Positions 1 to 64,000 of a stretch of 64,000 nucleotides of DNA are shown here, piece after piece. Origin of the DNA: Pandoraea aquatica. Its GTDB lineage: Bacteria > Pseudomonadota > Gammaproteobacteria > Burkholderiales > Burkholderiaceae. Numbering within the stretch: position 1 is the first letter of the stretch; each line of letters begins with the position of its first letter. The stretch lies in contig NZ_CABPSN010000003.1 of NCBI RefSeq assembly GCF_902459565.1, forward strand, positions 186,001-250,000, written 5' to 3'. A program made the translations under genes and the position numbers. The notes under the pieces were generated by a model. The model saw nothing but the letters and a program-made list of their open reading frames with translations, did no database searches and was not told the origin of the DNA.

Positions 1-109
1 ATCGAGCGAACGAGCCCACGACGCCCGTCACATCAGAAGCGGTGCGCGATGCGGCCTCGACTCGCAAGCTCGAACCCAAACTTCCAACTCAGCAAGAAGG
101 GAATCACGC

Positions 110-1276
110 ATGAAGATTCATGAGTATCAAGGCAAGGAAATCCTCCGGAAATTCGGAGTCGCGGTGCCCCGCGGCATTCCGGCGTTTTCCGTGGACGAGG
201 CCGTGAAGGCAGCCGAAGAACTCGGCGGTCCGGTTTGGGTGGTCAAGGCCCAGATTCACGCAGGCGGTCGCGGTAAGGGCGGCGGCGTGAAGGTTGCCAA
301 GTCGATCGAGCAAGTGCGCGAATACGCCAGCCAGATCCTCGGCATGCAACTGGTCACGCACCAGACCGGTCCGGAAGGTCAGAAGGTCAATCGCCTGCTG
401 ATCGAAGAAGGCGCCGACATCAACAACGAACTGTACGTCAGCCTGGTGGTTGACCGCGTCACGCAGAAGATCGTGATGATGGGTTCGAGCGAAGGCGGCA
501 TGGACATCGAAGAAGTCGCCGAAAAGCACCCGGAACTGATCCACCACGTTGTGATCGATCCGTCGGTTGGCCTGACGGACGCGCAAGCCGACGACTTCGC
601 CAAGAAGATCAGCGTGCCGGAAGCTTCGGTTGCGCAAGCCCGCACGATCCTGCAAGGTCTGTACAAGGCTTTCTGGGAAACGGACGCTTCGCTGGCCGAA
701 ATCAACCCGCTGAACGTAAGCAAGAACGGCACGGTCACGGCACTGGACGCCAAGTTCAACTTCGACTCGAACGCCCTGTATCGTCATCCGGAAATCGTCG
801 CTTACCGCGATCTGGACGAAGAAGATCCGGCTGAAGTCGAAGCTTCGAAGTTCGATCTGGCTTACATCTCGCTCGACGGCAACATCGGCTGCCTGGTGAA
901 CGGCGCCGGTCTGGCCATGGCCACGATGGACACCATCAAGCTGTTCGGCGGCGAGCCGGCCAACTTCCTGGACGTGGGCGGTGGCGCCACGGCAGAGAAG
1001 GTGACCGAAGCGTTCAAGATCATGCTGAAGAACCCGAACCTGACGGCCATTCTGGTCAACATCTTCGGTGGCATCATGCGCTGCGACGTGATCGCCGAAG
1101 GCGTGATCACGGCGTCGAAGGCTGTGTCGCTGAAGGTGCCGCTCGTCGTGCGCATGAAGGGCACGAACGAAGACCTGGGCAAGAAGATGCTCGCCGAATC
1201 CGGTCTGCCGATCATCTCCGCGGACAGCATGGAAGAAGCTGCCCAGAAGGTTGTCGCGGCTGCCGCAGGCAAGTAA
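110..1276 (+). CDS. sucC: Succinyl-CoA ligase (ADP-forming) beta subunit
   Basis: Beta subunit of succinyl-CoA synthetase, the TCA-cycle enzyme that couples succinyl-CoA hydrolysis to nucleotide triphosphate formation in the cytosol. The 388-residue product has the usual family length. It starts [17 protein letters not shown], the conserved opening of the ATP-grasp domain, and has [15 protein letters not shown] near residue 46 and the C-terminal ligase signature [13 protein letters not shown]. The start is preceded by AAGAAGGGAA. sucD follows 85 bp downstream on the same strand, with a terminator after it, so the pair forms one operon. The 109 bp before the gene hold no other gene that I can see. 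Confidence 0.98.
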
Positions 1277-1361
1277 CCAGAACAGTCGAAGCCATTGCGG
1301 CGTGCCGCTCCCGAAAGGCTGAGCGCACACCGTCAGGCAACAGGACGAAGGAAATCAAGCA

Positions 1362-2243
1362 ATGTCGATTCTGATCAACAAAGATACCAAGGTCATCACC
1401 CAAGGTATTACTGGCAAGACCGGCCAGTTCCACACCCGTATGTGCCGCGAATACGCGAACGGCAAGAACGCGTTCGTCGCTGGCGTGAACCCGAAGAAGG
1501 CCGGCGAAGACTTCGAAGGCATTCCGATCTACGGTTCGGTGAAGGACGCCAAGGAACAGACCGGCGCAACCGTGTCGGTGATCTACGTGCCGCCCGCAGG
1601 CGCTGCTGCCGCCATCTGGGAAGCCGTCGAAGCCGACCTGGATCTGGCGATCTGCATCACGGAAGGTATCCCGGTCCGTGACATGATCGAAGTGAAGGAC
1701 CGTATGCGTCGCGAAGGTCGCAAGACCCTGCTGCTCGGACCGAACTGCCCGGGCGTGATCACGCCGGACGAACTGAAGATCGGCATCATGCCGGGTCACA
1801 TCCACAAGAAGGGTCGCATCGGCGTGGTCTCGCGCTCGGGTACCCTGACGTACGAAGCCGTGGGCCAGTTGACCGCTCTGGGTCTGGGCCAGTCGAGCGC
1901 CGTCGGTATCGGTGGCGACCCGATCAACGGTCTGAAGCACATCGACGTCATGCAAATGTTCAACGACGATCCGGAAACGGACGCCGTGATCATGATCGGT
2001 GAAATCGGTGGTCCGGACGAAGCCGCTGCTGCCGAGTGGATCAAGGGCAACATGAAGAAGCCGGTCGTCGGCTTCATCGCAGGCGTCACGGCGCCCCCGG
2101 GCAAGCGCATGGGCCACGCCGGCGCGCTGATCTCGGGCGGTGCCGATACGGCCGAAGCCAAGCTGGCCATCATGGATGCCTGCGGCATCAAGGTGACCCG
2201 CAACCCGTCGGAAATGGGCCGCCTGCTCAAGGCAGCGCTGTAA
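1362..2243 (+). CDS. sucD: Succinyl-CoA ligase alpha subunit
   Basis: Alpha subunit of succinyl-CoA synthetase, which carries the CoA-binding Rossmann domain and the histidine phosphorylated in catalysis. The 293-residue product begins [19 protein letters not shown], as the family does. It contains [12 protein letters not shown] and the active-site segment [14 protein letters not shown], whose histidine is the expected phospho-His. A clear AAGGAAA ribosome binding site precedes the ATG. It is the second gene of sucCD and is followed by a strong intrinsic terminator. Confidence 0.98.
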
Positions 2244-2304
2244 TTCCCGCCGGACGACCCAGTCGTTGCAGCTGCCGGAACCGGTGGCTGCGCTTCGGGT
2301 CTTG

Positions 2305-2339
2305 AAAGAGGGAGCCCGGAATATCGGGCTCCCTCTTTT
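2305..2339 (+). terminator. Intrinsic terminator of sucCD
   Basis: A perfect stem (AAAGAGGGAGCCCG paired with CGGGCTCCCTCTTT) with a 6-nt loop and a T-run lies 60 bp after the sucD stop codon. Confidence 0.9.
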
Positions 2340-2405
2340 GTCTTTGTGCCGTGATTGGCATCATCCGTCTGACTGGTTTCAAACGTTCCCCGAGGATTTC
2401 CGCGC

Positions 2406-3134
2406 ATGCTTGCGTTTTTTGCCGAGCTGAACTGGGCCGCCGTGCTGCAGATCATCATGATCGACATCCTGCTGGGTGGCGACAACGCTGTGGTGATCGC
2501 GCTCGCCTGCCGCAATCTGCCGGCCAAGCAACGCCTGCAAGGCATTGTCTGGGGCACGATCGGGGCGATCGTCCTGCGCGTGATTCTGATTGCGTTTGCC
2601 GTGACGCTGCTCGCCGTGCCGTATCTGAAGGCGGTCGGCGGGTTGTTGCTGCTCTGGATCGGTACCAAGCTATTGGTGCCCGACCATGATGCGCACGACA
2701 GCGTCAAGCCGGCCGATAAGCTCTGGACGGCGGTCAAGACCATCATCGTCGCCGATCTGGTGATGAGCATCGACAACGTGATCGCCATTGCCGGAGCCGC
2801 AGAAGGTGCCGCCGACCACCATCAATTGCCGCTGGTCATCTTCGGTCTGCTCGTGAGCATTCCGCTCATCGTCTGGGGCTCGCAACTGGTGCTCAAGGCG
2901 CTCGATCGCTTCCCGGTCATCGTGATGGCCGGGGCGGCGTTGCTCGGATGGATCGCGGGCGGTCTGATCGTCTCAGACCCAGGCGTCGGTCATCTGCTGC
3001 ACCTGCCGGGTGATGCAGCCCCATATACGCATTACGTGGCGTCAGCCGTCGGTGCGCTGTTCGTCCTGATTGTGGGGCTGGCGCTCAAGCGGCGCAGCGA
3101 GGCACGTCAGACGCGTGCAACCTCTTCGAAATAA
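2406..3134 (+). CDS. TerC/YjbE-family integral membrane protein
   Basis: TerC-family membrane protein of 242 residues with about seven hydrophobic segments. Both family signatures are visible: LLGGDNAVVIALA near residue 21, and MSIDNVIAIAG near residue 120, with acidic residues inside the membrane. The family is linked to metal-ion export (manganese) and tellurite resistance, but the substrate of this member cannot be read from sequence. It stands alone after the sucCD terminator. Confidence 0.9.
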   Translation: MLAFFAELNWAAVLQIIMIDILLGGDNAVVIALACRNLPAKQRLQGIVWGTIGAIVLRVILIAFAVTLLAVPYLKAVGGLLLLWIGTKLLVPDHDAHDSVKPADKLWTAVKTIIVADLVMSIDNVIAIAGAAEGAADHHQLPLVIFGLLVSIPLIVWGSQLVLKALDRFPVIVMAGAALLGWIAGGLIVSDPGVGHLLHLPGDAAPYTHYVASAVGALFVLIVGLALKRRSEARQTRATSSK

Positions 3135-3385
3135 TCGAGTCCATTGCCGGGACTGCGGGTCTCGGCAAGGGCTTTTCCATGTCCGATTTGTGCGCGCCGG
3201 ATGAACAATCCGGACGGTCTTGCCGGATGAATCGTCCGGCTTTGCATCGGACGTTTCCGAGGACCGATAAGGCACGCGCCGATTTTGATCTGCGGCAGGG
3301 CATTCGCCGAGGGGGCTATGTCATACTCCGCCCACTTCCCCCCGATGTCCCCTTTGTTTTCATTGCTTTTGCAGGGAGTTACACA

Positions 3386-3907
3386 ATGCGTCGTTTCGGC
3401 CACCGGACTACCGGTCTCGCCAAATCCCGGGGTTTCACCCTGATCGAACTGATGATCGTGCTGGCGATCATCGGCGTACTGGTTACGGCAGGGGTTCCGT
3501 ATCTGCAGAATTATCTGGTGCGCGCACGTGTCGTCGAAGGGCTGGGCGCTGCGGCGTCGGCCAAGGCGCTCGTGAGCGAGAATGCCATGCACGGTGCGCC
3601 GTTCAACAGCGGCTGGCAAGCGCCGAGCCCGACGGACAACGTGAGTGGCGTGAGCATCGATTCCGTGAGTGGCAACGTCACGGTGGCCTACACGCAGCGC
3701 GCCGGCGACGGCGCGATCGTTCTTGTGCCGACGAGCGCCGGCGCATCGGGCTCGCCGGCGGCACTGTCGGTCGGCAAGGCCCCTGAGGGTCAGATCGTCT
3801 GGACCTGCTACGCACAAGGCCGCGAAGGCGCGCCGGGTGGCGCGACGTTGCCGGGTAAGCTGGCACCGCCCGAGTGCCGTGGCGAAACGGCGGCCAAGTC
3901 GAGCTAA
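3386..3907 (+). CDS. pilA: Type IV pilin (PilA-like major or minor pilin)
   Basis: Prepilin of 173 residues. A 16-residue basic leader ends in the prepilin peptidase site RG|FTLIELMIVLAIIGVL, with the conserved Glu5 of the mature N-terminal helix. Two C-terminal cysteines (in VWTCYAQG and PPECRG) would form the pilin D-region disulfide. The open frame extends upstream to 3179, but the ATG at 3386 with GGGAGTT just upstream gives the canonical short leader. The next gene is a PglL-type O-oligosaccharyltransferase, which suggests this pilin may be glycosylated, as in PilA-TfpO/PglL pairs. That is inference from neighbourhood. Confidence 0.93.
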   Translation: MRRFGHRTTGLAKSRGFTLIELMIVLAIIGVLVTAGVPYLQNYLVRARVVEGLGAAASAKALVSENAMHGAPFNSGWQAPSPTDNVSGVSIDSVSGNVTVAYTQRAGDGAIVLVPTSAGASGSPAALSVGKAPEGQIVWTCYAQGREGAPGGATLPGKLAPPECRGETAAKSS

Positions 3908-3941
3908 GTCTGCGCGGCGCGTTGCCGAATGACGCGATGCT

Positions 3942-3977
3942 GCTGACGTCGCTGACGTCGCTGACGTTGCTAACGTT
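3942..3977 (+). repeat. Short tandem repeat, 9-bp unit GCTGACGTC
   Basis: Four consecutive 9-bp units (two GCTGACGTC, then GCTGACGTT and GCTAACGTT) lie in the pilin-pglL intergenic region. Their function is unknown; slippage or a protein-binding array are both possible. Confidence 0.75.
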
Positions 3978-4068
3978 ACATTAGGCAATACGGCGTTCGG
4001 CGGCGCGCCCACGATGGATCTGAAGACAGCGTCATCACGCGCGTCAGGCATGAAATGGCTGCCCTCGG

Positions 4069-5925
4069 GTGGCCATTTTTTCGTTATGCTTGCGCATCTT
4101 CCAACCGGTGCATTGCACGGCGGCGACCTTGTTTCCTCCTCTGCTTCTTTCGATGATCGGGCTCACGCTGGCCCTGATCTGGGCGTTGCCCTACAACCTC
4201 GTCAAACACACGTATCCGATCTCGACGTTCTATTCGGAAGCGCTGACCTTTAGTCTTTTCGCGCTGCTCGGCGCGTTGTCGATGGTAGCGGTCTGGCAGC
4301 GTGACGGACGTGCGCTGCGCATGCCGCGCGTCACATGGATGCCGCTGGGCTTTATCGCCGTGGTCCTCGTGCAGCGCGCCACGATGGCGACCGAGCTGCC
4401 GCAACTGATGATGACGGCGTTGCTGTATGGCGTTGCGATGATCGTCGCCGTCAACGCCGGTTACTGGCTGGCGCAGTTGGGGTGGCGCGGTGTCCTCATG
4501 CGCTGGAGCGCGGTGGCCCTCACGCTGGGCGGGTTGTACGCCGTGGGTGCGCAGGTCGTGCAGGCGTTTCATCTCGAAGCCAATGTCCCGTGGCTCGTGG
4601 CGAAGTACACGGTGACAGCGGCACGCCGCTTGTTCGGCAATATGTATCAGCCGAATCACTTGGCGACGTATCTGTCGATGGCGAGCGCTGGTGCGTTCTA
4701 TCTCTGGTATCAGCGAAAGCTGCCGGGCTGGGCGTTGTTGCTCGTGTGGGCGGTCTTCGACATCGGCATCTGTCTGACGGGCTCGCGCGCGCCCTGGCTG
4801 CAACTCGCGCTGTTGTGTGCGTTTGGCCTGTGGCTCGTGTGGATGGAGCGTGTGGAAGAAGCGCGCAATATGCGTCGTTCGATGCGCTGGTTTTTGCCCG
4901 CTGCCGTTCTGCCGGTGCTGGGTCTGATGACGCTTGCCGTCGGCTGGGCGAATGTGAACTGGGGGCTGCAACTCGACGGGAGTGCCGTGGCGCGCATGCA
5001 GCAGGCGGGCCAGGTGACCGGGCGTCTGAACCTGTGGGAGTACGGGCTAGCGATCTTCCGCGAACACTGGTTCTTTGGCGCCGGCTGGTCGAACTACATC
5101 GACGCCCAGTTCGCACTGGTCGACAAGCTCGGGCCGGTCGAGATGGCGGACAACGCGCATAACGTCTTGCTCGATCTGTTGGCGAAGACCGGCATCGTCG
5201 GCACGCTGGCAGTGTTGCTGCCGCTGGCGTTCTGGTTTACGCGTGCGGTGCGTGGCCTCAAGTCGGCACCGATCGCGTTTGCCTTCATCTTGCTTGGCAT
5301 GCTCGCAGTGCACGCGATGCTGGAGTATCCGCAGCACTACGCGTTCTTCCTGCTGCCCGGTTTGTTCCTGCTCGGATTCTGCGAGACGAAGCCGATCGAC
5401 AGCGTGTCGCCGACGGCGACGGGGGCCATCAATGGCGTGATCGTCCTGTTCGCATGTGTGGCGATTCCGTGGTTGTATCACGACTATCAGCGCGTCGAGG
5501 TGGCTTATCGCGCGGGCAAGGTCGAGACGTATCGCACCGATCCGGCGCTGTTCTTCGCGCCCTATGGCGATTACGCCGTGACCGGCGCGTTGTACCTCAG
5601 TCGCGATCAGCTCGACGAGAAGCTGGCCGCCCACCGCGAAGCGCTGGCACTGGGTGCCGGGCCGACGATGATCAAGCGCTACATCGTGTTGCTGGCGCTC
5701 GCCGGGCGCGACGACGAGGCGCTGCAAGACATCCAGCGTCTGAAGAACTACAACTCGCTGATCTTCGAGGGGCAGTACGCCTCGCTGGTGCGCATGTTGC
5801 GCGCGCAGGGCGACGACCTGAAGCCGTTTGTCAAACGTGTCATCGACGCATGGGGACGACCGAAGGGTGAGTCCGATCAGGACGCCATGGTGGTCCCGAC
5901 CGATAGGGCGAGCCGCTCGTCTTAG
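4069..5925 (+). CDS. pglL: PglL-family protein O-oligosaccharyltransferase (Wzy_C)
   Basis: Polytopic inner-membrane enzyme of 618 residues that transfers a lipid-linked oligosaccharide to Ser/Thr of periplasmic proteins such as pilin. The N-terminal LPYNLVKHTYPISTFY is the PglL-type loop. There are about a dozen transmembrane segments, the Wzy_C region with QPNHLATYLSM near residue 195, the large periplasmic loop with DNAHNVLLDL near residue 361, and a C-terminal soluble tail with repeat-like helices. An in-frame TGA at 4051 makes the GTG at 4069 the first possible start; the ATG at 4153 is an alternative but would remove part of the first membrane segment. It lies directly after the pilin gene. 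WaaL O-antigen ligase is related, but the tail and N-terminus favour PglL. Confidence 0.88.
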   Translation: MAIFSLCLRIFQPVHCTAATLFPPLLLSMIGLTLALIWALPYNLVKHTYPISTFYSEALTFSLFALLGALSMVAVWQRDGRALRMPRVTWMPLGFIAVVLVQRATMATELPQLMMTALLYGVAMIVAVNAGYWLAQLGWRGVLMRWSAVALTLGGLYAVGAQVVQAFHLEANVPWLVAKYTVTAARRLFGNMYQPNHLATYLSMASAGAFYLWYQRKLPGWALLLVWAVFDIGICLTGSRAPWLQLALLCAFGLWLVWMERVEEARNMRRSMRWFLPAAVLPVLGLMTLAVGWANVNWGLQLDGSAVARMQQAGQVTGRLNLWEYGLAIFREHWFFGAGWSNYIDAQFALVDKLGPVEMADNAHNVLLDLLAKTGIVGTLAVLLPLAFWFTRAVRGLKSAPIAFAFILLGMLAVHAMLEYPQHYAFFLLPGLFLLGFCETKPIDSVSPTATGAINGVIVLFACVAIPWLYHDYQRVEVAYRAGKVETYRTDPALFFAPYGDYAVTGALYLSRDQLDEKLAAHREALALGAGPTMIKRYIVLLALAGRDDEALQDIQRLKNYNSLIFEGQYASLVRMLRAQGDDLKPFVKRVIDAWGRPKGESDQDAMVVPTDRASRSS

Positions 5926-6006
5926 GCCGTGGTCCACGGACGCCACGCGCTGTCGTGGCGCATCGCGTCATGTCGCATCATGTCGCGTAAGGCATCGCGC
6001 AAACGA

Positions 6007-6037
6007 AAAAACGCCCGCAGCGATTGCGGGCGTTTTT
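6007..6037. terminator. Bidirectional terminator between pglL and thiD
   Basis: A perfect stem AAAAACGCCCGCA / TGCGGGCGTTTTT with a 5-nt loop. A- and T-runs on the two sides make it usable from both strands between convergent genes. Confidence 0.88.
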
Positions 6038-6158
6038 GCATCCGGACGCAGGTGCCCGATGGGCGCATAGCAAGCGTACAACGAGCGCACAACGAGTGAG
6101 CAACGCGCGCTTAACCGGAGAAGCTACGCGCCCGCCTCACACCTGCTGCGAGCTTGCC

Positions 6159-6995
6159 TCAGCCTTGCGCGCCGCTATCGTCCTGCTCGGTTTCCTCGGT
6201 GCGCGCCCAGAAGAACCGGTCGGGGAAGTGGCGGCCCATGCCGGGGCGGAAGGCGTTCTCGAGCACCTGTTGCAGATACTCCTGGGCTTCGCGCACGGCC
6301 TCCGGCACGGCCAGCCCGTTGGCGAGCATGGCGGTGACGGCAGCGGCGAGCGTGTCGATCGCGCCGGCGACGTTGTGGGCCGGACGGTCCCAGGCGTCTT
6401 CACGGACGATGCCGCCATCGCTGTAAAGCGTATGGGTGAACTGCGGCGCGTTGCCGTCGCTGATCAGCACGAACTCGCAGCCGTTTTCCAGCAGGATCGA
6501 GACGGCTTCGTCGAGAGCCAGATTCTCGTTCTCGGTGATCGTTTGGGCCAACGCGACGGCGCTCTGCGGGCTCACGACCAGCACGCTGGCCTGAGGCACC
6601 AGCAGGCTGGCGGTGGCTTCGCGCAATTCGTCGGTCGAGAGCAGATGCTCGCCCGCCAGCCCGAAGTCCGGCGCGACGACGAGGGGAGTTTCGTCATAGT
6701 CGGCCACGATCTCGGCAATGGCGGCGACGTTCTCGGCATTCACCGCACTGCCGACCTTGAAGGCGGCGACCGGCATGTCTTCGAGCAGCATGCGCGCCTG
6801 ATCGCCGATCCAGTCGGGGTCGATGGGTTGCACGTCGTCGCACGAGCGCGAGTCCTGCGAGGAGTAGCCGGTCAGTACCGACACGCCGTAGCCGCCCATG
6901 CTGGCAAAGGTAAGCAGGTCGGCCTGCACGCCGGTGGCCGAAGTGGGATCGGAGAGCCCGAAGGTCAGGAGAATGGGTGGGGATTCAGTGTGCAT
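6159..6995 (-). CDS. thiD: Hydroxymethylpyrimidine/phosphomethylpyrimidine kinase, divergent
   Basis: Ribokinase-fold kinase of thiamine synthesis that phosphorylates HMP and HMP-P. From the ATG at 6995 it has 278 residues; upstream starts at 7049 and 7046 are also open. The N-terminal substrate loop reads FGLSDPTSATGVQADLLTF where the family usually has GSDSGGGAGIQAD. The C-terminal anion-hole motif, usually HGTGC or GAGDT, reads NVAGAIDTLAAAV. The catalytic-position aspartate is kept, but both motifs are degenerate. It is divergent from rubredoxin, an arrangement I recall from Burkholderia. It could have drifted in substrate. Confidence 0.82.
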   Translation of the reverse strand: MHTESPPILLTFGLSDPTSATGVQADLLTFASMGGYGVSVLTGYSSQDSRSCDDVQPIDPDWIGDQARMLLEDMPVAAFKVGSAVNAENVAAIAEIVADYDETPLVVAPDFGLAGEHLLSTDELREATASLLVPQASVLVVSPQSAVALAQTITENENLALDEAVSILLENGCEFVLISDGNAPQFTHTLYSDGGIVREDAWDRPAHNVAGAIDTLAAAVTAMLANGLAVPEAVREAQEYLQQVLENAFRPGMGRHFPDRFFWARTEETEQDDSGAQG

Positions 6996-7208
6996 GGAGG
7001 CAGGATAGACGGCGATCTGGTCAGGCTTTGGGTTCGTTGGTACCATCACGCCTTAAATGCCCGTTTCGGAGCGCTCGAAAGCGCCGTGGGCAGCGCCCGC
7101 CGGACATTGCACCGGCAGGGTTCCCACAAGACCGTCCGGCATCTCTGCCGACGGGACCCGAAGCGGTTGACAAGCCATTGTAACGGAACGCTCGTCGCTG
7201 AAGAAAGA

Positions 7209-7379
7209 ATGGAATACAAGAGCTGGATGTGCCTCATTTGCGGCTGGATTTACGACGAAGAGGCAGGATTGCCCGACGAGGGCATTGCGCCCGGTACGCG
7301 CTGGGAAGACGTGCCGATCAACTGGACCTGCCCGGAGTGCGGCGCTCGTAAGGAAGACTTCGAGATGGTGCAGATCTGA
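7209..7379 (+). CDS. rubA: Rubredoxin
   Basis: Small iron electron carrier of 56 residues. Two knuckles, CLICGW and CPECGA, supply the four cysteines for one Fe. The conserved YDEEAG, GIAPGTRWEDVP and final KEDFEMV segments are all present. The open frame runs far upstream to 6024 only because of GC bias; the ATG at 7209 gives the standard rubredoxin N-terminus (MEYKSWMCLICGW). It is divergent from thiD. Confidence 0.96.
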   Translation: MEYKSWMCLICGWIYDEEAGLPDEGIAPGTRWEDVPINWTCPECGARKEDFEMVQI

Positions 7380-7403
7380 GGCCGCACGGCCAGGAGATGG
7401 CCC

Positions 7404-8846
7404 ATGGTGATGTCTGAGTCGTCCGGAATGTCCGGATCGTCCGAAGTGCCGCAATCGTCACCCGATTCCGTTGCCTCCGTCGCCTCTGTTGCAACGCGCG
7501 ACACGCCGTTGTGGCGTCTGCCCGAAGTCGCGGAAGCGCTGACGGAAGCGTCCGATGCCTGGTCCAATGGCCCGGCGGCGGCGCTCGGCCCGCTTCGGCG
7601 TGCGAACCGGTTGCTCCAGTCGAGCGGTCACGCCGACTGGGCGTTGCATGGCGAGCGTCTCGTGAAGGCGATTGCCGAAGCCGCCTATGGCGAGCCGGGC
7701 AGTCAGGACGCGCAACGCAACGCGCTGCGGCAGTTCGAGCGCGATATCTGGCAGGCGGGGGCGGTGACGCCACCTGCTGCGTCGGCGTCATCGGTGTCAT
7801 CGACAGCTTCTGCCGCTTCTGCATCCCCAAGTCCCGACAGTTGGCCCGGCGCACCCACGCCGGGCGAGCTTCGTATGGCGGGATGGGCGATTGCTCAGCC
7901 CCGTCTGCATGGATTGCCCGCAGGCACGGCCCCGTTGCGCGCCGACGTCGAGCGTGTGCTCCTGCGTCTGTTGCGCCCGGATGCCGACGCCCTCGACACC
8001 ACGGCCGCGCTGGGGCAACTGGCCGATCTGGCCGCCGACCTGCATCGGGCCGGGGCGACCGCACCGCTCGACTACTGGCGTCTGGCGGCTGCCTGGCTGC
8101 GTTTCGCGCGTGCGCCGCTTTCGCTGGCGGACAAGCGTCAGATCGGCCGCCTGAACATGGCGCTGCGCAAGCAGCTGACGCGTCCTGCCGAGCCGATGGG
8201 CGGCGGTGCTGTCGAGGCCTCTGCGACGCAGGCGTCGCCGGCAGGTACCGCCAAAGCGGCATCGGAATTCATCCCCGGGCACGATTTGCTCGAAGCGCTG
8301 GCGACCTGGCATGCCCAGGCGCCGGATAGCTGGCTTGGCGCGCTGCTGGCCGATTTCGGCGTATTGCGCCGTCCCGGCCATCTGCCCGAACCGTTGGCCG
8401 ATGCGGCGCAAGCCGGCCAGAAGCAGGGCGCGGGCGCGAGTTCGCGCGACTGGCTGCGCATCGGACCGCTGGCGGTTCGGCAAGACGTTTGCCAGACGTT
8501 CCTGAGTCTGGCGGATGAGGCGCTTCCGAATCTGAACGACCCCGCTGTTGCCGCGCAAGTGGCACAGTATTCGGCGGCCATCGGACTCGCGCCGGTGGCA
8601 AGGCTGGCGGCGGCGGTGGCCGCAACGGGCGAACGGCTGGCGGCATCGCCTCCGGCGGAACCGGGGGGGCCGGCGGCACTGGCCATGACGGTCAAGGCGC
8701 TGCGCGGCATGCTGCATCAGTTTGCGGCGGACACCTATCCCGAGTCGCGTCCCGATCTGATCGCCGAGATGGCCCTGTGGCGCGAGCGTGCGCTTGACGC
8801 CAGCGTGTTCGGACAGCGGCTAGTCACCGGGCGTGACGTTCCGTGA
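7404..8846 (+). CDS. Hypothetical protein, Ala/Pro-rich, mostly helical
   Basis: A 480-residue protein that I do not recognise. The start follows CAGGAG at 7 nt. It has a Ser-rich N-terminus, a helical block at about residues 33-120, a low-complexity Ala/Ser/Pro linker at about 115-150, and then a long helical region rich in Ala, Leu and Arg. No signal peptide or clear membrane span is visible. It follows rubredoxin closely, so the two may share a transcript. Coding-like third-position GC supports a real gene. Confidence 0.65.
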   Translation: MVMSESSGMSGSSEVPQSSPDSVASVASVATRDTPLWRLPEVAEALTEASDAWSNGPAAALGPLRRANRLLQSSGHADWALHGERLVKAIAEAAYGEPGSQDAQRNALRQFERDIWQAGAVTPPAASASSVSSTASAASASPSPDSWPGAPTPGELRMAGWAIAQPRLHGLPAGTAPLRADVERVLLRLLRPDADALDTTAALGQLADLAADLHRAGATAPLDYWRLAAAWLRFARAPLSLADKRQIGRLNMALRKQLTRPAEPMGGGAVEASATQASPAGTAKAASEFIPGHDLLEALATWHAQAPDSWLGALLADFGVLRRPGHLPEPLADAAQAGQKQGAGASSRDWLRIGPLAVRQDVCQTFLSLADEALPNLNDPAVAAQVAQYSAAIGLAPVARLAAAVAATGERLAASPPAEPGGPAALAMTVKALRGMLHQFAADTYPESRPDLIAEMALWRERALDASVFGQRLVTGRDVP

Positions 8847-9025
8847 TACAGTCGGCCCAAAGGCTGCCGCTGGCGGCCGATGGCCGTATCACGATGCGGA
8901 AAAAGTTCGTCCGCTGACCGGCCGCGGCATGTGACGCAGGGCGCCTGAGGGGCGTCGGCGACAGCGCTGCGGGGCGTGAAACCGGGCGGCAGTCCGTCAA
9001 ACAGGTTCCGATAAATTTTGGCCCT

Positions 9026-9595
9026 ATGCCGAACGACCGTATCAACCTTACGAATCAGTTCCTCATCGCCATGCCGGGCATGGCCGATCCTACCTTTTCC
9101 GGTACCGTCGTCTATCTGTGCGAGCACAGTGAAAAGGGCGCGATCGGGCTGGTGATCAACCGTCCGACCGACATCGATCTCGCGTCGCTTTTCGAGCGGC
9201 TCGATCTCAAGCTGGAAATCGATCCCCTTGCGCATCAACCGGTCTTCTTCGGCGGCCCGGTGCAGACCGAGCGCGGCTTCGTGCTGCACGACGCCACGGG
9301 TACGCCGTACAGCTCGTCGCTGTCGGTGCCGGGCGGTCTGGAGATGACCACGTCCAAGGACGTACTCGAAGCCGTCGCCAACGGCCAGGGACCGAACCGC
9401 TTCCTGCTCACGCTGGGCCATTCGGGCTGGAGCGCCGGGCAGTTGGAAGACGAAATCAGCCGTAATGGCTGGCTGACGGTGGCCGCCGATCCGGGCATCG
9501 TGTTCGATGTGCCGCCGGCCGAGCGTTTCGACGCGGCACTGGCGCTGCTTGGCGTCACGTCGTCGATGCTTTCCGCCGACGCGGGTCACGCATGA
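9026..9595 (+). CDS. yqgE: YqgE/AlgH family protein (UPF0301)
   Basis: Member of the YqgE/AlgH family, 189 residues, with typical segments [30 protein letters not shown] and [15 protein letters not shown]. The molecular role is unsettled; AlgH of Pseudomonas was named for alginate regulation. Its ATGA stop overlaps the start of ruvX, the usual order in proteobacteria, so the two are translationally coupled. Confidence 0.95.
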
Positions 9596-10032
9596 CCGCT
9601 GGCAAGACAGCGGGCAGTTCCACGGTGCTTGGTTTCGATTACGGCGAACGCCGTATCGGGGTCGCGATCGGTAACCTGATGCTGCGCGAGGCGCGCGCCC
9701 TCACGGTCGTCGCCAATCTGAATCGTGACGTTCGCTTTGCCGAAATGGGCAAACTCATCGCCGAGTGGCAACCCGAGCTGATCGTCGTGGGCCTGCCGTG
9801 CCATCCGGACGGCACGCCACACGAGATGACGCAGCAGGCCAAGCGCTTCGGCAATCAACTCAACGGGCGGTTCGACGTGCCTGTCGTCTGGGTCGACGAG
9901 CGCTATTCGTCGGTGGCCGCTGCGGCGGCGCTGGCCGAAGCGGGCATCAAGGTCTCGCAAAAGACGTCGCTCGACGCCGAAGCCGCCCGCATCATCCTCC
10001 AGCAGTACTTCGACGAGCATGTGCCTGCCTGA
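9592..10032 (+). CDS. ruvX: Putative pre-16S rRNA nuclease / Holliday junction resolvase YqgF
   Basis: RNase H-fold nuclease of 146 residues, implicated in 16S rRNA 5' maturation and originally annotated as a Holliday resolvase. The motifs [13 protein letters not shown] (first catalytic Asp), IVVGLP and VWVDERYSS (DER motif) are present, with a C-terminal [13 protein letters not shown]. The start overlaps the yqgE stop. pyrB follows after a 62-bp gap. In the Burkholderia order I recall, pyrR sits in this gap; it is absent here. Confidence 0.95.
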
Positions 10033-10094
10033 CATCCCCACGCATCACGTGACGCAAGCGGCGGTCGTCTGCCGCGCAGCCACGGAGCGCGCCC

Positions 10095-11072
10095 ATGGCT
10101 AACGGCATTCTCGGCCGGCGCGGCCATCCCCAACTCACGCGCAATGGCGAGCTGAAGCATTTGCTGACGGTCGAAGGGTTGCCGCGCGCCGTGCTCATGC
10201 ACATTCTCGACACGGCCACGCAGTTCGTGAGCGTGAACGATGCCGACGTCAAGAAGGTGCCGCTGCTGAGCGGCAAATCCGTTTTCAATCTGTTCTTCGA
10301 GAACTCGACGCGTACGCGTACGACGTTCGAGATCGCGGCAGCTCGCCTGTCCGCAGATGTGCTGAATCTGAATATCAATGCGTCGTCGACGAGCAAGGGC
10401 GAAACGCTGCTCGACACCATCGGCAATCTGTCGGCGATGCACGCTGACCTGTTCGTCGTGCGTCACGCGCAGTCGGGCGCGCCGTATCTGATTGCCGAGC
10501 ATTGCGCGCCGCACGTCCACGTGATCAACGCAGGTGACGGCCGCCACGCGCACCCGACGCAGGGCCTGCTCGACATGTACACGATTCGCCATCACAAAGG
10601 CGAATTCCAGAATCTGACGGTGGCGATCGTGGGTGACATTCTGCACTCGCGCGTCGCCCGCTCCGACATCCACGCGCTGACGACGCTCGGCGTGCCCGAA
10701 GTGCGCGCCATCGGCCCGCGCACGTTGTTACCGACGGGCCTTGAGCAACTCGGCGTGCGCGTGTTCCACGACATGGACGAAGGGTTGCGAGACGTCGACG
10801 TCGTCATCATGTTGCGGTTGCAGAACGAACGCATGAACGGCGCGTTGTTGCCCTCGGCGTCGGAGTACTTCAAGTATTACGGACTGACGCCGGCGCGCCT
10901 GGCGCTCGCGAAGCCCAATGCCATCGTGATGCATCCCGGGCCGATGAACCGGGGCGTGGAAATCGACTCGGCGGTAGCGGACGGCCCGCAGTCGGTCATC
11001 CTCGAACAAGTCTCGTTCGGCATTGCCGTGCGGATGGCGGTGATGAGTATCGTCGCCGCAAACAACGGGTAA
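10095..11072 (+). CDS. pyrB: Aspartate carbamoyltransferase catalytic subunit
   Basis: Catalyses carbamoyl phosphate plus aspartate to N-carbamoyl-aspartate in pyrimidine synthesis. The 325-residue product has the carbamoyl-phosphate motif [13 protein letters not shown] near residue 72 and [12 protein letters not shown] near residue 154. No pyrI regulatory subunit follows. Instead a dihydroorotase-like gene starts 7 bp downstream, which points to the Pseudomonas-type ATCase made of PyrB with a non-catalytic PyrC'. Confidence 0.97.
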
Positions 11073-11079
11073 GCGCGCC

Positions 11080-12348
11080 ATGAAACTGCATCTGAAGAGT
11101 GGCCGCGTGATCGATCCTGCAACGCGTCTCGACCGCGTACAGGACGTATTCATTGCCGACGGCGAGCTGCTGGCGCTCGATGCACCGCCGGCCGACTTCA
11201 CGGCTGAGCGCACCCTCGACGCCAAAGGGCTGGTCGTCGTGCCGGGCCTGATCGATCTGTCTGCACGACGGATGACGGCGGCAAGCGAAGCGACAGCGGC
11301 GCTCGCCGGTGGCGTGACGCGTGTCGTGTGTCCGCCCGACACCGATCCCGTACTCGATGAACCGGACCTCGTGGAAATGCTGCAACTGCGCGCCCGCGCA
11401 GCGCATCTCGCGCAGGTTCATCCGCTGGGTGCGTTGACGGTCGGTCTCGCGGGCCGCGAACTCACCGAGATGGCGCAACTGACGCAAGCCGGATGCATCG
11501 GACTGTCGCAGGCGAACGCCGCGATGGCCGACAACCGCACACTGCTGCGCGCGCTGCAATACGCCGGGACGTTCGGGCTGACGGTCTGGCTGCGGCCGCA
11601 GGACGCGGCACTTGCGGCGGGCGGTGTGGCCGCGAGCGGTGCTGTGGCGTCGCGTCTCGGACTGGCTGGCATTCCGGTCGCGGCCGAGACCATCGCCCTG
11701 CACACCATTCTCGAACTCGTACGCGTCACGGGCACCCGCGTGCACCTGTGCCGTCTGTCGTCGGCGGCTGGCCTCGCGCTCATGCGTGCGGCGAAAGCCG
11801 AGGGATTGCCGGTGACGTGTGACGTCGCCGCGCACCATCTCCATCTCACCGACATGGACATCGGGTACTTTGACGCGCAATACCGGCTCGATCCGCCGCT
11901 ACGCTCGCAGCGTGATCGCGAAGCCGTGCGTGAAGCCGCGCGAGACGGTACGATTGATGCCGTTTGCTCGGACCATACGCCACTTGCGCCCGACGCGCGC
12001 CTCGTCCCCTTCGCCGAAGCCGAGCCGGGGGCAACGGGCCTCGAACTGCTCCTGTCGCTGGTGTTGAAGTGGGCCGAGGAGTCGCGTGTGCCGCTCGTCG
12101 ATGCGCTCGCCAGGGTGACGCATGGTCCTGGCCAGCGACTGTCGGCGGTCGCGCCGGGAGCGGGCCGTCTGTCGCCGGGCCATGCGGCGGATGTCTGCGT
12201 GTTTGCGCCGTCGACGTACTGGACCGTGTCCGCGCCGCAGCTGCGCAGCGCCGGTCATAACACCCCGTTTCTGGGATACGAACTCCCGGGCCAGGTACGG
12301 CTCACGCTGGTCGGTGGCCGCGTGGCGTACGAAGCCCCTTGCGTCTAG
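11080..12348 (+). CDS. pyrC': Non-catalytic dihydroorotase-like protein PyrC' (ATCase partner)
   Basis: Amidohydrolase-fold protein of 422 residues with the dihydroorotase layout. After GLIDL, active enzymes have the metal-binding HxH motif (DLHVHLREPG); here the sequence is GLIDLSARRMTAAS, with both histidines gone. The late VCSDHTPL segment with its Asp is kept. Loss of the metal site matches the inactive pDHO that forms a complex with PyrB in Pseudomonas. The gene starts 7 bp after pyrB. A structural role in an ATCase complex is inferred; the missing histidines are seen directly. A true dihydroorotase should be elsewhere in the genome. Confidence 0.9.
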   Translation: MKLHLKSGRVIDPATRLDRVQDVFIADGELLALDAPPADFTAERTLDAKGLVVVPGLIDLSARRMTAASEATAALAGGVTRVVCPPDTDPVLDEPDLVEMLQLRARAAHLAQVHPLGALTVGLAGRELTEMAQLTQAGCIGLSQANAAMADNRTLLRALQYAGTFGLTVWLRPQDAALAAGGVAASGAVASRLGLAGIPVAAETIALHTILELVRVTGTRVHLCRLSSAAGLALMRAAKAEGLPVTCDVAAHHLHLTDMDIGYFDAQYRLDPPLRSQRDREAVREAARDGTIDAVCSDHTPLAPDARLVPFAEAEPGATGLELLLSLVLKWAEESRVPLVDALARVTHGPGQRLSAVAPGAGRLSPGHAADVCVFAPSTYWTVSAPQLRSAGHNTPFLGYELPGQVRLTLVGGRVAYEAPCV

Positions 12349-12360
12349 GATGCGATTGCC

Positions 12361-13191
12361 GTGCTGTTGATCAAAAAACTTCGTCTTGGCCTGCATCTCG
12401 CGCGCGGCATGTTGACTGCGGCGACGTTGTTTCCGTTTCTGTCGCAGCCGCAGAAGGATCGCCGCATCCGTGCGTGGTCGCAGAAGCTGCTGAAGCTGTG
12501 CGGCATGCGCCTGGAGGTGGAGCAGCACGCGCCGGTGCCGGAAGGGGGCGTGATGCTGTTGTGCAATCACGTGTCGTGGATCGACATTTTTGCCCTCAAT
12601 GCGTGGCAACCGGTGCGTTTCGTCGCCAAGGCGGAGATTCGTCACTGGCCGCTCGTCGGCTGGTTGTGCGTGCAGACGCGCACGATCTTCCTGCAACGCG
12701 AGCGGCGTGCCGATGCGCGTCGCATCATGCATTACCTGGCCGATTGCCTGAAGGACGGCGACATCATCACCGTCTTCCCTGAGGGCACGACGACGGATGG
12801 CCGCAGTCTGCTACCGTTCCATGCGAATTTGTTGCAGGCACCGGTCACGACGGGCAAGCCGGTCCAGCCGTTGTGTCTGTTCTATACGGACGCGGCGAGC
12901 GGACGCCACACAATCGCCCCGGCCTATATCGGCGAGACGAGCCTGATCGAATCCATCGACATGATTTTGCGCGCGCCGCCGATGACGGTGCGTCTGTCGA
13001 TCGGTGCACCGCAGTATCCGCAGGACGGCGAGCATCGTCGCGAATTCACGTTGGGCGCGCAGCAGGCCGTGGGTGCGGCATTGCAGGGCTTCCTGCCCGA
13101 AGCCGTGTTGCCGGAGAGTGGTTTGGTCGGCTCGCGTGCGTCGGGATTGGGTGACGACGAGAGCGACGCCGTGCAGGCAGTTCAGGTCTGA
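12361..13191 (+). CDS. plsC: 1-acyl-sn-glycerol-3-phosphate acyltransferase
   Basis: Membrane-associated acyltransferase of 276 residues that makes phosphatidic acid from lysophosphatidic acid. The HX4D catalytic motif NHVSWID (H70, D75) and the substrate motif FPEGTTTDGR near residue 140 are present. An N-terminal hydrophobic stretch anchors it. The start is GTG with AGGAT upstream, 12 bp after pyrC', so it is probably the last gene of the yqgE-ruvX-pyrB-pyrC'-plsC run. A terminator follows. Confidence 0.93.
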   Translation: MLLIKKLRLGLHLARGMLTAATLFPFLSQPQKDRRIRAWSQKLLKLCGMRLEVEQHAPVPEGGVMLLCNHVSWIDIFALNAWQPVRFVAKAEIRHWPLVGWLCVQTRTIFLQRERRADARRIMHYLADCLKDGDIITVFPEGTTTDGRSLLPFHANLLQAPVTTGKPVQPLCLFYTDAASGRHTIAPAYIGETSLIESIDMILRAPPMTVRLSIGAPQYPQDGEHRREFTLGAQQAVGAALQGFLPEAVLPESGLVGSRASGLGDDESDAVQAVQV

Positions 13192-13209
13192 GTCGGCACA
13201 ACGAAATGA

Positions 13210-13236
13210 AAAACGGCGCCTGCGGGGCGCCGTTTT
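13210..13236. terminator. Terminator between plsC and apaH
   Basis: An 11-bp stem AAAACGGCGCC / GGCGCCGTTTT, usable from both sides, lies between the convergent genes. Confidence 0.87.
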
Positions 13237-13296
13237 CGTTCGATGCTCGGGGACGTGTTGGACGTGACGGACATTCGCCGTGACCCACTGCGTCGA

Positions 13297-14307
13297 TCAC
13301 TCGCCTTTGCGCTTCGTCCCCTTGTCAGACTTGTCGGCTTTGTCCGCCTTCGCAGCCTTTTCCAGCTTGCGCGCGGCCTTCTCGACCTTACCGAACTTGT
13401 CGAGCTTTTCGGCTTTCGCGGCCTTCAGCGCGTCCTCGGCCTTGTCGGCCGTTTTCATCTTGTTGCGCTTCTTGTCGGCGAAGGCAAGCGGGTCGCGGAT
13501 CTGCGGGCAGTCGATCTGAATCAGTTCGCGTCCGGCGGGTGAGTCGGCGAGTTTCACTGCCGTGAGCTTGCCGCCCCAGACGCAGCCTGTGTCCAGACCG
13601 AGCACGTTGTCCCGCATGACCAGCCCGAGCGCCGACCAGTGCCCGAAGACCATCGTGACGTCTGCCGTGCGGCGGCCCGGCGCATCGAACCACGGCTTGA
13701 GCGTTTCGGTCGAGGCATCGGCACCTTCTTTGATCTTGAAGTCGATCCGTCCGTCGGCCGAGCAAAAGCGCATGCGCGTGAGCGCGTTGATCGTGAGACG
13801 TCGGCGGTCTTCGTCGCTCAGGTCCGGCTGCCACTGGTCGGGCTGATTGCCGAACATGCGCGAGAGGAATGCCTTCCAGTCGTTGCTGCGCAGTTGCGTC
13901 TCGACATCGCGCGCGAGCGAGACGACCTGTTCGGCGTCCCATTGCGGCAGCACACCGGCGTGCACCATCAGATGCCCGTGGGCGAGATGCGCCAGCGGCT
14001 GACGACGCACCCAGTCGATGAGCGCGTCGCGGTCGGGTGCGTTGAGAATATCGTCGAGGGTGTCGCTGCCGTGCGCCTGACGCACACCGGCGGCCACGGC
14101 CAGCAAATGCAGATCGTGATTGCCGAGCACGGCGGTGACGCGATCACCCAGTGCAATGACCTGACGCAGCGTATCGAGCGAGCGCGGCCCGCGATTGATC
14201 AGATCGCCGGCAAGCCAGAGATCCGCGTCCTGGGGGAGGCGCTCGAGCAGTTGTTCAAACGACGTTTGGCAACCTTGGAGGTCGCCGATGGCATAGATGT
14301 CACGCAT
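13297..14307 (-). CDS. apaH: Symmetrical bis(5'-nucleosyl)-tetraphosphatase with Lys-rich tail
   Basis: Metallophosphoesterase that hydrolyses Ap4A to two ADP. Metal motifs appear in order: AIGDLQGC at residue 6, GDLINRGP near residue 36 and LGNHDLHL near residue 61. The core ends near residue 275. The last 60 residues (from about KKRNKMKTADK) are an Ala/Lys/Asp-rich repetitive tail absent from the E. coli-type enzyme of about 280 residues. Such tails often bind nucleic acid or polyphosphate, but that is only a guess here. It is convergent with plsC. Confidence 0.93.
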   Translation of the reverse strand: MRDIYAIGDLQGCQTSFEQLLERLPQDADLWLAGDLINRGPRSLDTLRQVIALGDRVTAVLGNHDLHLLAVAAGVRQAHGSDTLDDILNAPDRDALIDWVRRQPLAHLAHGHLMVHAGVLPQWDAEQVVSLARDVETQLRSNDWKAFLSRMFGNQPDQWQPDLSDEDRRRLTINALTRMRFCSADGRIDFKIKEGADASTETLKPWFDAPGRRTADVTMVFGHWSALGLVMRDNVLGLDTGCVWGGKLTAVKLADSPAGRELIQIDCPQIRDPLAFADKKRNKMKTADKAEDALKAAKAEKLDKFGKVEKAARKLEKAAKADKADKSDKGTKRKGE

Positions 14308-14404
14308 CGCAATGGTGGCGCTGTCTTGTCTTGTTGTCCCGATCAGGGGGTTTCCGTGTGCCGCGGCCGCGCACCTTGTCAGGTGCGTCGCCCCCCGTGG
14401 TCAT

Positions 14405-15496
14405 TCATTTCTTGTAGATCAGCCAGCGCGGTACTTTGAAGCGGACGATGCTCAGGTAGAGCCACACGTACGTCACCATGAAGGCGACGCAGCACAGTGC
14501 GAGCACCACGCTATGCCGCCAGAAGACCGTCGCCGGGATCACTGCCAGCAAGCATAGCAGCCAAAGGTACGGAGAGGTCAAGGAATTGCGCTGCGTGAGC
14601 GCGCTCGCGGTGCGCGCCCCGGCAGCCCAGCGCATCAGCCGTTTGTAGACCAGCATGTGCAGATGGACGCCGTCGGGAATGCCGGGCGACATGCCGCGAA
14701 CGAAGCGCTTGCGATAGATCGAGAAGCACACCTCGAACGCCGGGTAGATCACCATCAGCGCGGGATACCACGGCGAGACCTGCGGGTTGCGCATGACCAG
14801 CAGCACGGCAATCTCGGCCAGCATGAAGCCGAGGAAATAGGCCCCGCCATCTCCCAGAAAAATCAGTCCGCCGGGGAAGTTAAAGATGAAGAAGCCCAGG
14901 ATGGCACCGACCATGATCATCGACGTGGTGAGCACGATGGGGTCCTGCACCTGAAACCCGACATACCCGAGCGACGCGAACATGATCATCGCGACCATGG
15001 CGGCGAGTCCGTTGAAGCCATCGATGATGTTTACGGCATTCGCCATGCCCGCCACGCACAGCACGGTGAGCGGCACCGACACGGCGGCTACGATCAAGGC
15101 GCGGTCGACCACGCCGATGTCGACGCGGGTGATGTGAATGTCGAGCACGAGCCACGCGAGCAGCGCCGCGAACATCGTGCAGACGAGACGCACCGTCGGC
15201 GAGACCTTCTTGGTCAGATCTTCGATGAAGCCGGACAGGAACGCAGGCAGACCGCAGGCGACGAGCAGCAGAATGTCGCGCGACACCTTGGGATAGGAGA
15301 AGCTGAGCGCCGTGGCTGCGACGAGCAGGCCGGCGAGAATGCCGACACCGCCGATGCGCGGCACCGGACGCACGTGAAACTTCTGCACGCCGGCGACATC
15401 GCTATCGCCGGAGAAGCGGGAGTGAACGTGCGCGTAACGGACGATCAGCAGCGTCGCGACAAACGACACGACGAGGGCGATGGCAAGACTCAGCAT
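14405..15496 (-). CDS. Polyprenyl-phosphate sugar-1-phosphate transferase (MraY/WecA family), copy 1
   Basis: Integral membrane glycosyltransferase family 4 enzyme of 363 residues with about 11 transmembrane helices. It would load the first sugar-1-phosphate onto undecaprenyl phosphate for surface-glycan synthesis. Visible motifs: NAVNIIDGFNGLA near residue 153 (catalytic Asp loop), FLGDGGAYFLGF near residue 212, and HLHMLVYKR near residue 276. It is the last gene of the leftward glycan operon. The neighbour at 15552-16646 is a close paralogue. Which sugar is used cannot be told. Confidence 0.9.
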   Translation of the reverse strand: MLSLAIALVVSFVATLLIVRYAHVHSRFSGDSDVAGVQKFHVRPVPRIGGVGILAGLLVAATALSFSYPKVSRDILLLVACGLPAFLSGFIEDLTKKVSPTVRLVCTMFAALLAWLVLDIHITRVDIGVVDRALIVAAVSVPLTVLCVAGMANAVNIIDGFNGLAAMVAMIMFASLGYVGFQVQDPIVLTTSMIMVGAILGFFIFNFPGGLIFLGDGGAYFLGFMLAEIAVLLVMRNPQVSPWYPALMVIYPAFEVCFSIYRKRFVRGMSPGIPDGVHLHMLVYKRLMRWAAGARTASALTQRNSLTSPYLWLLCLLAVIPATVFWRHSVVLALCCVAFMVTYVWLYLSIVRFKVPRWLIYKK

Positions 15497-15551
15497 GATG
15501 CGGGGCGATAGCCGGAAGCCTGGCTAACGAGAAAAGAATTCGGAAAACAAC

Positions 15552-16646
15552 TTACTTCTTTCTGAAGATCATCCAGCGGGGTGAGCGGAACCGAACAATC
15601 CGTTGGTAAAGCCAAACATAGCCAACGATGAATACCAGACAGCAGATGGCAAGCACACCGCTCTGGCGCCAGAAAATCGTTGCGGGAAGCACGGCAGACA
15701 GGCACAGCACCCAAAGATATGGCGACGTCATGGAGTTGCGGCGCGCCAATTGCGCTGCGACTTTCGATCCCACCGCCCAACGCAGCACGCGTTTGTAAAT
15801 GAGCATGTGCAGGTGAACACCGTCCGGCATGCTGGGGGATACTCCGCGCACGAAGCGACGTCGGTAGATCGAGAAACAAACTTCGAAAATGGGGTAAATC
15901 AGCATGAGCGCCGGGTACCACGGCGACACCATCGGGTTCCGCATCACAAGCAAAATAGCGAGTTCCGCGAGCATAAAGCCGATGAAATAGGCTCCGCCAT
16001 CACCAAGAAAAATCAAGCCGTTTGGATAGTTAAGGATGAAGAATCCGAAGACGGCACCCGTCATGATCAACGATGCAGAAAGGACGATGTTGTCGCCCAC
16101 CTGGAACGCCACATAACCAAGCGAAACGAACATGAAGATACTAACCATTGCGGCTAGGCCATTAAAGCCATCGATGATATTGACCGCATTGGTCATGGCT
16201 GCGGTGCAAATGACGGTGAGAATCACCGAAATCACCGGGAACGCGAGCAGGCTATCGAGCGGGGCAATGTCAATACGGTTGATGTGAATCCCGAGCAACC
16301 AATAGGCGATCAGCGCAGAAGCCATTGCACAGATAAGCCGGGTACGCGGCGACACGCGCTTCGTGATGTCTTCGATGAATCCGCCAAGAAATACCGGCGC
16401 GGCGCTGACTGCAAGCAGGAGAATTTCTTCGAGTCGACCGGGATATTTAAACGTTGCGAATGTTCCGGCTGCGATCAGGCCGAGCATAATGCCCAGGCCA
16501 CCGATGCGCGGCACCGGGTGCGCATGAACCTTCTGAACCCCTTGAGTATCACTGTCGCTGGAAAAATGGGCGTGCACATGGGCATACCGCACAATCAGCA
16601 GCGTGGTGACAAATGAAACTACCAATGCCAATGTCAGGTTCAGCAT
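15552..16646 (-). CDS. Polyprenyl-phosphate sugar-1-phosphate transferase, copy 2 (lower GC)
   Basis: A 364-residue paralogue of the downstream gene, colinear over its whole length, with the same motifs NAVNIIDGFNGLA, FLGDGGAYFIGF and HLHMLIYKR. Its DNA is visibly richer in A+T than copy 1 and the other glycan genes. This suggests recombination or acquisition rather than a simple recent duplication. It lies between the glycosyltransferase at 16733 and copy 1, in the same direction. Two priming enzymes could permit two different first sugars. Confidence 0.9.
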   Translation of the reverse strand: MLNLTLALVVSFVTTLLIVRYAHVHAHFSSDSDTQGVQKVHAHPVPRIGGLGIMLGLIAAGTFATFKYPGRLEEILLLAVSAAPVFLGGFIEDITKRVSPRTRLICAMASALIAYWLLGIHINRIDIAPLDSLLAFPVISVILTVICTAAMTNAVNIIDGFNGLAAMVSIFMFVSLGYVAFQVGDNIVLSASLIMTGAVFGFFILNYPNGLIFLGDGGAYFIGFMLAELAILLVMRNPMVSPWYPALMLIYPIFEVCFSIYRRRFVRGVSPSMPDGVHLHMLIYKRVLRWAVGSKVAAQLARRNSMTSPYLWVLCLSAVLPATIFWRQSGVLAICCLVFIVGYVWLYQRIVRFRSPRWMIFRKK

Positions 16647-16706
16647 AGTACGGACAAGTTAACCGCGTTACTTAGTTTTTATAAGCGATTGGCGCTCTCG
16701 TGCCAA

Positions 16707-16725
16707 ACCAGTCTTTAAGACTGGT
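16707..16725. promoter_or_regulatory. Perfect 7-bp inverted repeat
   Basis: ACCAGTC-TTTAA-GACTGGT lies 8 bp after the stop of the leftward glycosyltransferase gene. There is no clear T-run, so it is a hairpin of uncertain role, perhaps an mRNA 3' stabiliser or a weak terminator. Confidence 0.5.
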
Positions 16726-16732
16726 GTGGGAT

Positions 16733-17857
16733 TTAGTGGAGGCCCCCGCTGATTTCGCCAAGTATTCGGAAATACTCGGCGATCACCAATCGCTCGTCGA
16801 AATTTTGCGCTACTTTAGCACGCCCGGCCCTACCGACAGCCGCAAGATCACATGCCGTCATGTTGGCTACATGCGACATTCGTGTTGCCAGCGCTGTCGC
16901 GTCCTGTGCCGGCACCACCCACCCGCTTACGCCCTCGGTCACAACCTCGCGGCACCCCTGAACGTCCGTTGTGATAACCGGGCGTCCCATGGCACCGGCT
17001 TCGAGCAGCGTCCGGGATAGGCCTTCCCGATACGACGGGAGCACGACGCAATGGGCCTGTGCGATGAACGGGCGGACTTCCTGCGTGACGCCCAGATATT
17101 CGACAAGTCCCTCGTCCTCCCACCGGGCCACCTGTTCGCGTGAGATTGCCGTCGGGTTTTCGACGTCGGCCGGCCCCAGCAACTGGAAGCGCACGTGCGG
17201 CATCGACGCTTTGATCGCCCGCGCCGCCTCCACGAACTCCAGTACCCCCTTGTCGCGCAGCAGTCGTGCGATCAGCAAAAATCGGAACGTGCCGTCATCG
17301 TCAGGCCACGGTGACAGCGCGAAGTGGTCAAGATTGACGCCTTCTCCTGGTAGCAGCCGTGCTTTGCGCATATCGACGAGCCCGCCGCCGACCATCGCTT
17401 TGAAATCCTCGTCATTAAGCAGCCAGTTTTCGCGGGTATGTCGGAAGGCGTACTTGTAGAGCAGCCGAACAATGTGTGTAAGCAGAGATTTATTGATGAA
17501 AACAGTGCCCATGCCGGTGGTGATCGACACGGAGGCAATGCCGGCCCAGTGCGCGGCCACCGCACCGTAAATGTTGGGCTTGATGGTGTAGTGGAAGCAG
17601 ACGGCGGGGCGAACGCGGCGGTAAAGCCGATACAGATTCAGCGTCAGTGCAATGTCCTGCAGCGGATTCTGACCTTTGGACGCCATCGGCATAACGTGAA
17701 CGTGGCAGCCCATGTCGCGCAGCAGAGGAGCGTAGTCGTCGTCGGGGGCGACCACATGCACAGGGTGTCCGTCCACGAGCAAGGCTCGAATGGGGCCGCC
17801 ACGAAAGTTGTGGATCGACCAGAAGGAATTCGAGCAAAAGAGAACAGGTGCTTGCAT
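16733..17857 (-). CDS. GT-B glycosyltransferase (GT4), PglA/WbpT-like
   Basis: A 374-residue cytoplasmic glycosyltransferase. The N-terminal part contains VCFHYTIKPNIYG, typical of enzymes that add a second sugar to a lipid-linked first sugar. The C-terminal donor domain has LLGPADVENP and the E-x7-E region LPSYREGLSRTLLEAGAMG. The frame extends upstream to 17914, but the ATG at 17857 lies 6 bp after the upstream gene's stop and gives a normal N-terminus. Third glycosyltransferase of the operon. Confidence 0.88.
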   Translation of the reverse strand: MQAPVLFCSNSFWSIHNFRGGPIRALLVDGHPVHVVAPDDDYAPLLRDMGCHVHVMPMASKGQNPLQDIALTLNLYRLYRRVRPAVCFHYTIKPNIYGAVAAHWAGIASVSITTGMGTVFINKSLLTHIVRLLYKYAFRHTRENWLLNDEDFKAMVGGGLVDMRKARLLPGEGVNLDHFALSPWPDDDGTFRFLLIARLLRDKGVLEFVEAARAIKASMPHVRFQLLGPADVENPTAISREQVARWEDEGLVEYLGVTQEVRPFIAQAHCVVLPSYREGLSRTLLEAGAMGRPVITTDVQGCREVVTEGVSGWVVPAQDATALATRMSHVANMTACDLAAVGRAGRAKVAQNFDERLVIAEYFRILGEISGGLH

Positions 17858-17862
17858 GGTGT

Positions 17863-19041
17863 TCAGTGAGAGGTGTGGCGCTGCGTGGCCAGGCGAACGT
17901 ATGTGTCGAGCCATCGCGTCACGATGGCGTCGAGCGAGAAGTGCGTGACAATGCGCTCGCGGTTGGCCGTGCCGAGGGCCCGACGTGCTTCGGGGCCGGC
18001 GCGTAGCTGGCGAAGCAGGGCGTCGCCGAGGGCTTGCGCATCGCCGACGGGCACCAGCGCGTTGTGCGCACCACCGTGTGGGCCATCGTGTTCGGCAGCT
18101 TGTCCGGCATCACCCAGCAGTTCGCGAACCCCGCCGCAGTCCGTCGACACGACGGGCAGACCGCTTGCCATCGCTTCGCCGACCACGAGCGGCAGCCCCT
18201 CCCATGCGGACGACATGACGTACACGTCGGCGGCCTGCATCCATTGCGCGATGTCGTTGCGACGGCCGAGCAATGTTACGGCGTGCGCGAGGCCACGGGC
18301 GTCCACGCGGGCCTGCACAGACGTGCGCAACGGTCCTTCACCCGCGATGAACAGTCGCGCTTCAGGCATGGCATTTGCGACGTGCGCAAATGCGTCGATC
18401 AGCGTTGGATAGTCCTTCGCTTCGACCATCCGTCCGGCGGCGAAGACGATGGGGGCGTCTGCATCCGGCAACACATCAGGCAATGCGTTGGACGCATTGC
18501 GCCACGCGGCGCGGGCCTGAGCGTCCGGACGGTAGCGTCCGGTGTCGATGCCGTTGGGCATGCTGACGATACGCGTGGCGGGCGCGGCTCGTTGCGCAAC
18601 GAACTCGGCGACAGCGTCGTCGCTCACGTTGGTCGTCAGATCCGTCCACCGGTCGGTCAGGCGATACGCGAGCATGCGTGCGCGGCCGCCTTCGTTGCGG
18701 CTATGTGCGCTCGTCACCAACACTGACACGGGCGCGAACCAGCGCGCAACGCGTGCCATCAGGTTGGCGTGGACCATATGCGCATGCACGACATCCGGCC
18801 GCCACGCCCGCAGATACGCCGCAAACCGGAACAACGCCCCGATCAGCGATCCCGGCGACTTGCCCGCCTTCAGTTCGACGAGCGTGAATTGCGGCGACGT
18901 CGGCAGCGCAATGGCGCACGGCCCGGTCAGCGAGATGAGCGTGACGTCGTGGCCACGCGCGAGAAACCCCCGCGCGAGATCGGCCACCTGCGTTTCCGCG
19001 CCGCCGAGTTGTAGCCCCGTCACGAACAGAACGATCTTCAT
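17863..19041 (-). CDS. GT-B glycosyltransferase (GT4)
   Basis: A 392-residue glycosyltransferase with N-terminal GLQLGGAETQVADLARGFLARGH, the acceptor-domain loop of GT4 enzymes. The donor domain has VFAAGRMVEAKDYPTLIDAF near residue 208 and MSSAWEGLPLVVGEAMASG near residue 285. The start codon overlaps the upstream gene's stop (ATGA). Substrate unknown. Confidence 0.9.
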   Translation of the reverse strand: MKIVLFVTGLQLGGAETQVADLARGFLARGHDVTLISLTGPCAIALPTSPQFTLVELKAGKSPGSLIGALFRFAAYLRAWRPDVVHAHMVHANLMARVARWFAPVSVLVTSAHSRNEGGRARMLAYRLTDRWTDLTTNVSDDAVAEFVAQRAAPATRIVSMPNGIDTGRYRPDAQARAAWRNASNALPDVLPDADAPIVFAAGRMVEAKDYPTLIDAFAHVANAMPEARLFIAGEGPLRTSVQARVDARGLAHAVTLLGRRNDIAQWMQAADVYVMSSAWEGLPLVVGEAMASGLPVVSTDCGGVRELLGDAGQAAEHDGPHGGAHNALVPVGDAQALGDALLRQLRAGPEARRALGTANRERIVTHFSLDAIVTRWLDTYVRLATQRHTSH

Positions 19042-20204
19042 CGCGTGGCCTCCGTGGCGGGGATATGGCCATGCACATCGTCCGCCCAGAGCGTTTCCCA
19101 GCGCTCGGCAATGGCATCCGTGCGGAAGTCTTGCGCGTGCGTGTAACCCGCGAGTCCGAACAGACGGCGCAGTGCGGCGTCGTCGATCAGTCGCCGGAGT
19201 GCACTGGCCAATGCCGGAATATCGCCGTCGTCCACAACCAGACTGTCGACGCCGTCATGCAGCAGGGCGCGCGGTCCGGCATCGGCCGCGAACGCGACGA
19301 CCGGCAACGCATACGCTTTGGCTTCGAGGAGCACCAGACCGAAGCTCTCGCGTCGCGACGGCAGGCAATAAATCGACGCGCGCGCATAGTGCTGCGCGAT
19401 GTCGGCGACGGCAGGCAGCAACCGGACGGTATCGCCAACGCCAGCGTCGCGCGCCTGCGCGAGCAGATCGTCACGCAATTCGCCATCGCCGACGATATGC
19501 ACCTGCCAGCCCGGCGCGTAGGCGGCGATGCGTGTCCACGCGTCGATCAGCCGGTCGAAGCCCTTTTCGGGGACAAGACGGCCGACGGCAAGGATGCAGC
19601 GCTCGTCGCCGTGCGCCGGAGGCGAGTCGGGCATCGCTATGCCGAGCGGATTGGGCAGCGTGACGAATTGCGCGCGTGCGTCGGGATGATGGGTCCGCCA
19701 GGCGTTGCGGTCGGCGTCGGTCAACACGACGACCGCATCGTATCGACGTGCGGCCAGCGCCCGTGCCCATCGACGTGCGCGACGGCCGAGGTCGCTCGCA
19801 TAGGTGCTGTGCTCCCAGGCAATGCGCCGCACGGGCAGGCCGAGCGTGGCGGGCACGGTGTAGAGCGCGAGCATCGGATCGACGTCGATCATCACGTCGA
19901 TACTGTGCGTGCGCACGTAGCGCCGCACCTGTCGCACGATACTCGGATAGTGGCGTTTGAACGCAACGCGCGCGGCGAACAGCGCGTGATGCGCGACACC
20001 GGGCGCGAGCGGGAAGACGGGCGTGTGGCCCCACAGCGACAGCACGTGAACGCGATGCCCGCGTGCGGCGAGAGCGTTGGCCAGCGTTGCGGTCGCGCGC
20101 TCGGCGCCGGCAAACGCGGCGAGCGTGCCGGTGAACAGACAGATCGTGCGTGCGCCGGGCGGAAGTTTCATGGCATTCGTCGCATTTGAGCCGGAAGTCG
20201 TCAT
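19038..20204 (-). CDS. GT-B glycosyltransferase (GT4)
   Basis: A 388-residue glycosyltransferase. The segments AGAERATATLANALAARGHRV and ILAVGRLVEKGFDRLIDAW-type donor motif (here ILAVGRLVPEKGFDRLIDAW) are clear, followed by LPSRRESFGLVLLEAKAYA with the E-x7-E pattern. The open frame continues to 20357, but the ATG at 20204 gives a proper start 5 bp after the stop of the flippase gene. It overlaps the next gene by 4 bp. Confidence 0.9.
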   Translation of the reverse strand: MTTSGSNATNAMKLPPGARTICLFTGTLAAFAGAERATATLANALAARGHRVHVLSLWGHTPVFPLAPGVAHHALFAARVAFKRHYPSIVRQVRRYVRTHSIDVMIDVDPMLALYTVPATLGLPVRRIAWEHSTYASDLGRRARRWARALAARRYDAVVVLTDADRNAWRTHHPDARAQFVTLPNPLGIAMPDSPPAHGDERCILAVGRLVPEKGFDRLIDAWTRIAAYAPGWQVHIVGDGELRDDLLAQARDAGVGDTVRLLPAVADIAQHYARASIYCLPSRRESFGLVLLEAKAYALPVVAFAADAGPRALLHDGVDSLVVDDGDIPALASALRRLIDDAALRRLFGLAGYTHAQDFRTDAIAERWETLWADDVHGHIPATEATR

Positions 20205-20208
20205 CGTC

Positions 20209-21435
20209 TCAATCCCGCCGAAGCAGCCACACGCCGAGCACCAGCGCCGCAGCGTAACCCGCGCCATAACCCAGTGCCCCGGCCAGCGCGCCGAGTTGGG
20301 GGGCCAGACTTCGCACGACGACGAACGCCACGACGGCCGCACACAGCCATTTCGCAATCACCCAGCGACCGGCACCGCGACGCACGAGCGTGAGGTTCAG
20401 GGCGGCGTCTGCGAACACGAGAATCCCCATGAGCGCGGAGACGCGCAGGATCTGCGCTGATTCCGCGAATCCCGCCCCGTAAATCAGATGCACGATCCAC
20501 GGCGCGAGCACGGCGATGGGTATCGCCAGGCTGGCACCGGCGGCGACCATCAGCCAGACGGCGCGCACCGTGTTGCGTCGCGCCGTCAGGTTGTCCATCG
20601 TCTGAAAAATCAATTGGGGCGCAAGCGAGTTTGCAATGATCGGTGCGACCAGCACAAAGTTCTCCGTGACCTGCATGGCGGCCGCGTAGGCTCCCAGTTC
20701 CGAGAGCGGAATGATCGGCTTGAGCACGAGCTGGTCGATTCGCTTGAACAGCATCATCAGCATCAGCCCGCCCCAGAAGGTTGAGCCGCTTGCCAGCAGG
20801 TCGATCAGCAGACGGCGACGCCAGACGACCGGCGTCTTCGGAGAATGCCGCAGGTAGTAGCGCACGAGCAGCGCCGCCGCCACGACGGCTTCGACGGCGT
20901 AGACGACCGCGAAAGCCGCCACGTTCGCATGGGTGACGAACAGCACCGCGACCAGCGCGAGCTTCACGAACAACGCGCAGAGGTTGGCCGTCACACTGGG
21001 CCGGTTGAACGTGCGGGCTTGCAGCCAGGCGATCACGATGCCCGACGGCTCACGGAACCACAGCGCCACACCGAGCCAGAGCGCCACCACGACGAGATCG
21101 GACTCCGCAAAGCCGACGACGTAGATCGTGAGGATCGTATAGGCGACGGCCGCCGCCGCCAGCCGCAGCACGAACGCATGCGCAATGACCGTTCGTTGCT
21201 CGTCTTCCGGCTTGCCGACCAGCCGGGGCACCACGACTTCGCTGCCACATAACAATGTCAGCGACGCGGCGAGAAACACGAGTGATTGCGCGTACTGAAA
21301 CAGGCCGAACTGGGCCGCGCCGAGACTGCGGGCGAGCAGGCCGGAGACGGCAATGCCCCCGGCGATCTGTGCGCCGCGCTCGGTGAGCATCCAGAGGATG
21401 TTGCGAAAGATGGTCCGATAGGTTCGGTAGGGCAT
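20209..21435 (-). CDS. Wzx-type oligosaccharide flippase (polysaccharide biosynthesis protein)
   Basis: Polytopic membrane protein of 408 residues with about 12 hydrophobic segments, of the MATE/MVF-type polysaccharide exporter superfamily. The N-terminal NILWMLTERGAQIAGGIAVSGLLARSLG is typical of Wzx. It would flip undecaprenyl-linked oligosaccharide across the inner membrane. The leftward open frame extends without stops to 24165, but everything upstream of 21435 is antisense to manB and waaC. First gene of the glycan operon, divergent from the phosphomannomutase gene. Confidence 0.87.
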   Translation of the reverse strand: MPYRTYRTIFRNILWMLTERGAQIAGGIAVSGLLARSLGAAQFGLFQYAQSLVFLAASLTLLCGSEVVVPRLVGKPEDEQRTVIAHAFVLRLAAAAVAYTILTIYVVGFAESDLVVVALWLGVALWFREPSGIVIAWLQARTFNRPSVTANLCALFVKLALVAVLFVTHANVAAFAVVYAVEAVVAAALLVRYYLRHSPKTPVVWRRRLLIDLLASGSTFWGGLMLMMLFKRIDQLVLKPIIPLSELGAYAAAMQVTENFVLVAPIIANSLAPQLIFQTMDNLTARRNTVRAVWLMVAAGASLAIPIAVLAPWIVHLIYGAGFAESAQILRVSALMGILVFADAALNLTLVRRGAGRWVIAKWLCAAVVAFVVVRSLAPQLGALAGALGYGAGYAAALVLGVWLLRRD

Positions 21436-21771
21436 GGGGCGCTCGCGCGTCTCACTCGTTCTCGAGATAAGCAAAACCGGCCTTGTGAGGCCGGTGCGGT
21501 GAACCGAAACTGGGACTGTCGGCGCTTGCCGGCCGGCGCGGCTACGGCCGGTAGGGCGAAAGTAGGCGCTGGCTGACAAGGGTTTGGGGAAATGCCGCAG
21601 TGCGGCGAAGTCCCGTATAATTTTAGCGTAATGCAGCCGCTCCCGGCCGGGCTTCCCGCCGGGATTTGCGTTTGTGATGCTAGCGGCCTTGATGGCTCGT
21701 TTCGAGCTCTTGCCGGCGACTTTCGCCGACGGCTCCGCTTTCTCCCCCTCGTTTCCGAGAGACTCTTTCCC
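21436..21771. other. Divergent intergenic region, flippase / phosphomannomutase
   Basis: A 336-bp region with no credible gene. It holds the hairpin at 21476-21495 and, for the rightward gene, a TATAAT hexamer at 21616-21621 without a good -35 box. A long GC-rich leader follows before the manB start. Confidence 0.55.
21476..21495 (-). terminator. Terminator-like hairpin upstream of the flippase gene
   Basis: Read leftward, ACCGGCC-TCACAA-GGCCGGT is followed by TTTTG, about 40 bp before the flippase start. It could attenuate the glycan operon or be a by-product of GC-rich sequence. No JUMPstart/ops element was seen nearby. Confidence 0.4.
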
Positions 21772-23169
21772 ATGACGCAAACCACGCAAGTTTCGCCTGC
21801 GATTTTCAAGGCTTACGACATTCGCGGCATCGTCGGCAAGACACTGGATGCCAACGTCGCGCACCTGATCGGACGCGCTTTCGGCACGGCGCTGCGTCGC
21901 GAAGGTGGCAACGCGGTCGTCGTCGGCCGTGACGGCCGTCTGTCCGGCCCCGAGCTGGTCGGCGCACTGTCCGACGGCCTGCGCGCCGCCGGCGTCGATG
22001 TGGTCGATATCGGCGTCGTCGTCACCCCGATGGTGTACTTCGCCACGAACGTGACGCTGCACGGCCGCGTCGTCGACTCCGGCATCATGGTCACGGGCAG
22101 CCACAACCCGCCGGACTACAACGGTTTCAAGATGGTGCTGCGCGGGCGCGCCATCTACGGCGACGCGATTCAGGGCCTCGCCAAGCTGATCGAGGCGCAG
22201 GACTTCGAAACGGGTCAGGGCACCTACACCGCCGACGAGATCGGTGAGTCGTATCGCGCCCGCATCGTCAACGACGTGCATCTGGCGCGTCCGATGAAGA
22301 TCGCAGTGGACTGCGGCAACGGCGTGGCGGGTGCGTACGCCCCGGCGCTCTTCCAGGCGCTCGGTTGCGACGTCATCGAACTGTTCTGCGACGTCGACGG
22401 CACGTTCCCGAACCATCACCCGGACCCGGCGCATCCTGAAAACCTTCAGGACCTGATCCACACCCTGCAAACGACCGATGCCGAAATCGGTCTGGCATTC
22501 GACGGCGACGGCGACCGCCTCGGCGTGGTGACCAAGGACGGCCAGATCATCTATCCGGACCGTCAACTGATGCTCTTCGCCGCCGAAGTGCTGAGCCGCA
22601 ATCCGGGCGAGAAGATCATTTACGACGTGAAGTGCACGCGTAATCTCGCGAGCTGGGTGCGCAAGCACGGCGGCGAGCCGCTGATGTGGAAGACGGGCCA
22701 CTCGCTGGTCAAGGCCAAGCTCAAGGAAACGGGCGCACCGCTCGCCGGTGAGATGAGCGGTCACGTGTTCTTCAAGGATCGCTGGTACGGTTTCGACGAC
22801 GGTCTGTACACGGGCGCGCGTCTGCTCGAAATCCTCTCGAAGACGGCCGACCCGAGCGCTGTGCTCAACGCGTTGCCCAACTCGATCTCGACGCCGGAGC
22901 TGCAAATTCCGCTGGCCGAGGGCGAGAACTTCGCGTTGATCGACAAGCTGCGCGAGACCGCCAAGTTCGACGGCGCGCAGGACATCGTCAAGATCGACGG
23001 CATTCGCGTCGAGTACCCGGACGGTTTCGGTCTGGCCCGTTCGTCGAACACCACGCCGGTCGTGGTGCTGCGTTTCGAAGCCGACAGCGACGCCGCCATC
23101 CAGCGTATTCAGGACGACTTCCGCCGCGCGATTCTGGCCGTCAAGCCCGACGCAAAGCTGCCGTTCTGA
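21772..23169 (+). CDS. manB: Phosphomannomutase/phosphoglucomutase
   Basis: Alpha-D-phosphohexomutase of 465 residues that interconverts hexose-6-P and hexose-1-P for LPS and exopolysaccharide precursors. Motifs in order: MVTGSHNPPDYNGFK with the phosphoserine near residue 110, the metal loop FDGDGDRLG near residue 243, the sugar-binding GEMSGHVFF near residue 326, and a C-terminal phosphate-binding domain (RSSNTTPVVVLRFE). The ATG at 21772 matches the family start (AIFKAYDIRGIVG). An AlgC-like dual PMM/PGM activity is likely but not provable from sequence. Confidence 0.95.
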   Translation: MTQTTQVSPAIFKAYDIRGIVGKTLDANVAHLIGRAFGTALRREGGNAVVVGRDGRLSGPELVGALSDGLRAAGVDVVDIGVVVTPMVYFATNVTLHGRVVDSGIMVTGSHNPPDYNGFKMVLRGRAIYGDAIQGLAKLIEAQDFETGQGTYTADEIGESYRARIVNDVHLARPMKIAVDCGNGVAGAYAPALFQALGCDVIELFCDVDGTFPNHHPDPAHPENLQDLIHTLQTTDAEIGLAFDGDGDRLGVVTKDGQIIYPDRQLMLFAAEVLSRNPGEKIIYDVKCTRNLASWVRKHGGEPLMWKTGHSLVKAKLKETGAPLAGEMSGHVFFKDRWYGFDDGLYTGARLLEILSKTADPSAVLNALPNSISTPELQIPLAEGENFALIDKLRETAKFDGAQDIVKIDGIRVEYPDGFGLARSSNTTPVVVLRFEADSDAAIQRIQDDFRRAILAVKPDAKLPF

Positions 23170-23361
23170 GGCTGCACGGCCGTTTGAACTCACGCCACGC
23201 GGCCGCCAGAAGGTCGCCGGACCATCGTTGGACGATGACCCGGAATGACGCGGTAAGGCGGCCGTTGGGTGAGCGACGCCGTCAATCATGATTGGCGGGC
23301 CGGGACGGGGTAAAATCGCGGTTTTGCTCACGAGGCCCGGCCGAACCGCCGGGGCGTTCGG

Positions 23362-24384
23362 TTGCAGGTTCTGATCGTCAAAGTCTCGTCGCTCGGCGAC
23401 GTCGTCCATAACATGCCCGTGGTGCAGGACATCCTGCGCCAGTATCCCGACGCCCAGATCGACTGGGTCGTGGAAGAGGGCTTCGTCGACCTCGTCAAAC
23501 TCGTGCGCGGTGTGCGCCGGGTCATTCCGTTTGCCTTGCGCCGCTGGCGCAAGAAGCCGTTCGCGGCACGCACCTGGCAGGAAATCGGTGCGTTTCGCCG
23601 CGCGTTGCGCGAAACCCCTTACGACTACGTCATCGACACGCAGGGTCTGGTCAAGACCGGCTGGATTGCGCGCACCGCACGCGGCGCGATCTGGGGCCTT
23701 GGCAACCGCACCGAAGGCGCGAGCTACGAATGGCCGGTGCGCTATCTGTATCAGCACATGGTGCGCATCGAGCCGCACACGCACGTGGTAACGCGCTCGC
23801 GTCTGCTGGTGGCCGAGGCGATGGGCTTCAAGGTGCCGGGCGAGATCGACTTCGGCATCGCCACCGAGCGGGCCGATCACAGTCAGTGCCCGGATCGTCC
23901 GTATGCCGTGTTCGTGCATGCGACCTCGCGCGACGACAAGACCTGGCCGGAAGACGACTGGGTCGCGCTGGGCCGCGATCTCGCATCGCAGGGATTCCTT
24001 ATCGTGTTGCCGTGGGGCAGTGCGGCCGAGCGTGACGTGTCGATGCGGCTGGCGGCCGCACTGGGCGAGCATGCCTGGGTGCCGCCGAAGATGAACCTGT
24101 CGCAGGTCGTCGGCCTGATCGATCGCGGGGCGATTACCGTGGGCGTGGACACCGGGCTGGTACATATCGCCGCAGCGCTGAACCGTCCGACCATCGAGCT
24201 ATACAATTTCAGCACCGCGTGGCGCACCGGCGGGTTCTGGTCGCCGCGCATCGTCAATCTCGGCGACGCCGAACACAAGCCGACGCTCGCGCAGGTGCGC
24301 GACGCCGTGCGTGCGCTGGCACCGGCGCTGACATCGTCGCCTGCGGCTGTGCCGAACGGTACCGCTGCGTCTGAGGAGGACTGA
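23362..24384 (+). CDS. waaC: LPS heptosyltransferase I
   Basis: Adds the first L-glycero-D-manno-heptose to Kdo2-lipid A at the inner face of the inner membrane. The 340-residue GT9 protein starts from TTG (MQVLIVKVSSLGDVVHNMPV, the exact family opening). It has WVVEEGF and, in the donor domain, VGVDTGLVHIAAALNRPTIELY. A TAAAAT -10-like hexamer sits at 23311-23316. The gene runs directly into kdoO and waaA. Confidence 0.95.
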   Translation: MQVLIVKVSSLGDVVHNMPVVQDILRQYPDAQIDWVVEEGFVDLVKLVRGVRRVIPFALRRWRKKPFAARTWQEIGAFRRALRETPYDYVIDTQGLVKTGWIARTARGAIWGLGNRTEGASYEWPVRYLYQHMVRIEPHTHVVTRSRLLVAEAMGFKVPGEIDFGIATERADHSQCPDRPYAVFVHATSRDDKTWPEDDWVALGRDLASQGFLIVLPWGSAAERDVSMRLAAALGEHAWVPPKMNLSQVVGLIDRGAITVGVDTGLVHIAAALNRPTIELYNFSTAWRTGGFWSPRIVNLGDAEHKPTLAQVRDAVRALAPALTSSPAAVPNGTAASEED

Positions 24385-24389
24385 ATCGC

Positions 24390-25304
24390 ATGAATCAAAA
24401 CACCCAAGCTGACGACGCCAGCGAGAGCGGCCAGATCGTCACCGTCGCTTCGGGCGACTGGCAGGGCGGTCAGTTGCCGGTCGCGCGCGAGACGCTGGTC
24501 GCCGACGTCGAAGCCGGCAAAGTGTTGTACTTCCCGCATCTGGCCTTCGCCATCGACGCCGCCGAACAGGCGTTGCTCGATCCGAAGATCGCCGATCCGA
24601 AGCGCAAGAACATCAGCCTCGACCCGAAGACCGGCGCGCTCGTGGGCGTGGCCGCCGACGACGCCACGCAGCGTGCGGTGCACGCGCTGGTCAAGCGCTA
24701 CTACACGCAAGCGTGCAGCCTGATCGACGGCCTGATGCCGGAGTATCGCGGCAAGCTGCGCGCAGCACCGACGAGCCTGCGACTGCATCAGGTGGAGACG
24801 CGGCAGACGTCGTGGCGCAAGGACGACAGCCGTCTGCACGTCGACGCCTTCCCGTCGCGCCCGAACTACGGCGAGCGCATTCTGCGCGTGTTCACCAACA
24901 TCAACCCGGCCGGTCAGTCGCGCGTGTGGCGCGTAGGCGAGCCGTTCGAGGACGTCGCGAAGCGCTTCCTGCCGAAGGTGCCGACGCAGTGGCCGGGCTC
25001 GGCCTGGCTGCAAAACGCCGTGGGCATCACCAAGCGCCCGCGCAGCGGCTACGACCACATCATGTTGCATCTGCACGATGGCATGAAGGCCGACATGGGG
25101 TATCAGCACGATGCCGATCAGCAAACCATGCCGTTCCCGCCGGGCAGCGTCTGGATCTGCTTCTCGGACCAGACGTCGCACGCCGTGATGTCCGGCCAGT
25201 TCATGATGGAACAGACCTTCTTCCTGCCCGCCGACGCGATGGTGCACCCCGAGTGCTCGCCGCTGGCGGTGTTGCAACGTCTTACGCATCGCGCGCTGAT
25301 CTGA
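24390..25304 (+). CDS. kdoO: Kdo 3-hydroxylase (Fe(II)/2-oxoglutarate dioxygenase)
   Basis: A 304-residue member of the Kdo dioxygenase family, which hydroxylates the outer Kdo to Ko in Burkholderia- and Yersinia-type LPS. The iron-binding HxD appears as LHVDAF, with a distal His in TSHAVMSGQF and an Arg-containing segment for 2-oxoglutarate. No signal peptide is seen, in line with action on the inner-membrane cytoplasmic face. It starts 6 bp after waaC, and waaA starts directly after its stop, so the three genes form one operon. Confidence 0.9.
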   Translation: MNQNTQADDASESGQIVTVASGDWQGGQLPVARETLVADVEAGKVLYFPHLAFAIDAAEQALLDPKIADPKRKNISLDPKTGALVGVAADDATQRAVHALVKRYYTQACSLIDGLMPEYRGKLRAAPTSLRLHQVETRQTSWRKDDSRLHVDAFPSRPNYGERILRVFTNINPAGQSRVWRVGEPFEDVAKRFLPKVPTQWPGSAWLQNAVGITKRPRSGYDHIMLHLHDGMKADMGYQHDADQQTMPFPPGSVWICFSDQTSHAVMSGQFMMEQTFFLPADAMVHPECSPLAVLQRLTHRALI

Positions 25305-26615
25305 ATGTTGCTGCGTCTCGTCTATCGCGCGCTCTGGTGGATCGTCGCACCGCTGGCGGTGGTTCGCCTGTGGTGGCGCGGCCGGTTCGAGCCGGGTTAT
25401 CGCCGTCACATCGGTGAGCGTTTCGGCTTTTACAGCACGCCGCCGTACACCGGCCGTCCGCTGATCTGGGTGCATGCGGTCTCCGTCGGTGAGACGCGCG
25501 CCGCGCAGCCGCTCATCGACGCGCTGCTGGAGCGCTACCCGTCCCACGGCGTATTGCTCACGCACATGACACCGACAGGTCGCGCCACGGGCGAAAGCCT
25601 GTTCGGCGATCGCGTGGTGCGTTGCTATCTGCCGTACGACATGGTCGGTCCGATCCGGCGCTTCCTGAAGCACTGGCGGCCGAGCGTCGGCATGGTGATG
25701 GAGACGGAAGTCTGGCCGAACCTGATTTTCACGTGCCGCGAAGGCGGCGTGCCGCTGGTGCTGACCAATGCGCGTATGTCGGCGCGCTCGTTCCGTCGCG
25801 CAGCGCGCTTCGGCGATGCGGCCAAGCCTGTGTACGGTGGATTCAGTCGCGTGCTGGCACAAAGCGATGCCGACGCCGAGCGTCTGCGCATGCTGGGTGC
25901 CAGTGACGTCGACGTGATGGGCAACCTCAAGTTCGACATGACGCCGCCGCCCGCGCTGCTGGCGCTGGGCGCACGTTGGCGCGAGCGCTTCGGTGACCGT
26001 AAGGTGTGGCTCGCGGCGAGTACGCGCGACGGCGAGGAAGCGCAGGTGCTTCAGGCGCGTGCGATGCTTGCGTCTGCCTCCGACGTGGGGCGTCGCTCGC
26101 TGCTGGTGCTGGTGCCGCGTCACCCGCAACGTTTCGACGAAGTGGCGGCGATGCTCGAAAAGGTTCGCCTGAATTACGTGCGTCGCAGTGCATGGTCGGA
26201 CGACGACACACCGTTGCCCGCCGATGTCGACGTCGTACTGGGCGATTCGATGGGCGAGATGGCGGCGTATTTCTCGGCGGTTGACGTCGCGTTCATCGGT
26301 GGCAGTCTCCTGCCGTTGGGCGGCCAGAATCTGATCGAATCGTGTGCGGCGGGCACGCCGGTGGTGTTCGGGCCTCACATGTTCAACTTCACGCAGGCCA
26401 GCGAAAACGCACTCGCGGCGGGCGCGGCGCGGCGGGTGAGCGATGCGGGCGAGCTGGCGTCGACGCTGGCCGACCTGCTGATCAACGACGACAAAAGACT
26501 GGCGATGCGCACGGCGGCGCTGCTGTTCGCGAAGCAGCATCAGGGCGCAACTGCCCGTACCGTCACCGCGTTGGGACGCTGGCTCGATACCGGATTCGTC
26601 GCTCCGCAGGAGTGA
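25305..26615 (+). CDS. waaA: 3-deoxy-D-manno-octulosonic acid (Kdo) transferase
   Basis: Transfers Kdo to lipid IVA. The 436-residue GT30 protein has an N-terminal membrane anchor, RPLIWVHAVSVGETRAAQPLI near residue 48, TEVWPNLI near residue 130, and donor-domain segments LLVLVPRHPQRF and GGSLLPLGGQNLIESCAAG. It starts immediately after kdoO. A strong terminator shared with tolC follows. Confidence 0.96.
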   Translation: MLLRLVYRALWWIVAPLAVVRLWWRGRFEPGYRRHIGERFGFYSTPPYTGRPLIWVHAVSVGETRAAQPLIDALLERYPSHGVLLTHMTPTGRATGESLFGDRVVRCYLPYDMVGPIRRFLKHWRPSVGMVMETEVWPNLIFTCREGGVPLVLTNARMSARSFRRAARFGDAAKPVYGGFSRVLAQSDADAERLRMLGASDVDVMGNLKFDMTPPPALLALGARWRERFGDRKVWLAASTRDGEEAQVLQARAMLASASDVGRRSLLVLVPRHPQRFDEVAAMLEKVRLNYVRRSAWSDDDTPLPADVDVVLGDSMGEMAAYFSAVDVAFIGGSLLPLGGQNLIESCAAGTPVVFGPHMFNFTQASENALAAGAARRVSDAGELASTLADLLINDDKRLAMRTAALLFAKQHQGATARTVTALGRWLDTGFVAPQE

Positions 26616-26650
26616 ATCGATAAGACGTCACAACGCTGACGTTGGAAAGC

Positions 26651-26690
26651 AAAAAGCCTCGCATGCCGGAATGGCCATGCGAGGCTTTTT
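26651..26690. terminator. Bidirectional terminator between waaA and tolC
   Basis: A long perfect stem AAAAAGCCTCGCATG / CATGCGAGGCTTTTT lies between the convergent genes. Confidence 0.92.
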
Positions 26691-26732
26691 GTTTTGATGC
26701 CGACGACGTTGCCGTGGACCTCAGGGCTTACG

Positions 26733-28283
26733 TCAGCGACGCAGCGGTGCCGTCGTTCCCGGGCGCACGCCACGTGCAGGCAGACCAGTACCTGCGTTTG
26801 CCGGGGCCGCTTCACGGGCACCGGCCATGGCGGCGGAGGCGTCCGGATTCTCGGTCAGCAACGCGTTGAGCAACTGCAAGTCCGTATCGACAAGCGTGGC
26901 GGCGCTGGCTTTGAGCTGGAGGCTGGAGAGCAGCGTGCTGTAGCGCGCCTTGGCGAGATCGCGTCGTGTGGTGAAGAGCTTGTCTTCGGCGTTGAGCACG
27001 TCGGCGTTGATGCGAATGCCGACCTGATAGCCGAGCTTGTTCGACGCGACCGACGACTGCGCCGATTGCTCGGCCGCTTCGAGCGCCTTGACCTGCGCCA
27101 GTCCGCTCGACACGCCAAGGTACGACGTGCGAGCGCTCAGCACGGCCAGACGTCGCGCGTCGTCCAGATCGCTCTGCGCCTTGTCTTCGAGCGCCAGCGT
27201 CTGACGCATCTTGCTCTGCACCGAGCCACCCGAGAAGATCGGGATGCTGATCTGAATGCCGATCTGTCCGGCCGAACTCGGCCCCGTGCCCTGACTCGAC
27301 GGACTGGACATCGCGGACGACAGCAAGCTATTGGCGTTGCCGACGTTCGAATGCGCACCGGCCGCCACGAGATCGACGGACGGCATATAGCCCGACTTCG
27401 CCTTCGATGTCTCGCGTCGCGCGATTTCCAGCGTGAGCGACTGCAACTGCACGCCGTAGTTGGCTTGCTCGGCTTGCGTGACCCAGTCGGCGACGTTGTT
27501 CGGCTCGGGCGACGGCAGCGTCGATCCGGCGCGCAGCGTGGCGAGCGAGCCGACCGGATGGCCGACGATGCGCGCGAACGCGGCACGGCGCACGTCGAGC
27601 GTGTTCTGCGCGGCGATTTCCTGAGCGGTGGCCTGATCGAAGCTGGCCTGTGCTTCGTTCGAGTCGACGATGGTCGCGTTGCCGACTTCGAAGTTGCGTT
27701 TGGCCGACGCGAGTTGTTCTGCGATGGCCTGCTTGTGCGTGCCGGCGAGGGCGAGATCGTCCTGCGCGGCGAGCACGTCGAAGTAGGCCGTCGCCACGCG
27801 CAGGATCAGATCCTGTTGCGCCTGCGCGAATGCCGCTTCGGCGCTCGCGACCGTCAGCTTGCCCTGCTGGTACGACTGCCAGCTATCCCAATGGAAGATG
27901 GGCTGCGTCAGCGCAAGGCTGTAGCCGCTACTGCCGAAAGTGTTCGAGATGTTGCCGGAGCCGTAGTGCGTATTGACGGCGCCGTAGCGCGCCGTGACCT
28001 GCGGCAACAGCGCGGCACGAGCTTGCGGCAGCGCTTCGATGTTCGCGAGGTACGACGAGCGTGCGCTGGCGATGAGCGCGTCGCGGCCCTGGGCTTCGCT
28101 GTAGAGCTGGAGCAGGTCGGTCGCGCTCGCGGGTGCCGAGTGCCCAATGAGCGCCGCGAGCATCGTCGCAGTGGCGAGGACGCTCGTGGTGCGGGCGTTG
28201 AGGATGCTTCGGGTGTTACGGGTGGGGCGGACGGACGCACGCCTCTCCGCGCGCAGCCGCGCGGCAAACCTCGGGGGGCGCAT
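26733..28283 (-). CDS. TolC-family outer membrane efflux protein
   Basis: Outer membrane channel of type I secretion or RND efflux systems. From the ATG at 28283 it has 516 residues with a long, basic N-terminus before a hydrophobic signal segment (LATATMLAALIGHSAPASA); a shorter start inside this stretch is possible. The mature part shows two duplicated OEP repeats of long helices with short beta segments (YSLALTQPIFHWDSW near residue 125; GQIGIQISIPIFSGGSV near residue 342). It is last in a leftward run behind pcm and the rhodanese gene. The partner pump is not in the window. Confidence 0.92.
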   Translation of the reverse strand: MRPPRFAARLRAERRASVRPTRNTRSILNARTTSVLATATMLAALIGHSAPASATDLLQLYSEAQGRDALIASARSSYLANIEALPQARAALLPQVTARYGAVNTHYGSGNISNTFGSSGYSLALTQPIFHWDSWQSYQQGKLTVASAEAAFAQAQQDLILRVATAYFDVLAAQDDLALAGTHKQAIAEQLASAKRNFEVGNATIVDSNEAQASFDQATAQEIAAQNTLDVRRAAFARIVGHPVGSLATLRAGSTLPSPEPNNVADWVTQAEQANYGVQLQSLTLEIARRETSKAKSGYMPSVDLVAAGAHSNVGNANSLLSSAMSSPSSQGTGPSSAGQIGIQISIPIFSGGSVQSKMRQTLALEDKAQSDLDDARRLAVLSARTSYLGVSSGLAQVKALEAAEQSAQSSVASNKLGYQVGIRINADVLNAEDKLFTTRRDLAKARYSTLLSSLQLKASAATLVDTDLQLLNALLTENPDASAAMAGAREAAPANAGTGLPARGVRPGTTAPLRR

Positions 28284-28292
28284 GGCCCTGGC

Positions 28293-28616
28293 TCAGTACG
28301 TCGGCATCGACGGATCGACCTGGCGTGCCCAGGCATCGATTCCGCCGTCCAGATTGAACATCTGGGTAAAACCTTGTTGTTCCAGGAACATGGCGGCGCG
28401 GGCGCTGCGCATGCCGTGGTGGCAAATGCACACGATGGGCGCATCGGTATCGAGTTCGCCCTGACGCGACGGCACGTCGCCGAGCGGCACGTTCTTGCTC
28501 TGGGCGATGTGGCAGGTCTGCACTTCCCAGTCCTCACGCACGTCGAGGAGCGTGGGTTGGCTGCGGTCCCCGTCCGCGAGCCACTGGGCCAATTGCGCCG
28601 GTGTAATGTTTTGCAT
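28293..28616 (-). CDS. Rhodanese-like sulfurtransferase
   Basis: Single-domain rhodanese of 107 residues. The family opening LLDVREDWEVQTCHI and the active-site loop VCICHHGMRSARAAMFL are present, with the catalytic cysteine in the loop CHHGMRS. The start is preceded by the pcm stop and the stop lies 10 bp before tolC, consistent with the pcm-rhodanese-tolC order known in Burkholderia. The sulfur acceptor is unknown. Confidence 0.92.
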   Translation of the reverse strand: MQNITPAQLAQWLADGDRSQPTLLDVREDWEVQTCHIAQSKNVPLGDVPSRQGELDTDAPIVCICHHGMRSARAAMFLEQQGFTQMFNLDGGIDAWARQVDPSMPTY

Positions 28617-28765
28617 GATGTTCTACGTGTGTCGAATCGATGGCGTCCGGTTCTCGTCAGGCCGTTTGTTCGTCCCCAAACGAACAAACATGGAACCGGT
28701 CCGCTCGCGGCTTCCGGGAGCCGCGCCATCCGCTATCGGGCGACGCGCTTCCCGGCGGCCGGGCT

Positions 28766-29434
28766 TTAGAACTTGAAGCTCGACGGTTGCGGGGCGACCA
28801 GATAGGTCACCTGCGTCTCGAACAGGTTTTCGCGACGGAACTCGGTCTCGGACACGCGCGTGATGAGCACGGCTTCCATGACCGGGCTGCCGCCCACGAA
28901 CGCGGCCAGACGGCCGCCGACCTTCAGTTGGTTCTGGAACGCTTGCGGCAGTTCGGCCAGCGCGCCCGAGATGCAGATCACGTCGTACGGTGCGGCAGCG
29001 CTCCAGCCCTGCGCGCCGTCGGCGTTGACGACTTCCACGTTGGTCACGCCATTGGCGCGCAGCGTTTGCTGAGCCGTCTGCGCCAGATTCGCGTCGAATT
29101 CGACGGTCGTCACGTGATGCGCGTTGTAAGCCAGCAGCGCGGCCATGTAGCCCGAGCCCGTGCCGATTTCGAGCACGTTCTCGTTCTTCTTCGGCGCGAG
29201 CGCTTGCAGAATGCGCGCTTCGACGCGCGGGAACATCATGTGCTGGCTCTTGTTCGGGATAGCAGCGCCCGAGAGCGGCAGTTCGACGTCGGTGAATGCG
29301 ATGTCGCGCAGTGCCGTCGGCACGAAATCTTCGCGCTTGACGACTTCCAACAGCTTGAGCACGTCCTGATCGAGCACGTCCCAGGGACGAATTTGCTGCT
29401 CGATCATGTTAAAGCGGGCCTGTTCGTAATTCAT
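28766..29434 (-). CDS. pcm: Protein-L-isoaspartate O-methyltransferase family protein
   Basis: SAM-dependent methyltransferase of 222 residues. The SAM loop VLEIGTGSGYMAALLA near residue 80 is typical of Pcm. The family position that usually reads TDGxxGW reads NADGAQGWSAAAPYDVICIS. The ATG at 29434 gives the standard N-terminus NYEQARFNMIEQQIRPW. The frame is open upstream to 29524, but that part is unlike the family. This shorter Burkholderia-type version (with the QQIRPW opening) may not act on isoaspartate. Confidence 0.88.
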   Translation of the reverse strand: MNYEQARFNMIEQQIRPWDVLDQDVLKLLEVVKREDFVPTALRDIAFTDVELPLSGAAIPNKSQHMMFPRVEARILQALAPKKNENVLEIGTGSGYMAALLAYNAHHVTTVEFDANLAQTAQQTLRANGVTNVEVVNADGAQGWSAAAPYDVICISGALAELPQAFQNQLKVGGRLAAFVGGSPVMEAVLITRVSETEFRRENLFETQVTYLVAPQPSSFKF

Positions 29435-29544
29435 TTCGATTACTCGTGGGTAGTAGGCAAACACAACCCGGCATTTTACCAGTTCCGGACGGCAGCCATG
29501 ATGACGTGTGAACTTTTGCCGCAAATCGGCACAAGAGGGGGCGT

Positions 29545-30237
29545 TTAGGCTGCCTCAGGCGGGATTGAAAGGTCGGGAGGGACCGCGGTGCCGGACTGGG
29601 CGACGCACTGCAAATACGCGCCGCACATCGTGGCCATCTGATCGGCGATCTGGCGGGAGAGCGTCTCGTAGCAGGCACCCACCGGCGCACGGTTCTCCAG
29701 AATGGCCTTGATCGGCCCCGTCATGGAGTTCAGAAAGACGAAGGCGACCGTCTCCGGATCCTCGAAGCGCACGTTGTGCGCGGTCTTCAGCATGCCGACG
29801 ACGGCCGCGTGCATCCGCGCAGACGCCCCCGCGAACACCTCACGCCCGTCCAGATCCTCCGAGAGCCGGTACAGCGCCTGCGCCTCCTCGATATCGCGCA
29901 TCTTCGCGCCGACGTAAGCCTTCGCCAGCGCCTGCGCCATCGTTTCCAGCGGCTTGCCATGCGACGCCTGACACGTTTGCTCGACCGAGTCGACGATCCG
30001 GTCGATGTGACGCTCGAGCACCGCGTAGAGCAGCACCTGCTTGTTCTGGAAGTACTGATAGAGGGTGCCGACGGACACCCCGGCGCGCTCGGCCACCCGG
30101 GTGGTGGTCAGCTGACGCCCGCCATCGAGCAGCAAAACCTGAAGCGCGGCTTCGAAAATGGCGTCGATGGTGACCCGGGAACGCGCCTGTTGCGGCGATT
30201 TACGGGGCGTTGCGGGTGGTTGACCGGCCGGTTTCAT
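29545..30237 (-). CDS. TetR/AcrR family transcriptional regulator
   Basis: A 230-residue regulator with the TetR helix-turn-helix near residues 25-70 (TTTRVAERAGVSVGTLYQYFQNKQVLLYAVL) and a helical ligand domain. It is divergent from the SDR gene at 30335, so it probably controls that promoter and its own. Ligand unknown. Confidence 0.93.
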   Translation of the reverse strand: MKPAGQPPATPRKSPQQARSRVTIDAIFEAALQVLLLDGGRQLTTTRVAERAGVSVGTLYQYFQNKQVLLYAVLERHIDRIVDSVEQTCQASHGKPLETMAQALAKAYVGAKMRDIEEAQALYRLSEDLDGREVFAGASARMHAAVVGMLKTAHNVRFEDPETVAFVFLNSMTGPIKAILENRAPVGACYETLSRQIADQMATMCGAYLQCVAQSGTAVPPDLSIPPEAA

Positions 30238-30243
30238 ATGCGA

Positions 30244-30268
30244 ATAGAAAATCTGAAGGATTCTTCAT
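30244..30268. promoter_or_regulatory. Possible operator in the TetR/SDR divergent region
   Basis: An imperfect inverted repeat ATAGAAAATC-N5-GATTCTTCAT (7 of 10 positions pair) lies just upstream of the TetR start. This is a candidate TetR operator only. Confidence 0.3.
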
Positions 30269-30334
30269 AAACTCGATGCTAACAAATTTGCGTGCGGCCG
30301 GGCGCAGAACAATGGGAATTCGACGGGAGCAGTG

Positions 30335-31117
30335 ATGAAACGGGACGCTATCGAACATACGGTACGCGAGGACGCCGAACGCCATCTGGGAAGAGTGGCG
30401 CTGGTGACTGGCGCGACCCGGGGAATCGGAATGGAAGTGGCGCGTGAGTTGGCCGAGGCGGGCATGACGGTGCTGGTCGGCGCACGCGATGAAGCCAAGG
30501 GGGACGAAATCGTCGCCCCGCTGCGCAAGGCGGGCTTTCAGGCAGAAACGTTGGTGATCGACCTGCTTCGCTCGGAGACGCTGCACGCGGCGGCCTACCG
30601 GATCGGGCGCTATCACGGACGGCTCGACGTGCTGGTCAACAACGCGGGCGTGACCGATCCGCGCGACGACACGCCTGAGAAGGCGTCCATCGAGGCCGTC
30701 GAGCGTGTCTTCCAGACCAACTTCTTCGGCACCTTGCGCGTCACACAGGCGATGCTGCCGTGGCTGTCGCGCTCGGACGGTGCGCGCATCGTCAACGTGT
30801 CGAGCGGCCTGGGCTCGCTCGCGCAGAATAACGATCCGGCGTGGGAGCATGCGGCTTTCCGGCAGATCGGCTTCAACGCGTCGAAAGCCGCGCTGAACAT
30901 GTTGACGGTGCAGCTCTCGCACACCTTGCGCGAGACGTCGATCACGGTGAACTCGGTCGACCCGGGCGCACCGTCCGATCTGACAGTCGACGCGAGCGGC
31001 AAGCGCGGGCGTCTGGGGCTGGTCGACGGCACGCGTAGCGTGGTGATGCTCGCGCTGGGCGAACGCGGCCCGGTGACCGGTGGTTTCTTCGATCTCTCGG
31101 GCACGCTGCCCTGGTAA
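30335..31117 (+). CDS. Short-chain dehydrogenase/reductase with Phe in place of catalytic Tyr
   Basis: Rossmann-fold NAD(P) oxidoreductase of 260 residues. The cofactor loop TGATRGIGM and the NNAG motif are intact, and the catalytic Ser lies in NVSSGLG. The usual YxxxK reads FNASK: the codon is TTC, so the proton-donating Tyr is Phe. The start is the ATG at 30335 (GTG at 30332 is adjacent) after GGGAG. It is divergent from a TetR regulator. Activity may be altered, or the protein may bind rather than reduce. Confidence 0.9.
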
Positions 31118-31164
31118 ATGCGGAGATCAATGCAGAGAGGGCGGGTCGGGTAAAATCCGCCCCC

Positions 31165-31428
31165 ATGAATTGCCGACCTCATTGCGCTGCGTGCTGCATC
31201 GCGCCCTCCATTTCGACACCGATTCCCGGGATGCCCAACGGCAAACCGGCGAACACGCGTTGCGTGCAGTTGGACGACGCAGACCGCTGCCGTATCTTCG
31301 GCAGCCCGCAGCGTCCGGCCGTGTGCGGATCGTTGCAGCCCTCGGTGGAGATGTGCGGCGACAATCGCACGCAGGCCATCGCCTGGCTGTCGGAACTGGA
31401 AGCGATGACCGCGCCGATGGCTGCCTGA
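31165..31428 (+). CDS. YkgJ-type cysteine cluster protein
   Basis: A small 87-residue protein with an N-terminal CxxxCxxCC pattern ([15 protein letters not shown]) and two further cysteines (in AVCGSLQ and EMCGDN), probably binding a metal or Fe-S centre. The family has no firm function. A TAAAAT -10-like hexamer at 31151-31156 lies just before the start. Confidence 0.88.
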
Positions 31429-31550
31429 GGATCGCAAACGGAAAGCGGGGAGCTGCCAGCGGGCAGCGCCGGGCAAACCTCAATTCCTGTCGTATCTGAG
31501 TGCTATAGTCGCGCGTGTCGGGCCTCATGCGCCCTGAAGCGGAACGCGAA

Positions 31551-32171
31551 ATGCCGGGTAGCACTCATTCAGATCGTCCCATTCCTCAGAAGTGCGATGC
31601 GACCGCGTCGTTCACTGTCTCGCGCCGTCGCTGGCTGACGATGACCGGTGCGGCGGCTTTGGCGGCTGGCTTCGCCGCATGCGCAGGCTTGCCGTTCGGC
31701 AACGACTACACCTTCTCCGAAAGCCAGTTGCAGCGTGCGCTCGAACGCAAGTTTCCGTTCGACCGTCGCGTGCTGGCCGTGCTCGACGTGAATCTCACGC
31801 ATCCGCGTCTGACGCTGCTGCCCGAGCGTAATCGTCTGGCGGTCTCCGTCGACGCTACCGTGACGCATCCGCTGGGTGGCGCACCGCTCACCGGCACACT
31901 CGCCATCGACAGTGCGCTCGCGTACGATCCGGCCACGCTGTCGGTCGTGCTGCGCGACCCGGAAGTGGAGACGTTCACCATCGACGGTCTCCCGGACCGC
32001 TGGTCGCGTCAGCTGAACGCGGCCGGGGCACTGATCGCGACGCAGTTGCTGCAAGGCGCACCGATCTACACGTTCAAGCCCGAGCAACTCAACATCGGCG
32101 GCGCAATGCGTCAGCCGGGGGCGATCACTGTGCTTTCGCACGGCGTGAACGTCAAATTCGACGCGCGCTGA
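31551..32171 (+). CDS. DUF1439 (YceB-like) lipoprotein
   Basis: A 206-residue protein. The N-region contains a twin-arginine-like SRRRWLTM and then a hydrophobic stretch ending in a lipobox-like GFAACAG, so it may be a Tat-exported lipoprotein. The mature part has FSESQLQRALERKFPFDRR and alternating strands of the DUF1439 fold. A TATAGT hexamer at 31504-31509 makes the GTG at 31515 too close to the probable transcription start, so I prefer the ATG at 31551. The role of the family is unknown. Confidence 0.82.
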   Translation: MPGSTHSDRPIPQKCDATASFTVSRRRWLTMTGAAALAAGFAACAGLPFGNDYTFSESQLQRALERKFPFDRRVLAVLDVNLTHPRLTLLPERNRLAVSVDATVTHPLGGAPLTGTLAIDSALAYDPATLSVVLRDPEVETFTIDGLPDRWSRQLNAAGALIATQLLQGAPIYTFKPEQLNIGGAMRQPGAITVLSHGVNVKFDAR

Positions 32172-32252
32172 CGTTGCACCGATTCCGCGGGAACGCCTTC
32201 GCCTGACCCTACAAAAACTCTCTTAATCCACGACTCCTCAGGAACTCATTGC

Positions 32253-33095
32253 ATGGACTTGTTGCTGGCGCTCAAAGCCGTCATTCTCGGTGTGGTTGAA
32301 GGCCTGACCGAATTTCTGCCGATCTCATCGACCGGGCACCTGATTCTGGTCGGCAGCCTGCTCGACTTCAACGACGAGAAGGGCAAGATCTTCGACATCG
32401 TGATTCAGTTCGGCGCGATTCTGGCCGTGTGCTGGGAGTTTCGCGCGAAGATTGCGCAGGTCGTGTTCGGGCTGGGCAGCGATGCGAAGGCGCGTCGCTT
32501 CGCGGTGAACGTGATCGTCGCGTGCGTGCCCGCCATCGTGCTCGGGCTGCTGTTCGGCAAGCACATCAAGGCGGTGCTGTTCAACCCGCTGGTGGTGGCG
32601 ACCGCGTTCATCGTCGGCGGCGTGATCATTCTACTGGTCGAGCGTCATAACCGTCGCAACGTCGAGGCGGGCAAACTGCCGCGTGTGAATTCCATCGACG
32701 AGCTGTCGACGCTGGACGCCCTGAAAGTCGGCTTCGCGCAGTGCCTCGCGCTGGTGCCGGGCACCTCGCGCTCGGGCGCGACGATCATCGGCGGCATGAT
32801 GTTCGGGCTGGAGCGTCGTGTGGCGACCGAGTTCTCGTTCTTCCTCGCGATCCCGATTCTGTTCGGCGCGACGATTTACGAACTGTACAAGTCGCGCTCC
32901 ATGCTGGAAGTCGCGGACTTCGGTCTGTTCGGCATCGGTTTCGTGTTCGCTTTCATCAGCGCGTTCATCTGCGTGCGCTGGCTGCTGCGCTACATTGCGT
33001 CGCACGACTTCACGGCGTTCGCCTGGTACCGCATCGTGTTCGGTATCGTGGTGCTGGTGTCGGCCTACAGCGGGCTGGTCGTGTGGGCGGACTGA
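32253..33095 (+). CDS. uppP: Undecaprenyl-diphosphatase
   Basis: Polytopic phosphatase of 280 residues that recycles undecaprenyl pyrophosphate to the monophosphate used for peptidoglycan, O-antigen and glycosylation carriers. The signature [17 protein letters not shown] near residue 17 and the catalytic [15 protein letters not shown] near residue 168 are both complete. The family is also known as BacA (bacitracin resistance). A terminator follows. Confidence 0.97.
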
Positions 33096-33120
33096 ACGTC
33101 GCACACCTGACCGCACCATG

Positions 33121-33149
33121 AAAAAAGGGCACCGAAAGGTGCCCTTTTT
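33121..33149. terminator. Terminator between uppP and trmB
   Basis: AAAAAAGGGCACC-GAAA-GGTGCCCTTTTT stem-loop, with runs on both sides, between the convergent genes. Confidence 0.92.
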
Positions 33150-33187
33150 GCTGTGCGTCAGTACCGACGCGATGACGTCGATACCGC

Positions 33188-33985
33188 TCAGCCGCGCTTG
33201 CGGAAGACCAGATCCCACACGCCGTGACCGAGGCGCAGGCCGCGGTTCTCGAACTTCGTCACGGGACGGTAATCCGGACGCGGTGCGTAATCGGCCGCCG
33301 TGTTCTCGAGCGACGCTTCGCCGCCGAGCACTTCGAGCATCTGCTCGGCATATTCCTGCCAGTCCGTCGCGCAGTGCAGGTAACCGCCCGGCTTCAGACG
33401 CGAGGCGAGCAACGCCACGAACGGCGGTTGCAGCAGACGGCGCTTGTGGTGACGCTTCTTGTGCCACGGATCGGGGAAGAACACGTGCACGCCGTCGAGC
33501 GAGCCTTCCGGGAGCATGTGCTGGACGACTTCCACAGCGTCGTGCTGGATGATGCGCACGTTCGAGAGCGGCGTCGTGCCGATGAGCTTGAGCAGCGCGC
33601 CCACGCCCGGCTCGTGCACTTCCACGCCGAGGAAATCGTCGTCCGGACGAACCTTCGCGATGTGCGCGGTGCCGTCGCCCATGCCGAAGCCGATTTCCAG
33701 AATGCGCGGTGCGTCGGCGCGATCGAAGGCGGCGGGCCAGTCGAGCGTTTGCGCCGCATACGGCAGCATGAACTTCGGGCCGAGTTCTTCGAAGGAGCGC
33801 TTCTGCGCTTCCGAGCTGCGTCCCGCGCGGCGCACGAAACTGCGGATGCGGCGCGGGTGCGCGACGCCGTCCGGGCCGACGTAGGTGTCGTCGTCTTCCG
33901 AAGGATTCGTTTGCGACGCGTCGAGTTCAGCGTCGTCGTGGGCCGGGAGCGAATCGTCGGCCGGCGGTTGTCCGTGGTTCGTCAT
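33188..33985 (-). CDS. trmB: tRNA (guanine-N7-)-methyltransferase
   Basis: Makes m7G46 in tRNA. The 265-residue protein has the SAM loop [15 protein letters not shown], then [11 protein letters not shown], and the family signature [16 protein letters not shown]. The first 45 residues are a variable acidic extension. The ATG at 33985 starts MTNHGQPP; the frame stays open to 34072. No Shine-Dalgarno sequence precedes the ATG, and a terminator-like hairpin ends 6 bp upstream of it. Confidence 0.95.
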
Positions 33986-33991
33986 GGAAAC

Positions 33992-34016
33992 AAAAAGCCG
34001 TCTGGAACGACGGCTT
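33992..34016 (-). terminator. Terminator-like hairpin just upstream of trmB
   Basis: Read leftward: AAGCCGTC-GTTCCA-GACGGCTTTTT. It would end the transcript of the DUF3348-DUF802-OmpA-DUF2894 operon, yet its T-run stops only 6 nt before the trmB start codon, so it may also act as a trmB attenuator. Confidence 0.75.
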
Positions 34017-34199
34017 GTCGAGGGAGACTTCGGCGGGTGGTGCGTACAGCGCCCAACACGATGATTTTTCAAAGGATTTTCCCGCGCCTTGGCGGCGGGA
34101 ACGGGCTCGATTATCCACCGGAACCGCGTGCGCTGGCAAGTTGGCGCACGCTTCGCGTCCCGGCGTGATGCTGTCTGACATCACTAGCGCGCGTGGCCG

Positions 34200-35060
34200 T
34201 CAGCGAGCCTTGGCGCGCGACGGCTTGGCGCTCGCCGCCACGCGCGCCGCGCTTTTGTTGCCGAAGACGCCCGTCGTTTCCATGTCTTCGAGCCAGGAGA
34301 GGGCATCGGCGTGACGCAGGAAGTGACGCAGGTAGTCGGGCGACACGTCGTGCATGAGCGAGAGCGCGCGATGCACGAGATGGCTGGAATTGAGCGGTCC
34401 CGCGTTTTCGGGCACCTGCGCGAGCGACTGGCGCAGATTGCCGTCGGTGCTCAGCTTCGACCACGTTTCGCGGAAGTATTCGAGGACGTCGAGGTCTTCG
34501 AACGCGTCGTCCGTCGCGATGACTGTCGGCGTGATGGCGACGGGACTCGGCGCGGGTTTGGCGACGGTGCGCTTCGCGGATGCAGTGGACGTTGTGGGTG
34601 AGGGCGTGAGCGTGTCGGGGCGGCTCGCCGTGGGCGACGTTGTCGTCGGCTGAGCGCTGCGTGTCGGCTTCGATGTAGCAGGTGATGTCGGCCGCTCACC
34701 CGCACCAATCCGTCGCGTGATGTCTGCGGTCAGCGTGACGAGCGGCGACGCCACACGTGATGCTGCGGGATCGTCGGCGGAGGTCTTTGCATCGGCGAGC
34801 GACTTCGCGAAGCCATCTACCAGCACCTTCACGCGCGCTTCAAGCACGCGCCGCACGTCGCCCCGATAGGTGAGCATGCGTGTGCAAAGCGCTTCGATGC
34901 GATGAAAGCGCGCCGGGTCGCGCTTGTCGGCACCGGCTTCACGCCATGCCGCGAGTTGCGCGGTGGTCGGATCGATGGCAACGACCGGATCGGCCTGTGG
35001 CACAGCCTGCGTGCCGTCTGTGGCGTCTTCGTTCTCCAGCGGAGGCATCTGCACACTCAT
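34200..35060 (-). CDS. DUF2894-like protein (fourth gene of tailed-stator operon)
   Basis: A soluble protein of 286 residues from the ATG at 35060; starts at 35093 or 35168 would overlap the OmpA gene. The N-terminal half is helical (AQLAAWREAGADKRDPARFHRIEALCTRM). A Thr/Pro/Ser-rich linker spans about residues 125-195. The C-terminal part contains YFRETWSKLSTDGNLRQSL and a Lys/Ala-rich end. I recognise it as the DUF2894 protein that follows DUF802 and OmpA genes in Burkholderiales. Function unknown; no helicase or nuclease motif is seen. Confidence 0.8.
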   Translation of the reverse strand: MSVQMPPLENEDATDGTQAVPQADPVVAIDPTTAQLAAWREAGADKRDPARFHRIEALCTRMLTYRGDVRRVLEARVKVLVDGFAKSLADAKTSADDPAASRVASPLVTLTADITRRIGAGERPTSPATSKPTRSAQPTTTSPTASRPDTLTPSPTTSTASAKRTVAKPAPSPVAITPTVIATDDAFEDLDVLEYFRETWSKLSTDGNLRQSLAQVPENAGPLNSSHLVHRALSLMHDVSPDYLRHFLRHADALSWLEDMETTGVFGNKSAARVAASAKPSRAKAR

Positions 35061-35070
35061 CGCCGCACCG

Positions 35071-35748
35071 TCACGCTTTTGGTTTGTCAGCATTGCCGGC
35101 ATTACCGGCACTGCTACGCGGCATCGGCGCGATTTCCACGCGGCGGTTCTTCGCGCGTCCGGCTTCATCCGAGTTGGACGTCACCGGCTGTTCCGCCCCG
35201 AAGGCGGCCGAGAACACGGAGGACGGCGGCACCCCGGCGGCGATCAGTTCGCGTGTGACGGTCAGCGCCCGCTGTGCCGACAACTCCCAGTTATCGGCAA
35301 AGCGACGGTTCGTCTCGCGCACTTGCTGGTCGTCGGTGAAGCCGCTGACCATGAGAATCTCGTCGCTCACGCGCAGATAGGCGGCCAGCGGCGCGGCCAG
35401 ACTGCGCAGCACTTCGCGGCCCTGCGGCTGCAACTGGTCCGAGTTCAGCGCGAAGAGCACGCTGCCGCTGATACCGATGCGACCGTTCACGAGCGTCACA
35501 CGGCCACCTGCGAGCGGACCGGCGAGCGCTTTCTCAAGCGTTTCGCGGCGCTGCGTCTCGACCTGACGCTCCTTCACTTCGCGCTCCAGCTTCGCGGACA
35601 GTTCGATCTGCACACCGATCACGCCGAGCATGATGAGCACGAACGCGCCGAGCATCACCGACATCAGATCGCCGAAGACGGCCCACGTCGGCGCGGCGGC
35701 GCCTACGTCGCCCGCGTCCGCGATATCCGCGTCGAATTCGTCTCTCAT
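35071..35748 (-). CDS. MotB/ZorB-like OmpA-family protein
   Basis: A 225-residue protein with one N-terminal membrane helix (about 24-45, FGDLMSVMLGAFVLIMLGVI) that carries Asp27 at its start, where MotB and ZorB hold the ion-carrying aspartate. A short coiled coil follows (about 50-75), then an OmpA-type peptidoglycan-binding domain (FALNSDQLQPQGREVLRSL; NWELSAQRALTVTRELIAAG; GRAKNRRVEIAP). Its ATG overlaps the DUF802 stop by 4 bp, consistent with stoichiometric co-translation. The likely partner is the MotA-like DUF802 protein; an ion-driven stator is inferred from the architecture. Confidence 0.9.
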   Translation of the reverse strand: MRDEFDADIADAGDVGAAAPTWAVFGDLMSVMLGAFVLIMLGVIGVQIELSAKLEREVKERQVETQRRETLEKALAGPLAGGRVTLVNGRIGISGSVLFALNSDQLQPQGREVLRSLAAPLAAYLRVSDEILMVSGFTDDQQVRETNRRFADNWELSAQRALTVTRELIAAGVPPSSVFSAAFGAEQPVTSNSDEAGRAKNRRVEIAPMPRSSAGNAGNADKPKA

Positions 35749-38700
35749 GCTGCCACGCTACCCGGTTGCATACCTGCTTGCGCGGTTTGCGCGGCTTGCG
35801 AGCGCGCCTGTGCGAGTTCCTGAAGGTTCTCGAGGATCTGCTTTTGCGACATCACGCTCAGCTCGACCACCTCGCGTGCCTGTGCGACGTAGTACCCGAG
35901 TTGTTCGTCGCTGCGCGCCATCGACTTGTCGAGCGCGGCTTCGATGCGTTGCAGATGCTCCAGCAGTTGCGTGTTCGATTCGCCGAACGACTGCACGGCG
36001 GCACCGAAGGCGTCGCCAAGGCTGGCGATTTCCACCACGCTGCCGGTGACCTGCGCGGACGCTTCCGTGAGCTTCTCTGTCTGCGCGGCGATGGCGTCGC
36101 CGAGGTTCGCACTTGCGCGTTCCAGCAGTTGCGCGGAGGTCGTGACGAGTTCGTCGACGGCGGCACGTTGTTCGTTGCCCGCGTGCTTGACGGTGTCGAG
36201 CAGCGTGCCCAGCGTGTCGAGCAGTCGCGAGCGTTCTTCGAGCATGGCGTTATCGCGGACCATGCTGTCCGAGAGCTTCTGACGCAGTTCGCCGATGATT
36301 TCGGCGGCCGCCTTCGGGGCTTCCGACGCGGTCTGCACCAGACGCGAGATCTCGGCGATGGTGTCGCTGGCATTGGCGCGCGTCTGTTCGGACATCTCCA
36401 GCGCGGTGCGGGCGAGCGTGTCGCAGATCGCCTGTTGCTGGCAGGCGGTTTGTGCGCCGACCTGCTGCCATTCCGAGCGCAGCGTGGACAGCGTGCCTTC
36501 GAGCGTTTCCGTCCAGACGGACAGGCGCTGCGTTTCGCGCTCGGCGGTGGCGTCGTGATGCGCAGTGTTGGCGGCGCTGAGCGCTTGCAGCAGCGAGGCG
36601 CTGTGTTCGGTGAAGGCGCTGGTCGTCGCCGCCACGAGTTCTTGATTGCCGTCGGCCAGACGCTCGCTCGTGCGCGTGTGTTCGGCGATGGCGTCGCGCC
36701 AGGTCTGGGCGACGTTGGAGGACGTCGAGTCCAGTTGCGTCGAGACGTTTTGCAGCAACTGCGACGCCCGCGATTCGAACGTTTCGGCGAAGTGCGCGAG
36801 GGCGGCGGCGAGATCGGTCGCGAGCGCGTCGTTCGCCGATTGCTGCGCGACGAGGACCTGCTTCCATTCGCCCGACACGACCGCAGCCGTCTCCGAGACA
36901 CTATGCATTGCGCCTTCCGTGCGCTGGCTCACGCCATCGATCAGATGCGCGGCACGTTGCTCGAAGGTGTCCGTGAAGCGAGCGAGGGCGGCGGCGAGTT
37001 CGGTGTTCAGGGCGTCGTTGGCCTGCTTTTGCAGCCCGATCGATTGCTCCCACGCCGATGCCACGCGCTCGTGTGCGCCGCTGACGTTGCCGCTCGCGGC
37101 GTCGAGCTTGGTGGCGACATCCGCCAGCAAGGCGCTTGAGCGGGCTTCGAACGTCTGCGCGAAGCGTTCCAGCGCTGCGCCGAGCGACTGCGTGAGCGTG
37201 TCGTGCGACTGCTGCTGTTGGCCGAGCGCTTGCTCCCACGCTTGGGCGACGGTGGTCTGCGCTGTGGCGATGCTACCCGTGGCGCTGTCGAGACGCGTGA
37301 TGACGTCGCCGAGCAGGCTCGCGGAGCGCGTCTCGAACGACTCGGTGAATTGCGCGAGCGTGGCACTGAGTTCTCTGGCGAGCGTGTCGTTGGTCTGCTG
37401 CTGCGTGGTGAGCGACGTTTGCCATGTCTGCGCGATGCCCGCGTGTGCCGCGTTGACCTGTCCCGTTGTGGCGTCGAGGCGTGCGGCGACATCGTCGACC
37501 AGCTTGGCCGAGCGCGTCTCGAAGGTCTGTGCGAATTGCGTGAGCGCCGCGCCGACGTTTTCAGCGAGCGCATCGTTGGTGCGTTGCTGTGTGGCGAGCG
37601 AGGTCTCCCATGTCTGGGCGACGTTCGCATGGGCGGCGTCGACGCGTCCTGTCGTGGCCTCCAGGCGAGCCGCGACATCGTCGACCAGCTTGGCCGAGCG
37701 CGTCTCGAAGGTCTGCGAGAAGTGCGCGAGTGCGGCGCCGAGGTTTTCAGCGAGCGCGTCGTTGGTGCGTTGCTGCGTGGCGAGCGACGATTCCCACGTC
37801 TGCGCAACGCCGGTTTGTGCGCTGCTGACCTGTGCCGTCACGGTTTCGAGGCGTGCGGCGACATCGTCGACCAGTCGTACCGAGCGTGTCTCGAACGTCT
37901 GAGTGAAGTCGCCGAGTGCCGAGCGCAGATCGGTCGCGAGCGATTCATTGGTGCGCAACTGAGCGTCGAGCGAATCCTTCCAGACGCTGGCGACGCGCGC
38001 GGTCGTGGCTTCGAAGCGATCGGACAGGCCGTCCATACGGTCTTGCACGGCGCTCGACACGGTCTGATGCCACGTGGCGGTTTCGCGTGCGAGGCTCGCC
38101 ATCGTCGCTTCGACTTCCGGACGAATCGCTGCACCGGCGGCGCTTGCCGTGGTGGCGACGCTGTCCTTCAGATACTGCTGCATCGCGCTGGTGAGTTGTG
38201 CGTAAGACGCATCCGTCTTGGCGTGCAGGGCGTCCTGATTGGCGACGAGGCGTTCGCCGAGCGCCTGACTCTGGCGCTCCATCGCGGCCATCATGTCTTG
38301 CAGACGGTCGACGAGTGCGGGCATGACCGTCGCTTGCTGCTGAAGCAGTTGCAGCGTGGTTTCGCGTTGATGTTGCTGCGAGAAGCCGCGCAGTGTCGTG
38401 ACGATGCGTGCGTCGAGCGATTGCACGACCTGTGCGCGCTCTTTACGTGCGAGGGCGGCGAGCAGGCCGAGCATGGCCGACGTGGCGACGCCTGCGACCG
38501 ACGTGCCGAACGCGAAGCCGAGTCCCTTGACCGGCGAGGCGAGCGAGGCGCGAATCGCTTGCAGATCGGTCGCGCCTTCGAGCGCGATGCCGGTGCCACG
38601 CAGCGTGGCCGCCATGCCGAGGAAGGTGCCGAGCATACCGAGCAGCACGAGCAGGCCGACGAGATAGGGCGTGAGTGCCGGGCCGGGCAGGCCGACGCGT

Positions 38701-39011
38701 TCGCCTTCCACGCGCAGACGCACGGCGGTGCGCAGGCCGGCCGGCAACGTCTCAAGCCACGAGGGCAGGGACGCGGGGGCTGCGTTTAAACCGGAGACGG
38801 CGTTGGCGAGGGCGTTCGTCGACTGATGAAAGCGTTTGAGTTCGAGCGCGCCGAAGAGGTAGACCGCTGCAATCAGCAGGGCGACGGCGAGCGCGAGGGT
38901 ATTGGTGCCGGCATAGCCGATGGCGATCCAGCCGACGACGGCAAGACCTGCGACAAAGGCAATGAGATCAACGAGGTAGCGTGGCAAACGGGTCATGTTG
39001 TCCGGGTTCAC
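35745..39011 (-). CDS. DUF802 protein: MotA/ZorA-like membrane core with giant repeat tail
   Basis: A 1088-residue protein from the GTG at 39011 (ATG at 38996 is an alternative). Four membrane segments lie near residues 13-32, 34-52, 110-128 and 164-187. The last two read LVGLLVLLGMLGTFLGMAA and GFAFGTSVAGVATSAMLGLL, the TolQ/MotA/ZorA inner-helix pattern. The rest, about 900 residues, is predicted cytoplasmic helix, including about seven 62-residue repeats (roughly 350-785) with the core TFETRSAKLVDDVAARL and VAQTWE. It sits between DUF3348 (overlapping) and the MotB-like gene (ATGA overlap). The layout matches ZorA, a stator with a long tail, but the sequence family is DUF802. Confidence 0.88.
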   Translation of the reverse strand: MNPDNMTRLPRYLVDLIAFVAGLAVVGWIAIGYAGTNTLALAVALLIAAVYLFGALELKRFHQSTNALANAVSGLNAAPASLPSWLETLPAGLRTAVRLRVEGERVGLPGPALTPYLVGLLVLLGMLGTFLGMAATLRGTGIALEGATDLQAIRASLASPVKGLGFAFGTSVAGVATSAMLGLLAALARKERAQVVQSLDARIVTTLRGFSQQHQRETTLQLLQQQATVMPALVDRLQDMMAAMERQSQALGERLVANQDALHAKTDASYAQLTSAMQQYLKDSVATTASAAGAAIRPEVEATMASLARETATWHQTVSSAVQDRMDGLSDRFEATTARVASVWKDSLDAQLRTNESLATDLRSALGDFTQTFETRSVRLVDDVAARLETVTAQVSSAQTGVAQTWESSLATQQRTNDALAENLGAALAHFSQTFETRSAKLVDDVAARLEATTGRVDAAHANVAQTWETSLATQQRTNDALAENVGAALTQFAQTFETRSAKLVDDVAARLDATTGQVNAAHAGIAQTWQTSLTTQQQTNDTLARELSATLAQFTESFETRSASLLGDVITRLDSATGSIATAQTTVAQAWEQALGQQQQSHDTLTQSLGAALERFAQTFEARSSALLADVATKLDAASGNVSGAHERVASAWEQSIGLQKQANDALNTELAAALARFTDTFEQRAAHLIDGVSQRTEGAMHSVSETAAVVSGEWKQVLVAQQSANDALATDLAAALAHFAETFESRASQLLQNVSTQLDSTSSNVAQTWRDAIAEHTRTSERLADGNQELVAATTSAFTEHSASLLQALSAANTAHHDATAERETQRLSVWTETLEGTLSTLRSEWQQVGAQTACQQQAICDTLARTALEMSEQTRANASDTIAEISRLVQTASEAPKAAAEIIGELRQKLSDSMVRDNAMLEERSRLLDTLGTLLDTVKHAGNEQRAAVDELVTTSAQLLERASANLGDAIAAQTEKLTEASAQVTGSVVEIASLGDAFGAAVQSFGESNTQLLEHLQRIEAALDKSMARSDEQLGYYVAQAREVVELSVMSQKQILENLQELAQARSQAAQTAQAGMQPGSVAA
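36677..37966 (-). repeat. Seven imperfect 186-bp direct repeats inside the DUF802 gene
   Basis: These encode seven consecutive 62-residue units, each with a core like FETRSAKLVDDVAARLEATT followed by AQTWE. Units 2 and 3 are the most alike; the last is shortened. The register is kept at both DNA and protein level, so the tail may vary in length by recombination. Confidence 0.85.
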
Positions 39012-39774
39012 TAACGTTTTCGCCGGGAGTCACCGAGGCGAGGGCGGCAATCAGCCCTTCGATCGGTTCCAGGCGGATATCCAGTTCTGCGAGCAAAACG
39101 CTCTGCATATCCCGGTGGAATGTGTCTAGCCAGGTGCCGGCGGGCGCGAGCGGCGGTGCGCCGGGCACGCGCGGGGCCGCCATGGCGGCCTGCTCGGTGT
39201 CGCGCAGACGCACGAAGTGCCCTTCGAGCAGATTCGGCACGCTCGCGAGCAGTGTGCGCTCACGTGCGTCCATCACGCGCTCCATCACGGCGTCGACGCT
39301 GGCGAGGCGCGCGGCGTCCGGCGACATCGTGGCCAGTTGCGCGCGGAGGCGGGTGCGCAGGGCGCTGATCGCCGTGTCCATCGTCTGCTGCGACGTCGCG
39401 TAGCGCTGGCGATACGCCGGAAACTCCGCGAACGAGGCTGCCCGTTGACGCTCGGCAGCGCTCAGTGCGCGGATCTGCCCGCCGGGCGCGGCCGCCAGTC
39501 CGCAATCGCGGGCGATGGCGGCGGCGAGGTCGACGCGCACACGTGCCAGTTCAGCCGCCGGGCTCTGCGCGGCCGAACGCGCGCCGGGCGTTGCCGCCGG
39601 CGGGTTGGCTTTGAGAGCCGACGACAAAGCGATGGCGTCGGTCCAGCCCAGCCACTGGCTCAGACGGTCCGAGAGCGACGGCGCGGCCTCCGGGGGCGCG
39701 AACGAGCTCAGGCGGGCCAGCGAGCGTATGAGTGTTGGGGCGCTGATAACGGGACGCCGGGACACTTGCACCAT
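38968..39774 (-). CDS. DUF3348 protein (first gene of tailed-stator operon)
   Basis: A soluble, mostly helical protein of 268 residues. Segments include APTLIRSLARLSSF at the N-terminus, YRQRYATSQQTMDTAISALRTRLRAQL in the middle, and FHRDMQSVLLAELDIRLEPIEGLI near the end. I recognise it as the DUF3348 partner that precedes DUF802 genes. It overlaps the start of DUF802 by 29-44 bp, so the two are translationally coupled. No enzymatic motif or membrane span. Function unknown. Confidence 0.8.
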   Translation of the reverse strand: MVQVSRRPVISAPTLIRSLARLSSFAPPEAAPSLSDRLSQWLGWTDAIALSSALKANPPAATPGARSAAQSPAAELARVRVDLAAAIARDCGLAAAPGGQIRALSAAERQRAASFAEFPAYRQRYATSQQTMDTAISALRTRLRAQLATMSPDAARLASVDAVMERVMDARERTLLASVPNLLEGHFVRLRDTEQAAMAAPRVPGAPPLAPAGTWLDTFHRDMQSVLLAELDIRLEPIEGLIAALASVTPGENVSEPGQHDPFATLPR

Positions 39775-40013
39775 TCCACTGGGGGGTCGAAAACCCAGCA
39801 GTTTACACTGCGCGCGCCTCGCGTCCCCCGCTGGCTGCCCGGTCGGGGGATTGACGGGCGAGCAAAGCGCCTGAATGCCCTCTGAAACCCCGCCGAAAGC
39901 CCCGCCAGACGCCGACTGTGATTTATCTCAGTTTTCAGGTGCCGACCCGAGGTTTATCTTTCACTCAACCCGCGACAAACGCGAAACAAACGAAACGAAA
40001 CCGGAGGTGTGAA

Positions 40014-40121
40014 ATGGCTGCAATCGGACCGATCTGCGACGTACTGGTGACCGTAGGCACGTGGGCTAGCCGGGCTGCCCCGGTGGCGAAGTTCTTCAAC
40101 GACGTGCTGGCGCTGTTCTGA
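40014..40121 (+). CDS. Micro-ORF 1 of tandem array, 35-aa hydrophobic peptide
   Basis: A 35-residue peptide beginning MAAIGPICDVLVTVGTW and ending KFFNDVLALF. It has a single Cys at position 8, one Arg, one Lys and two Asp, so net charge is near zero, and its pattern suggests an amphipathic or membrane-active helix. The GGAGGTG Shine-Dalgarno sequence lies 6 nt before the ATG, after a C/A-rich unstructured leader. The next two ORFs are nearly identical. I know of no named family. Confidence 0.75.
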   Translation: MAAIGPICDVLVTVGTWASRAAPVAKFFNDVLALF

Positions 40122-40170
40122 AACTTCCTGCGACTGACGCAAGACAACCTAACAAAACTGGAGGTGTGAA

Positions 40171-40278
40171 ATGGCTGCAATCGGACCGATCTGCGACGCA
40201 CTGGTGACCGTAGGCACGTGGGCTAGCCGGGCTGCCCCGGTGGCGAAGTTCTTCAACGACGTGCTGGCGCTGTTCTGA
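40171..40278 (+). CDS. Micro-ORF 2 of tandem array
   Basis: 35 residues, identical to copy 1 except Val10 to Ala. Same GGAGGTGTGA ribosome binding site. It starts exactly 157 bp after copy 1; the 49-bp spacer is nearly the same as that between copies 2 and 3. Confidence 0.75.
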   Translation: MAAIGPICDALVTVGTWASRAAPVAKFFNDVLALF

Positions 40279-40327
40279 AATTTCCTGCGACTGACGCAAG
40301 ACAACCAAACAAAACTGGAGGTGTGAA

Positions 40328-40435
40328 ATGGCTGCAATCGGACCGATCTGCGACGCACTGGTGACCGTAGGCACGTGGGCCAGCCGGGCTGCCCCGGTGG
40401 CGAAGTTCTTCAACGACGTGCTGGCGCTGTTCTGA
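40328..40435 (+). CDS. Micro-ORF 3 of tandem array
   Basis: 35 residues with the same protein sequence as copy 2; one silent difference is seen (GCTAGC versus GCCAGC). It starts 157 bp after copy 2 with the same ribosome binding site. Keeping the protein constant while the DNA changes is a sign of a translated gene. Confidence 0.75.
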   Translation: MAAIGPICDALVTVGTWASRAAPVAKFFNDVLALF

Positions 40436-40484
40436 GAATTCCCGCGACTAACGCAAAACAACGAAACAAAACTGGAGGTGTGAC

Positions 40485-40595
40485 ATGCCCGCAATCGGAC
40501 TCATCTGCGACGGACTGGTCATGATCGGAAGCTGGGCACGTGCTGCGGCACCTGTCGCCAAGTTTCTCGCCGACACGGTCAATATCTTCATGTAA
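40485..40595 (+). CDS. Micro-ORF 4 of tandem array, diverged
   Basis: A 36-residue peptide beginning MPAIGLICDGLVMIGSWA and ending KFLADTVNIFM. It starts 157 bp after copy 3 with GGAGGTGTGAC before the ATG. The DNA is clearly diverged, yet AIG, ICD, LV, W, AAPVAKF and the C-terminal hydrophobic end are kept. This argues for selection on the peptide. Confidence 0.75.
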   Translation: MPAIGLICDGLVMIGSWARAAAPVAKFLADTVNIFM

Positions 40596-40640
40596 GGCGC
40601 GCTCGGCGCAACGCAAGCCATCAAGAGCAGGAGGTGTGAG

Positions 40641-40718
40641 ATGTCTGCACTCGTTTGGGGCAGCGATTCCGAGCCTCTCCGCAACTTCTTCTCGGACTTC
40701 GCTGCCACCGTCTTCTGA
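40641..40718 (+). CDS. Micro-ORF 5 of tandem array, shortest
   Basis: A 25-residue peptide (starts MSALVWGSDSEPLRN, ends FAATVF) behind the same GGAGGTGTGAG ribosome binding site. It lacks the Cys and the middle block but keeps a C-terminal FF.DF hydrophobic end. It is convergent with the MFS gene, whose stop is 7 bp away. Weaker than copies 1-4 as a gene. Confidence 0.55.
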   Translation: MSALVWGSDSEPLRNFFSDFAATVF

Positions 40719-40724
40719 TTCAGT

Positions 40725-41933
40725 TCAGGTCGTCGAGCAGGCAGTTTCGGGGGCTTGTGCGAGACCCGACCGAAGGTAAGGCAACAAACTGGCAAGACCG
40801 ACGGCGGCCATCGCGGCACCGATCCACAACGGCGCGCGCATGCTGTAGCCCGCATCGATCGCGGCACCACCGGCCCACGTCCCGAAGGCGAGGCCCGCAG
40901 TAATCACCGACGTATGCATCGTATTGACGAGCGGCCCCGGCGCTGCGGCGCGCATGACTCGCGCGACCATTGCCGGATTGAGCGAAACGCCCGTCAGGCC
41001 GATGGCGGCAAACGCAGCGATGCCGACCGGCGTCAGTTCGGCCCAAAGCGCAAAGCTGATCAGGGCGAGTGCGAGCACTGACAAACCGGCGACCAACACG
41101 GTGAGCGTGTGACGGTCGGCGAAGCGTCCGACGACGGCGTTGCCGATGATGTTCGCAATGCCGTACATCGCGAGCAGATTCGGAATCGAGGTGGCTGACA
41201 CACCGGCCACATTCAAAAAGATCGGCGAGAAATAGCTGAACGCGGCGAACGTCGCGCCGATGATCAACCCGCTGGTCGCAAACGCGGCCCACAGCGGACG
41301 ATTCAGCAACGAACGGAATTCGGCAGACAGGCTGACGACTTCAGCGTTGGCCCCATCTTGCTTATGGTCGGCCGGTGCCCACAGCGCAATCGCGACGGTG
41401 CACAGTGCAGCGAGTACCGCGACGAGCCAGAAGCTGGCACGCCAGCCGTAGTGTTGTTCGATGAAGGCGGTGAGCGGCACACCGACCACGGGCGAGAACA
41501 TCAGGCCGCCGAGCACGAAGGAGGCGGCGCGTCCGCGCACCGACGGCGCGACCAGATCGGCGCAGAGCGTGAGGGCGACACCGAACGTTGCCGAGCTGGC
41601 CACGCCCATGATGATTCGCGCGACGGCCATCATTTCATAGCGGGTCGACATGGCGGCGAGTATGCCGCCGGCGACGTTGATCGAGAGCAGCCAGATGAGG
41701 GCGCGCTTATGCGGCGTGCGCAGCGCGAGCAACACGGCGGTGAGTACCGGACCGCCGATGGTCATGCCGAGGGCATACAGCGAGATCAGATTACCGATCT
41801 TGCCGATGCCGACGTTCATCGCGTCGGCCAGTGCGGGCATCATCCCGGCGACCATGAACTCGGCCGTGGTCATGGCGAAGACGGTGAGTCCTAACAAGTA
41901 GACGACGGGTGGCATTGCGGATTTTTGCGTCAT
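40725..41933 (-). CDS. MFS transporter (AraJ/EmrD-like sugar or drug efflux)
   Basis: A 402-residue major facilitator with 12 hydrophobic segments. It opens PPVVYLLGLTVFAMTTAEFMVAGMMPALA, typical of the AraJ/NepI branch, and has LRTPHKRALIWLL at the loop 2-3 position and GGLMFSPVVGVPLTAFI. The frame stays open to 42173; I choose the ATG at 41933, with 41954 an alternative. A TetR gene lies just upstream in the same direction and probably controls it. Substrate unknown. Confidence 0.9.
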   Translation of the reverse strand: MTQKSAMPPVVYLLGLTVFAMTTAEFMVAGMMPALADAMNVGIGKIGNLISLYALGMTIGGPVLTAVLLALRTPHKRALIWLLSINVAGGILAAMSTRYEMMAVARIIMGVASSATFGVALTLCADLVAPSVRGRAASFVLGGLMFSPVVGVPLTAFIEQHYGWRASFWLVAVLAALCTVAIALWAPADHKQDGANAEVVSLSAEFRSLLNRPLWAAFATSGLIIGATFAAFSYFSPIFLNVAGVSATSIPNLLAMYGIANIIGNAVVGRFADRHTLTVLVAGLSVLALALISFALWAELTPVGIAAFAAIGLTGVSLNPAMVARVMRAAAPGPLVNTMHTSVITAGLAFGTWAGGAAIDAGYSMRAPLWIGAAMAAVGLASLLPYLRSGLAQAPETACSTT

Positions 41934-42063
41934 ATTCTTTAACGTGCATTCCATATTCGCGGGAGGAATAACGACCCGCGAGGGGGTGAGTCGATTGTCG
42001 GGTGTTGTGGGTGACGTACTGCGCGAGAAAGTGTTGGGTGTGCGGACTGAATGCGGTCGTCCG

Positions 42064-42645
42064 TCAGAGCTGAGCCAATATGCCTTCCATGATGCCTTCG
42101 AGGAATGCGCGGTCGCAGACGGTGCGTCCCAGTGCGCGCAAACCGTAGTAGCTCGACAGGAACGTCCGGGCAATGACGACGGGGGAACGTTCAGCGGAGA
42201 GTTCGCCGTTGTGTTGCCCGACGGCGATCAGATGCACGAGGACCTGTTCGAAGCGGACGAAGTAAGCCTGGCTGATCTGGCGGACGCGTTCGTCCTTGGC
42301 ACCGCGCTCGAAGGCTGCGAACAGGGACATGCAGCCGCGTTGTTTCTCGGGATCGAGATCGTCGTCGATGCCCCATTGCATGAGCGTGCGCAGGCGATCC
42401 TTGACGGGGCCGGTGCCGTTGATAATGTCGACTTGCTTCTGAAGACCGAGCGTCTGATAGCGCTCAAGGGCTTCGTGATAGAGATTGAGCTTGCTGCCGA
42501 AGGCGTTGTAGAGGCTGCCGCGTCCGAGGCCGGTGCATTCGACGAGCGCTTGCGCGGAGGTGCCTTCATAGCCGTTCGTCCAGAAGACGTCCATGGCGGC
42601 GTCGATGACGGCGGCGTCATCGAATTCTCTGGGTCTTCCGCTCAT
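42064..42645 (-). CDS. TetR/AcrR family transcriptional regulator
   Basis: A 193-residue regulator with the HTH near residues 25-60 (TSAQALVECTGLGRGSLYNAFGSKLNLYHEAL), the branch known for QacR/YxaF-type repressors with a C-terminal TetR_C domain. It starts MSGRPREFDD; a start 5 codons upstream is possible. It lies 130 bp upstream of the MFS gene in the same orientation, and probably represses both. Confidence 0.93.
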   Translation of the reverse strand: MSGRPREFDDAAVIDAAMDVFWTNGYEGTSAQALVECTGLGRGSLYNAFGSKLNLYHEALERYQTLGLQKQVDIINGTGPVKDRLRTLMQWGIDDDLDPEKQRGCMSLFAAFERGAKDERVRQISQAYFVRFEQVLVHLIAVGQHNGELSAERSPVVIARTFLSSYYGLRALGRTVCDRAFLEGIMEGILAQL

Positions 42646-42811
42646 GATGGACCTCGTCATTCTGGAGGGATGGAAATAGCCGGTGCCACGAGGTACCAGT
42701 CTGATGGCGTGACTATAGGCGATTTTTTACCATTCGTTCAAATAACCGGATGTCGGTTGTGGATTTGGGCGGATGGTGGGGAGACAGTGACGGCGAGCGA
42801 CGTCAGAAAAC

Positions 42812-42837
42812 AAAAAAGCCGTCACAAGGACGGCTTT
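42812..42837 (-). terminator. Terminator downstream of tRNA-Gly
   Basis: Read leftward, AAAGCCGTC-CTTGT-GACGGCTTT followed by a T-run, 14 bp after the tRNA CCA end. Confidence 0.85.
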
Positions 42838-42850
42838 CTCAAAAATTCTC

Positions 42851-42924
42851 TGGAGCGGGCGATGGGAATCGAACCCACGGCTCTAGCTTGGGAAGCTAGG
42901 GTATTACCATTATACGACGCCCGC
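42851..42924 (-). tRNA. tRNA-Gly (anticodon CCC), island integration target
   Basis: A full cloverleaf on the minus strand. The acceptor stem is GCGGGCG / CGCCCGC, the anticodon stem CTAGC / GCTAG encloses TTCCCAA (anticodon CCC), and the T arm has GTTCGATTC. The CCA end is encoded at 42851-42853. The 5' half (42886-42924) is repeated exactly at 61158-61196, so the gene was rebuilt by island insertion. Confidence 0.95.
42886..42924. repeat. Left attachment site (attL), 39-bp direct repeat
   Basis: Identical to 61158-61196. It covers tRNA positions 1-39, from the 5' end through the anticodon loop; the adjoining bases differ on both sides. Confidence 0.95.
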
Positions 42925-42934
42925 GAAGAGTGGC

Positions 42935-42964
42935 ATTTTACGCGGGGTTTGGGGATTTTGGCAA
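42935..42964 (-). promoter_or_regulatory. Island-borne promoter of tRNA-Gly
   Basis: Read leftward: TTGCCA, an 18-bp spacer, TAAAAT, then 10 bp to the mature tRNA 5' end. It lies inside the island, replacing the original promoter now at the right end. Confidence 0.65.
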
Positions 42965-43105
42965 TCGTGGGATCTGGTAGCTGGCGTGAAAAGTGTATCC
43001 ACTCGGGATGAGGTTGGTGGCGTCGCTGCGGGCGTGACGCGTCACCGGCTGTAGGAGGCTCAGGTATTCTTGCGGTTCCAATGAAAAGACAAGGAGCTGC
43101 TGTCT

Positions 43106-44710
43106 GTGACGAACGAACCCCACATCGACACCGGTAACCTGCTCACAATATTAGGAGTTATTGCGGCGGTTTGGGCAATCATTCCTGCCAATAGCCGACT
43201 CCGATTTAGATTGAGCGTGACATGGCCAGACTGGGGCGTCGTCATCGCGGCGTTCCTGTCGGTGCATTATCTGGTTTTCGAGAAAGCGCTGCGTGAGGTC
43301 GGGCTCTATCATAGCTTCGGGCCGTGGAGATGGGGCCTAGACTCCGGGAGCGCCGTCTACCTCATTCTGCTTGCAGTAGGTATCTACCTTCTGGTTCGTG
43401 CACGCTCACCCAAATTGGCTAAACAAAACGTCGAAATATTCAGCAAGCTGGTCGACAGCCTTCTGCTGACCAAGCGATACGACGAGCTCGTTTCTCTCGT
43501 CGAGCCACAACTGCCGAAGTTACTCAGGCTAAGTCAGCGCCGCCCACCGTTGGCGAGGATGGCGTCACGAATGAGGCCCAAACCCATCATCGACATCGAA
43601 GCAATTCTGCGCGGAGCACCTCGTCGCCGCGAGTCGGCCGTCAAACGTTACATCCGGTCGGCGCTAGGTGCATTCGAAGAGAAAATCATGGCACGTAATC
43701 GTGCTGGTCGGTACGCGAAGGAAATCATCAAGAGCATTTCCACTTCCCCTGCGCTCGTGGCTCACCTTGCGGTGGTACATCCTTATTTTTGCCTGAGGCT
43801 GCTAGGGCGCCCCGAGGCCGTACGTGAAGAATTCATCGATCTATTCGTGAGCGCGCTACTGTCTGATCGAAACAGCCGAATATTCGTTGAGTTAAAAAAC
43901 AACCAGAATTTGAATGGTGCTCATCGTCTCTCCTTACCAGAATCGAATCGCATCCTGTGCTTTTTCTTCAAGGACGTATCTGTCGCGGCCCAACATGGGT
44001 TGTATCGGGCGATCGGCGAGGCTGTGTGTATGAGGCTGGACGAAGACGATCGAATGGCTGCGTTGTACAACCGCTCATTGGGATACTACGCCGACGTGGG
44101 GAAATATCACTGTCCGGTGCATGCCGGAATCAAGCTCTTTGAGATCATGATTCACGAGGGTATTCATCAGGGGCAGCAAGATCACCTGTGGCTCTTCTAC
44201 TTCACCCACTTTACGGAGAAGATTCTCGATCAGATGCGTCATCGCACACAGGAAGATGAGTATCACGAATGGCCTACACCTTTCTATTACCTGTTGTACG
44301 AGATCATTTCTATTACTTCAAATTGGATCGAGGATTGCACGAACGTCAAGGTTGAAGATATTCCTTCGGCGAAGCGTGAGGAGGACGGGTTCGATGTATT
44401 TTATATATCGAAGCAGGCAACTATTGCTCTCGGAACGATCATGCAGGACATCGTTCAATCACCGAAGTTGACGGATCAGTTCAAGACGTATGCGCTGGAG
44501 ATCGCGCTGCGACGTTTTCTGCGTATTGCGAATAAGCCACGAGCGGCCGAGGTTGCGAACGACTTCACCACGGCCCTTATCGTTGGGGCTCATTTGTCGA
44601 CTAAGATCGAGTATCGCCGCGCCCTCAAAGGAGTGTTTGACAAACTCGATCATGTGCTTAGACATCAGTTGCCGACGTTCGAGAAGGCCCTTACCGATTC
44701 TCTCCAGTGA
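43106..44710 (+). CDS. Unknown membrane-anchored helical protein
   Basis: A 534-residue protein that I do not recognise. The GTG start follows AAGGAG. Three N-terminal hydrophobic segments (about 12-28, 44-58 and 86-102) anchor a large cytoplasmic, mostly helical domain with basic patches near residues 145-215. One HEGIH stretch (H350-H354) matches the HExxH zinc-protease pattern by spelling, but its surroundings are not protease-like. It is the first gene of the island and convergent with a small XRE-like regulator. Membrane anchor plus unknown soluble domain would fit a defence effector, but nothing proves that. Confidence 0.75.
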   Translation: MTNEPHIDTGNLLTILGVIAAVWAIIPANSRLRFRLSVTWPDWGVVIAAFLSVHYLVFEKALREVGLYHSFGPWRWGLDSGSAVYLILLAVGIYLLVRARSPKLAKQNVEIFSKLVDSLLLTKRYDELVSLVEPQLPKLLRLSQRRPPLARMASRMRPKPIIDIEAILRGAPRRRESAVKRYIRSALGAFEEKIMARNRAGRYAKEIIKSISTSPALVAHLAVVHPYFCLRLLGRPEAVREEFIDLFVSALLSDRNSRIFVELKNNQNLNGAHRLSLPESNRILCFFFKDVSVAAQHGLYRAIGEAVCMRLDEDDRMAALYNRSLGYYADVGKYHCPVHAGIKLFEIMIHEGIHQGQQDHLWLFYFTHFTEKILDQMRHRTQEDEYHEWPTPFYYLLYEIISITSNWIEDCTNVKVEDIPSAKREEDGFDVFYISKQATIALGTIMQDIVQSPKLTDQFKTYALEIALRRFLRIANKPRAAEVANDFTTALIVGAHLSTKIEYRRALKGVFDKLDHVLRHQLPTFEKALTDSLQ

Positions 44711-44730
44711 TACACATCGACGCGACGTGC

Positions 44731-44988
44731 TCAGCTACGCGCAGTGGATAACCAGATGCGTTGTTGGTACAGGTTGACTAGTTCAACAATATCGATCCCA
44801 AGAGCGTCCGCGATATCAACGAGTTCGGGTAGGTCGAGACGGTACTCGCCGGACTCGTACTCGATGACGAACGACTCGGGCCTATTGAGGTGCGACGCGA
44901 GTTCTGCGGTCGTGAGATGCTTGGCGTGACGGGAGTGAATGAGGATTTCGCCAAGGATAGCAAGTTGGTGCGTGTGATGGATGGTCAT
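44731..44988 (-). CDS. Small XRE-type helix-turn-helix protein
   Basis: An 85-residue protein with an HTH_XRE domain (TTAELASHLNRPESFVIEYESGEYRLDLPELVDIADALG). It is related to the protein at 48340 and to the decayed copy at 46041. Its stop lies 20 bp from the stop of the convergent membrane-protein gene. A regulator of a neighbour is likely. Confidence 0.85.
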   Translation of the reverse strand: MTIHHTHQLAILGEILIHSRHAKHLTTAELASHLNRPESFVIEYESGEYRLDLPELVDIADALGIDIVELVNLYQQRIWLSTARS

Positions 44989-45152
44989 TGGGTACGATCT
45001 CCGTGATGGTGATCGTACCGTCCGGCATCTCGGTTACAGACGCAACGAGACGTCGGTTGCAACCGGCCTTGAACGGACATTCGTCCTATCCGAAATTTGT
45101 GACGCGGAGGGAATAGGAGATGTCATGATGGCAAACAATCGGGGTACCGAAG

Positions 45153-45929
45153 ATGTTGGGAACTTGCGCTTTGTGCCAGAAAAATGCCGATCTTCAGGAT
45201 AGCCATTTGATCCCAAAATGGGCATACAGAAGGGCTTGCGGCGTTCAACTGGAGCGCGCGCCAGCCCCGGTATATGTTGCAAACGGGAGTGCAGTTCTCT
45301 CCAACGCGCAGACAAAACGGCACCTCTTGTGCGAAGACTGCGAACAGCGTTTCTCAAAAAGTGAAGACTATCTGGCATCGCTAACTTTGCCGGACGGCGA
45401 GCAGTTCAAATTGTTCAGTGAAATCACGCGATGTGACACACCGGGCAACGTGTTAGCCCGTCTCGATCGGTCTGAGCATGCCGCTCACATCGCATACTTC
45501 GCAGCCAGCGTAATGTGGCGCGGCTGTGTGATGACTGGCGATTGCAAGCTGGGATTATATGAGTCGGCCTTCCGCCAATACTTGCTTGGGAAGGCGTCGT
45601 TCCCCACTGAGGGAGTGCTTTCCATTGCATTAATTGAGCATTCGCCGGACGTTGATGCACGAGGATGGGTTTCGGAACCGACCTCGGTCAAAGTAGGCAT
45701 GATTTGGGTCCACGGTTTTTTGCTCGCAGGCCTTGCTTTTCGATGCTGGCTTGGGAAGGCAGTCCCCTCCAAATGGCAGCAGATATCACTGACCGGGCCC
45801 AATATGCCGAAATACGTTTCAATCCTTAAGCCCAAGGAGTGTGCGGATTTCCTTGCGGCCGCTGAACTCGCTGGAACTGCTAAGCCTCGTGGGAAGTTGG
45901 CGAAGTCTTCGCTCGCGGGGCCGTGTTGA
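45153..45929 (+). CDS. HNH-like zinc-binding protein of unknown function
   Basis: A 258-residue protein. The N-terminal CALCQ, DSHLIPKWAYRR and LLCEDCEQRFSKSEDYL form a CxxC...H...CxxC layout like the treble-clef core of HNH nucleases, but the downstream catalytic His/Asn is not evident. The rest is mixed alpha/beta. The ribosome binding site is weak; a better AGGAG at 45115 serves a short out-of-frame ATG. It is convergent with the XRE pseudogene, repeating the effector/XRE arrangement seen at 43106-44988. A DNA- or RNA-targeting role is conjecture. Confidence 0.72.
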   Translation: MLGTCALCQKNADLQDSHLIPKWAYRRACGVQLERAPAPVYVANGSAVLSNAQTKRHLLCEDCEQRFSKSEDYLASLTLPDGEQFKLFSEITRCDTPGNVLARLDRSEHAAHIAYFAASVMWRGCVMTGDCKLGLYESAFRQYLLGKASFPTEGVLSIALIEHSPDVDARGWVSEPTSVKVGMIWVHGFLLAGLAFRCWLGKAVPSKWQQISLTGPNMPKYVSILKPKECADFLAAAELAGTAKPRGKLAKSSLAGPC

Positions 45930-46040
45930 AATTGCCCCACTGCACTGAACGGAGGCGTTTAGACATCTCTAGCGACCAGTTCTGGTCGAGCCATAAGTCG
46001 GTCACGTTGACGGATAGCCTGCCGTATCGCAAGTGGCCGT

Positions 46041-46240
46041 TCAGATTGTCCGGTGCTGAAGGTTGAGATGTTCGATCATGGCGATTCCAAGTGCAGCAGC
46101 GCTATCAATGACGTCGCGAAGATCAAGCTGGTATTTTCGTGACGCAGGGCCAGGAACAAGCGACTCAGGCTTGGCAAGGTCGCCGGTAAGCCGCGGTTCC
46201 GAGTGGAGGCAAGTGGTTCGGCGAAGACGTGGTTATGCGG
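46041..46240 (-). pseudogene. Decayed XRE-type regulator
   Basis: Read leftward, one frame ending at the TGA at 46043-46041 gives LAKPESLVPG, then RKYQLDLRDVIDSAAALGI and a short tail, aligning with the C-terminal two thirds of the XRE protein at 44731. The N-terminal third survives only in another frame (LASTRNRGL) with lost sequence and no start codon. So it is a frameshifted, partly deleted third copy. The surrounding 45930-46349 holds nothing else that I can support. Confidence 0.7.
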
Positions 46241-46349
46241 AAAAATTATGAGGTGTGACCCTGATGCGGAGAGTCGCGCCATCCGCGCTTCTAGGGGGAA
46301 TGCGAGTGCTAGATTTGCGCGGCACCGGAAACGTCGCTCACAATTGATT

Positions 46350-48233
46350 TCACTCGAAGCGCGCTTCGAAGCAATCAAGGACGCGAGTCAAGCGCTCGAC
46401 AGCCACATCGGGAAGTGATCCTGCCGCGACGGGGGTACAGCCACACGCTTCTGCCAAATACCATCCGATCTGCTTTTTTGAAGGCTTGCCGGGTAGTTCC
46501 TGGCGACGCTGGATCTCTTCGAGCGTCTCTTTGCCAAGGAGTTTCTCCATGGCGTTGCCTGCGAATGATTTATCGATGTCACCAAGCGTCGTAACGACAG
46601 TGTCATCAAAAAACCAATCGTCCTTGTATTTGCTGGCAGCCTTCCTTCCCTCGGCATCGTCGTCAAGCAAGATCGAAAACTTTTGGCCTTGTCCAAGCAT
46701 TTGGCTGATGATGGGGCCGGAAGCGCCCGAACCGACGCCCGGGATAATGTTGAAGCGATAATCTTTCTTCGAAAGCTTTGCTGCTAATCTTAGCGCGTAA
46801 TAATCAGATACACCCTCAACAATGAGGTATGGGGCGGATCCTACGATCTCTGGCGGAACGTATTCGAGTTTCTCTATTACCGGCTGGAAATAGCTAGATC
46901 GCGTTGGAAATTCGGAGACGAATTGACGGTAAGGGGTTGCCGTTATTTTTGTGGGTTTTGTGTCAAGACCAAAACTGTCCTCTTCGTCGTAGTCGAGGGC
47001 CGAATTTTCCACGATGTACGCAGCACCAAGCCACCGGGGATTTATCATGTGGTGGCTGTGAGTGGAATATATTATCTTGTTTCCATTTGAGGCAATTTTT
47101 GCAAAACTTGTCAATAACTCGGCTTGAGCCTTTGCATGAAGATTAGCTGCAGGTTCGTCAAAAATGAATATGGTTTTTCGTTGTTTCGTTTTCTTAAATC
47201 CAGTGAAAAGAAGAAACGAAAAAAACCATCTAAATCCGAGTGACCTCTCGTTGATTGCGAAGCGTGATTCCCCATCGGAAACATAGAACGCCGCGTATGG
47301 TAGGTCACCCTTCTCCGTGTCAATATTCCACTCTACGCTAATTGTTTTTGCGGAAATTGCTCGTTGGAAGACGCGCTGCCAACTTCCTAATACTTCTCTC
47401 GTGATGGCGGCGGAAATTTTCTGAAAAACGGAGTCTATTGGCCCTTTGTCAGGGCTTCCGATGAAAATTGACCACCAGACAGGAGTATCCTCGTTTTTCT
47501 TGAACTCCTCAATTCTTGCGCAGACGTGCTTGCTAAGCTCCAATCCTTCGCCGAGACTATCCAATACATCCTGAAATACAAAACGATAGTGTCGATTTAT
47601 GGGTGTTTCATCGTCATGTTCGCGTAAGTAGATGCGCGCTGGCATATCGACGAGAAACGTTGGAAAGTAAGAGACTTGTTGAAGTTTTTGGTGAATTTTG
47701 TTTACACATTTCAACCAAATGTCAACTGCGCCAGATTCTTTTGTGGGTCTAGTGTAGGGTGAGAAAGTTTTTGATCGCGCAGTCTTGGTTTGAATGCTAA
47801 TGCTCCAATTATTCCAAGTTTCTTTGAGTGCGCTATCTTCAAAGATGTATTTTTTTGTTGCTGTAATCGTTTTTTTTAAAGGTGCCGCATTGATTGTAAG
47901 TTTTTGACTCTTCGCTATTTCCTCTAAATCGGAAATATCTGTGCTGTCAAGAAGGATTTCGGCGGAGATTTTTATTTCGCCAGTAAATGCAGCCTTCTTG
48001 TGCATCGGGATTAGGCCGAGAGCAGGGACTTTTGCGTTTGGCCCTTCAAACAAACTGGCAACAGAGCGGTCGCCACTGATGAAGTGGGATAGTGCCTCCA
48101 GAATGGTGGTCTTTCCACTTTCATTAAGGCCAATCAGTGTTAGGACAGGGCTGGTGGTTTTTACCTCAAGGTCAATCTCGACTTTCTCTATACCCTTGAA
48201 ATTTTCTATTGTGAATTTTTGGATGGTAGGCAT
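46350..48233 (-). CDS. OLD-family ATP-dependent nuclease (AAA ATPase + TOPRIM)
   Basis: A 627-residue protein. The ABC-type ATPase half has Walker A GLNESGKTT at residues 35-43, a signature-like segment, and Walker B IFIFDEPAANLHAKAQAEL, with STHSHHMINP as the H-loop. The C-terminal TOPRIM domain starts near residue 469: YLIVEGVSDYYAL (Glu473) and ILLDDDAEGRKAA (Asp525-527). This is the class of OLD proteins to which GajA of Gabija belongs, but no GajB (UvrD-like) helicase is next to it. Markedly AT-rich compared with the chromosome. A stand-alone anti-phage nuclease is likely by family. Confidence 0.9.
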   Translation of the reverse strand: MPTIQKFTIENFKGIEKVEIDLEVKTTSPVLTLIGLNESGKTTILEALSHFISGDRSVASLFEGPNAKVPALGLIPMHKKAAFTGEIKISAEILLDSTDISDLEEIAKSQKLTINAAPLKKTITATKKYIFEDSALKETWNNWSISIQTKTARSKTFSPYTRPTKESGAVDIWLKCVNKIHQKLQQVSYFPTFLVDMPARIYLREHDDETPINRHYRFVFQDVLDSLGEGLELSKHVCARIEEFKKNEDTPVWWSIFIGSPDKGPIDSVFQKISAAITREVLGSWQRVFQRAISAKTISVEWNIDTEKGDLPYAAFYVSDGESRFAINERSLGFRWFFSFLLFTGFKKTKQRKTIFIFDEPAANLHAKAQAELLTSFAKIASNGNKIIYSTHSHHMINPRWLGAAYIVENSALDYDEEDSFGLDTKPTKITATPYRQFVSEFPTRSSYFQPVIEKLEYVPPEIVGSAPYLIVEGVSDYYALRLAAKLSKKDYRFNIIPGVGSGASGPIISQMLGQGQKFSILLDDDAEGRKAASKYKDDWFFDDTVVTTLGDIDKSFAGNAMEKLLGKETLEEIQRRQELPGKPSKKQIGWYLAEACGCTPVAAGSLPDVAVERLTRVLDCFEARFE

Positions 48234-48339
48234 GTATTCCCCGTGGAATTAAGCTTCTCGCCTTTAACATATGATGCATAGTACTACGCTTTAATGTACG
48301 TCTAGTATCAGAGGCGCGAGCGGCTCGCAGTGCGTGTCG

Positions 48340-48588
48340 TTACGCTCCCTCAGTCGAGGTTCGGTAGCGCTTGATAAAAAGCAGCACATCTATCTCCAAC
48401 GCTGCTGCAATCTCGATGAATTCGCAAAAATCGAGGCGTCTTTCCCCCCGTTCGTACTTCGACACGAACGACTGAGTCTTCCCAAGTCTCTCCGCAACTT
48501 CCACCTGCTGTAGCCCTTTCTCCTTGCGGGCATCCAACAACATCTGACGGAACACTTGGTACTTCGGATCATGAATAGGATTCGGCAT
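48340..48588 (-). CDS. XRE-family helix-turn-helix regulator
   Basis: An 82-residue protein with a complete HTH_XRE domain (GLQQVEVAERLGKTQSFVSKYERGERRLDF). It lies 106 bp upstream of the OLD gene in the same direction, so it may control it. It is homologous to the protein at 44731 and to the pseudogene at 46041. Confidence 0.92.
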   Translation of the reverse strand: MPNPIHDPKYQVFRQMLLDARKEKGLQQVEVAERLGKTQSFVSKYERGERRLDFCEFIEIAAALEIDVLLFIKRYRTSTEGA

Positions 48589-48723
48589 CCGGTCATTCTT
48601 GAACCGGATATAGACTATGCCATAACCTGTTGTGGATTATCCCAAGGTGGACTATGATCGCCTGCGAAGACCGGACGGTCGATCCGGTGCAACTGGCGCG
48701 ACTTGGCGTCATCCGGGGGATAT

Positions 48724-48972
48724 ATGTCTGATGTCTTGCTGGTCATCATCTGCGCGGGATTCGCGTTCTTCGCAAAATCACAAGGGCGCAATTACTGGTG
48801 GGGCATCGTCCCCGCGCTCATCAAGGCAGCATTCCAGACTTACGCCCAGCTTGGCGGCGGTCCGTCTGACACCAAGGCATGGCTGTACTCAGCCGTCATC
48901 ACGTACATCATCTATTGGGTCGTCGGCAAAGCGGTGAAAGGGGCGAATGCTGGCAAGGAGTCTGCCGAATGA
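48724..48972 (+). CDS. Small membrane protein
   Basis: An 82-residue protein with two hydrophobic helices (about 2-17 and 57-72) and a short basic C-terminus. The ATG at 48724 follows GGGGGAT. It overlaps the next gene by 4 bp (ATGA). Family unknown; holin-like size, but without lysis partners that I can identify. Confidence 0.7.
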   Translation: MSDVLLVIICAGFAFFAKSQGRNYWWGIVPALIKAAFQTYAQLGGGPSDTKAWLYSAVITYIIYWVVGKAVKGANAGKESAE

Positions 48973-49313
48973 CGGCCCCGATTCTCCCTCTTCGGGGGCT
49001 AACGCGTGCCGTGTTGCCGAAGCTCCTGTCTGTTGGGGCCGCAATTGCCTTGTCCGGCTGTGGCAATGACCCGTCCGAGAGCGCCGTCCAGAACGCATAT
49101 TTCCGATGGAATCTGAATCTTCAGTCCAAATTCCATCGCGTGTCTGATAGTGAGCGAGACGACCTGCGAGAGCAGTCAAAGCAGTTTTACGTGAATGAGT
49201 GCAAAAAGATCAGCGACACCTACTACATCTGCGACATCAAGGGCGAACGGCTCCTGTGGCAGTTGCAGAGGTTTGATGGGGACTGGCAAATCAGCGGGTT
49301 TCAGCATCGATAG
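48969..49313 (+). CDS. Putative small lipoprotein
   Basis: A 114-residue protein with a signal sequence ending in the lipobox ALSGC (Cys31). The mature part contains two more cysteines (NECKKI, YICDI), which could form a disulfide, and a C-terminal beta-rich segment LLWQLQRFDGDWQISGF. Coupled to the small membrane protein upstream. Function unknown. Confidence 0.75.
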   Translation: MTAPILPLRGLTRAVLPKLLSVGAAIALSGCGNDPSESAVQNAYFRWNLNLQSKFHRVSDSERDDLREQSKQFYVNECKKISDTYYICDIKGERLLWQLQRFDGDWQISGFQHR

Positions 49314-49370
49314 GGCGCGCGGTATCCGCACGTAGCGATCCATCGACAATTCCTCGACCTTGAGTGCAGC

Positions 49371-50105
49371 ATGACTGATCCATCGAAGAATGAGCTGACA
49401 GAAATGGTGGAGCGGCTGATTAATGCAGCCTTTGCAGCCGTCTATGTATTCATTTTCATTGCGGCACCGATCTACGGAACGCTGAAGCTGAAGAAAGCGC
49501 TACGGCACCTGCGAACTGCCACCGACAAGAGTGAGCGAAAGTACTGGCGAGACGAACTGCGCATGGCGTGTTGCATCGTCTACATCTCCGTTGTGATCTA
49601 CGTCCATATCTTCCAAGACCTTTTCTTGCTTCCGTTGAGCTTCGAGAACAAGGCAAGAGTCATGCATTGGGTGGACGCCGTGCTCGGATTGCCGGGGGCG
49701 TTGATGTATGCCGTGGTGCTGCACCGGCGAGCATTGGACTACGACGTACAGGACTTTCTCGTTGCCGCGTTGCTCGTGTCCGGTGCAGCGCTCCTCTACT
49801 ACATCGCAAAATCGTCACTGAAGGTGAACGGCGGCGTTAATGAAGACGGTGTGTGGGTTCCGAGCCGCGCTGAATCTCAACGCAGGTGGGCGAAATTCGA
49901 GGAGGAAGAAGCCGAGTCGAGAGCCATCACAAAGCGGATGATTGCGCACGAAATGGATGACCCTCGAAGTGATCGAGAGCGATGGAACACTCTCTCGAAA
50001 GCACAGCAGCAACGTGAACAGGAGCAGTGGGAGGCAGAGCGAGACGAGCTGTATCGATTGAGTGATGCGTGCCCACGGTCGTCGTACTTCGACAAAAAGT
50101 CCTGA
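49371..50105 (+). CDS. Unknown membrane protein with charged C-terminal coil
   Basis: A 244-residue protein with about four hydrophobic segments in the first 150 residues (near 20-37, 65-87, 105-120 and 130-147). It ends in a Glu/Arg/Gln-rich helix (KFEEEEAESRAI; SKAQQQREQEQWEAERDEL), predicted cytoplasmic. Third gene of a rightward group 48724-50810. No family recognised. Confidence 0.75.
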   Translation: MTDPSKNELTEMVERLINAAFAAVYVFIFIAAPIYGTLKLKKALRHLRTATDKSERKYWRDELRMACCIVYISVVIYVHIFQDLFLLPLSFENKARVMHWVDAVLGLPGALMYAVVLHRRALDYDVQDFLVAALLVSGAALLYYIAKSSLKVNGGVNEDGVWVPSRAESQRRWAKFEEEEAESRAITKRMIAHEMDDPRSDRERWNTLSKAQQQREQEQWEAERDELYRLSDACPRSSYFDKKS

Positions 50106-50146
50106 CGCATGTTGTCTGTGGCGGTGAATCCCGGGATGGTGCTTGC

Positions 50147-50398
50147 ATGGAAACACCGTGCGACATCATGGACTACACTTCGCTGACTGCCGAACAACTT
50201 CGATCCCTCATCGCCGAAATTATCGAGACCCGTGGCGACTCACTGTCTCGGACCAAATTCACCGACGAGTTCCTGTCGCTGTTGGAGGATGTGCCGGGAC
50301 GAGAAGGTGACGAATGCTCGGCGGCATTGGTCGACGTCGCTTGGGTGGCGTACACCGACGTTGCACCTCATAACGACATAGATGCCGATAATCATTGA
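50147..50398 (+). CDS. Small hypothetical protein
   Basis: An 83-residue acidic protein (METPCDIMDYTSLTAEQL onward), possibly starting at the second ATG at 50168. Its stop overlaps the start of the next gene by 17 bp, so translation is coupled. Size and acidity resemble immunity or antitoxin proteins, but no family is recognised. Confidence 0.6.
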   Translation: METPCDIMDYTSLTAEQLRSLIAEIIETRGDSLSRTKFTDEFLSLLEDVPGREGDECSAALVDVAWVAYTDVAPHNDIDADNH

Positions 50399-50810
50399 GC
50401 ATATTGATGCGATAGCCCGAGCAAAGGGGCGCGACGCGTTGTTCGTGGAGTTCCGCCGGATCGATGGCAACGGCAAGGGGCAGGAAATTATTGCGGCTCA
50501 CGAGTGGAGCAGTTGGCACCCACGCGAAAAAGTGATCGACTGGTTGGATGCAAAAGGAATAGGCTGGAGCCCGTGCGGTCACATCGCGTCGACCAACATG
50601 CAGATGTCGTATCGAGGCCAAATCTACATCGATATCCGATATGAGCCGAGCGACGCTCTCTATGCCGAACTAGAGGGGTTTCTTGAGGGGCCAAACGGCC
50701 CCGTGATCAACGCCGGAGTTCGTTTCTACTGTCTGCCCTACGAGGCTGCACTGGCGAATGCAGCCCACGATTCACCGGGATTCTGGGAAAAGTGGGCCGA
50801 GGAATTCTAG
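50382..50810 (+). CDS. Hypothetical protein
   Basis: A 142-residue, slightly acidic alpha/beta protein with segments EIIAAHEWSSWHPREKVIDWL and QIYIDIRYEPSDALYAELEGFL. No signal peptide or membrane span. It is coupled to the small ORF upstream and lacks its own ribosome binding site. Not recognised. Confidence 0.7.
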   Translation: MPIIIEHIDAIARAKGRDALFVEFRRIDGNGKGQEIIAAHEWSSWHPREKVIDWLDAKGIGWSPCGHIASTNMQMSYRGQIYIDIRYEPSDALYAELEGFLEGPNGPVINAGVRFYCLPYEAALANAAHDSPGFWEKWAEEF

Positions 50811-50887
50811 GGTTGCTCACATATCTTCGAGCCACCGATTTCCCGATTTATACGCCTTCTATAACAGATGGATTGTGGACTATTTCG

Positions 50888-52033
50888 TCACGCGGCGTTC
50901 AGCAGGTTATCGATCACTCGCACCGCTTTCTTGCTGGCGTCATTCGGGCTCAGGTGAGCATATCGTTGCGTCATTTTCGGGTCACTGTGCCCGAGCAACA
51001 CTGACACCTCATACAAGCTGACACCGGCACGCACGAGCTTGCTCGCGAACGTGTGGCGCAGGGTGTGCAGGGTGACACGCCCGCCGCGTTCCTTCACGAT
51101 GCTCGCTTCGTTTAGCCCAGCGTGTTCAATCGCTTTCTTGATCGACTTTGTGCTGTAGCCCCGCTCGTTGCCCGTGCGATCTTCGAACACGTATCGCTGA
51201 CCGGGGCGGCGATTCTCCCAACGCTGGCGCAGCACGGCTTCCAGCCGAGAGGTCATGTGCAGCACATCCTCGTTCCGCACTTTGCTCCGATACAGGCTGA
51301 TCGTTGCGGCGGTCAGGTCGATGGCAGACCACGGGATATTGGCGACCTCCGAATAGCGACACCCCGTATCAAGCAGGAAGACCACGAGGTCGTAGTTGTC
51401 CTGCAAATTCCGCATCATTTCGGGTGTCCGCTCTTCTAACGGCTTTAAACCCGTTTTCTCGCGTTTCGGATCGAGTTCGAGCAATAACGCCGACTCTTCG
51501 TTGGAATCCAAATATCGAAGCCTATACGGTGTCTTGAGCGCTGGAAAAACGATATCGCGATTGATCTTGTAGCCGAGCTTGCCCATCTCGTTGATGGTCG
51601 CTCGAAGCAGACCTATCTCATGTTTGATCGTGGCGGGTTTGTCGCCTTCAGCTTTGCGTTTCGCGACAAGGATCTCGAAGTCACGCGTTTGCAACTCATG
51701 GAGCGACATACTCGGCAAAAAGCCGTAGCAGGGCAGCTTCGCTTTGGTCTTCGAATGCAGTTTGTACCCAAGCGCCTTGCGAACGCCGGACCACATGCCG
51801 CTATAGTAGGCTGTGTCCTTTCGCGCTTCCACGTACATCTCCAGCGCCTCTTTGATAGTGATGGTCTGCGCTTCGCCCAGGTACTGCTCACTATGGGCTC
51901 GATTGCGAATCTCGCGCTCGACCTGTGCAGCCTTGGTCTTGTTCGGCGTGCCGGTGGAGCCGAAGTACTTCTTGCCCTGAATCTGGAACTGGTAATACCA
52001 GTTCTTCGTGTTGTTGCGACGAACAAGCGTCAT
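50888..52033 (-). CDS. int: Tyrosine-family site-specific integrase
   Basis: A 381-residue phage-type integrase. It has an N-terminal arm-binding region (KNWYYQFQIQGKKYFGSTGT), a SAM-like core-binding domain, and a catalytic domain with Arg in GCRYSEVANIPW, HTLRHTFASKLV (HxxR), LLGHSDPKMTQRYAHL (His and nucleophilic Tyr). The ATG at 52033 is favoured over 52060. Its start codon lies in one arm of a perfect 12-bp inverted repeat. The integrase most likely made the tRNA-Gly insertion, although it is far from both att sites. Confidence 0.94.
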   Translation of the reverse strand: MTLVRRNNTKNWYYQFQIQGKKYFGSTGTPNKTKAAQVEREIRNRAHSEQYLGEAQTITIKEALEMYVEARKDTAYYSGMWSGVRKALGYKLHSKTKAKLPCYGFLPSMSLHELQTRDFEILVAKRKAEGDKPATIKHEIGLLRATINEMGKLGYKINRDIVFPALKTPYRLRYLDSNEESALLLELDPKREKTGLKPLEERTPEMMRNLQDNYDLVVFLLDTGCRYSEVANIPWSAIDLTAATISLYRSKVRNEDVLHMTSRLEAVLRQRWENRRPGQRYVFEDRTGNERGYSTKSIKKAIEHAGLNEASIVKERGGRVTLHTLRHTFASKLVRAGVSLYEVSVLLGHSDPKMTQRYAHLSPNDASKKAVRVIDNLLNAA

Positions 52034-52073
52034 GGTGATGTCCTTGAAAAAAAGAATCAATGGACATCACCAT
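52032..52073 (-). promoter_or_regulatory. Inverted repeat covering the int start codon
   Basis: Perfect 12-bp arms, 52032-52043 and 52062-52073, separated by 18 bp. In the int mRNA the 3' arm GGACATCACCAT includes the ribosome binding region and the ATG, so a hairpin would hide the start. It could equally be a protein operator. Confidence 0.7.
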
Positions 52074-52128
52074 CCTTGCTGACTACGCGTATGACAACAG
52101 CTTTCGCCCTTGCCAGTTGGCGTACGGA

Positions 52129-52554
52129 TTACTGCATAGGCTCGCCGTTAGGAAAGCCCGATATCTCGTCGGGATCGTAGCAGTTGTAGCAGAACCCATA
52201 TTCGTACATCGCGCTCATTGAATCGGGGATTCCACATTGACGGCATGTAACGTGCCAGTCAGGTATCGCCCAGTAGGTTTTCACACACTTGGGACAATAG
52301 AAACCTGTTGAGTAATTGCGTTCGACGAGCATGCGACAGAGGACAACTTCGTTCAGATGCATGGGGCAAACAACCTCGGCACTCTGGAAATCGTACAGCT
52401 CCATGCGATTGCCATCGGCGTCAGAGAAAAGAGTGTCCCCGGTAAAATACCCAACATCCGGCCTATGTTCGGGTGTTTTCAGTTCGATCGAGACGCCGGA
52501 GAGAATCTCGTTCCATGCCTTGCTCGCGGTCGTACCTGACTTGCTGTTACTCAT
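52129..52554 (-). CDS. Zinc-ribbon protein of unknown function
   Basis: A 141-residue protein from the ATG at 52554. The C-terminal half has several Cys pairs (FYCPKC, VTCRQCG, FCYNC) for one or two zinc ribbons, plus VVCPMHL earlier. It lies 90 bp downstream of the primase gene, in the same direction. A second cysteine-bearing protein (54958) flanks the primase on the other side. Possibly a replication accessory. Confidence 0.72.
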   Translation of the reverse strand: MSNSKSGTTASKAWNEILSGVSIELKTPEHRPDVGYFTGDTLFSDADGNRMELYDFQSAEVVCPMHLNEVVLCRMLVERNYSTGFYCPKCVKTYWAIPDWHVTCRQCGIPDSMSAMYEYGFCYNCYDPDEISGFPNGEPMQ

Positions 52555-52644
52555 TTTGCAGTGCCTTAAAAAGGACGGCGTCACAAGGCCACGCTGTCGC
52601 TGGTGGACGCCGTCCATTGTTCGGAAGTGGAGGGGGGCGCAGGA

Positions 52645-54852
52645 TTAGTGCGTCAGCGTTGTTGTCAGTTCTGCCTCGACCGGAAGCGCATGCTTCATTT
52701 TGTTTTCAATGTGGCGGTAGCCGACGAAAGCCCCGGTGTGCTCGTTGAAGTCCAAGTCGACCAGCAAGCGCAGGCCCTTATAAACGCGATCCGGCTTGGC
52801 CAGCGGAATGTATCCCTTGTCTTTCAGCGCCGTACCAAACCTTTTGCCCGAATACGAAAAATTGAACTGCTGACTGCTCCACCACTTGAAGAATTTGAAC
52901 GTCTCCGTAAAGCGAATTTCACCTTCAGGGTCATCGCACGTGAACTCGTTGAGCCAGCTTCCCACAATGTCCATCTCGCCGCGATAGTCCGTTACCTCGT
53001 TCGAAATGACCTCAGGGTCCTGAAGCCTATGGCCATTGGCTTGCCACTGCCGACAACCTTCCAGCGCCCAGTTCAAAATTCCCGGCAGCTCCTCGCAAAG
53101 CTTGCGTTCGAGATCAGGATCACGCTGTTCGACGGGAACTGTCACAGTGAACGGAATCAACCTGAGACGGCGCCAGATTCCGTGATCAGCCCCTTTAACG
53201 GTCGGCTTGTGGTTGCCAGCAAGCCAGAGTTTGAACCGGGGTTTGAATTCAAAGAAATTCTGGTAAAGAAAGCGAGCGGTGATCATTTCCCCCCCGGTGT
53301 ACCACTTCACGGTTTTCTCGCTAAAGTGCCGTCCTTCTTCGACCTCGCTCATAGCAACGAACCGCTTGCCGACGAGGCGCGCGACTTCGCTACTGGCAGC
53401 ATTTTGTGAAAAGCCGTGTGATCCGGATTTTTCAAGCAGCATGTCACCGTTGGCTTGCGACCCGAGGTCACCAAACAGTGCGCGGAGAACGTTGAGGAAA
53501 GTTGACTTGCCGTTAGCCCCGCTGCCATACAGGAAGAACAGGCAGTGCTCGGTGATCTGAGCAGTCAGCGAGTAGCCGATCGCGCGGCGCAGGTACTCCA
53601 CCAGTTTCGTATCGCCAGCCATGATCTGCAGAAGGAACTTTTCCCATGTAGGGCAAGTTGCATGCTCGTCGTACTCGACCCCCGCCGTATAAGTAATGTG
53701 AAGCTCGGGACGTATCGGCATAAACTCGCCAGTGCGAAGGTCGACGATTCCATTTTTTGTCGGGAACAACCACTCGCCCTGATCGAGTTGTTCAGTCGAA
53801 ACCGCAATGTTCGGCTCCGATTTGAACAATTCGATAGCGTCCTTCATCGCCTTACTGCTCTGCGAGCGATAGGCGTGTTTGGACATTGCGCTTTGTGCGT
53901 TCCCTCCGAGGGCTTCGGCTTCCTCGTAAATAAGATCGATTAATGCACGGGCGAGCTGCTGAACCCAGAGCGTGTCAACGCGTTTCCACAGCCCTGAAGG
54001 TTGTTTCTCCAGCCATTGACCGGAGTCACTATGAAAGCGAAGCTCGTCTCCGAACAACTGACTAAGACGGCGTGCATTTCCAAGATCGGTCAGATCCTTC
54101 ATCACCGTGCCGCTTTTCTTATGTGACTTGATGACGCTTGCGGCTACTTTTGCCACTTCGGACTCAGCTAAAGGCGGGCGGCAGAATGCGATATTGAAGT
54201 CGATGAGTTCGTCTTGCAGACGGCCATAGTCCAGCCCGCGATTGAGCAATGCGAATGCGTGCAACATCACATTGTGATTGCGGCTACCGGTGGCATACGT
54301 TTCGCCGCGAGCTATCGTTTCGCGCTTCTTGGACGGCGCACGAATCAGATCGATTAACCAGACCGGTGCGTCTGCGATGGGGACGAGCTTGTCTTCCCAC
54401 GCGTAGAGCCCGTTTTCCAAACGCGAGGGAGGGGCGACGCAATACCCTCCCTCTGCACGAATATCAATGCCGGGACGAAGATCGACCTTATTCGCTACTG
54501 TCACCCCCTCGGGGTAGTAGAAGAGCATGTGAGATCCGCCTGAGGGAGTCCTTGCGATCCGCGTTTTGGGAAGACTTCCATGCTCGCTCTCAATTTGCAC
54601 GAGCGATTGCATACCATCCTTGCCGTTCTTGACGTCAATATCGACCACGAGCAGACGGCCGGAGATTGCCCCCGTCGCGTATGCAATGTTGGAATCCCGG
54701 AATTTCTCTGCCCAGACAGAATGGGTTGCGAGATCGAGGCTTGCATCCTTGAAGCCATGATCCGTCAACGGAATCTTGGAATTCGAGCGGATAGGAATCG
54801 ACGCGAGGCCTTCCGCAGCAAGTTCCGTGAATTTTTGGAGGTGATTTTTCAT
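52645..54852 (-). CDS. P4-type bifunctional primase-polymerase / D5-like helicase
   Basis: A 735-residue replication protein. The N-terminal AEP PrimPol domain has IPIRSNSKIPLTDHGF, the metal DxD in LVVDIDVKNG near residue 70, SGGSHMLF and DIRAEGGYCVAPPS. A D5_N-type linker follows. Then comes an SF3 helicase with Walker A YGSGANGKSTFLN and sensor regions (LWLAGNHKPTVKGADHG), ending in the usual winged-helix part. It would start autonomous replication of the excised element, as P4 alpha protein does. Confidence 0.93.
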   Translation of the reverse strand: MKNHLQKFTELAAEGLASIPIRSNSKIPLTDHGFKDASLDLATHSVWAEKFRDSNIAYATGAISGRLLVVDIDVKNGKDGMQSLVQIESEHGSLPKTRIARTPSGGSHMLFYYPEGVTVANKVDLRPGIDIRAEGGYCVAPPSRLENGLYAWEDKLVPIADAPVWLIDLIRAPSKKRETIARGETYATGSRNHNVMLHAFALLNRGLDYGRLQDELIDFNIAFCRPPLAESEVAKVAASVIKSHKKSGTVMKDLTDLGNARRLSQLFGDELRFHSDSGQWLEKQPSGLWKRVDTLWVQQLARALIDLIYEEAEALGGNAQSAMSKHAYRSQSSKAMKDAIELFKSEPNIAVSTEQLDQGEWLFPTKNGIVDLRTGEFMPIRPELHITYTAGVEYDEHATCPTWEKFLLQIMAGDTKLVEYLRRAIGYSLTAQITEHCLFFLYGSGANGKSTFLNVLRALFGDLGSQANGDMLLEKSGSHGFSQNAASSEVARLVGKRFVAMSEVEEGRHFSEKTVKWYTGGEMITARFLYQNFFEFKPRFKLWLAGNHKPTVKGADHGIWRRLRLIPFTVTVPVEQRDPDLERKLCEELPGILNWALEGCRQWQANGHRLQDPEVISNEVTDYRGEMDIVGSWLNEFTCDDPEGEIRFTETFKFFKWWSSQQFNFSYSGKRFGTALKDKGYIPLAKPDRVYKGLRLLVDLDFNEHTGAFVGYRHIENKMKHALPVEAELTTTLTH

Positions 54853-54887
54853 GATAAATAAAATAAGGATTCCTAAATTATTGATGG

Positions 54888-54917
54888 GCTGTGCTGCCTA
54901 AAATTAGACGGCACAGC
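54888..54917. promoter_or_regulatory. Inverted repeat upstream of the primase gene
   Basis: GCTGTGC (54888-54894) and GCACAGC (54911-54917) flank an AT-rich loop, 36 bp before the primase start. Candidate operator or replication-related site. Confidence 0.45.
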
Positions 54918-54957
54918 TTGCGATCTATTTCTGTCGTTTACGTGATTTCGCTTGTGT

Positions 54958-55428
54958 TCAGAGCGAGATGTTCATTTCCCTCGGGTTGGGGAGAATGTTC
55001 GTCATATCAACGTGATAGATGTGCTTGCAGACAGCGCAAAGTACGCCTTGAGCTTCTGCCTGAGGGCCGACGGTAGTGGCGGTGGGTTGGGGGGCCTCGT
55101 GTGCAGGGCAGAACACCACGGTGCCGGGGCTGAAGCAGCAAAGGGGCATCAGATCACCGTCGGCGTGACGGATCGGCGATTCTCCCCAGAGATCGTAGGA
55201 GATCGAGAGATCACAAAGGGGGCCGAAGGTCTGATGGAACTGAGCGAGTTGACGCTGTGACTTCGCTTGCATGCGACGCTCGAATTCATCCATTTCGCGT
55301 TGGCATGCGTCGTCTTCGTCGAAGAACTCAACGATGAGGGGCGATTTCCGAGCTTTAGGTGCCGAATTGCGGCGAGATGTTGCGAGTTGCCGAGTGGCAG
55401 GATGATGCGGTTTGAGCTGTGAATTCAT
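54958..55428 (-). CDS. Hypothetical protein with C-terminal Cys pairs
   Basis: A 156-residue protein from the ATG at 55428 with AAGGAT upstream. The N-terminus is basic, the middle has an acidic helix (EFFDEDDACQREMDEFERRMQ), and the C-terminal half holds MPLCCFS, VVFCPAHE and VLCAVCKHIYHV, possibly a zinc site. It lies directly upstream of the primase, in the same direction. Similar in spirit to the protein at 52129. Not recognised. Confidence 0.7.
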   Translation of the reverse strand: MNSQLKPHHPATRQLATSRRNSAPKARKSPLIVEFFDEDDACQREMDEFERRMQAKSQRQLAQFHQTFGPLCDLSISYDLWGESPIRHADGDLMPLCCFSPGTVVFCPAHEAPQPTATTVGPQAEAQGVLCAVCKHIYHVDMTNILPNPREMNISL

Positions 55429-55493
55429 GTTCGATCCTTCTGGCAAAAAATTAATAAAAATAATTTGCTATACGGACGAACGTAGCTTGTCGC

Positions 55494-55557
55494 CCTGTAT
55501 AGCGGTTCAAACTGCCCGTTAACATCAACGTGCAGACTCGAACCAAGGCTATACAGG
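55494..55557. repeat. Long inverted repeat, candidate origin or operator
   Basis: CCTGTATAGC followed by GGTTC pairs with GAACC, a 3-nt bulge and GCTATACAGG. Arms at 55494-55508 and 55540-55557, 31 bp apart. Confidence 0.65.
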
Positions 55558-55564
55558 TCGATTG

Positions 55565-55584
55565 ACTGACCGAGACCGGTCAGT
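55565..55584. repeat. Second inverted repeat
   Basis: ACTGACC-GAGACC-GGTCAGT, 7-bp perfect arms, 8 bp after the longer inverted repeat. Confidence 0.6.
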
Positions 55585-56152
55585 TAGTCGCATAGCTACC
55601 TGCGACATACCGTCTTGCTTAAGGACGGCTTCCTATCAACCCCTATCACCCGCGATATTTTTTATTGTTCTTGCGGGGTCGAGAGCATGCTCCCTTGGAG
55701 GACGCGAATAATCACACGCCTCCGAAAATTTGTCAAACGGTCAGCAGGCCGCACCGGGTGCCCGAGCATCGCGCTCCCCACTTTGGTTTTGACGATTAAA
55801 CGATCTTCTTCGAAATACAAAGATATGTCTGTATGTATGACAGAGCGTAAACACTTTTGTCAGATCGATGAAATCGTTTAATTGTCAAAAATCGAGGTTG
55901 CTTGCCTCCTCAGAAAGCTGCGGCTGGTCCTACGGCAGATTCTTCAGAAGCTGATGATCTGCTTCGGCGATCCTCGAGAATTCAACGGGATAGCAGTTTA
56001 GGTACGGAGGGTGACGTGAAAACTGTCACTGTTGCTCGCCGGATTCACGGCAGGGGCATCGTGGGAGGCCGTTCGATGCTGCAACTTGCCGTTGCCCTGA
56101 TGTTCCGTTCGAGGGACCGTGTTCGCACTTACAAAACCTCTGAGGTGCGATT

Positions 56153-56425
56153 ATGGTTGAACAAAAGCAGACGGTTGTGGGCAGCAAGGAAGACAAGACC
56201 AGCAAGCAGACGGCAGCCGATCAGAAGCGGAGCGCGACAGTCGATGCTCCGCCGACAAAGATGGAACTCGCTACGGAGATATACAAGCGCATGAGGGCGG
56301 TGAAGGATGTCACTCGAAAGGACATCATCGAGAAGTTCATCGTGGACGTGAAGCTGACGAAAGCGGGGGCGAGTACCTACTATCAGATGATCAAGGCGAA
56401 GCATGAGCCGATCGGTAAGAAATAG
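56153..56425 (+). CDS. Small basic protein, possible DNA-binding
   Basis: A 90-residue Lys-rich protein. A charged disordered N-terminus (about 35 residues) is followed by a helical domain, MELATEIYKRMRAVKDVTRKDIIEKF, then LTKAGASTYYQMIKAK. The shape suggests a small winged-helix or nucleoid-like DNA-binding protein, but no family is recognised. A strong terminator follows. Confidence 0.65.
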   Translation: MVEQKQTVVGSKEDKTSKQTAADQKRSATVDAPPTKMELATEIYKRMRAVKDVTRKDIIEKFIVDVKLTKAGASTYYQMIKAKHEPIGKK

Positions 56426-56458
56426 AAATGGCTTGGTCTGCTGGCCGATCAATCAATG

Positions 56459-56483
56459 GGCTCCCTCGGGAGCCTATTTTTTT
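56459..56483 (+). terminator. Intrinsic terminator after the small basic protein gene
   Basis: GGCTCCC-TC-GGGAGCC stem followed by TATTTTTTT. Confidence 0.85.
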
Positions 56484-56562
56484 ACCTGAAGTGATTGTGT
56501 CTATGGGCTGTCACCGATGCTCGGCATCGATTTCATTCGACTCGTCAGCATCCGCATCCGGG

Positions 56563-56796
56563 TTACGGATCCACAATGTCGCTATCAATTGCGAGCCGAA
56601 TCTCGCGTAGCAACTCCCTTACGATCAAGTCCAAAGGTTCGGACTTCGGTAGCTTCATGTTCCTGCTGCCAAGCGGCTCGATAAGCTCGACGCCGTCGAG
56701 CGGGTTCACTGATATCGTGATTGCCCAAGTTTCTGCTTGCCCACAAATTTCAATAAGAATTCTGCAACCGCGATATGTTTCGTTCAGATTGATCAT
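56563..56796 (-). CDS. Small hypothetical protein
   Basis: A 77-residue protein from the ATG at 56796; starts up to 56832 are open. It has alternating hydrophobic strands and a C-terminal amphipathic helix (DLIVRELLREIRLAIDSD), more natural than the overlapping rightward frame. Function unknown. Confidence 0.5.
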   Translation of the reverse strand: MINLNETYRGCRILIEICGQAETWAITISVNPLDGVELIEPLGSRNMKLPKSEPLDLIVRELLREIRLAIDSDIVDP

Positions 56797-56997
56797 GAGC
56801 GAGTCTCTGGCGGCTATCGGATTACCCAACAAAGATGACTGGGTGGAACGAATTTTTTCTGATGATTTTGTATGGCTATAGAAGCAAGTTGCGTGTCAGA
56901 AGGCCACAGGGCTCTCTCGCTATATTGGTTGGCGAAGTAGATAGCGAATCTTGGGGCCTTTGCTGACACTCGCGCTGAGCTGGTTCGGAGGTGTCCC

Positions 56998-57462
56998 ATG
57001 AAGCAATCGCGTCGTTGTGCGTCCTGCGGGAAGTCCTTTCTCCCGCGTCCGAATGTTCCGCATCAAGCCTACTGCTCATCTCCGCTTTGCCAGCGAGAAA
57101 GACGCTATCGGTGGCACAAGCAACAGCTCGCCGTCGATTCTGATTATCGAGCGAACCAGCGACACGCGCAACTGGCTTGGCACGAGAGGAATCCCGATTA
57201 CTGGAGAGAGTATCGCGAACAACATCCCGACTATTGTCAACGGAATCGCGATCAACAACATCTGAGAAACTCCCGACGATCAAAATCTCAAGTTGCAAAG
57301 CCTGACGAGTCACCTGTATTGCACCAGATGCCAGGCGGCGTGTATCGGCTCAAGTTGTTGATCCCTTCCCCGATTGCATCGACTGACGAGTATCTCGTCA
57401 AAATCTCCGTTCTCTCAGTCGTGTCTCCAGATGCTCAGCGATTGCAAAGAGATGACTTGTGA
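56998..57462 (+). CDS. Zinc-finger protein of recombinase/ParB cassette
   Basis: A 154-residue protein. The N-terminal CASCGKSFLPRP and AYCSSPLCQRERR supply four cysteines (7, 10, 26, 31) for one zinc. A repeated aromatic/charged pattern follows (DYRANQRHAQLAWHERNPDY; WREYREQHPDYCQRN). The C-terminal 50 residues are unlike the rest. I recall similar proteins next to recombinase and ParB genes in proteobacterial islands, but not a name. First gene of the rightward cassette 56998-60951. Confidence 0.8.
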   Translation: MKQSRRCASCGKSFLPRPNVPHQAYCSSPLCQRERRYRWHKQQLAVDSDYRANQRHAQLAWHERNPDYWREYREQHPDYCQRNRDQQHLRNSRRSKSQVAKPDESPVLHQMPGGVYRLKLLIPSPIASTDEYLVKISVLSVVSPDAQRLQRDDL

Positions 57463-57581
57463 AGCGGCGTGAGGTTGCCTGCTAATGTGAATCAGTAGCT
57501 TGCGGAGCTGCGCGTCGCAATATAGGCAGGCTCAGGGACTCGTTTGCCCGTTGGATCATCTTATGGTGGTGGAGTCGTAGT

Positions 57582-59147
57582 ATGCCGCTGGATCGACAAT
57601 ACGAGAGGGGCGATAAGCCTGCTGACCGATTAAGTGCGGCTGAGTACGTGCGGATGTCAACGGAACACCAGCAGTACTCCACTGAAAATCAACGTGTGAA
57701 GATACAAGAGTACGCGACTTTTCACGGGATAGAAATAGTAAGAACATTTGCCGACGAAGGGAAGAGCGGGCTCAAGATCGACGGTCGGCAGGCGCTTCAG
57801 GAGCTGATTCGCCAAGTTCAGAGCGGCAGTGCAAACTTCAATGTGATTCTTGTCTACGACGTCAGTCGCTGGGGGCGCTTTCAAGATTCTGACGAAAGTG
57901 CATATTACGAGTACATCTGTCGACGCGCCGGAATCCACGTCATCTATTGCGCTGAGCAATTCGAAAACGATGGCTCTCCTGTCTCCACCATCGTAAAGGG
58001 TGTTAAGCGTGCAATGGCTGGGGAATACAGTCGAGAACTATCGGCGAAAGTTTTCGCTGGCCAGTGTCGACTGATAGAGCTTGGATACCGACAAGGTGGA
58101 CTTGCCGGTTACGGTCTTCGTCGTGTGCTCGTCGATCAGCACGGGCTGGTGAAGACCGCTCTTGCGCGAGGCGAATATAAGAGTCTTCAGTCAGACCGGG
58201 TGATTCTTGTTCCGGGACCAGACGGAGAGGTCAGAATCGTCCAAATGATCTACCAGTGGTTTGTGGAGGAGTCGCTGAGTGAATCAGAAATCGCGATGCG
58301 TTTGAACAGCATGCGGATACGAACCGATCTCGAACGCGATTGGACACGCTCCACGGTGAGGGAGATTCTCACCAACGAGAAGTACATTGGCAATAACGTG
58401 TACAACCGGGTCTCGTTCAAACTCAAGGCTTGTCGAGTTGTCAATCCTGCGGACTCATGGGTGCGAAGAGAGCACGCATTTCAAGCCATTGTTCCTGCGG
58501 AAATGTTCTATACGGTTCAAGGCATCATGCGTGCCAGAGCTCGCAAATACTCTAACGACGAGCTGATAGAACGCCTCCGCAACCTCTATCTGCAACGGGG
58601 TCTTCTTTCCGGCGTCATCATTGACGAAACCGACGGTATGCCCTCCGCGTCGGTCTACATGCATCGATTCGGCAGTCTGATACGAGCATATAAGGCCGTG
58701 GGCTTTACTCCCGACAGAGACTACCGTTACGTGGAGGCGAATAGATTCCTGCGCAAGCTCCATCCGGAAATTGTCTCAACAACCGAGGGACGAATTGTTG
58801 ATCTGGGCGGAAGTGTTGAACGGGATGTCGCGACGGATGTTCTTACTGTCAACAACGAATTCACATGCTCAATCGTTCTAGCGAGATGTCAGTCCTACAT
58901 GAGTGGGCGACATTTTTGGAAGATCCGCTTTGACACGAGCCTGCTTCCTGACGTCACGGTTGCGGTGCGGTTGACTCCATCGAATGAAACCACGCTCGAC
59001 TACTACCTACTCCCCCGTCTCGATTTTTGCTTGCCAAGGATAAGCCTTCGAGAGAGGAATTCTATCGAGTTTGAAAGCTACCGATTTGATACGTTGGACT
59101 ACCTTTACGGGATGGCGCAGCGTGCACGTATTAGGAGGTCCGGGTGA
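57582..59147 (+). CDS. Large serine recombinase
   Basis: A 521-residue protein. The resolvase/invertase catalytic domain starts at residue 21 with YVRMSTEHQQYSTENQ (Ser26), then ADEGKSGLKIDGR and VYDVSRWGRF. The PF07508-type recombinase domain follows (YQWFVEESLSESEIAMRLN; WTRSTVREILTNEKYIGNNVYNR). The C-terminal 200 residues lack the usual zinc ribbon and coiled coil and instead form an unfamiliar domain. The ATG follows GGTGGTGGAG. Its stop overlaps the GTG start of the ParB-like gene. Confidence 0.93.
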   Translation: MPLDRQYERGDKPADRLSAAEYVRMSTEHQQYSTENQRVKIQEYATFHGIEIVRTFADEGKSGLKIDGRQALQELIRQVQSGSANFNVILVYDVSRWGRFQDSDESAYYEYICRRAGIHVIYCAEQFENDGSPVSTIVKGVKRAMAGEYSRELSAKVFAGQCRLIELGYRQGGLAGYGLRRVLVDQHGLVKTALARGEYKSLQSDRVILVPGPDGEVRIVQMIYQWFVEESLSESEIAMRLNSMRIRTDLERDWTRSTVREILTNEKYIGNNVYNRVSFKLKACRVVNPADSWVRREHAFQAIVPAEMFYTVQGIMRARARKYSNDELIERLRNLYLQRGLLSGVIIDETDGMPSASVYMHRFGSLIRAYKAVGFTPDRDYRYVEANRFLRKLHPEIVSTTEGRIVDLGGSVERDVATDVLTVNNEFTCSIVLARCQSYMSGRHFWKIRFDTSLLPDVTVAVRLTPSNETTLDYYLLPRLDFCLPRISLRERNSIEFESYRFDTLDYLYGMAQRARIRRSG

Positions 59148-60031
59148 AGACGCCTGAACTGCGGATGATTCCAGTGTCTGAGATAGAGGTTTTGAACCCT
59201 CGAGACAGGAACGTCGCTATCTTTAATGAGATCGTTGGCAACATAAGGAAGATTGGACTAAAGAAGCCAATTGTCGTGACACCGCGACGCCAATCGGATA
59301 ATTCCGAGCGCTATCTCTTGGTATGTGGAGAGGGGCGATTGAAAGCCTTTTGCTCTCTCGGTGAGGTCCTGATACCGGCATTGGTTGTCGATGTCAGCGA
59401 CGAGGACGCGTTGATCATGAGTCTGGCGGAGAACATCGCTCGTCACCAGAGTCGGCCGCTTGAATTGCTGAATGGCATCAAGCAACTTCAGGCAAAGGGC
59501 TACTCGGGCAAGCAGATTGCCGAGAAGACAGGCTTAACTTACGACTACATCCGGGGAATTTTGAGCTTGCTGGCACGTGGGGAGGAACGCCTCCTGGTGG
59601 CAGTGGAGCAGGGGCGTGTGCCGTTGAATACAGCGCTCGACATCATGGGGGCTGGAGAAAGCGATGATGCAGTTCAAGAAGCGCTTCAAAACGCTTATGA
59701 GACTGGCAAGCTTCGAGGGCGGCAGCTTGTCAACGCTCGCCGGCTTATCGAGCGACGAAAACAGCTTGGGAGATCGGCGACGCGATACCAATCTAAAGAG
59801 ACCAAAAACATATCTACGTCCAGCCTCGTTCGAATCTACCGTAATGAGGTTGAGCGCCAGAAAGCCCTTGTTCGTAAGGCCGAGTTCACCCAACAGAGAC
59901 TCCTATTTCTGGTAGGAGCGTTGCGCGAACTTTTTTCTGATGAGAATTTCGTAAATCTGCTCAGAGCGGAAGGATTAGCAACTCTACCCAAATATCTCGC
60001 AGAGCGAGTATGGCCGAGTGGGGGAGTCTGA
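59144..60031 (+). CDS. ParB-like N-terminal domain protein
   Basis: A 295-residue protein from a GTG overlapping the recombinase stop, with AGGAGG upstream. The ParB/Srx nucleotide-binding fold shows IPVSEIEVLNPRDRN, the GEGRLKA box (residues 62-68) and SLAENIARHQSRPLELLNGI. An HTH follows (SGKQIAEKTGLTYDYIRGIL). The C-terminus is helical. No ParA gene is present in the island, so a plain partition role is unlikely. It overlaps the next gene by 1 bp. Confidence 0.9.
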   Translation: MKTPELRMIPVSEIEVLNPRDRNVAIFNEIVGNIRKIGLKKPIVVTPRRQSDNSERYLLVCGEGRLKAFCSLGEVLIPALVVDVSDEDALIMSLAENIARHQSRPLELLNGIKQLQAKGYSGKQIAEKTGLTYDYIRGILSLLARGEERLLVAVEQGRVPLNTALDIMGAGESDDAVQEALQNAYETGKLRGRQLVNARRLIERRKQLGRSATRYQSKETKNISTSSLVRIYRNEVERQKALVRKAEFTQQRLLFLVGALRELFSDENFVNLLRAEGLATLPKYLAERVWPSGGV

Positions 60032-60951
60032 TGAGTAACGTGACTTTAGGGTTCATACCAACGCCGATTTCTGTGCCGATAGAAGACATACTTCTTTCGA
60101 AGAGCATCAAGGCGCACGTATCGTCATCGAGAAAGTTCCAGCAGATCATCGCGTCCATCAAGGAGGTCGGGATGATTGAGCCATTGTCGGTAACTCCCTC
60201 GGAGGTGGGGAACGGCGGGCAGTATGTGCTTTTGGATGGGCATCTTCGAATCCTTGCTCTGCAGCAACTAGGCGACACGCATGCTCTTTGCCTCGTAGCG
60301 ACCGACGACGAAAGCTACACGTACAACAATCGAGTTAATCGGATATCGTCAATACAGGAGCATCGAATGATCTGCCTTGCAATCGAGCGAGGAGTCGCTC
60401 CCGAGCAACTTGCGAAGGCACTCGCCGTCGACATCTCTTCGGTTAGGAGAAAAATAGGGTTGCTCGACGGGATATGCCCGGAGGCAATCGACCTTCTGAA
60501 GGACCGTCAGTTTTCCCCCGAGTTGTCGCGAGCCCTAAGAAAAATGAAGCCAATGCGGCAGGTGGAGTGCGTCGAGCTTATGAACTCCGTCAACAATTTG
60601 TCTGTGCCTTATGCGGAAGCGCTTCTCGTCGCAACACCGGAGAACCAATTGATTGCGGGAAGGAAGCCTGCGAAGCTTGCGGGGCTTTCGGCAGAACAAA
60701 TGTCGTTGATGGAAAGGGAGATGGGCAACCTCCAAGTCCAGTACAAGCTCGTGGAGCAGACGTACGGGCAAGATGTGCTGAATCTGGTAATTGCGAAGGG
60801 CTTTCTGTCGAAACTGATGGAGAATGAAGCTGTGCGTAGGTTCATCTCAAAGTATCAACCTGATCTGGTCGCTGAGTTCGAAGCAATCATCGCGACTCTT
60901 GCGCTAGATCAGCCTCATGTTAGCGAGCGTGTGCAGGCATCTTCGAAATGA
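60031..60951 (+). CDS. RepB-like ParB-family protein
   Basis: A 306-residue protein with the ParB-type N-terminal fold, in which the CTPase box reads DGHLRILAL (69-77), a form common in RepB-C-terminal proteins. An HTH (LAKALAVDISSVRRKIGLL) and a long helical C-terminal part of PF07506 type follow. The ATG overlaps the previous stop by one base. Last gene of the zinc-finger/recombinase/ParB/RepB cassette, 206 bp before the right attachment site. Confidence 0.88.
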   Translation: MSNVTLGFIPTPISVPIEDILLSKSIKAHVSSSRKFQQIIASIKEVGMIEPLSVTPSEVGNGGQYVLLDGHLRILALQQLGDTHALCLVATDDESYTYNNRVNRISSIQEHRMICLAIERGVAPEQLAKALAVDISSVRRKIGLLDGICPEAIDLLKDRQFSPELSRALRKMKPMRQVECVELMNSVNNLSVPYAEALLVATPENQLIAGRKPAKLAGLSAEQMSLMEREMGNLQVQYKLVEQTYGQDVLNLVIAKGFLSKLMENEAVRRFISKYQPDLVAEFEAIIATLALDQPHVSERVQASSK

Positions 60952-61157
60952 AATGCGTCTCGGTGGGCTGGCGATGATGAACGGGGTGCCTGCAGTGATT
61001 GCGGCACATACATGCATGTCGTTAGCTTCCGGAGCTATCTGCTGGAGCGGAAACTGGCGTCGCTATCAAACCCGCATGGCATGTGGACTTGAGTGTTGCC
61101 AGCAGAAGAGACGGGGTGAAACCCCGCGAGAATTGCGGCGTTGTATAACCCGTAGCG

Positions 61158-61196
61158 GCTTGGGAAGCTAGGGTATTACCATTATACGACGCCCGC
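61158..61196. repeat. Right attachment site (attR): duplicated tRNA-Gly 5' half
   Basis: An exact copy of 42886-42924: acceptor 5' strand, D arm and anticodon loop, without the 3' half. Not a functional tRNA. Confidence 0.95.
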
Positions 61197-61216
61197 TCTG
61201 ACGCACTGAGTCGGGG

Positions 61217-61244
61217 AGTTTAGCATAGCTTGGGGGCCGTGCAA
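61217..61244 (-). promoter_or_regulatory. Original tRNA-Gly promoter, now orphaned
   Basis: Read leftward: TTGCAC, a 16-bp spacer, TAAACT, then 20 bp to the duplicated tRNA 5' end. Before insertion this would have driven the tRNA gene. Confidence 0.5.
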
Positions 61245-61289
61245 CTGCCCATTGGGGCGATACGCCGACAGGCTGTCCCGTCCCTAACT

Positions 61290-61517
61290 TCACCCCTGAA
61301 TCTTATCGATGAACGCCAGCACCTGCGCCTCGGCTCTCACCCATGCGTCATCTGGCGAGTGACCCGACAACCCGGTGATTTTGGAGAAGTCAGTGAAGAA
61401 CACGCCGTTCTCCATGTGACCTATCGATGCGACAGCTCTCCATCCCGAGACCCCGTTCGGTGCTACGCGAATCATGTACGTTCGCTGGCGGTACTGTTTA
61501 TGCAACTGCGTTGGCAT
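61290..61517 (-). CDS. Small hypothetical protein
   Basis: A 75-residue protein with a beta-rich middle (YMIRVAPNGVSGWRAVASIGH) and a helical C-terminus (DAWVRAEAQVLAFIDKI). It lies in chromosomal DNA just outside the island. Not recognised, though its composition is natural. Confidence 0.6.
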   Translation of the reverse strand: MPTQLHKQYRQRTYMIRVAPNGVSGWRAVASIGHMENGVFFTDFSKITGLSGHSPDDAWVRAEAQVLAFIDKIQG

Positions 61518-61573
61518 GTGGCGAACTCCGACTGCTGGAAACTAATCCTAGCACGCGAATACGTAACGTGCGT

Positions 61574-62482
61574 TTAAAGTCCTGACTTCGGCTTTCGCCC
61601 CGCAAATCCAAGAATCGTGTCGTACAACTGCTGCGCGGCACTCGACAGCACCAGTCCTCGCCGACGAATCAACCCGACGGTGCGCGTGACTTCCGGCTCC
61701 ACCAGCGGCACGCTCGTCAGGAGCGGATGCTCCCCCGGCGGCATTGCCAGTCTCGGCACCGCCGCAATCCCCAAGCCCGCTTCGACCAGACTCACCACGC
61801 TCATCACATGCCGCACTTCGCAGAACGAGCGCGGTAGATCGGGCGTGCCCGCCAGCGCCAGATCCAGCACGAACCGATTGCCGCTCGCCTTCGCGACTGC
61901 CATGAAGTCGTATTCTTTCAGCTCGGACCACTTCACTTCCGAGCGCTTGGCCAGCGGATGCTCATGTCGGCAAGCGAGCACAAACGGCTCCTTCAGAATC
62001 GGCTCGAACTCGATCGTGTCCTCCTGCGCGCCGAGATAGTTCAGCCCGAAATCCGCTTCGGCACGCACCACACTCGACAGCACGTCGCTCGCCCCCGTGT
62101 CCATCACGCGGATCAGCACGCGCGGGTATGTCTCGTGAAACTGACGCAGTACCTCAGGCAGGAAGTGACGCACGGCCGACGGCACGCACGCGAGCGTGAC
62201 TTCGCCGCCCAGACGCGTCGCGCCGTCCGTCAGGCCGCGCAGGCTTTCGTCGAAATCGTTCAGCAGCTCGCGTGCCTTGCGGGCGAAGTCGCGTCCGAAT
62301 GCCGTCAGGTCGACGCGACGGGTCGTGCGGTCCAGCAGCCGCACGCCCAGCGTGCTTTCCATCTTGGCGATGCGACGCGACAGCGCCGACTGCGACAAGT
62401 GAATTTCCTCCGCCGCCGCCCGAAAGTTGCCCCGCTCCGCAATCGCCACAAAGGCCCGCAGGTCGCTCAATTCCAGATTCAT
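61574..62482 (-). CDS. LysR-family transcriptional regulator
   Basis: A 302-residue LTTR with the N-terminal winged HTH (LRAFVAIAERGNFRAAAEEIHLSQSALSRRIAKME) and a periplasmic-binding-protein-like effector domain (VTLACVPSAVRHFLPEVLRQF). It is divergent from the MmgE/PrpD gene, with 139 bp between the starts, so it probably controls that gene. Ligand unknown. Confidence 0.95.
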   Translation of the reverse strand: MNLELSDLRAFVAIAERGNFRAAAEEIHLSQSALSRRIAKMESTLGVRLLDRTTRRVDLTAFGRDFARKARELLNDFDESLRGLTDGATRLGGEVTLACVPSAVRHFLPEVLRQFHETYPRVLIRVMDTGASDVLSSVVRAEADFGLNYLGAQEDTIEFEPILKEPFVLACRHEHPLAKRSEVKWSELKEYDFMAVAKASGNRFVLDLALAGTPDLPRSFCEVRHVMSVVSLVEAGLGIAAVPRLAMPPGEHPLLTSVPLVEPEVTRTVGLIRRRGLVLSSAAQQLYDTILGFAGRKPKSGL

Positions 62483-62621
62483 GCGTTCAGTGCACTAATG
62501 GTTGTGATTTTTGCGATTCTAATGCGTCGCGAGATCGTTGATCATTTTGGGCTGCCCCAACGCAGGGCAACCGGTAGCCATTCACCAAAGCACACACAAC
62601 GATTTCACGGAGGAACGACAC

Positions 62622-64000
62622 ATGAGCACATTTACCCGACGTTCGGCCCTCAAGGTCGGCGCTTTCGCCTCGCTGGCCGCCGCGCAAGGACTGGTTCAAC
62701 GCAGCATCGCCGCGCCCGCCCCCGGCGCAGCATCTGCCGCCACCGCCGGTGAAAATGCACAGAGCGGGAAAGGCGTGACCCGCACGCTCGCACGCTACAT
62801 CGTCAACGCTCGTTACGAAGACCTGCCTGCGAATGTGCGCAAGGAAGGCACGCGCACGCTGCTGAACTGGATCGGCGTGGCCGTTGGCGGCTCGCATCAT
62901 GAGACGGTGGATCGCGCCGTGGCGGCGCTCACGCCGTTCTCAGGTCCGGCGCAAGCGCATTTGCTGGGCCGCAAGGAACGCTTCGACATCATGAATGCGG
63001 CGTTCCTGAACGGTGTGGCAAGTCACATCTTCGACTACGACGACACGCATCTGAAGACGATCATCCACCCGGCCGGTCCGGTGACGTCGGCCTTGCTCGC
63101 ATTGTCGGAATACCACCCGATCTCGGGCCGCGAATTCCTCAATGCGCTGGTACTGGGTGTGGAGACGGAATGCCGCATCGGTAACGCCGTCTATCCGAAC
63201 CACTATGACGTGGGCTGGCACATCACCGGCACCGCCGGCGTGTTCGGCGCGGCGGCGGCCGCAGGCAAGGTGCTGGGCCTGACCGAGCAGCAGATGGTCT
63301 GGGCGCTGGGGCTGGCGGCGTCGCAGCCGGTGGGATTGCGCGAATCGTTCGGCTCGATGAACAAGAGCTTCAACCCGGGACGCGCCGCCAGCAACGGACT
63401 CTTCGCCGCATTGCTCGCCGCGAAGGACTACACCAGTTCCGACGGCATGATCGAAGCCAAGCGCGGCTGGGCGAACGCCATCAGCACGAAGCAGGACTAC
63501 CGGGAGATCACGGAAGGTCTCGGTCAGCGCTACGAGGCGGCGCTCAACACGTACAAGCCGTTCGCGTGCGGCATCGTGATTCATCCGGCCATCGACGCCG
63601 CCATCCAGTTGCGCAACGAGTACAAGCTGACGGCCGACCAGATTGCAAGCATCGACCTGAAGGTCAACCCGCTCGTCATCGAACTGACCGGCAAGAAGAC
63701 ACCGCGCATCGGACTGGAAGGCAAGTTCAGCGTCTACCACTCGGTCGCGGTGGCGATCATCGAAGGCGCAGCAGGCGAGCGTCAGTACAGCGACCGCGCA
63801 GTGCAGGACCCGGCGGTTATCGCATTGCGTGACCGGGTGACGGCGACGGTCGTGCCGTCGGTCAAACCGGAGCAGGTCGACATGACCATCACGCTCAAGG
63901 ACGGCCGAAAGCTGCATAAGTTCATCGAGCACGCCATCGGCAGTCTGGAAGTGCCGATGACCGATAAGCAGCTCGAGACCAAGTTCCTCGATCTGGTGAG
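62622..64000 (+). CDS. MmgE/PrpD family protein with Tat-like signal (partial, runs off the window)
   Basis: The first 459 codons of a MmgE/PrpD-family protein, the fold of 2-methylcitrate dehydratase and related isomerases and decarboxylases; no stop before the window edge. The N-terminus has a twin-arginine stretch (FTRRSALKVGAFASLAA), unusual for this normally cytosolic family. Then LARYIVNARYEDLP, SHIFDYDDTHLKTIIHPAGPV (family signature with Asp/His) and WHITGTAGVFGAAAAAGK. A GGAGG ribosome binding site precedes the ATG. The divergent LysR gene is its probable regulator. Substrate unknown. Confidence 0.9.
   Translation, partial: MSTFTRRSALKVGAFASLAAAQGLVQRSIAAPAPGAASAATAGENAQSGKGVTRTLARYIVNARYEDLPANVRKEGTRTLLNWIGVAVGGSHHETVDRAVAALTPFSGPAQAHLLGRKERFDIMNAAFLNGVASHIFDYDDTHLKTIIHPAGPVTSALLALSEYHPISGREFLNALVLGVETECRIGNAVYPNHYDVGWHITGTAGVFGAAAAAGKVLGLTEQQMVWALGLAASQPVGLRESFGSMNKSFNPGRAASNGLFAALLAAKDYTSSDGMIEAKRGWANAISTKQDYREITEGLGQRYEAALNTYKPFACGIVIHPAIDAAIQLRNEYKLTADQIASIDLKVNPLVIELTGKKTPRIGLEGKFSVYHSVAVAIIEGAAGERQYSDRAVQDPAVIALRDRVTATVVPSVKPEQVDMTITLKDGRKLHKFIEHAIGSLEVPMTDKQLETKFLDLV

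Follow-up and report, generated by a model that had tools for sequence, protein, structure and literature searches.

Zorya type I comprises ZorA, ZorB, ZorC and ZorD (8VVN), and type II comprises ZorA, ZorB and ZorE (8VVI); ZorA5B2 (5:2) complexes have been solved for both (PMC11890865). Zorya type III, which combines ZorA and ZorB with proteins of the DUF3348 and DUF2894 families, was named in 2021 by Payne et al. (PMC8565338), who report that the type III system of Stenotrophomonas nitritireducens guards E. coli against phages. This type has also been treated by Mariano et al. in 2025 (PMC11890865).

The window analyzed here, a 64,000-nucleotide stretch of the Pandoraea aquatica contig NZ_CABPSN010000003.1, carries at positions 34200-39774 of the minus strand the operon of four overlapping genes that had been described in the first-pass annotation, in the order DUF3348, DUF802 (ZorA), OmpA (ZorB), and DUF2894:

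38968-39774, minus strand: DUF3348 protein, 268 aa (ZorF in Payne 2021, ZorG3 in PADLOC-DB)
35745-39011, minus strand: type III ZorA (DUF802), 1088 aa from a GTG start, with a MotA/ExbB-type core and a tail
35071-35748, minus strand: type III ZorB, 225 aa, with a membrane helix carrying Asp27, a linker, and an OmpA-type domain (residues 98-202)
34200-35168, minus strand: DUF2894 protein, 322 aa as listed (ZorG in Payne 2021, ZorF3 in PADLOC-DB)

Judging by the starts of its relatives, ZorA more likely begins at the ATG at 38996, five codons inside the listed GTG, and the DUF2894 protein probably begins at codon 26 (position 35093, 297 aa), as does the identical 297-aa database protein P0121. 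The Pfam E-values were 5e-79 for DUF3348, 6e-89 for DUF802, 8e-18 for OmpA, and 1e-49 for DUF2894, and the PADLOC type III models matched all four proteins (ZorG3, 6e-89; ZorA3, E of 0; ZorB3, 1e-111; ZorF3, 8e-98). All the genes that make up Zorya type III are co-located in this operon. These family and PADLOC matches bear out the earlier claim that DUF3348 and DUF2894 stand in place of ZorC, ZorD, and ZorE, none of which appeared among the family matches of the four operon proteins and the ten nearby ORFs scanned. We put the probability that the Pandoraea operon belongs to Zorya type III at roughly 0.88: it has all four components in common with the published system, and nothing removes it from that type. 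It is thus a catalogued anti-phage type, ordinary in kind and already explained by the published Zorya type III, from which it is set apart by a ZorA tail longer than the base form and by near-fixation in the genus. No phage assay of the Pandoraea copy was found in the literature searched for Zorya together with Pandoraea.

A simple hydropathy scan of ZorA identified hydrophobic stretches at residues 7-62 (two helices merged), 105-140, and 163-190, in agreement with the N-terminal membrane helices noted previously, and one additional marginal stretch at residues 988-1006. The NCBIfam model antiphage_ZorA_2 matched residues 119-402 with an E-value of 4e-10, under its curated cut-off. A single-sequence search of ZorA against PDB yielded no match, and a profile of residues 1-230 gave seven rows at an E-value of ≤1, of which one was significant. 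This was chain C of 8VVN, the type I ZorA (E-value of 1.3e-4), so that the proposed comparison of the DUF802 core with ZorA did recover the expected relative, albeit through a weak match restricted to the core segment 109-191. Residues Thr129, Thr170, and Ser171 are invariant in all 14 sequences and align with Thr/Ser residues of the type I core. As judged solely from its profile matches and hydrophobic pattern, the protein has a MotA/ExbB core and a cytoplasmic helical tail.

The zorA and zorB genes overlap by 4 bp (ATGA), as had been noted. ZorB has a single hydrophobic stretch (residues 17-55 in the same kind of scan, marginal at its flank), and its profile matched chain B of 8VVN over residues 8-201 with an E-value of 3e-6. 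Conservation of Asp27, the lack of which had been named beforehand as one of two refuting outcomes, was complete in the 13 aligned ZorB sequences. The protein thus appears to combine a membrane Asp residue with a predicted peptidoglycan-binding OmpA-type domain, and the profiles and conserved residues support the proposal of a Zorya-like, peptidoglycan-anchored, tailed motor that would be driven by ions. By profile, the ZorA core and ZorB resemble their type I counterparts, with which they also have in common the conserved Asp and Ser/Thr residues and the long tail, whereas ZorC and ZorD of type I are replaced by the DUF3348 and DUF2894 proteins. The type of ZorAB core is also common to Zorya type II, but the ZorA2 models match the Pandoraea ZorA only at 8e-10 or weaker. 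Flagellar MotAB/PomAB are similar in their four-helix MotA-like core, Asp-bearing MotB-like helix, and OmpA domain; in contrast to them, the Pandoraea system has a long tail and other partners. Among the matches listed (the best 25 of 40), the flagellar MotB and MotD models were under their curated cut-offs, which does not support a MotAB assignment, and the PRK09040.1 model (“hypothetical protein”) exceeded its own.

The DUF3348 and DUF2894 proteins contain no hydrophobic membrane stretches detectable by a simple hydropathy scan. The AlphaFold2 model of the former is all-helical, and that of the latter, a poor one with a mean pLDDT of 61, has helical parts at residues 67-155 and 224-298, joined by a low-confidence and presumably flexible linker. 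Profile searches against PDB revealed no credible relatives for either protein (best E-values of 0.17 for DUF3348 and 0.037 for DUF2894), the best rows being a designed scaffold, an apolipoprotein, and coiled-coil chains. No enzyme family was found among the profile matches of these two proteins and no nuclease or helicase family in the four proteins of the operon, unlike in ZorD and ZorE. Accordingly, the label of “effectors” previously attached to them is too strong; Payne et al. (PMC8565338) propose them as regulators of ZorAB.

By homology with the solved Zorya I and II systems, five ZorA and two ZorB subunits would form an inner-membrane ion motor that is shut at rest. Disturbance of the cell wall by a phage could then cause ZorB to grip the peptidoglycan, and ions would pass Asp27 and the ring of ZorA Ser/Thr residues, rotating the ZorA pentamer and its tail. 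The tail analysis described below suggests one continuous helical bundle with about 3.64 residues per turn, which would therefore carry motion or strain tens of nanometers into the cytoplasm. There, the tail may be read by DUF3348 and DUF2894 in a non-enzymatic role, with DUF2894 bridging two helical parts via its flexible linker; the final target is the weakest part of this scheme.

The ZorA tail, which the first-pass annotation had described as long and built of repeats, indeed comprises ∼880 residues here and includes a tandem array:

36708-38006, minus strand: ZorA tail tandem array of 62-residue (186-bp) units, residues about 336-768, ∼seven copies

At the DNA level, TRF detected the most alike part of it, a 186-bp array of 3.1 copies at 37324-37901. 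The tail survey started from 80 loci, six of which, on short contigs, were not used; 10 of the other 74 had no anchor motif, and 64 were kept. Together with 57 further loci and the window, this made 122 ZorA sequences, with some genomes fetched twice. Of the 44 hold-out loci, one without the anchor and one cut by a contig end were set aside, and 42 were used. The tails differ in length by the tandem units that individual lineages have on a base form, with unit sizes of 29/58/87, 33, 51, 62, 69, 80, and 102 residues, to which the hold-out loci add units of 22 and 40 residues. Every unit is within about 0.1 turn of a whole number of turns at 3.64 residues per turn, and the hydrophobic pattern of unduplicated tails shows the same period. 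If fully helical and extended, the base tail would measure 75 nm and the longer tail in the window about 132 nm. This rule of in-register units is new relative to the literature that we found.

A tentative explanation, possible rather than probable, is that type III ZorA is a motor of the core genome whose drive shaft can evolve: its tail is independently resized in different lineages by whole units that keep the 3.64-residue register, since an unbroken rod is needed while the distance it spans (between ∼65 and 155 nm among the observed forms, if extended) is adjusted to a cytoplasmic target, such as the position of the DUF3348/DUF2894 partners or the nucleoid. It is doubtful that the in-register units are instead the product of a copying mechanism alone, namely misalignment of ancient weak repeats that share the helical period, with no demand on register or length. 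Weak internal periods close to whole turns (22, 33, and 55 residues, among others) do occur in tails that lack strong units. However, the old repeats are only about 15 to 45% identical, which offers little for homologous misalignment, and the arrays start at varying positions (about residues 290, 336, 413, 430, 450, and 488).

The operon was found in 31 of the 32 genomes of the genus, the sole miss being a reduced genome of 1.2 Mb, and in 171 of 193 genomes across the eleven positive genera of the family, including 30 of 30 in one genus; the type I restriction control HSDR_N was found in just 10 of the same 32 genomes. The operon is therefore close to core in Pandoraea, a near-fixation that we have not seen stated for type III in the literature found. 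Since such a distribution is unusual for defense, it leaves room for another main job, and the operon could be mainly a housekeeping envelope machine of Burkholderiaceae and Xanthomonadaceae (a wall-stress sensor or mechanical motor), with the anti-phage effect as a by-product of over-expression. This reading, which we consider unlikely, also draws on a GC content (0.655-0.674) like that of the flank, with 0.47-0.56 in the adjoining island, and on two conserved housekeeping neighbors outside the system, adjoined by the operon in 21 of the 24 Pandoraea loci fetched:

33188-34072, minus strand: trmB-type methyltransferase gene, downstream
32253-33095, plus strand: uppP/bacA

In 11 Pandoraea pairs, dN/dS was 0.02-0.08 for zorB, 0.05-0.19 for DUF3348, 0.06-0.38 for zorA, and 0.29-0.38 for DUF2894, compared with 0.10-0.30 for trmB and 0-0.21 for uppP (10 pairs each). 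Purifying selection on zorB and DUF3348 is thus as strict as on the neighbors, though on zorA and DUF2894 it is looser. Against a mainly housekeeping role stand the protection of E. coli by a heterologous type III system (PMC8565338) and the view of Mariano et al. (PMC11890865) that the distribution of the three subtypes is typical of anti-phage systems. Moreover, 10 of the 22 misses in the eleven genera are genomes of >4.2 Mb, i.e., whole-operon losses in full-size genomes, and the location differs in other genera, with none of the 33 non-Pandoraea loci found beside uppP/trmB. The Zor tree joins main-clade Pandoraea with Cupriavidus (support of 100), a grouping absent from the rpoB tree of 30 genomes, and a separate Zor lineage is present in two Pandoraea with small genomes (G023 and G030). 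Because of this conflict over the placement of Pandoraea, pure vertical descent was ruled out, and the operon must have moved between genera. A recent mobile-element origin in this genome was likewise ruled out, by the host-like GC content and the syntenic neighbors. DUF3348 was found in 27 of 72,556 plasmid records, all of at least 366 kb, and in none of 50,697 phage records. A survey of operon conservation, as had been suggested, found the four-gene order kept in 100 of 101 loci (57 of 57 in Burkholderiaceae and 43 of 44 further ones), all picked for having DUF3348; the single exception is cut by a contig end.

The original proposal of a new tailed stator family separate from Zorya, prompted by partners that differ from those of Zorya I and II and by the long, variable tail, can be set aside as very improbable, given that Zorya type III is already in print and in the PADLOC models and that profiles tie ZorA and ZorB to their type I/II counterparts.

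As a Zorya type III system, the Pandoraea operon adds two results to the literature that we found, the near-core distribution and the in-register variation of tail length by lineage-specific units. The role of the ZorA tail is a question for Zorya as a whole, and type III supplies natural length variants in an otherwise same operon; as these tails differ by whole in-register units, a “rigid drive shaft” and a “floppy tether” can be directly tested against each other. In turn, the near-fixed presence of the operon in Pandoraea and in the majority of its relatives with large genomes means that surveys that score type III as a recently acquired defense may mislead.

The operon at 34200-39774 consists of four overlapping genes on the minus strand, whose products belong to the Pfam families DUF3348, DUF802, OmpA, and DUF2894 and match, in the same order, the PADLOC models ZorG3 (6e-89), ZorA3, ZorB3, and ZorF3 (8e-98 or better for each of these three). 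The ZorA and ZorB genes share the overlap ATGA. Hydrophobic stretches lie at residues 7-62, 105-140, and 163-190 of ZorA, with a further, marginal one at 988-1006; in ZorB a single stretch spans 17-55. The gene set, families, membrane stretches, and overlap recorded in the first-pass annotation were all confirmed on re-analysis. Its proposal of a Zorya-like motor, reached independently, is sound, but the proposed family is not new: in the paper by Payne et al. 2021 (PMC8565338), zor gene pairs flanked by DUF3348 and DUF2894 genes are already named Zorya type III. The operon is thus a correctly recognized copy of a known system. That paper counts 6,401 type III cases and reports that the system from Stenotrophomonas nitritireducens was one of several to reduce plaquing of at least one phage on Escherichia coli and that, at multiplicities under 0.1, it protected cultures from phage PVP-SE1. 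The distribution of Zorya subtypes has been called typical of anti-phage systems by Mariano et al. 2025 (PMC11890865). The naming of the two flanking genes is swapped between sources: DUF3348 is ZorF in the text of PMC8565338 and ZorG3 in PADLOC-DB (PDLC00652-00658), whereas DUF2894 is ZorG in the former and ZorF3 in the latter. That text also prints zorBC where zorAB seems intended.

Asp27, noted earlier in the ZorB membrane helix, is invariant in all 13 aligned ZorB sequences from ten genera. All 14 ZorA sequences aligned over residues 1-230 share Thr129, Thr170, Ser171, and Ser178, which pair with Thr or Ser in the profile alignment with the type I core of the solved ZorA5B2 complex, 8VVN. 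The profile of ZorA residues 1-230 gave seven matches in the PDB, of which only 8VVN was significant (E value of 1.3e-4). The ZorB profile matched 68 PDB sequences at E values up to 0.01; the best 60 of these were mostly peptidoglycan-binding domains of the MotB, PomB, and OmpA type, and chain B of 8VVN was matched with the membrane helix included. Among the matches listed, ZorB scores below the cut-offs of the models for flagellar MotB.

The predicted structure of DUF3348 is all-helical (mean pLDDT 79, pTM 0.74). That of DUF2894 (mean pLDDT 61, pTM 0.34) has helical parts at 67-155 and 224-298 joined by a low-confidence linker, and its invariant alignment columns lie mostly in the C-terminal part. 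Neither protein showed an enzyme family in the family-model searches or a credible PDB relative by profile, and both may be non-enzymatic partners of the ZorA tail. In 11 pairwise comparisons, DUF2894 had the highest or nearly highest dN/dS of the genes compared (0.29-0.38), with ZorB low at 0.02-0.08, DUF3348 at 0.05-0.19, and ZorA at 0.06-0.38. The DUF2894 profile also scores above its cut-off in the control genome of Corynebacterium glutamicum, which is unexpected for a Zorya III protein. Weak DUF3348 matches (E values of 5e-6 and 4e-5) were seen at two loci from another family of the order, L131 and L132 (genomes G388 and G258); they lie within 460- and 453-aa open frames that possibly encode a distant relative inside a longer protein.

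Both DUF3348 and ZorB3 were detected in 31 of 32 Pandoraea genomes, the lone miss being the same 1.2-Mb genome, while HSDR_N of type I restriction systems, a control comprising one family at one threshold, was found in 10 of these 32. In the family sample, DUF3348 was present in 171 of 249 genomes, which divide into eleven positive genera (171/193) and fourteen negative ones (0/56). The former are Pandoraea (30/31), Cupriavidus (26/29), Caballeronia (25/30), Paraburkholderia (24/29), Trinickia (3/3), genera that we take to be Burkholderia (30/30) and Ralstonia (15/16), and those designated g25 (10/11), g8 (4/8), g15 (2/3), and g16 (2/3). Twelve of the 22 negative genomes in these genera measure 4.2 Mb or less, and none of the 22 retains DUF2894, so the losses look like whole-operon losses. 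Outside its own family the operon is rare, DUF3348 being found in 8 of 200 genomes of the order sample (three from the same family and one below the cut-off) and in 7 of 274 of the class sample, counting its own genome. One other family, presumably Xanthomonadaceae, has it in 45 of 149 genomes.

The operon adjoins trmB and uppP in 21 of the 24 fetched Pandoraea loci and in none of the 33 loci from other genera. Its GC content is 0.655-0.674, versus 0.47-0.56 in an island that starts 3 kb away:

42851-61000: low-GC island, beginning at tRNA-Gly(CCC), ~3 kb from the operon
46350-48233: AAA_15/OLD-type ATPase, 627 aa
50888-52060: phage-type integrase
52645-54852: Prim-Pol/D5 primase-helicase
57582-59147: serine recombinase
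59144-60951: two RepB/ParB genes

The best PADLOC match of the ATPase is AriA (6e-32, part of the model covered), suggesting a possible further defence gene; its neighbours at 43106-44710, 45153-45929, and 49371-50105 matched no Pfam family at 1e-5. Trees of Zor (690 columns) and rpoB (1143 columns) from 30 genomes each, with low support at many deep nodes, agree in their main pairings inside main-clade Pandoraea but disagree between genera; the correlation of their pairwise distances is 0.50. This is most simply read as an ancient transfer between genera, after which the operon was long retained by vertical descent. Two small-genome Pandoraea (loci L069 and L070, genomes G023 and G030) carry a divergent operon with a base-length tail, as distant from that of main Pandoraea as those of other genera (~0.40 protein difference).

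Counted from a fixed motif at residue 108, ZorA has a base length of ~599 residues in many genera, and its longer forms add lineage-specific tandem units.

Tandem units of the ZorA tail (residues)
62: Pandoraea; lengths 661, 785, 847, 909, 971, some with small indels of up to ~11 residues
87: Cupriavidus, Paraburkholderia, Caballeronia; lengths 686, 773, 860, 947 and 859, 946, 1033
29 or 58: some Paraburkholderia-like genomes
80: Burkholderia (g11)
69: Ralstonia
33: Caballeronia
51: one Paraburkholderia
102: Achromobacter

Among 122 ZorA proteins, 19 have the base length (590-605) and 78 contain a unit at local identity of at least 0.6 and come within 12 residues of 599 plus a whole number of units (46 exactly). 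A single protein with a unit misses, at 744, which equals 599 plus five units of 29. The remaining 24 lack a unit at identity 0.6 or more. The Pandoraea proteins among them, with a unit identity of 0.44-0.56, still come within 8 residues of 599 plus a whole number of 62-residue units, and two from Trinickia fall 55 residues below the base. The unit rule does not explain five others of the 24, from Achromobacter (977 and 1130), Bordetella (843 and 905), and Cupriavidus (748). The arrays start at different places in different lineages and therefore arose more than once.

Treated as independent, the seven unit lengths 29, 33, 51, 62, 69, 80, and 102 fit 3.64 residues per turn with a mean cosine of 0.973. 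With units picked by best autocorrelation, a uniform null, and the pitch left free, this was matched by none of 20,000 random sets, or by one of 20,000 once 55 was included. The heptad pitch of 3.5 fails (mean cosine of -0.18 for the eight lengths). Agreement with 3.64 is poorer for the weak 55-residue period (cosine of 0.77) and for the 87-residue unit (0.81). Independently of the unit fit, the hydrophobic pattern of 19 base tails peaks at 3.64-3.65.

The hydrophobic pattern again peaked at 3.64 in a hold-out set, whose 42 usable ZorA come from another family plus a small number of additional genera. Ten of these measure exactly 599 and 16 fall within 593-601; 11 equal the base plus whole units, one with a unit misses (708), and 14 lack a strong unit. 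Units at identity of 0.6 or more were 22, 29, 40, 58, 62, and 80. Of these, 40 and 22, new as strong units (22 had been visible as a weak period), correspond to 10.99 and 6.04 turns, a fit with a chance of 0.008 for two random lengths at this pitch of 3.64. With species names and start codons taken as filed in the database, whole-unit differences occur under one name in Pandoraea cepalis (946 and 1008), Cupriavidus necator (958 and 1045), and Pigmentiphaga litoralis (1130 and 1217); the Pandoraea soli pair (858 and 946) does not fit.

Among the papers listed in literature searches, none dealt with type III tail length. The register suggests that the ZorA tail is a continuous, near-straight rod, and one might guess at a functional tuning of its length. 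What raises this operon above the routine is its nearly core distribution, together with tail steps that stay in register.
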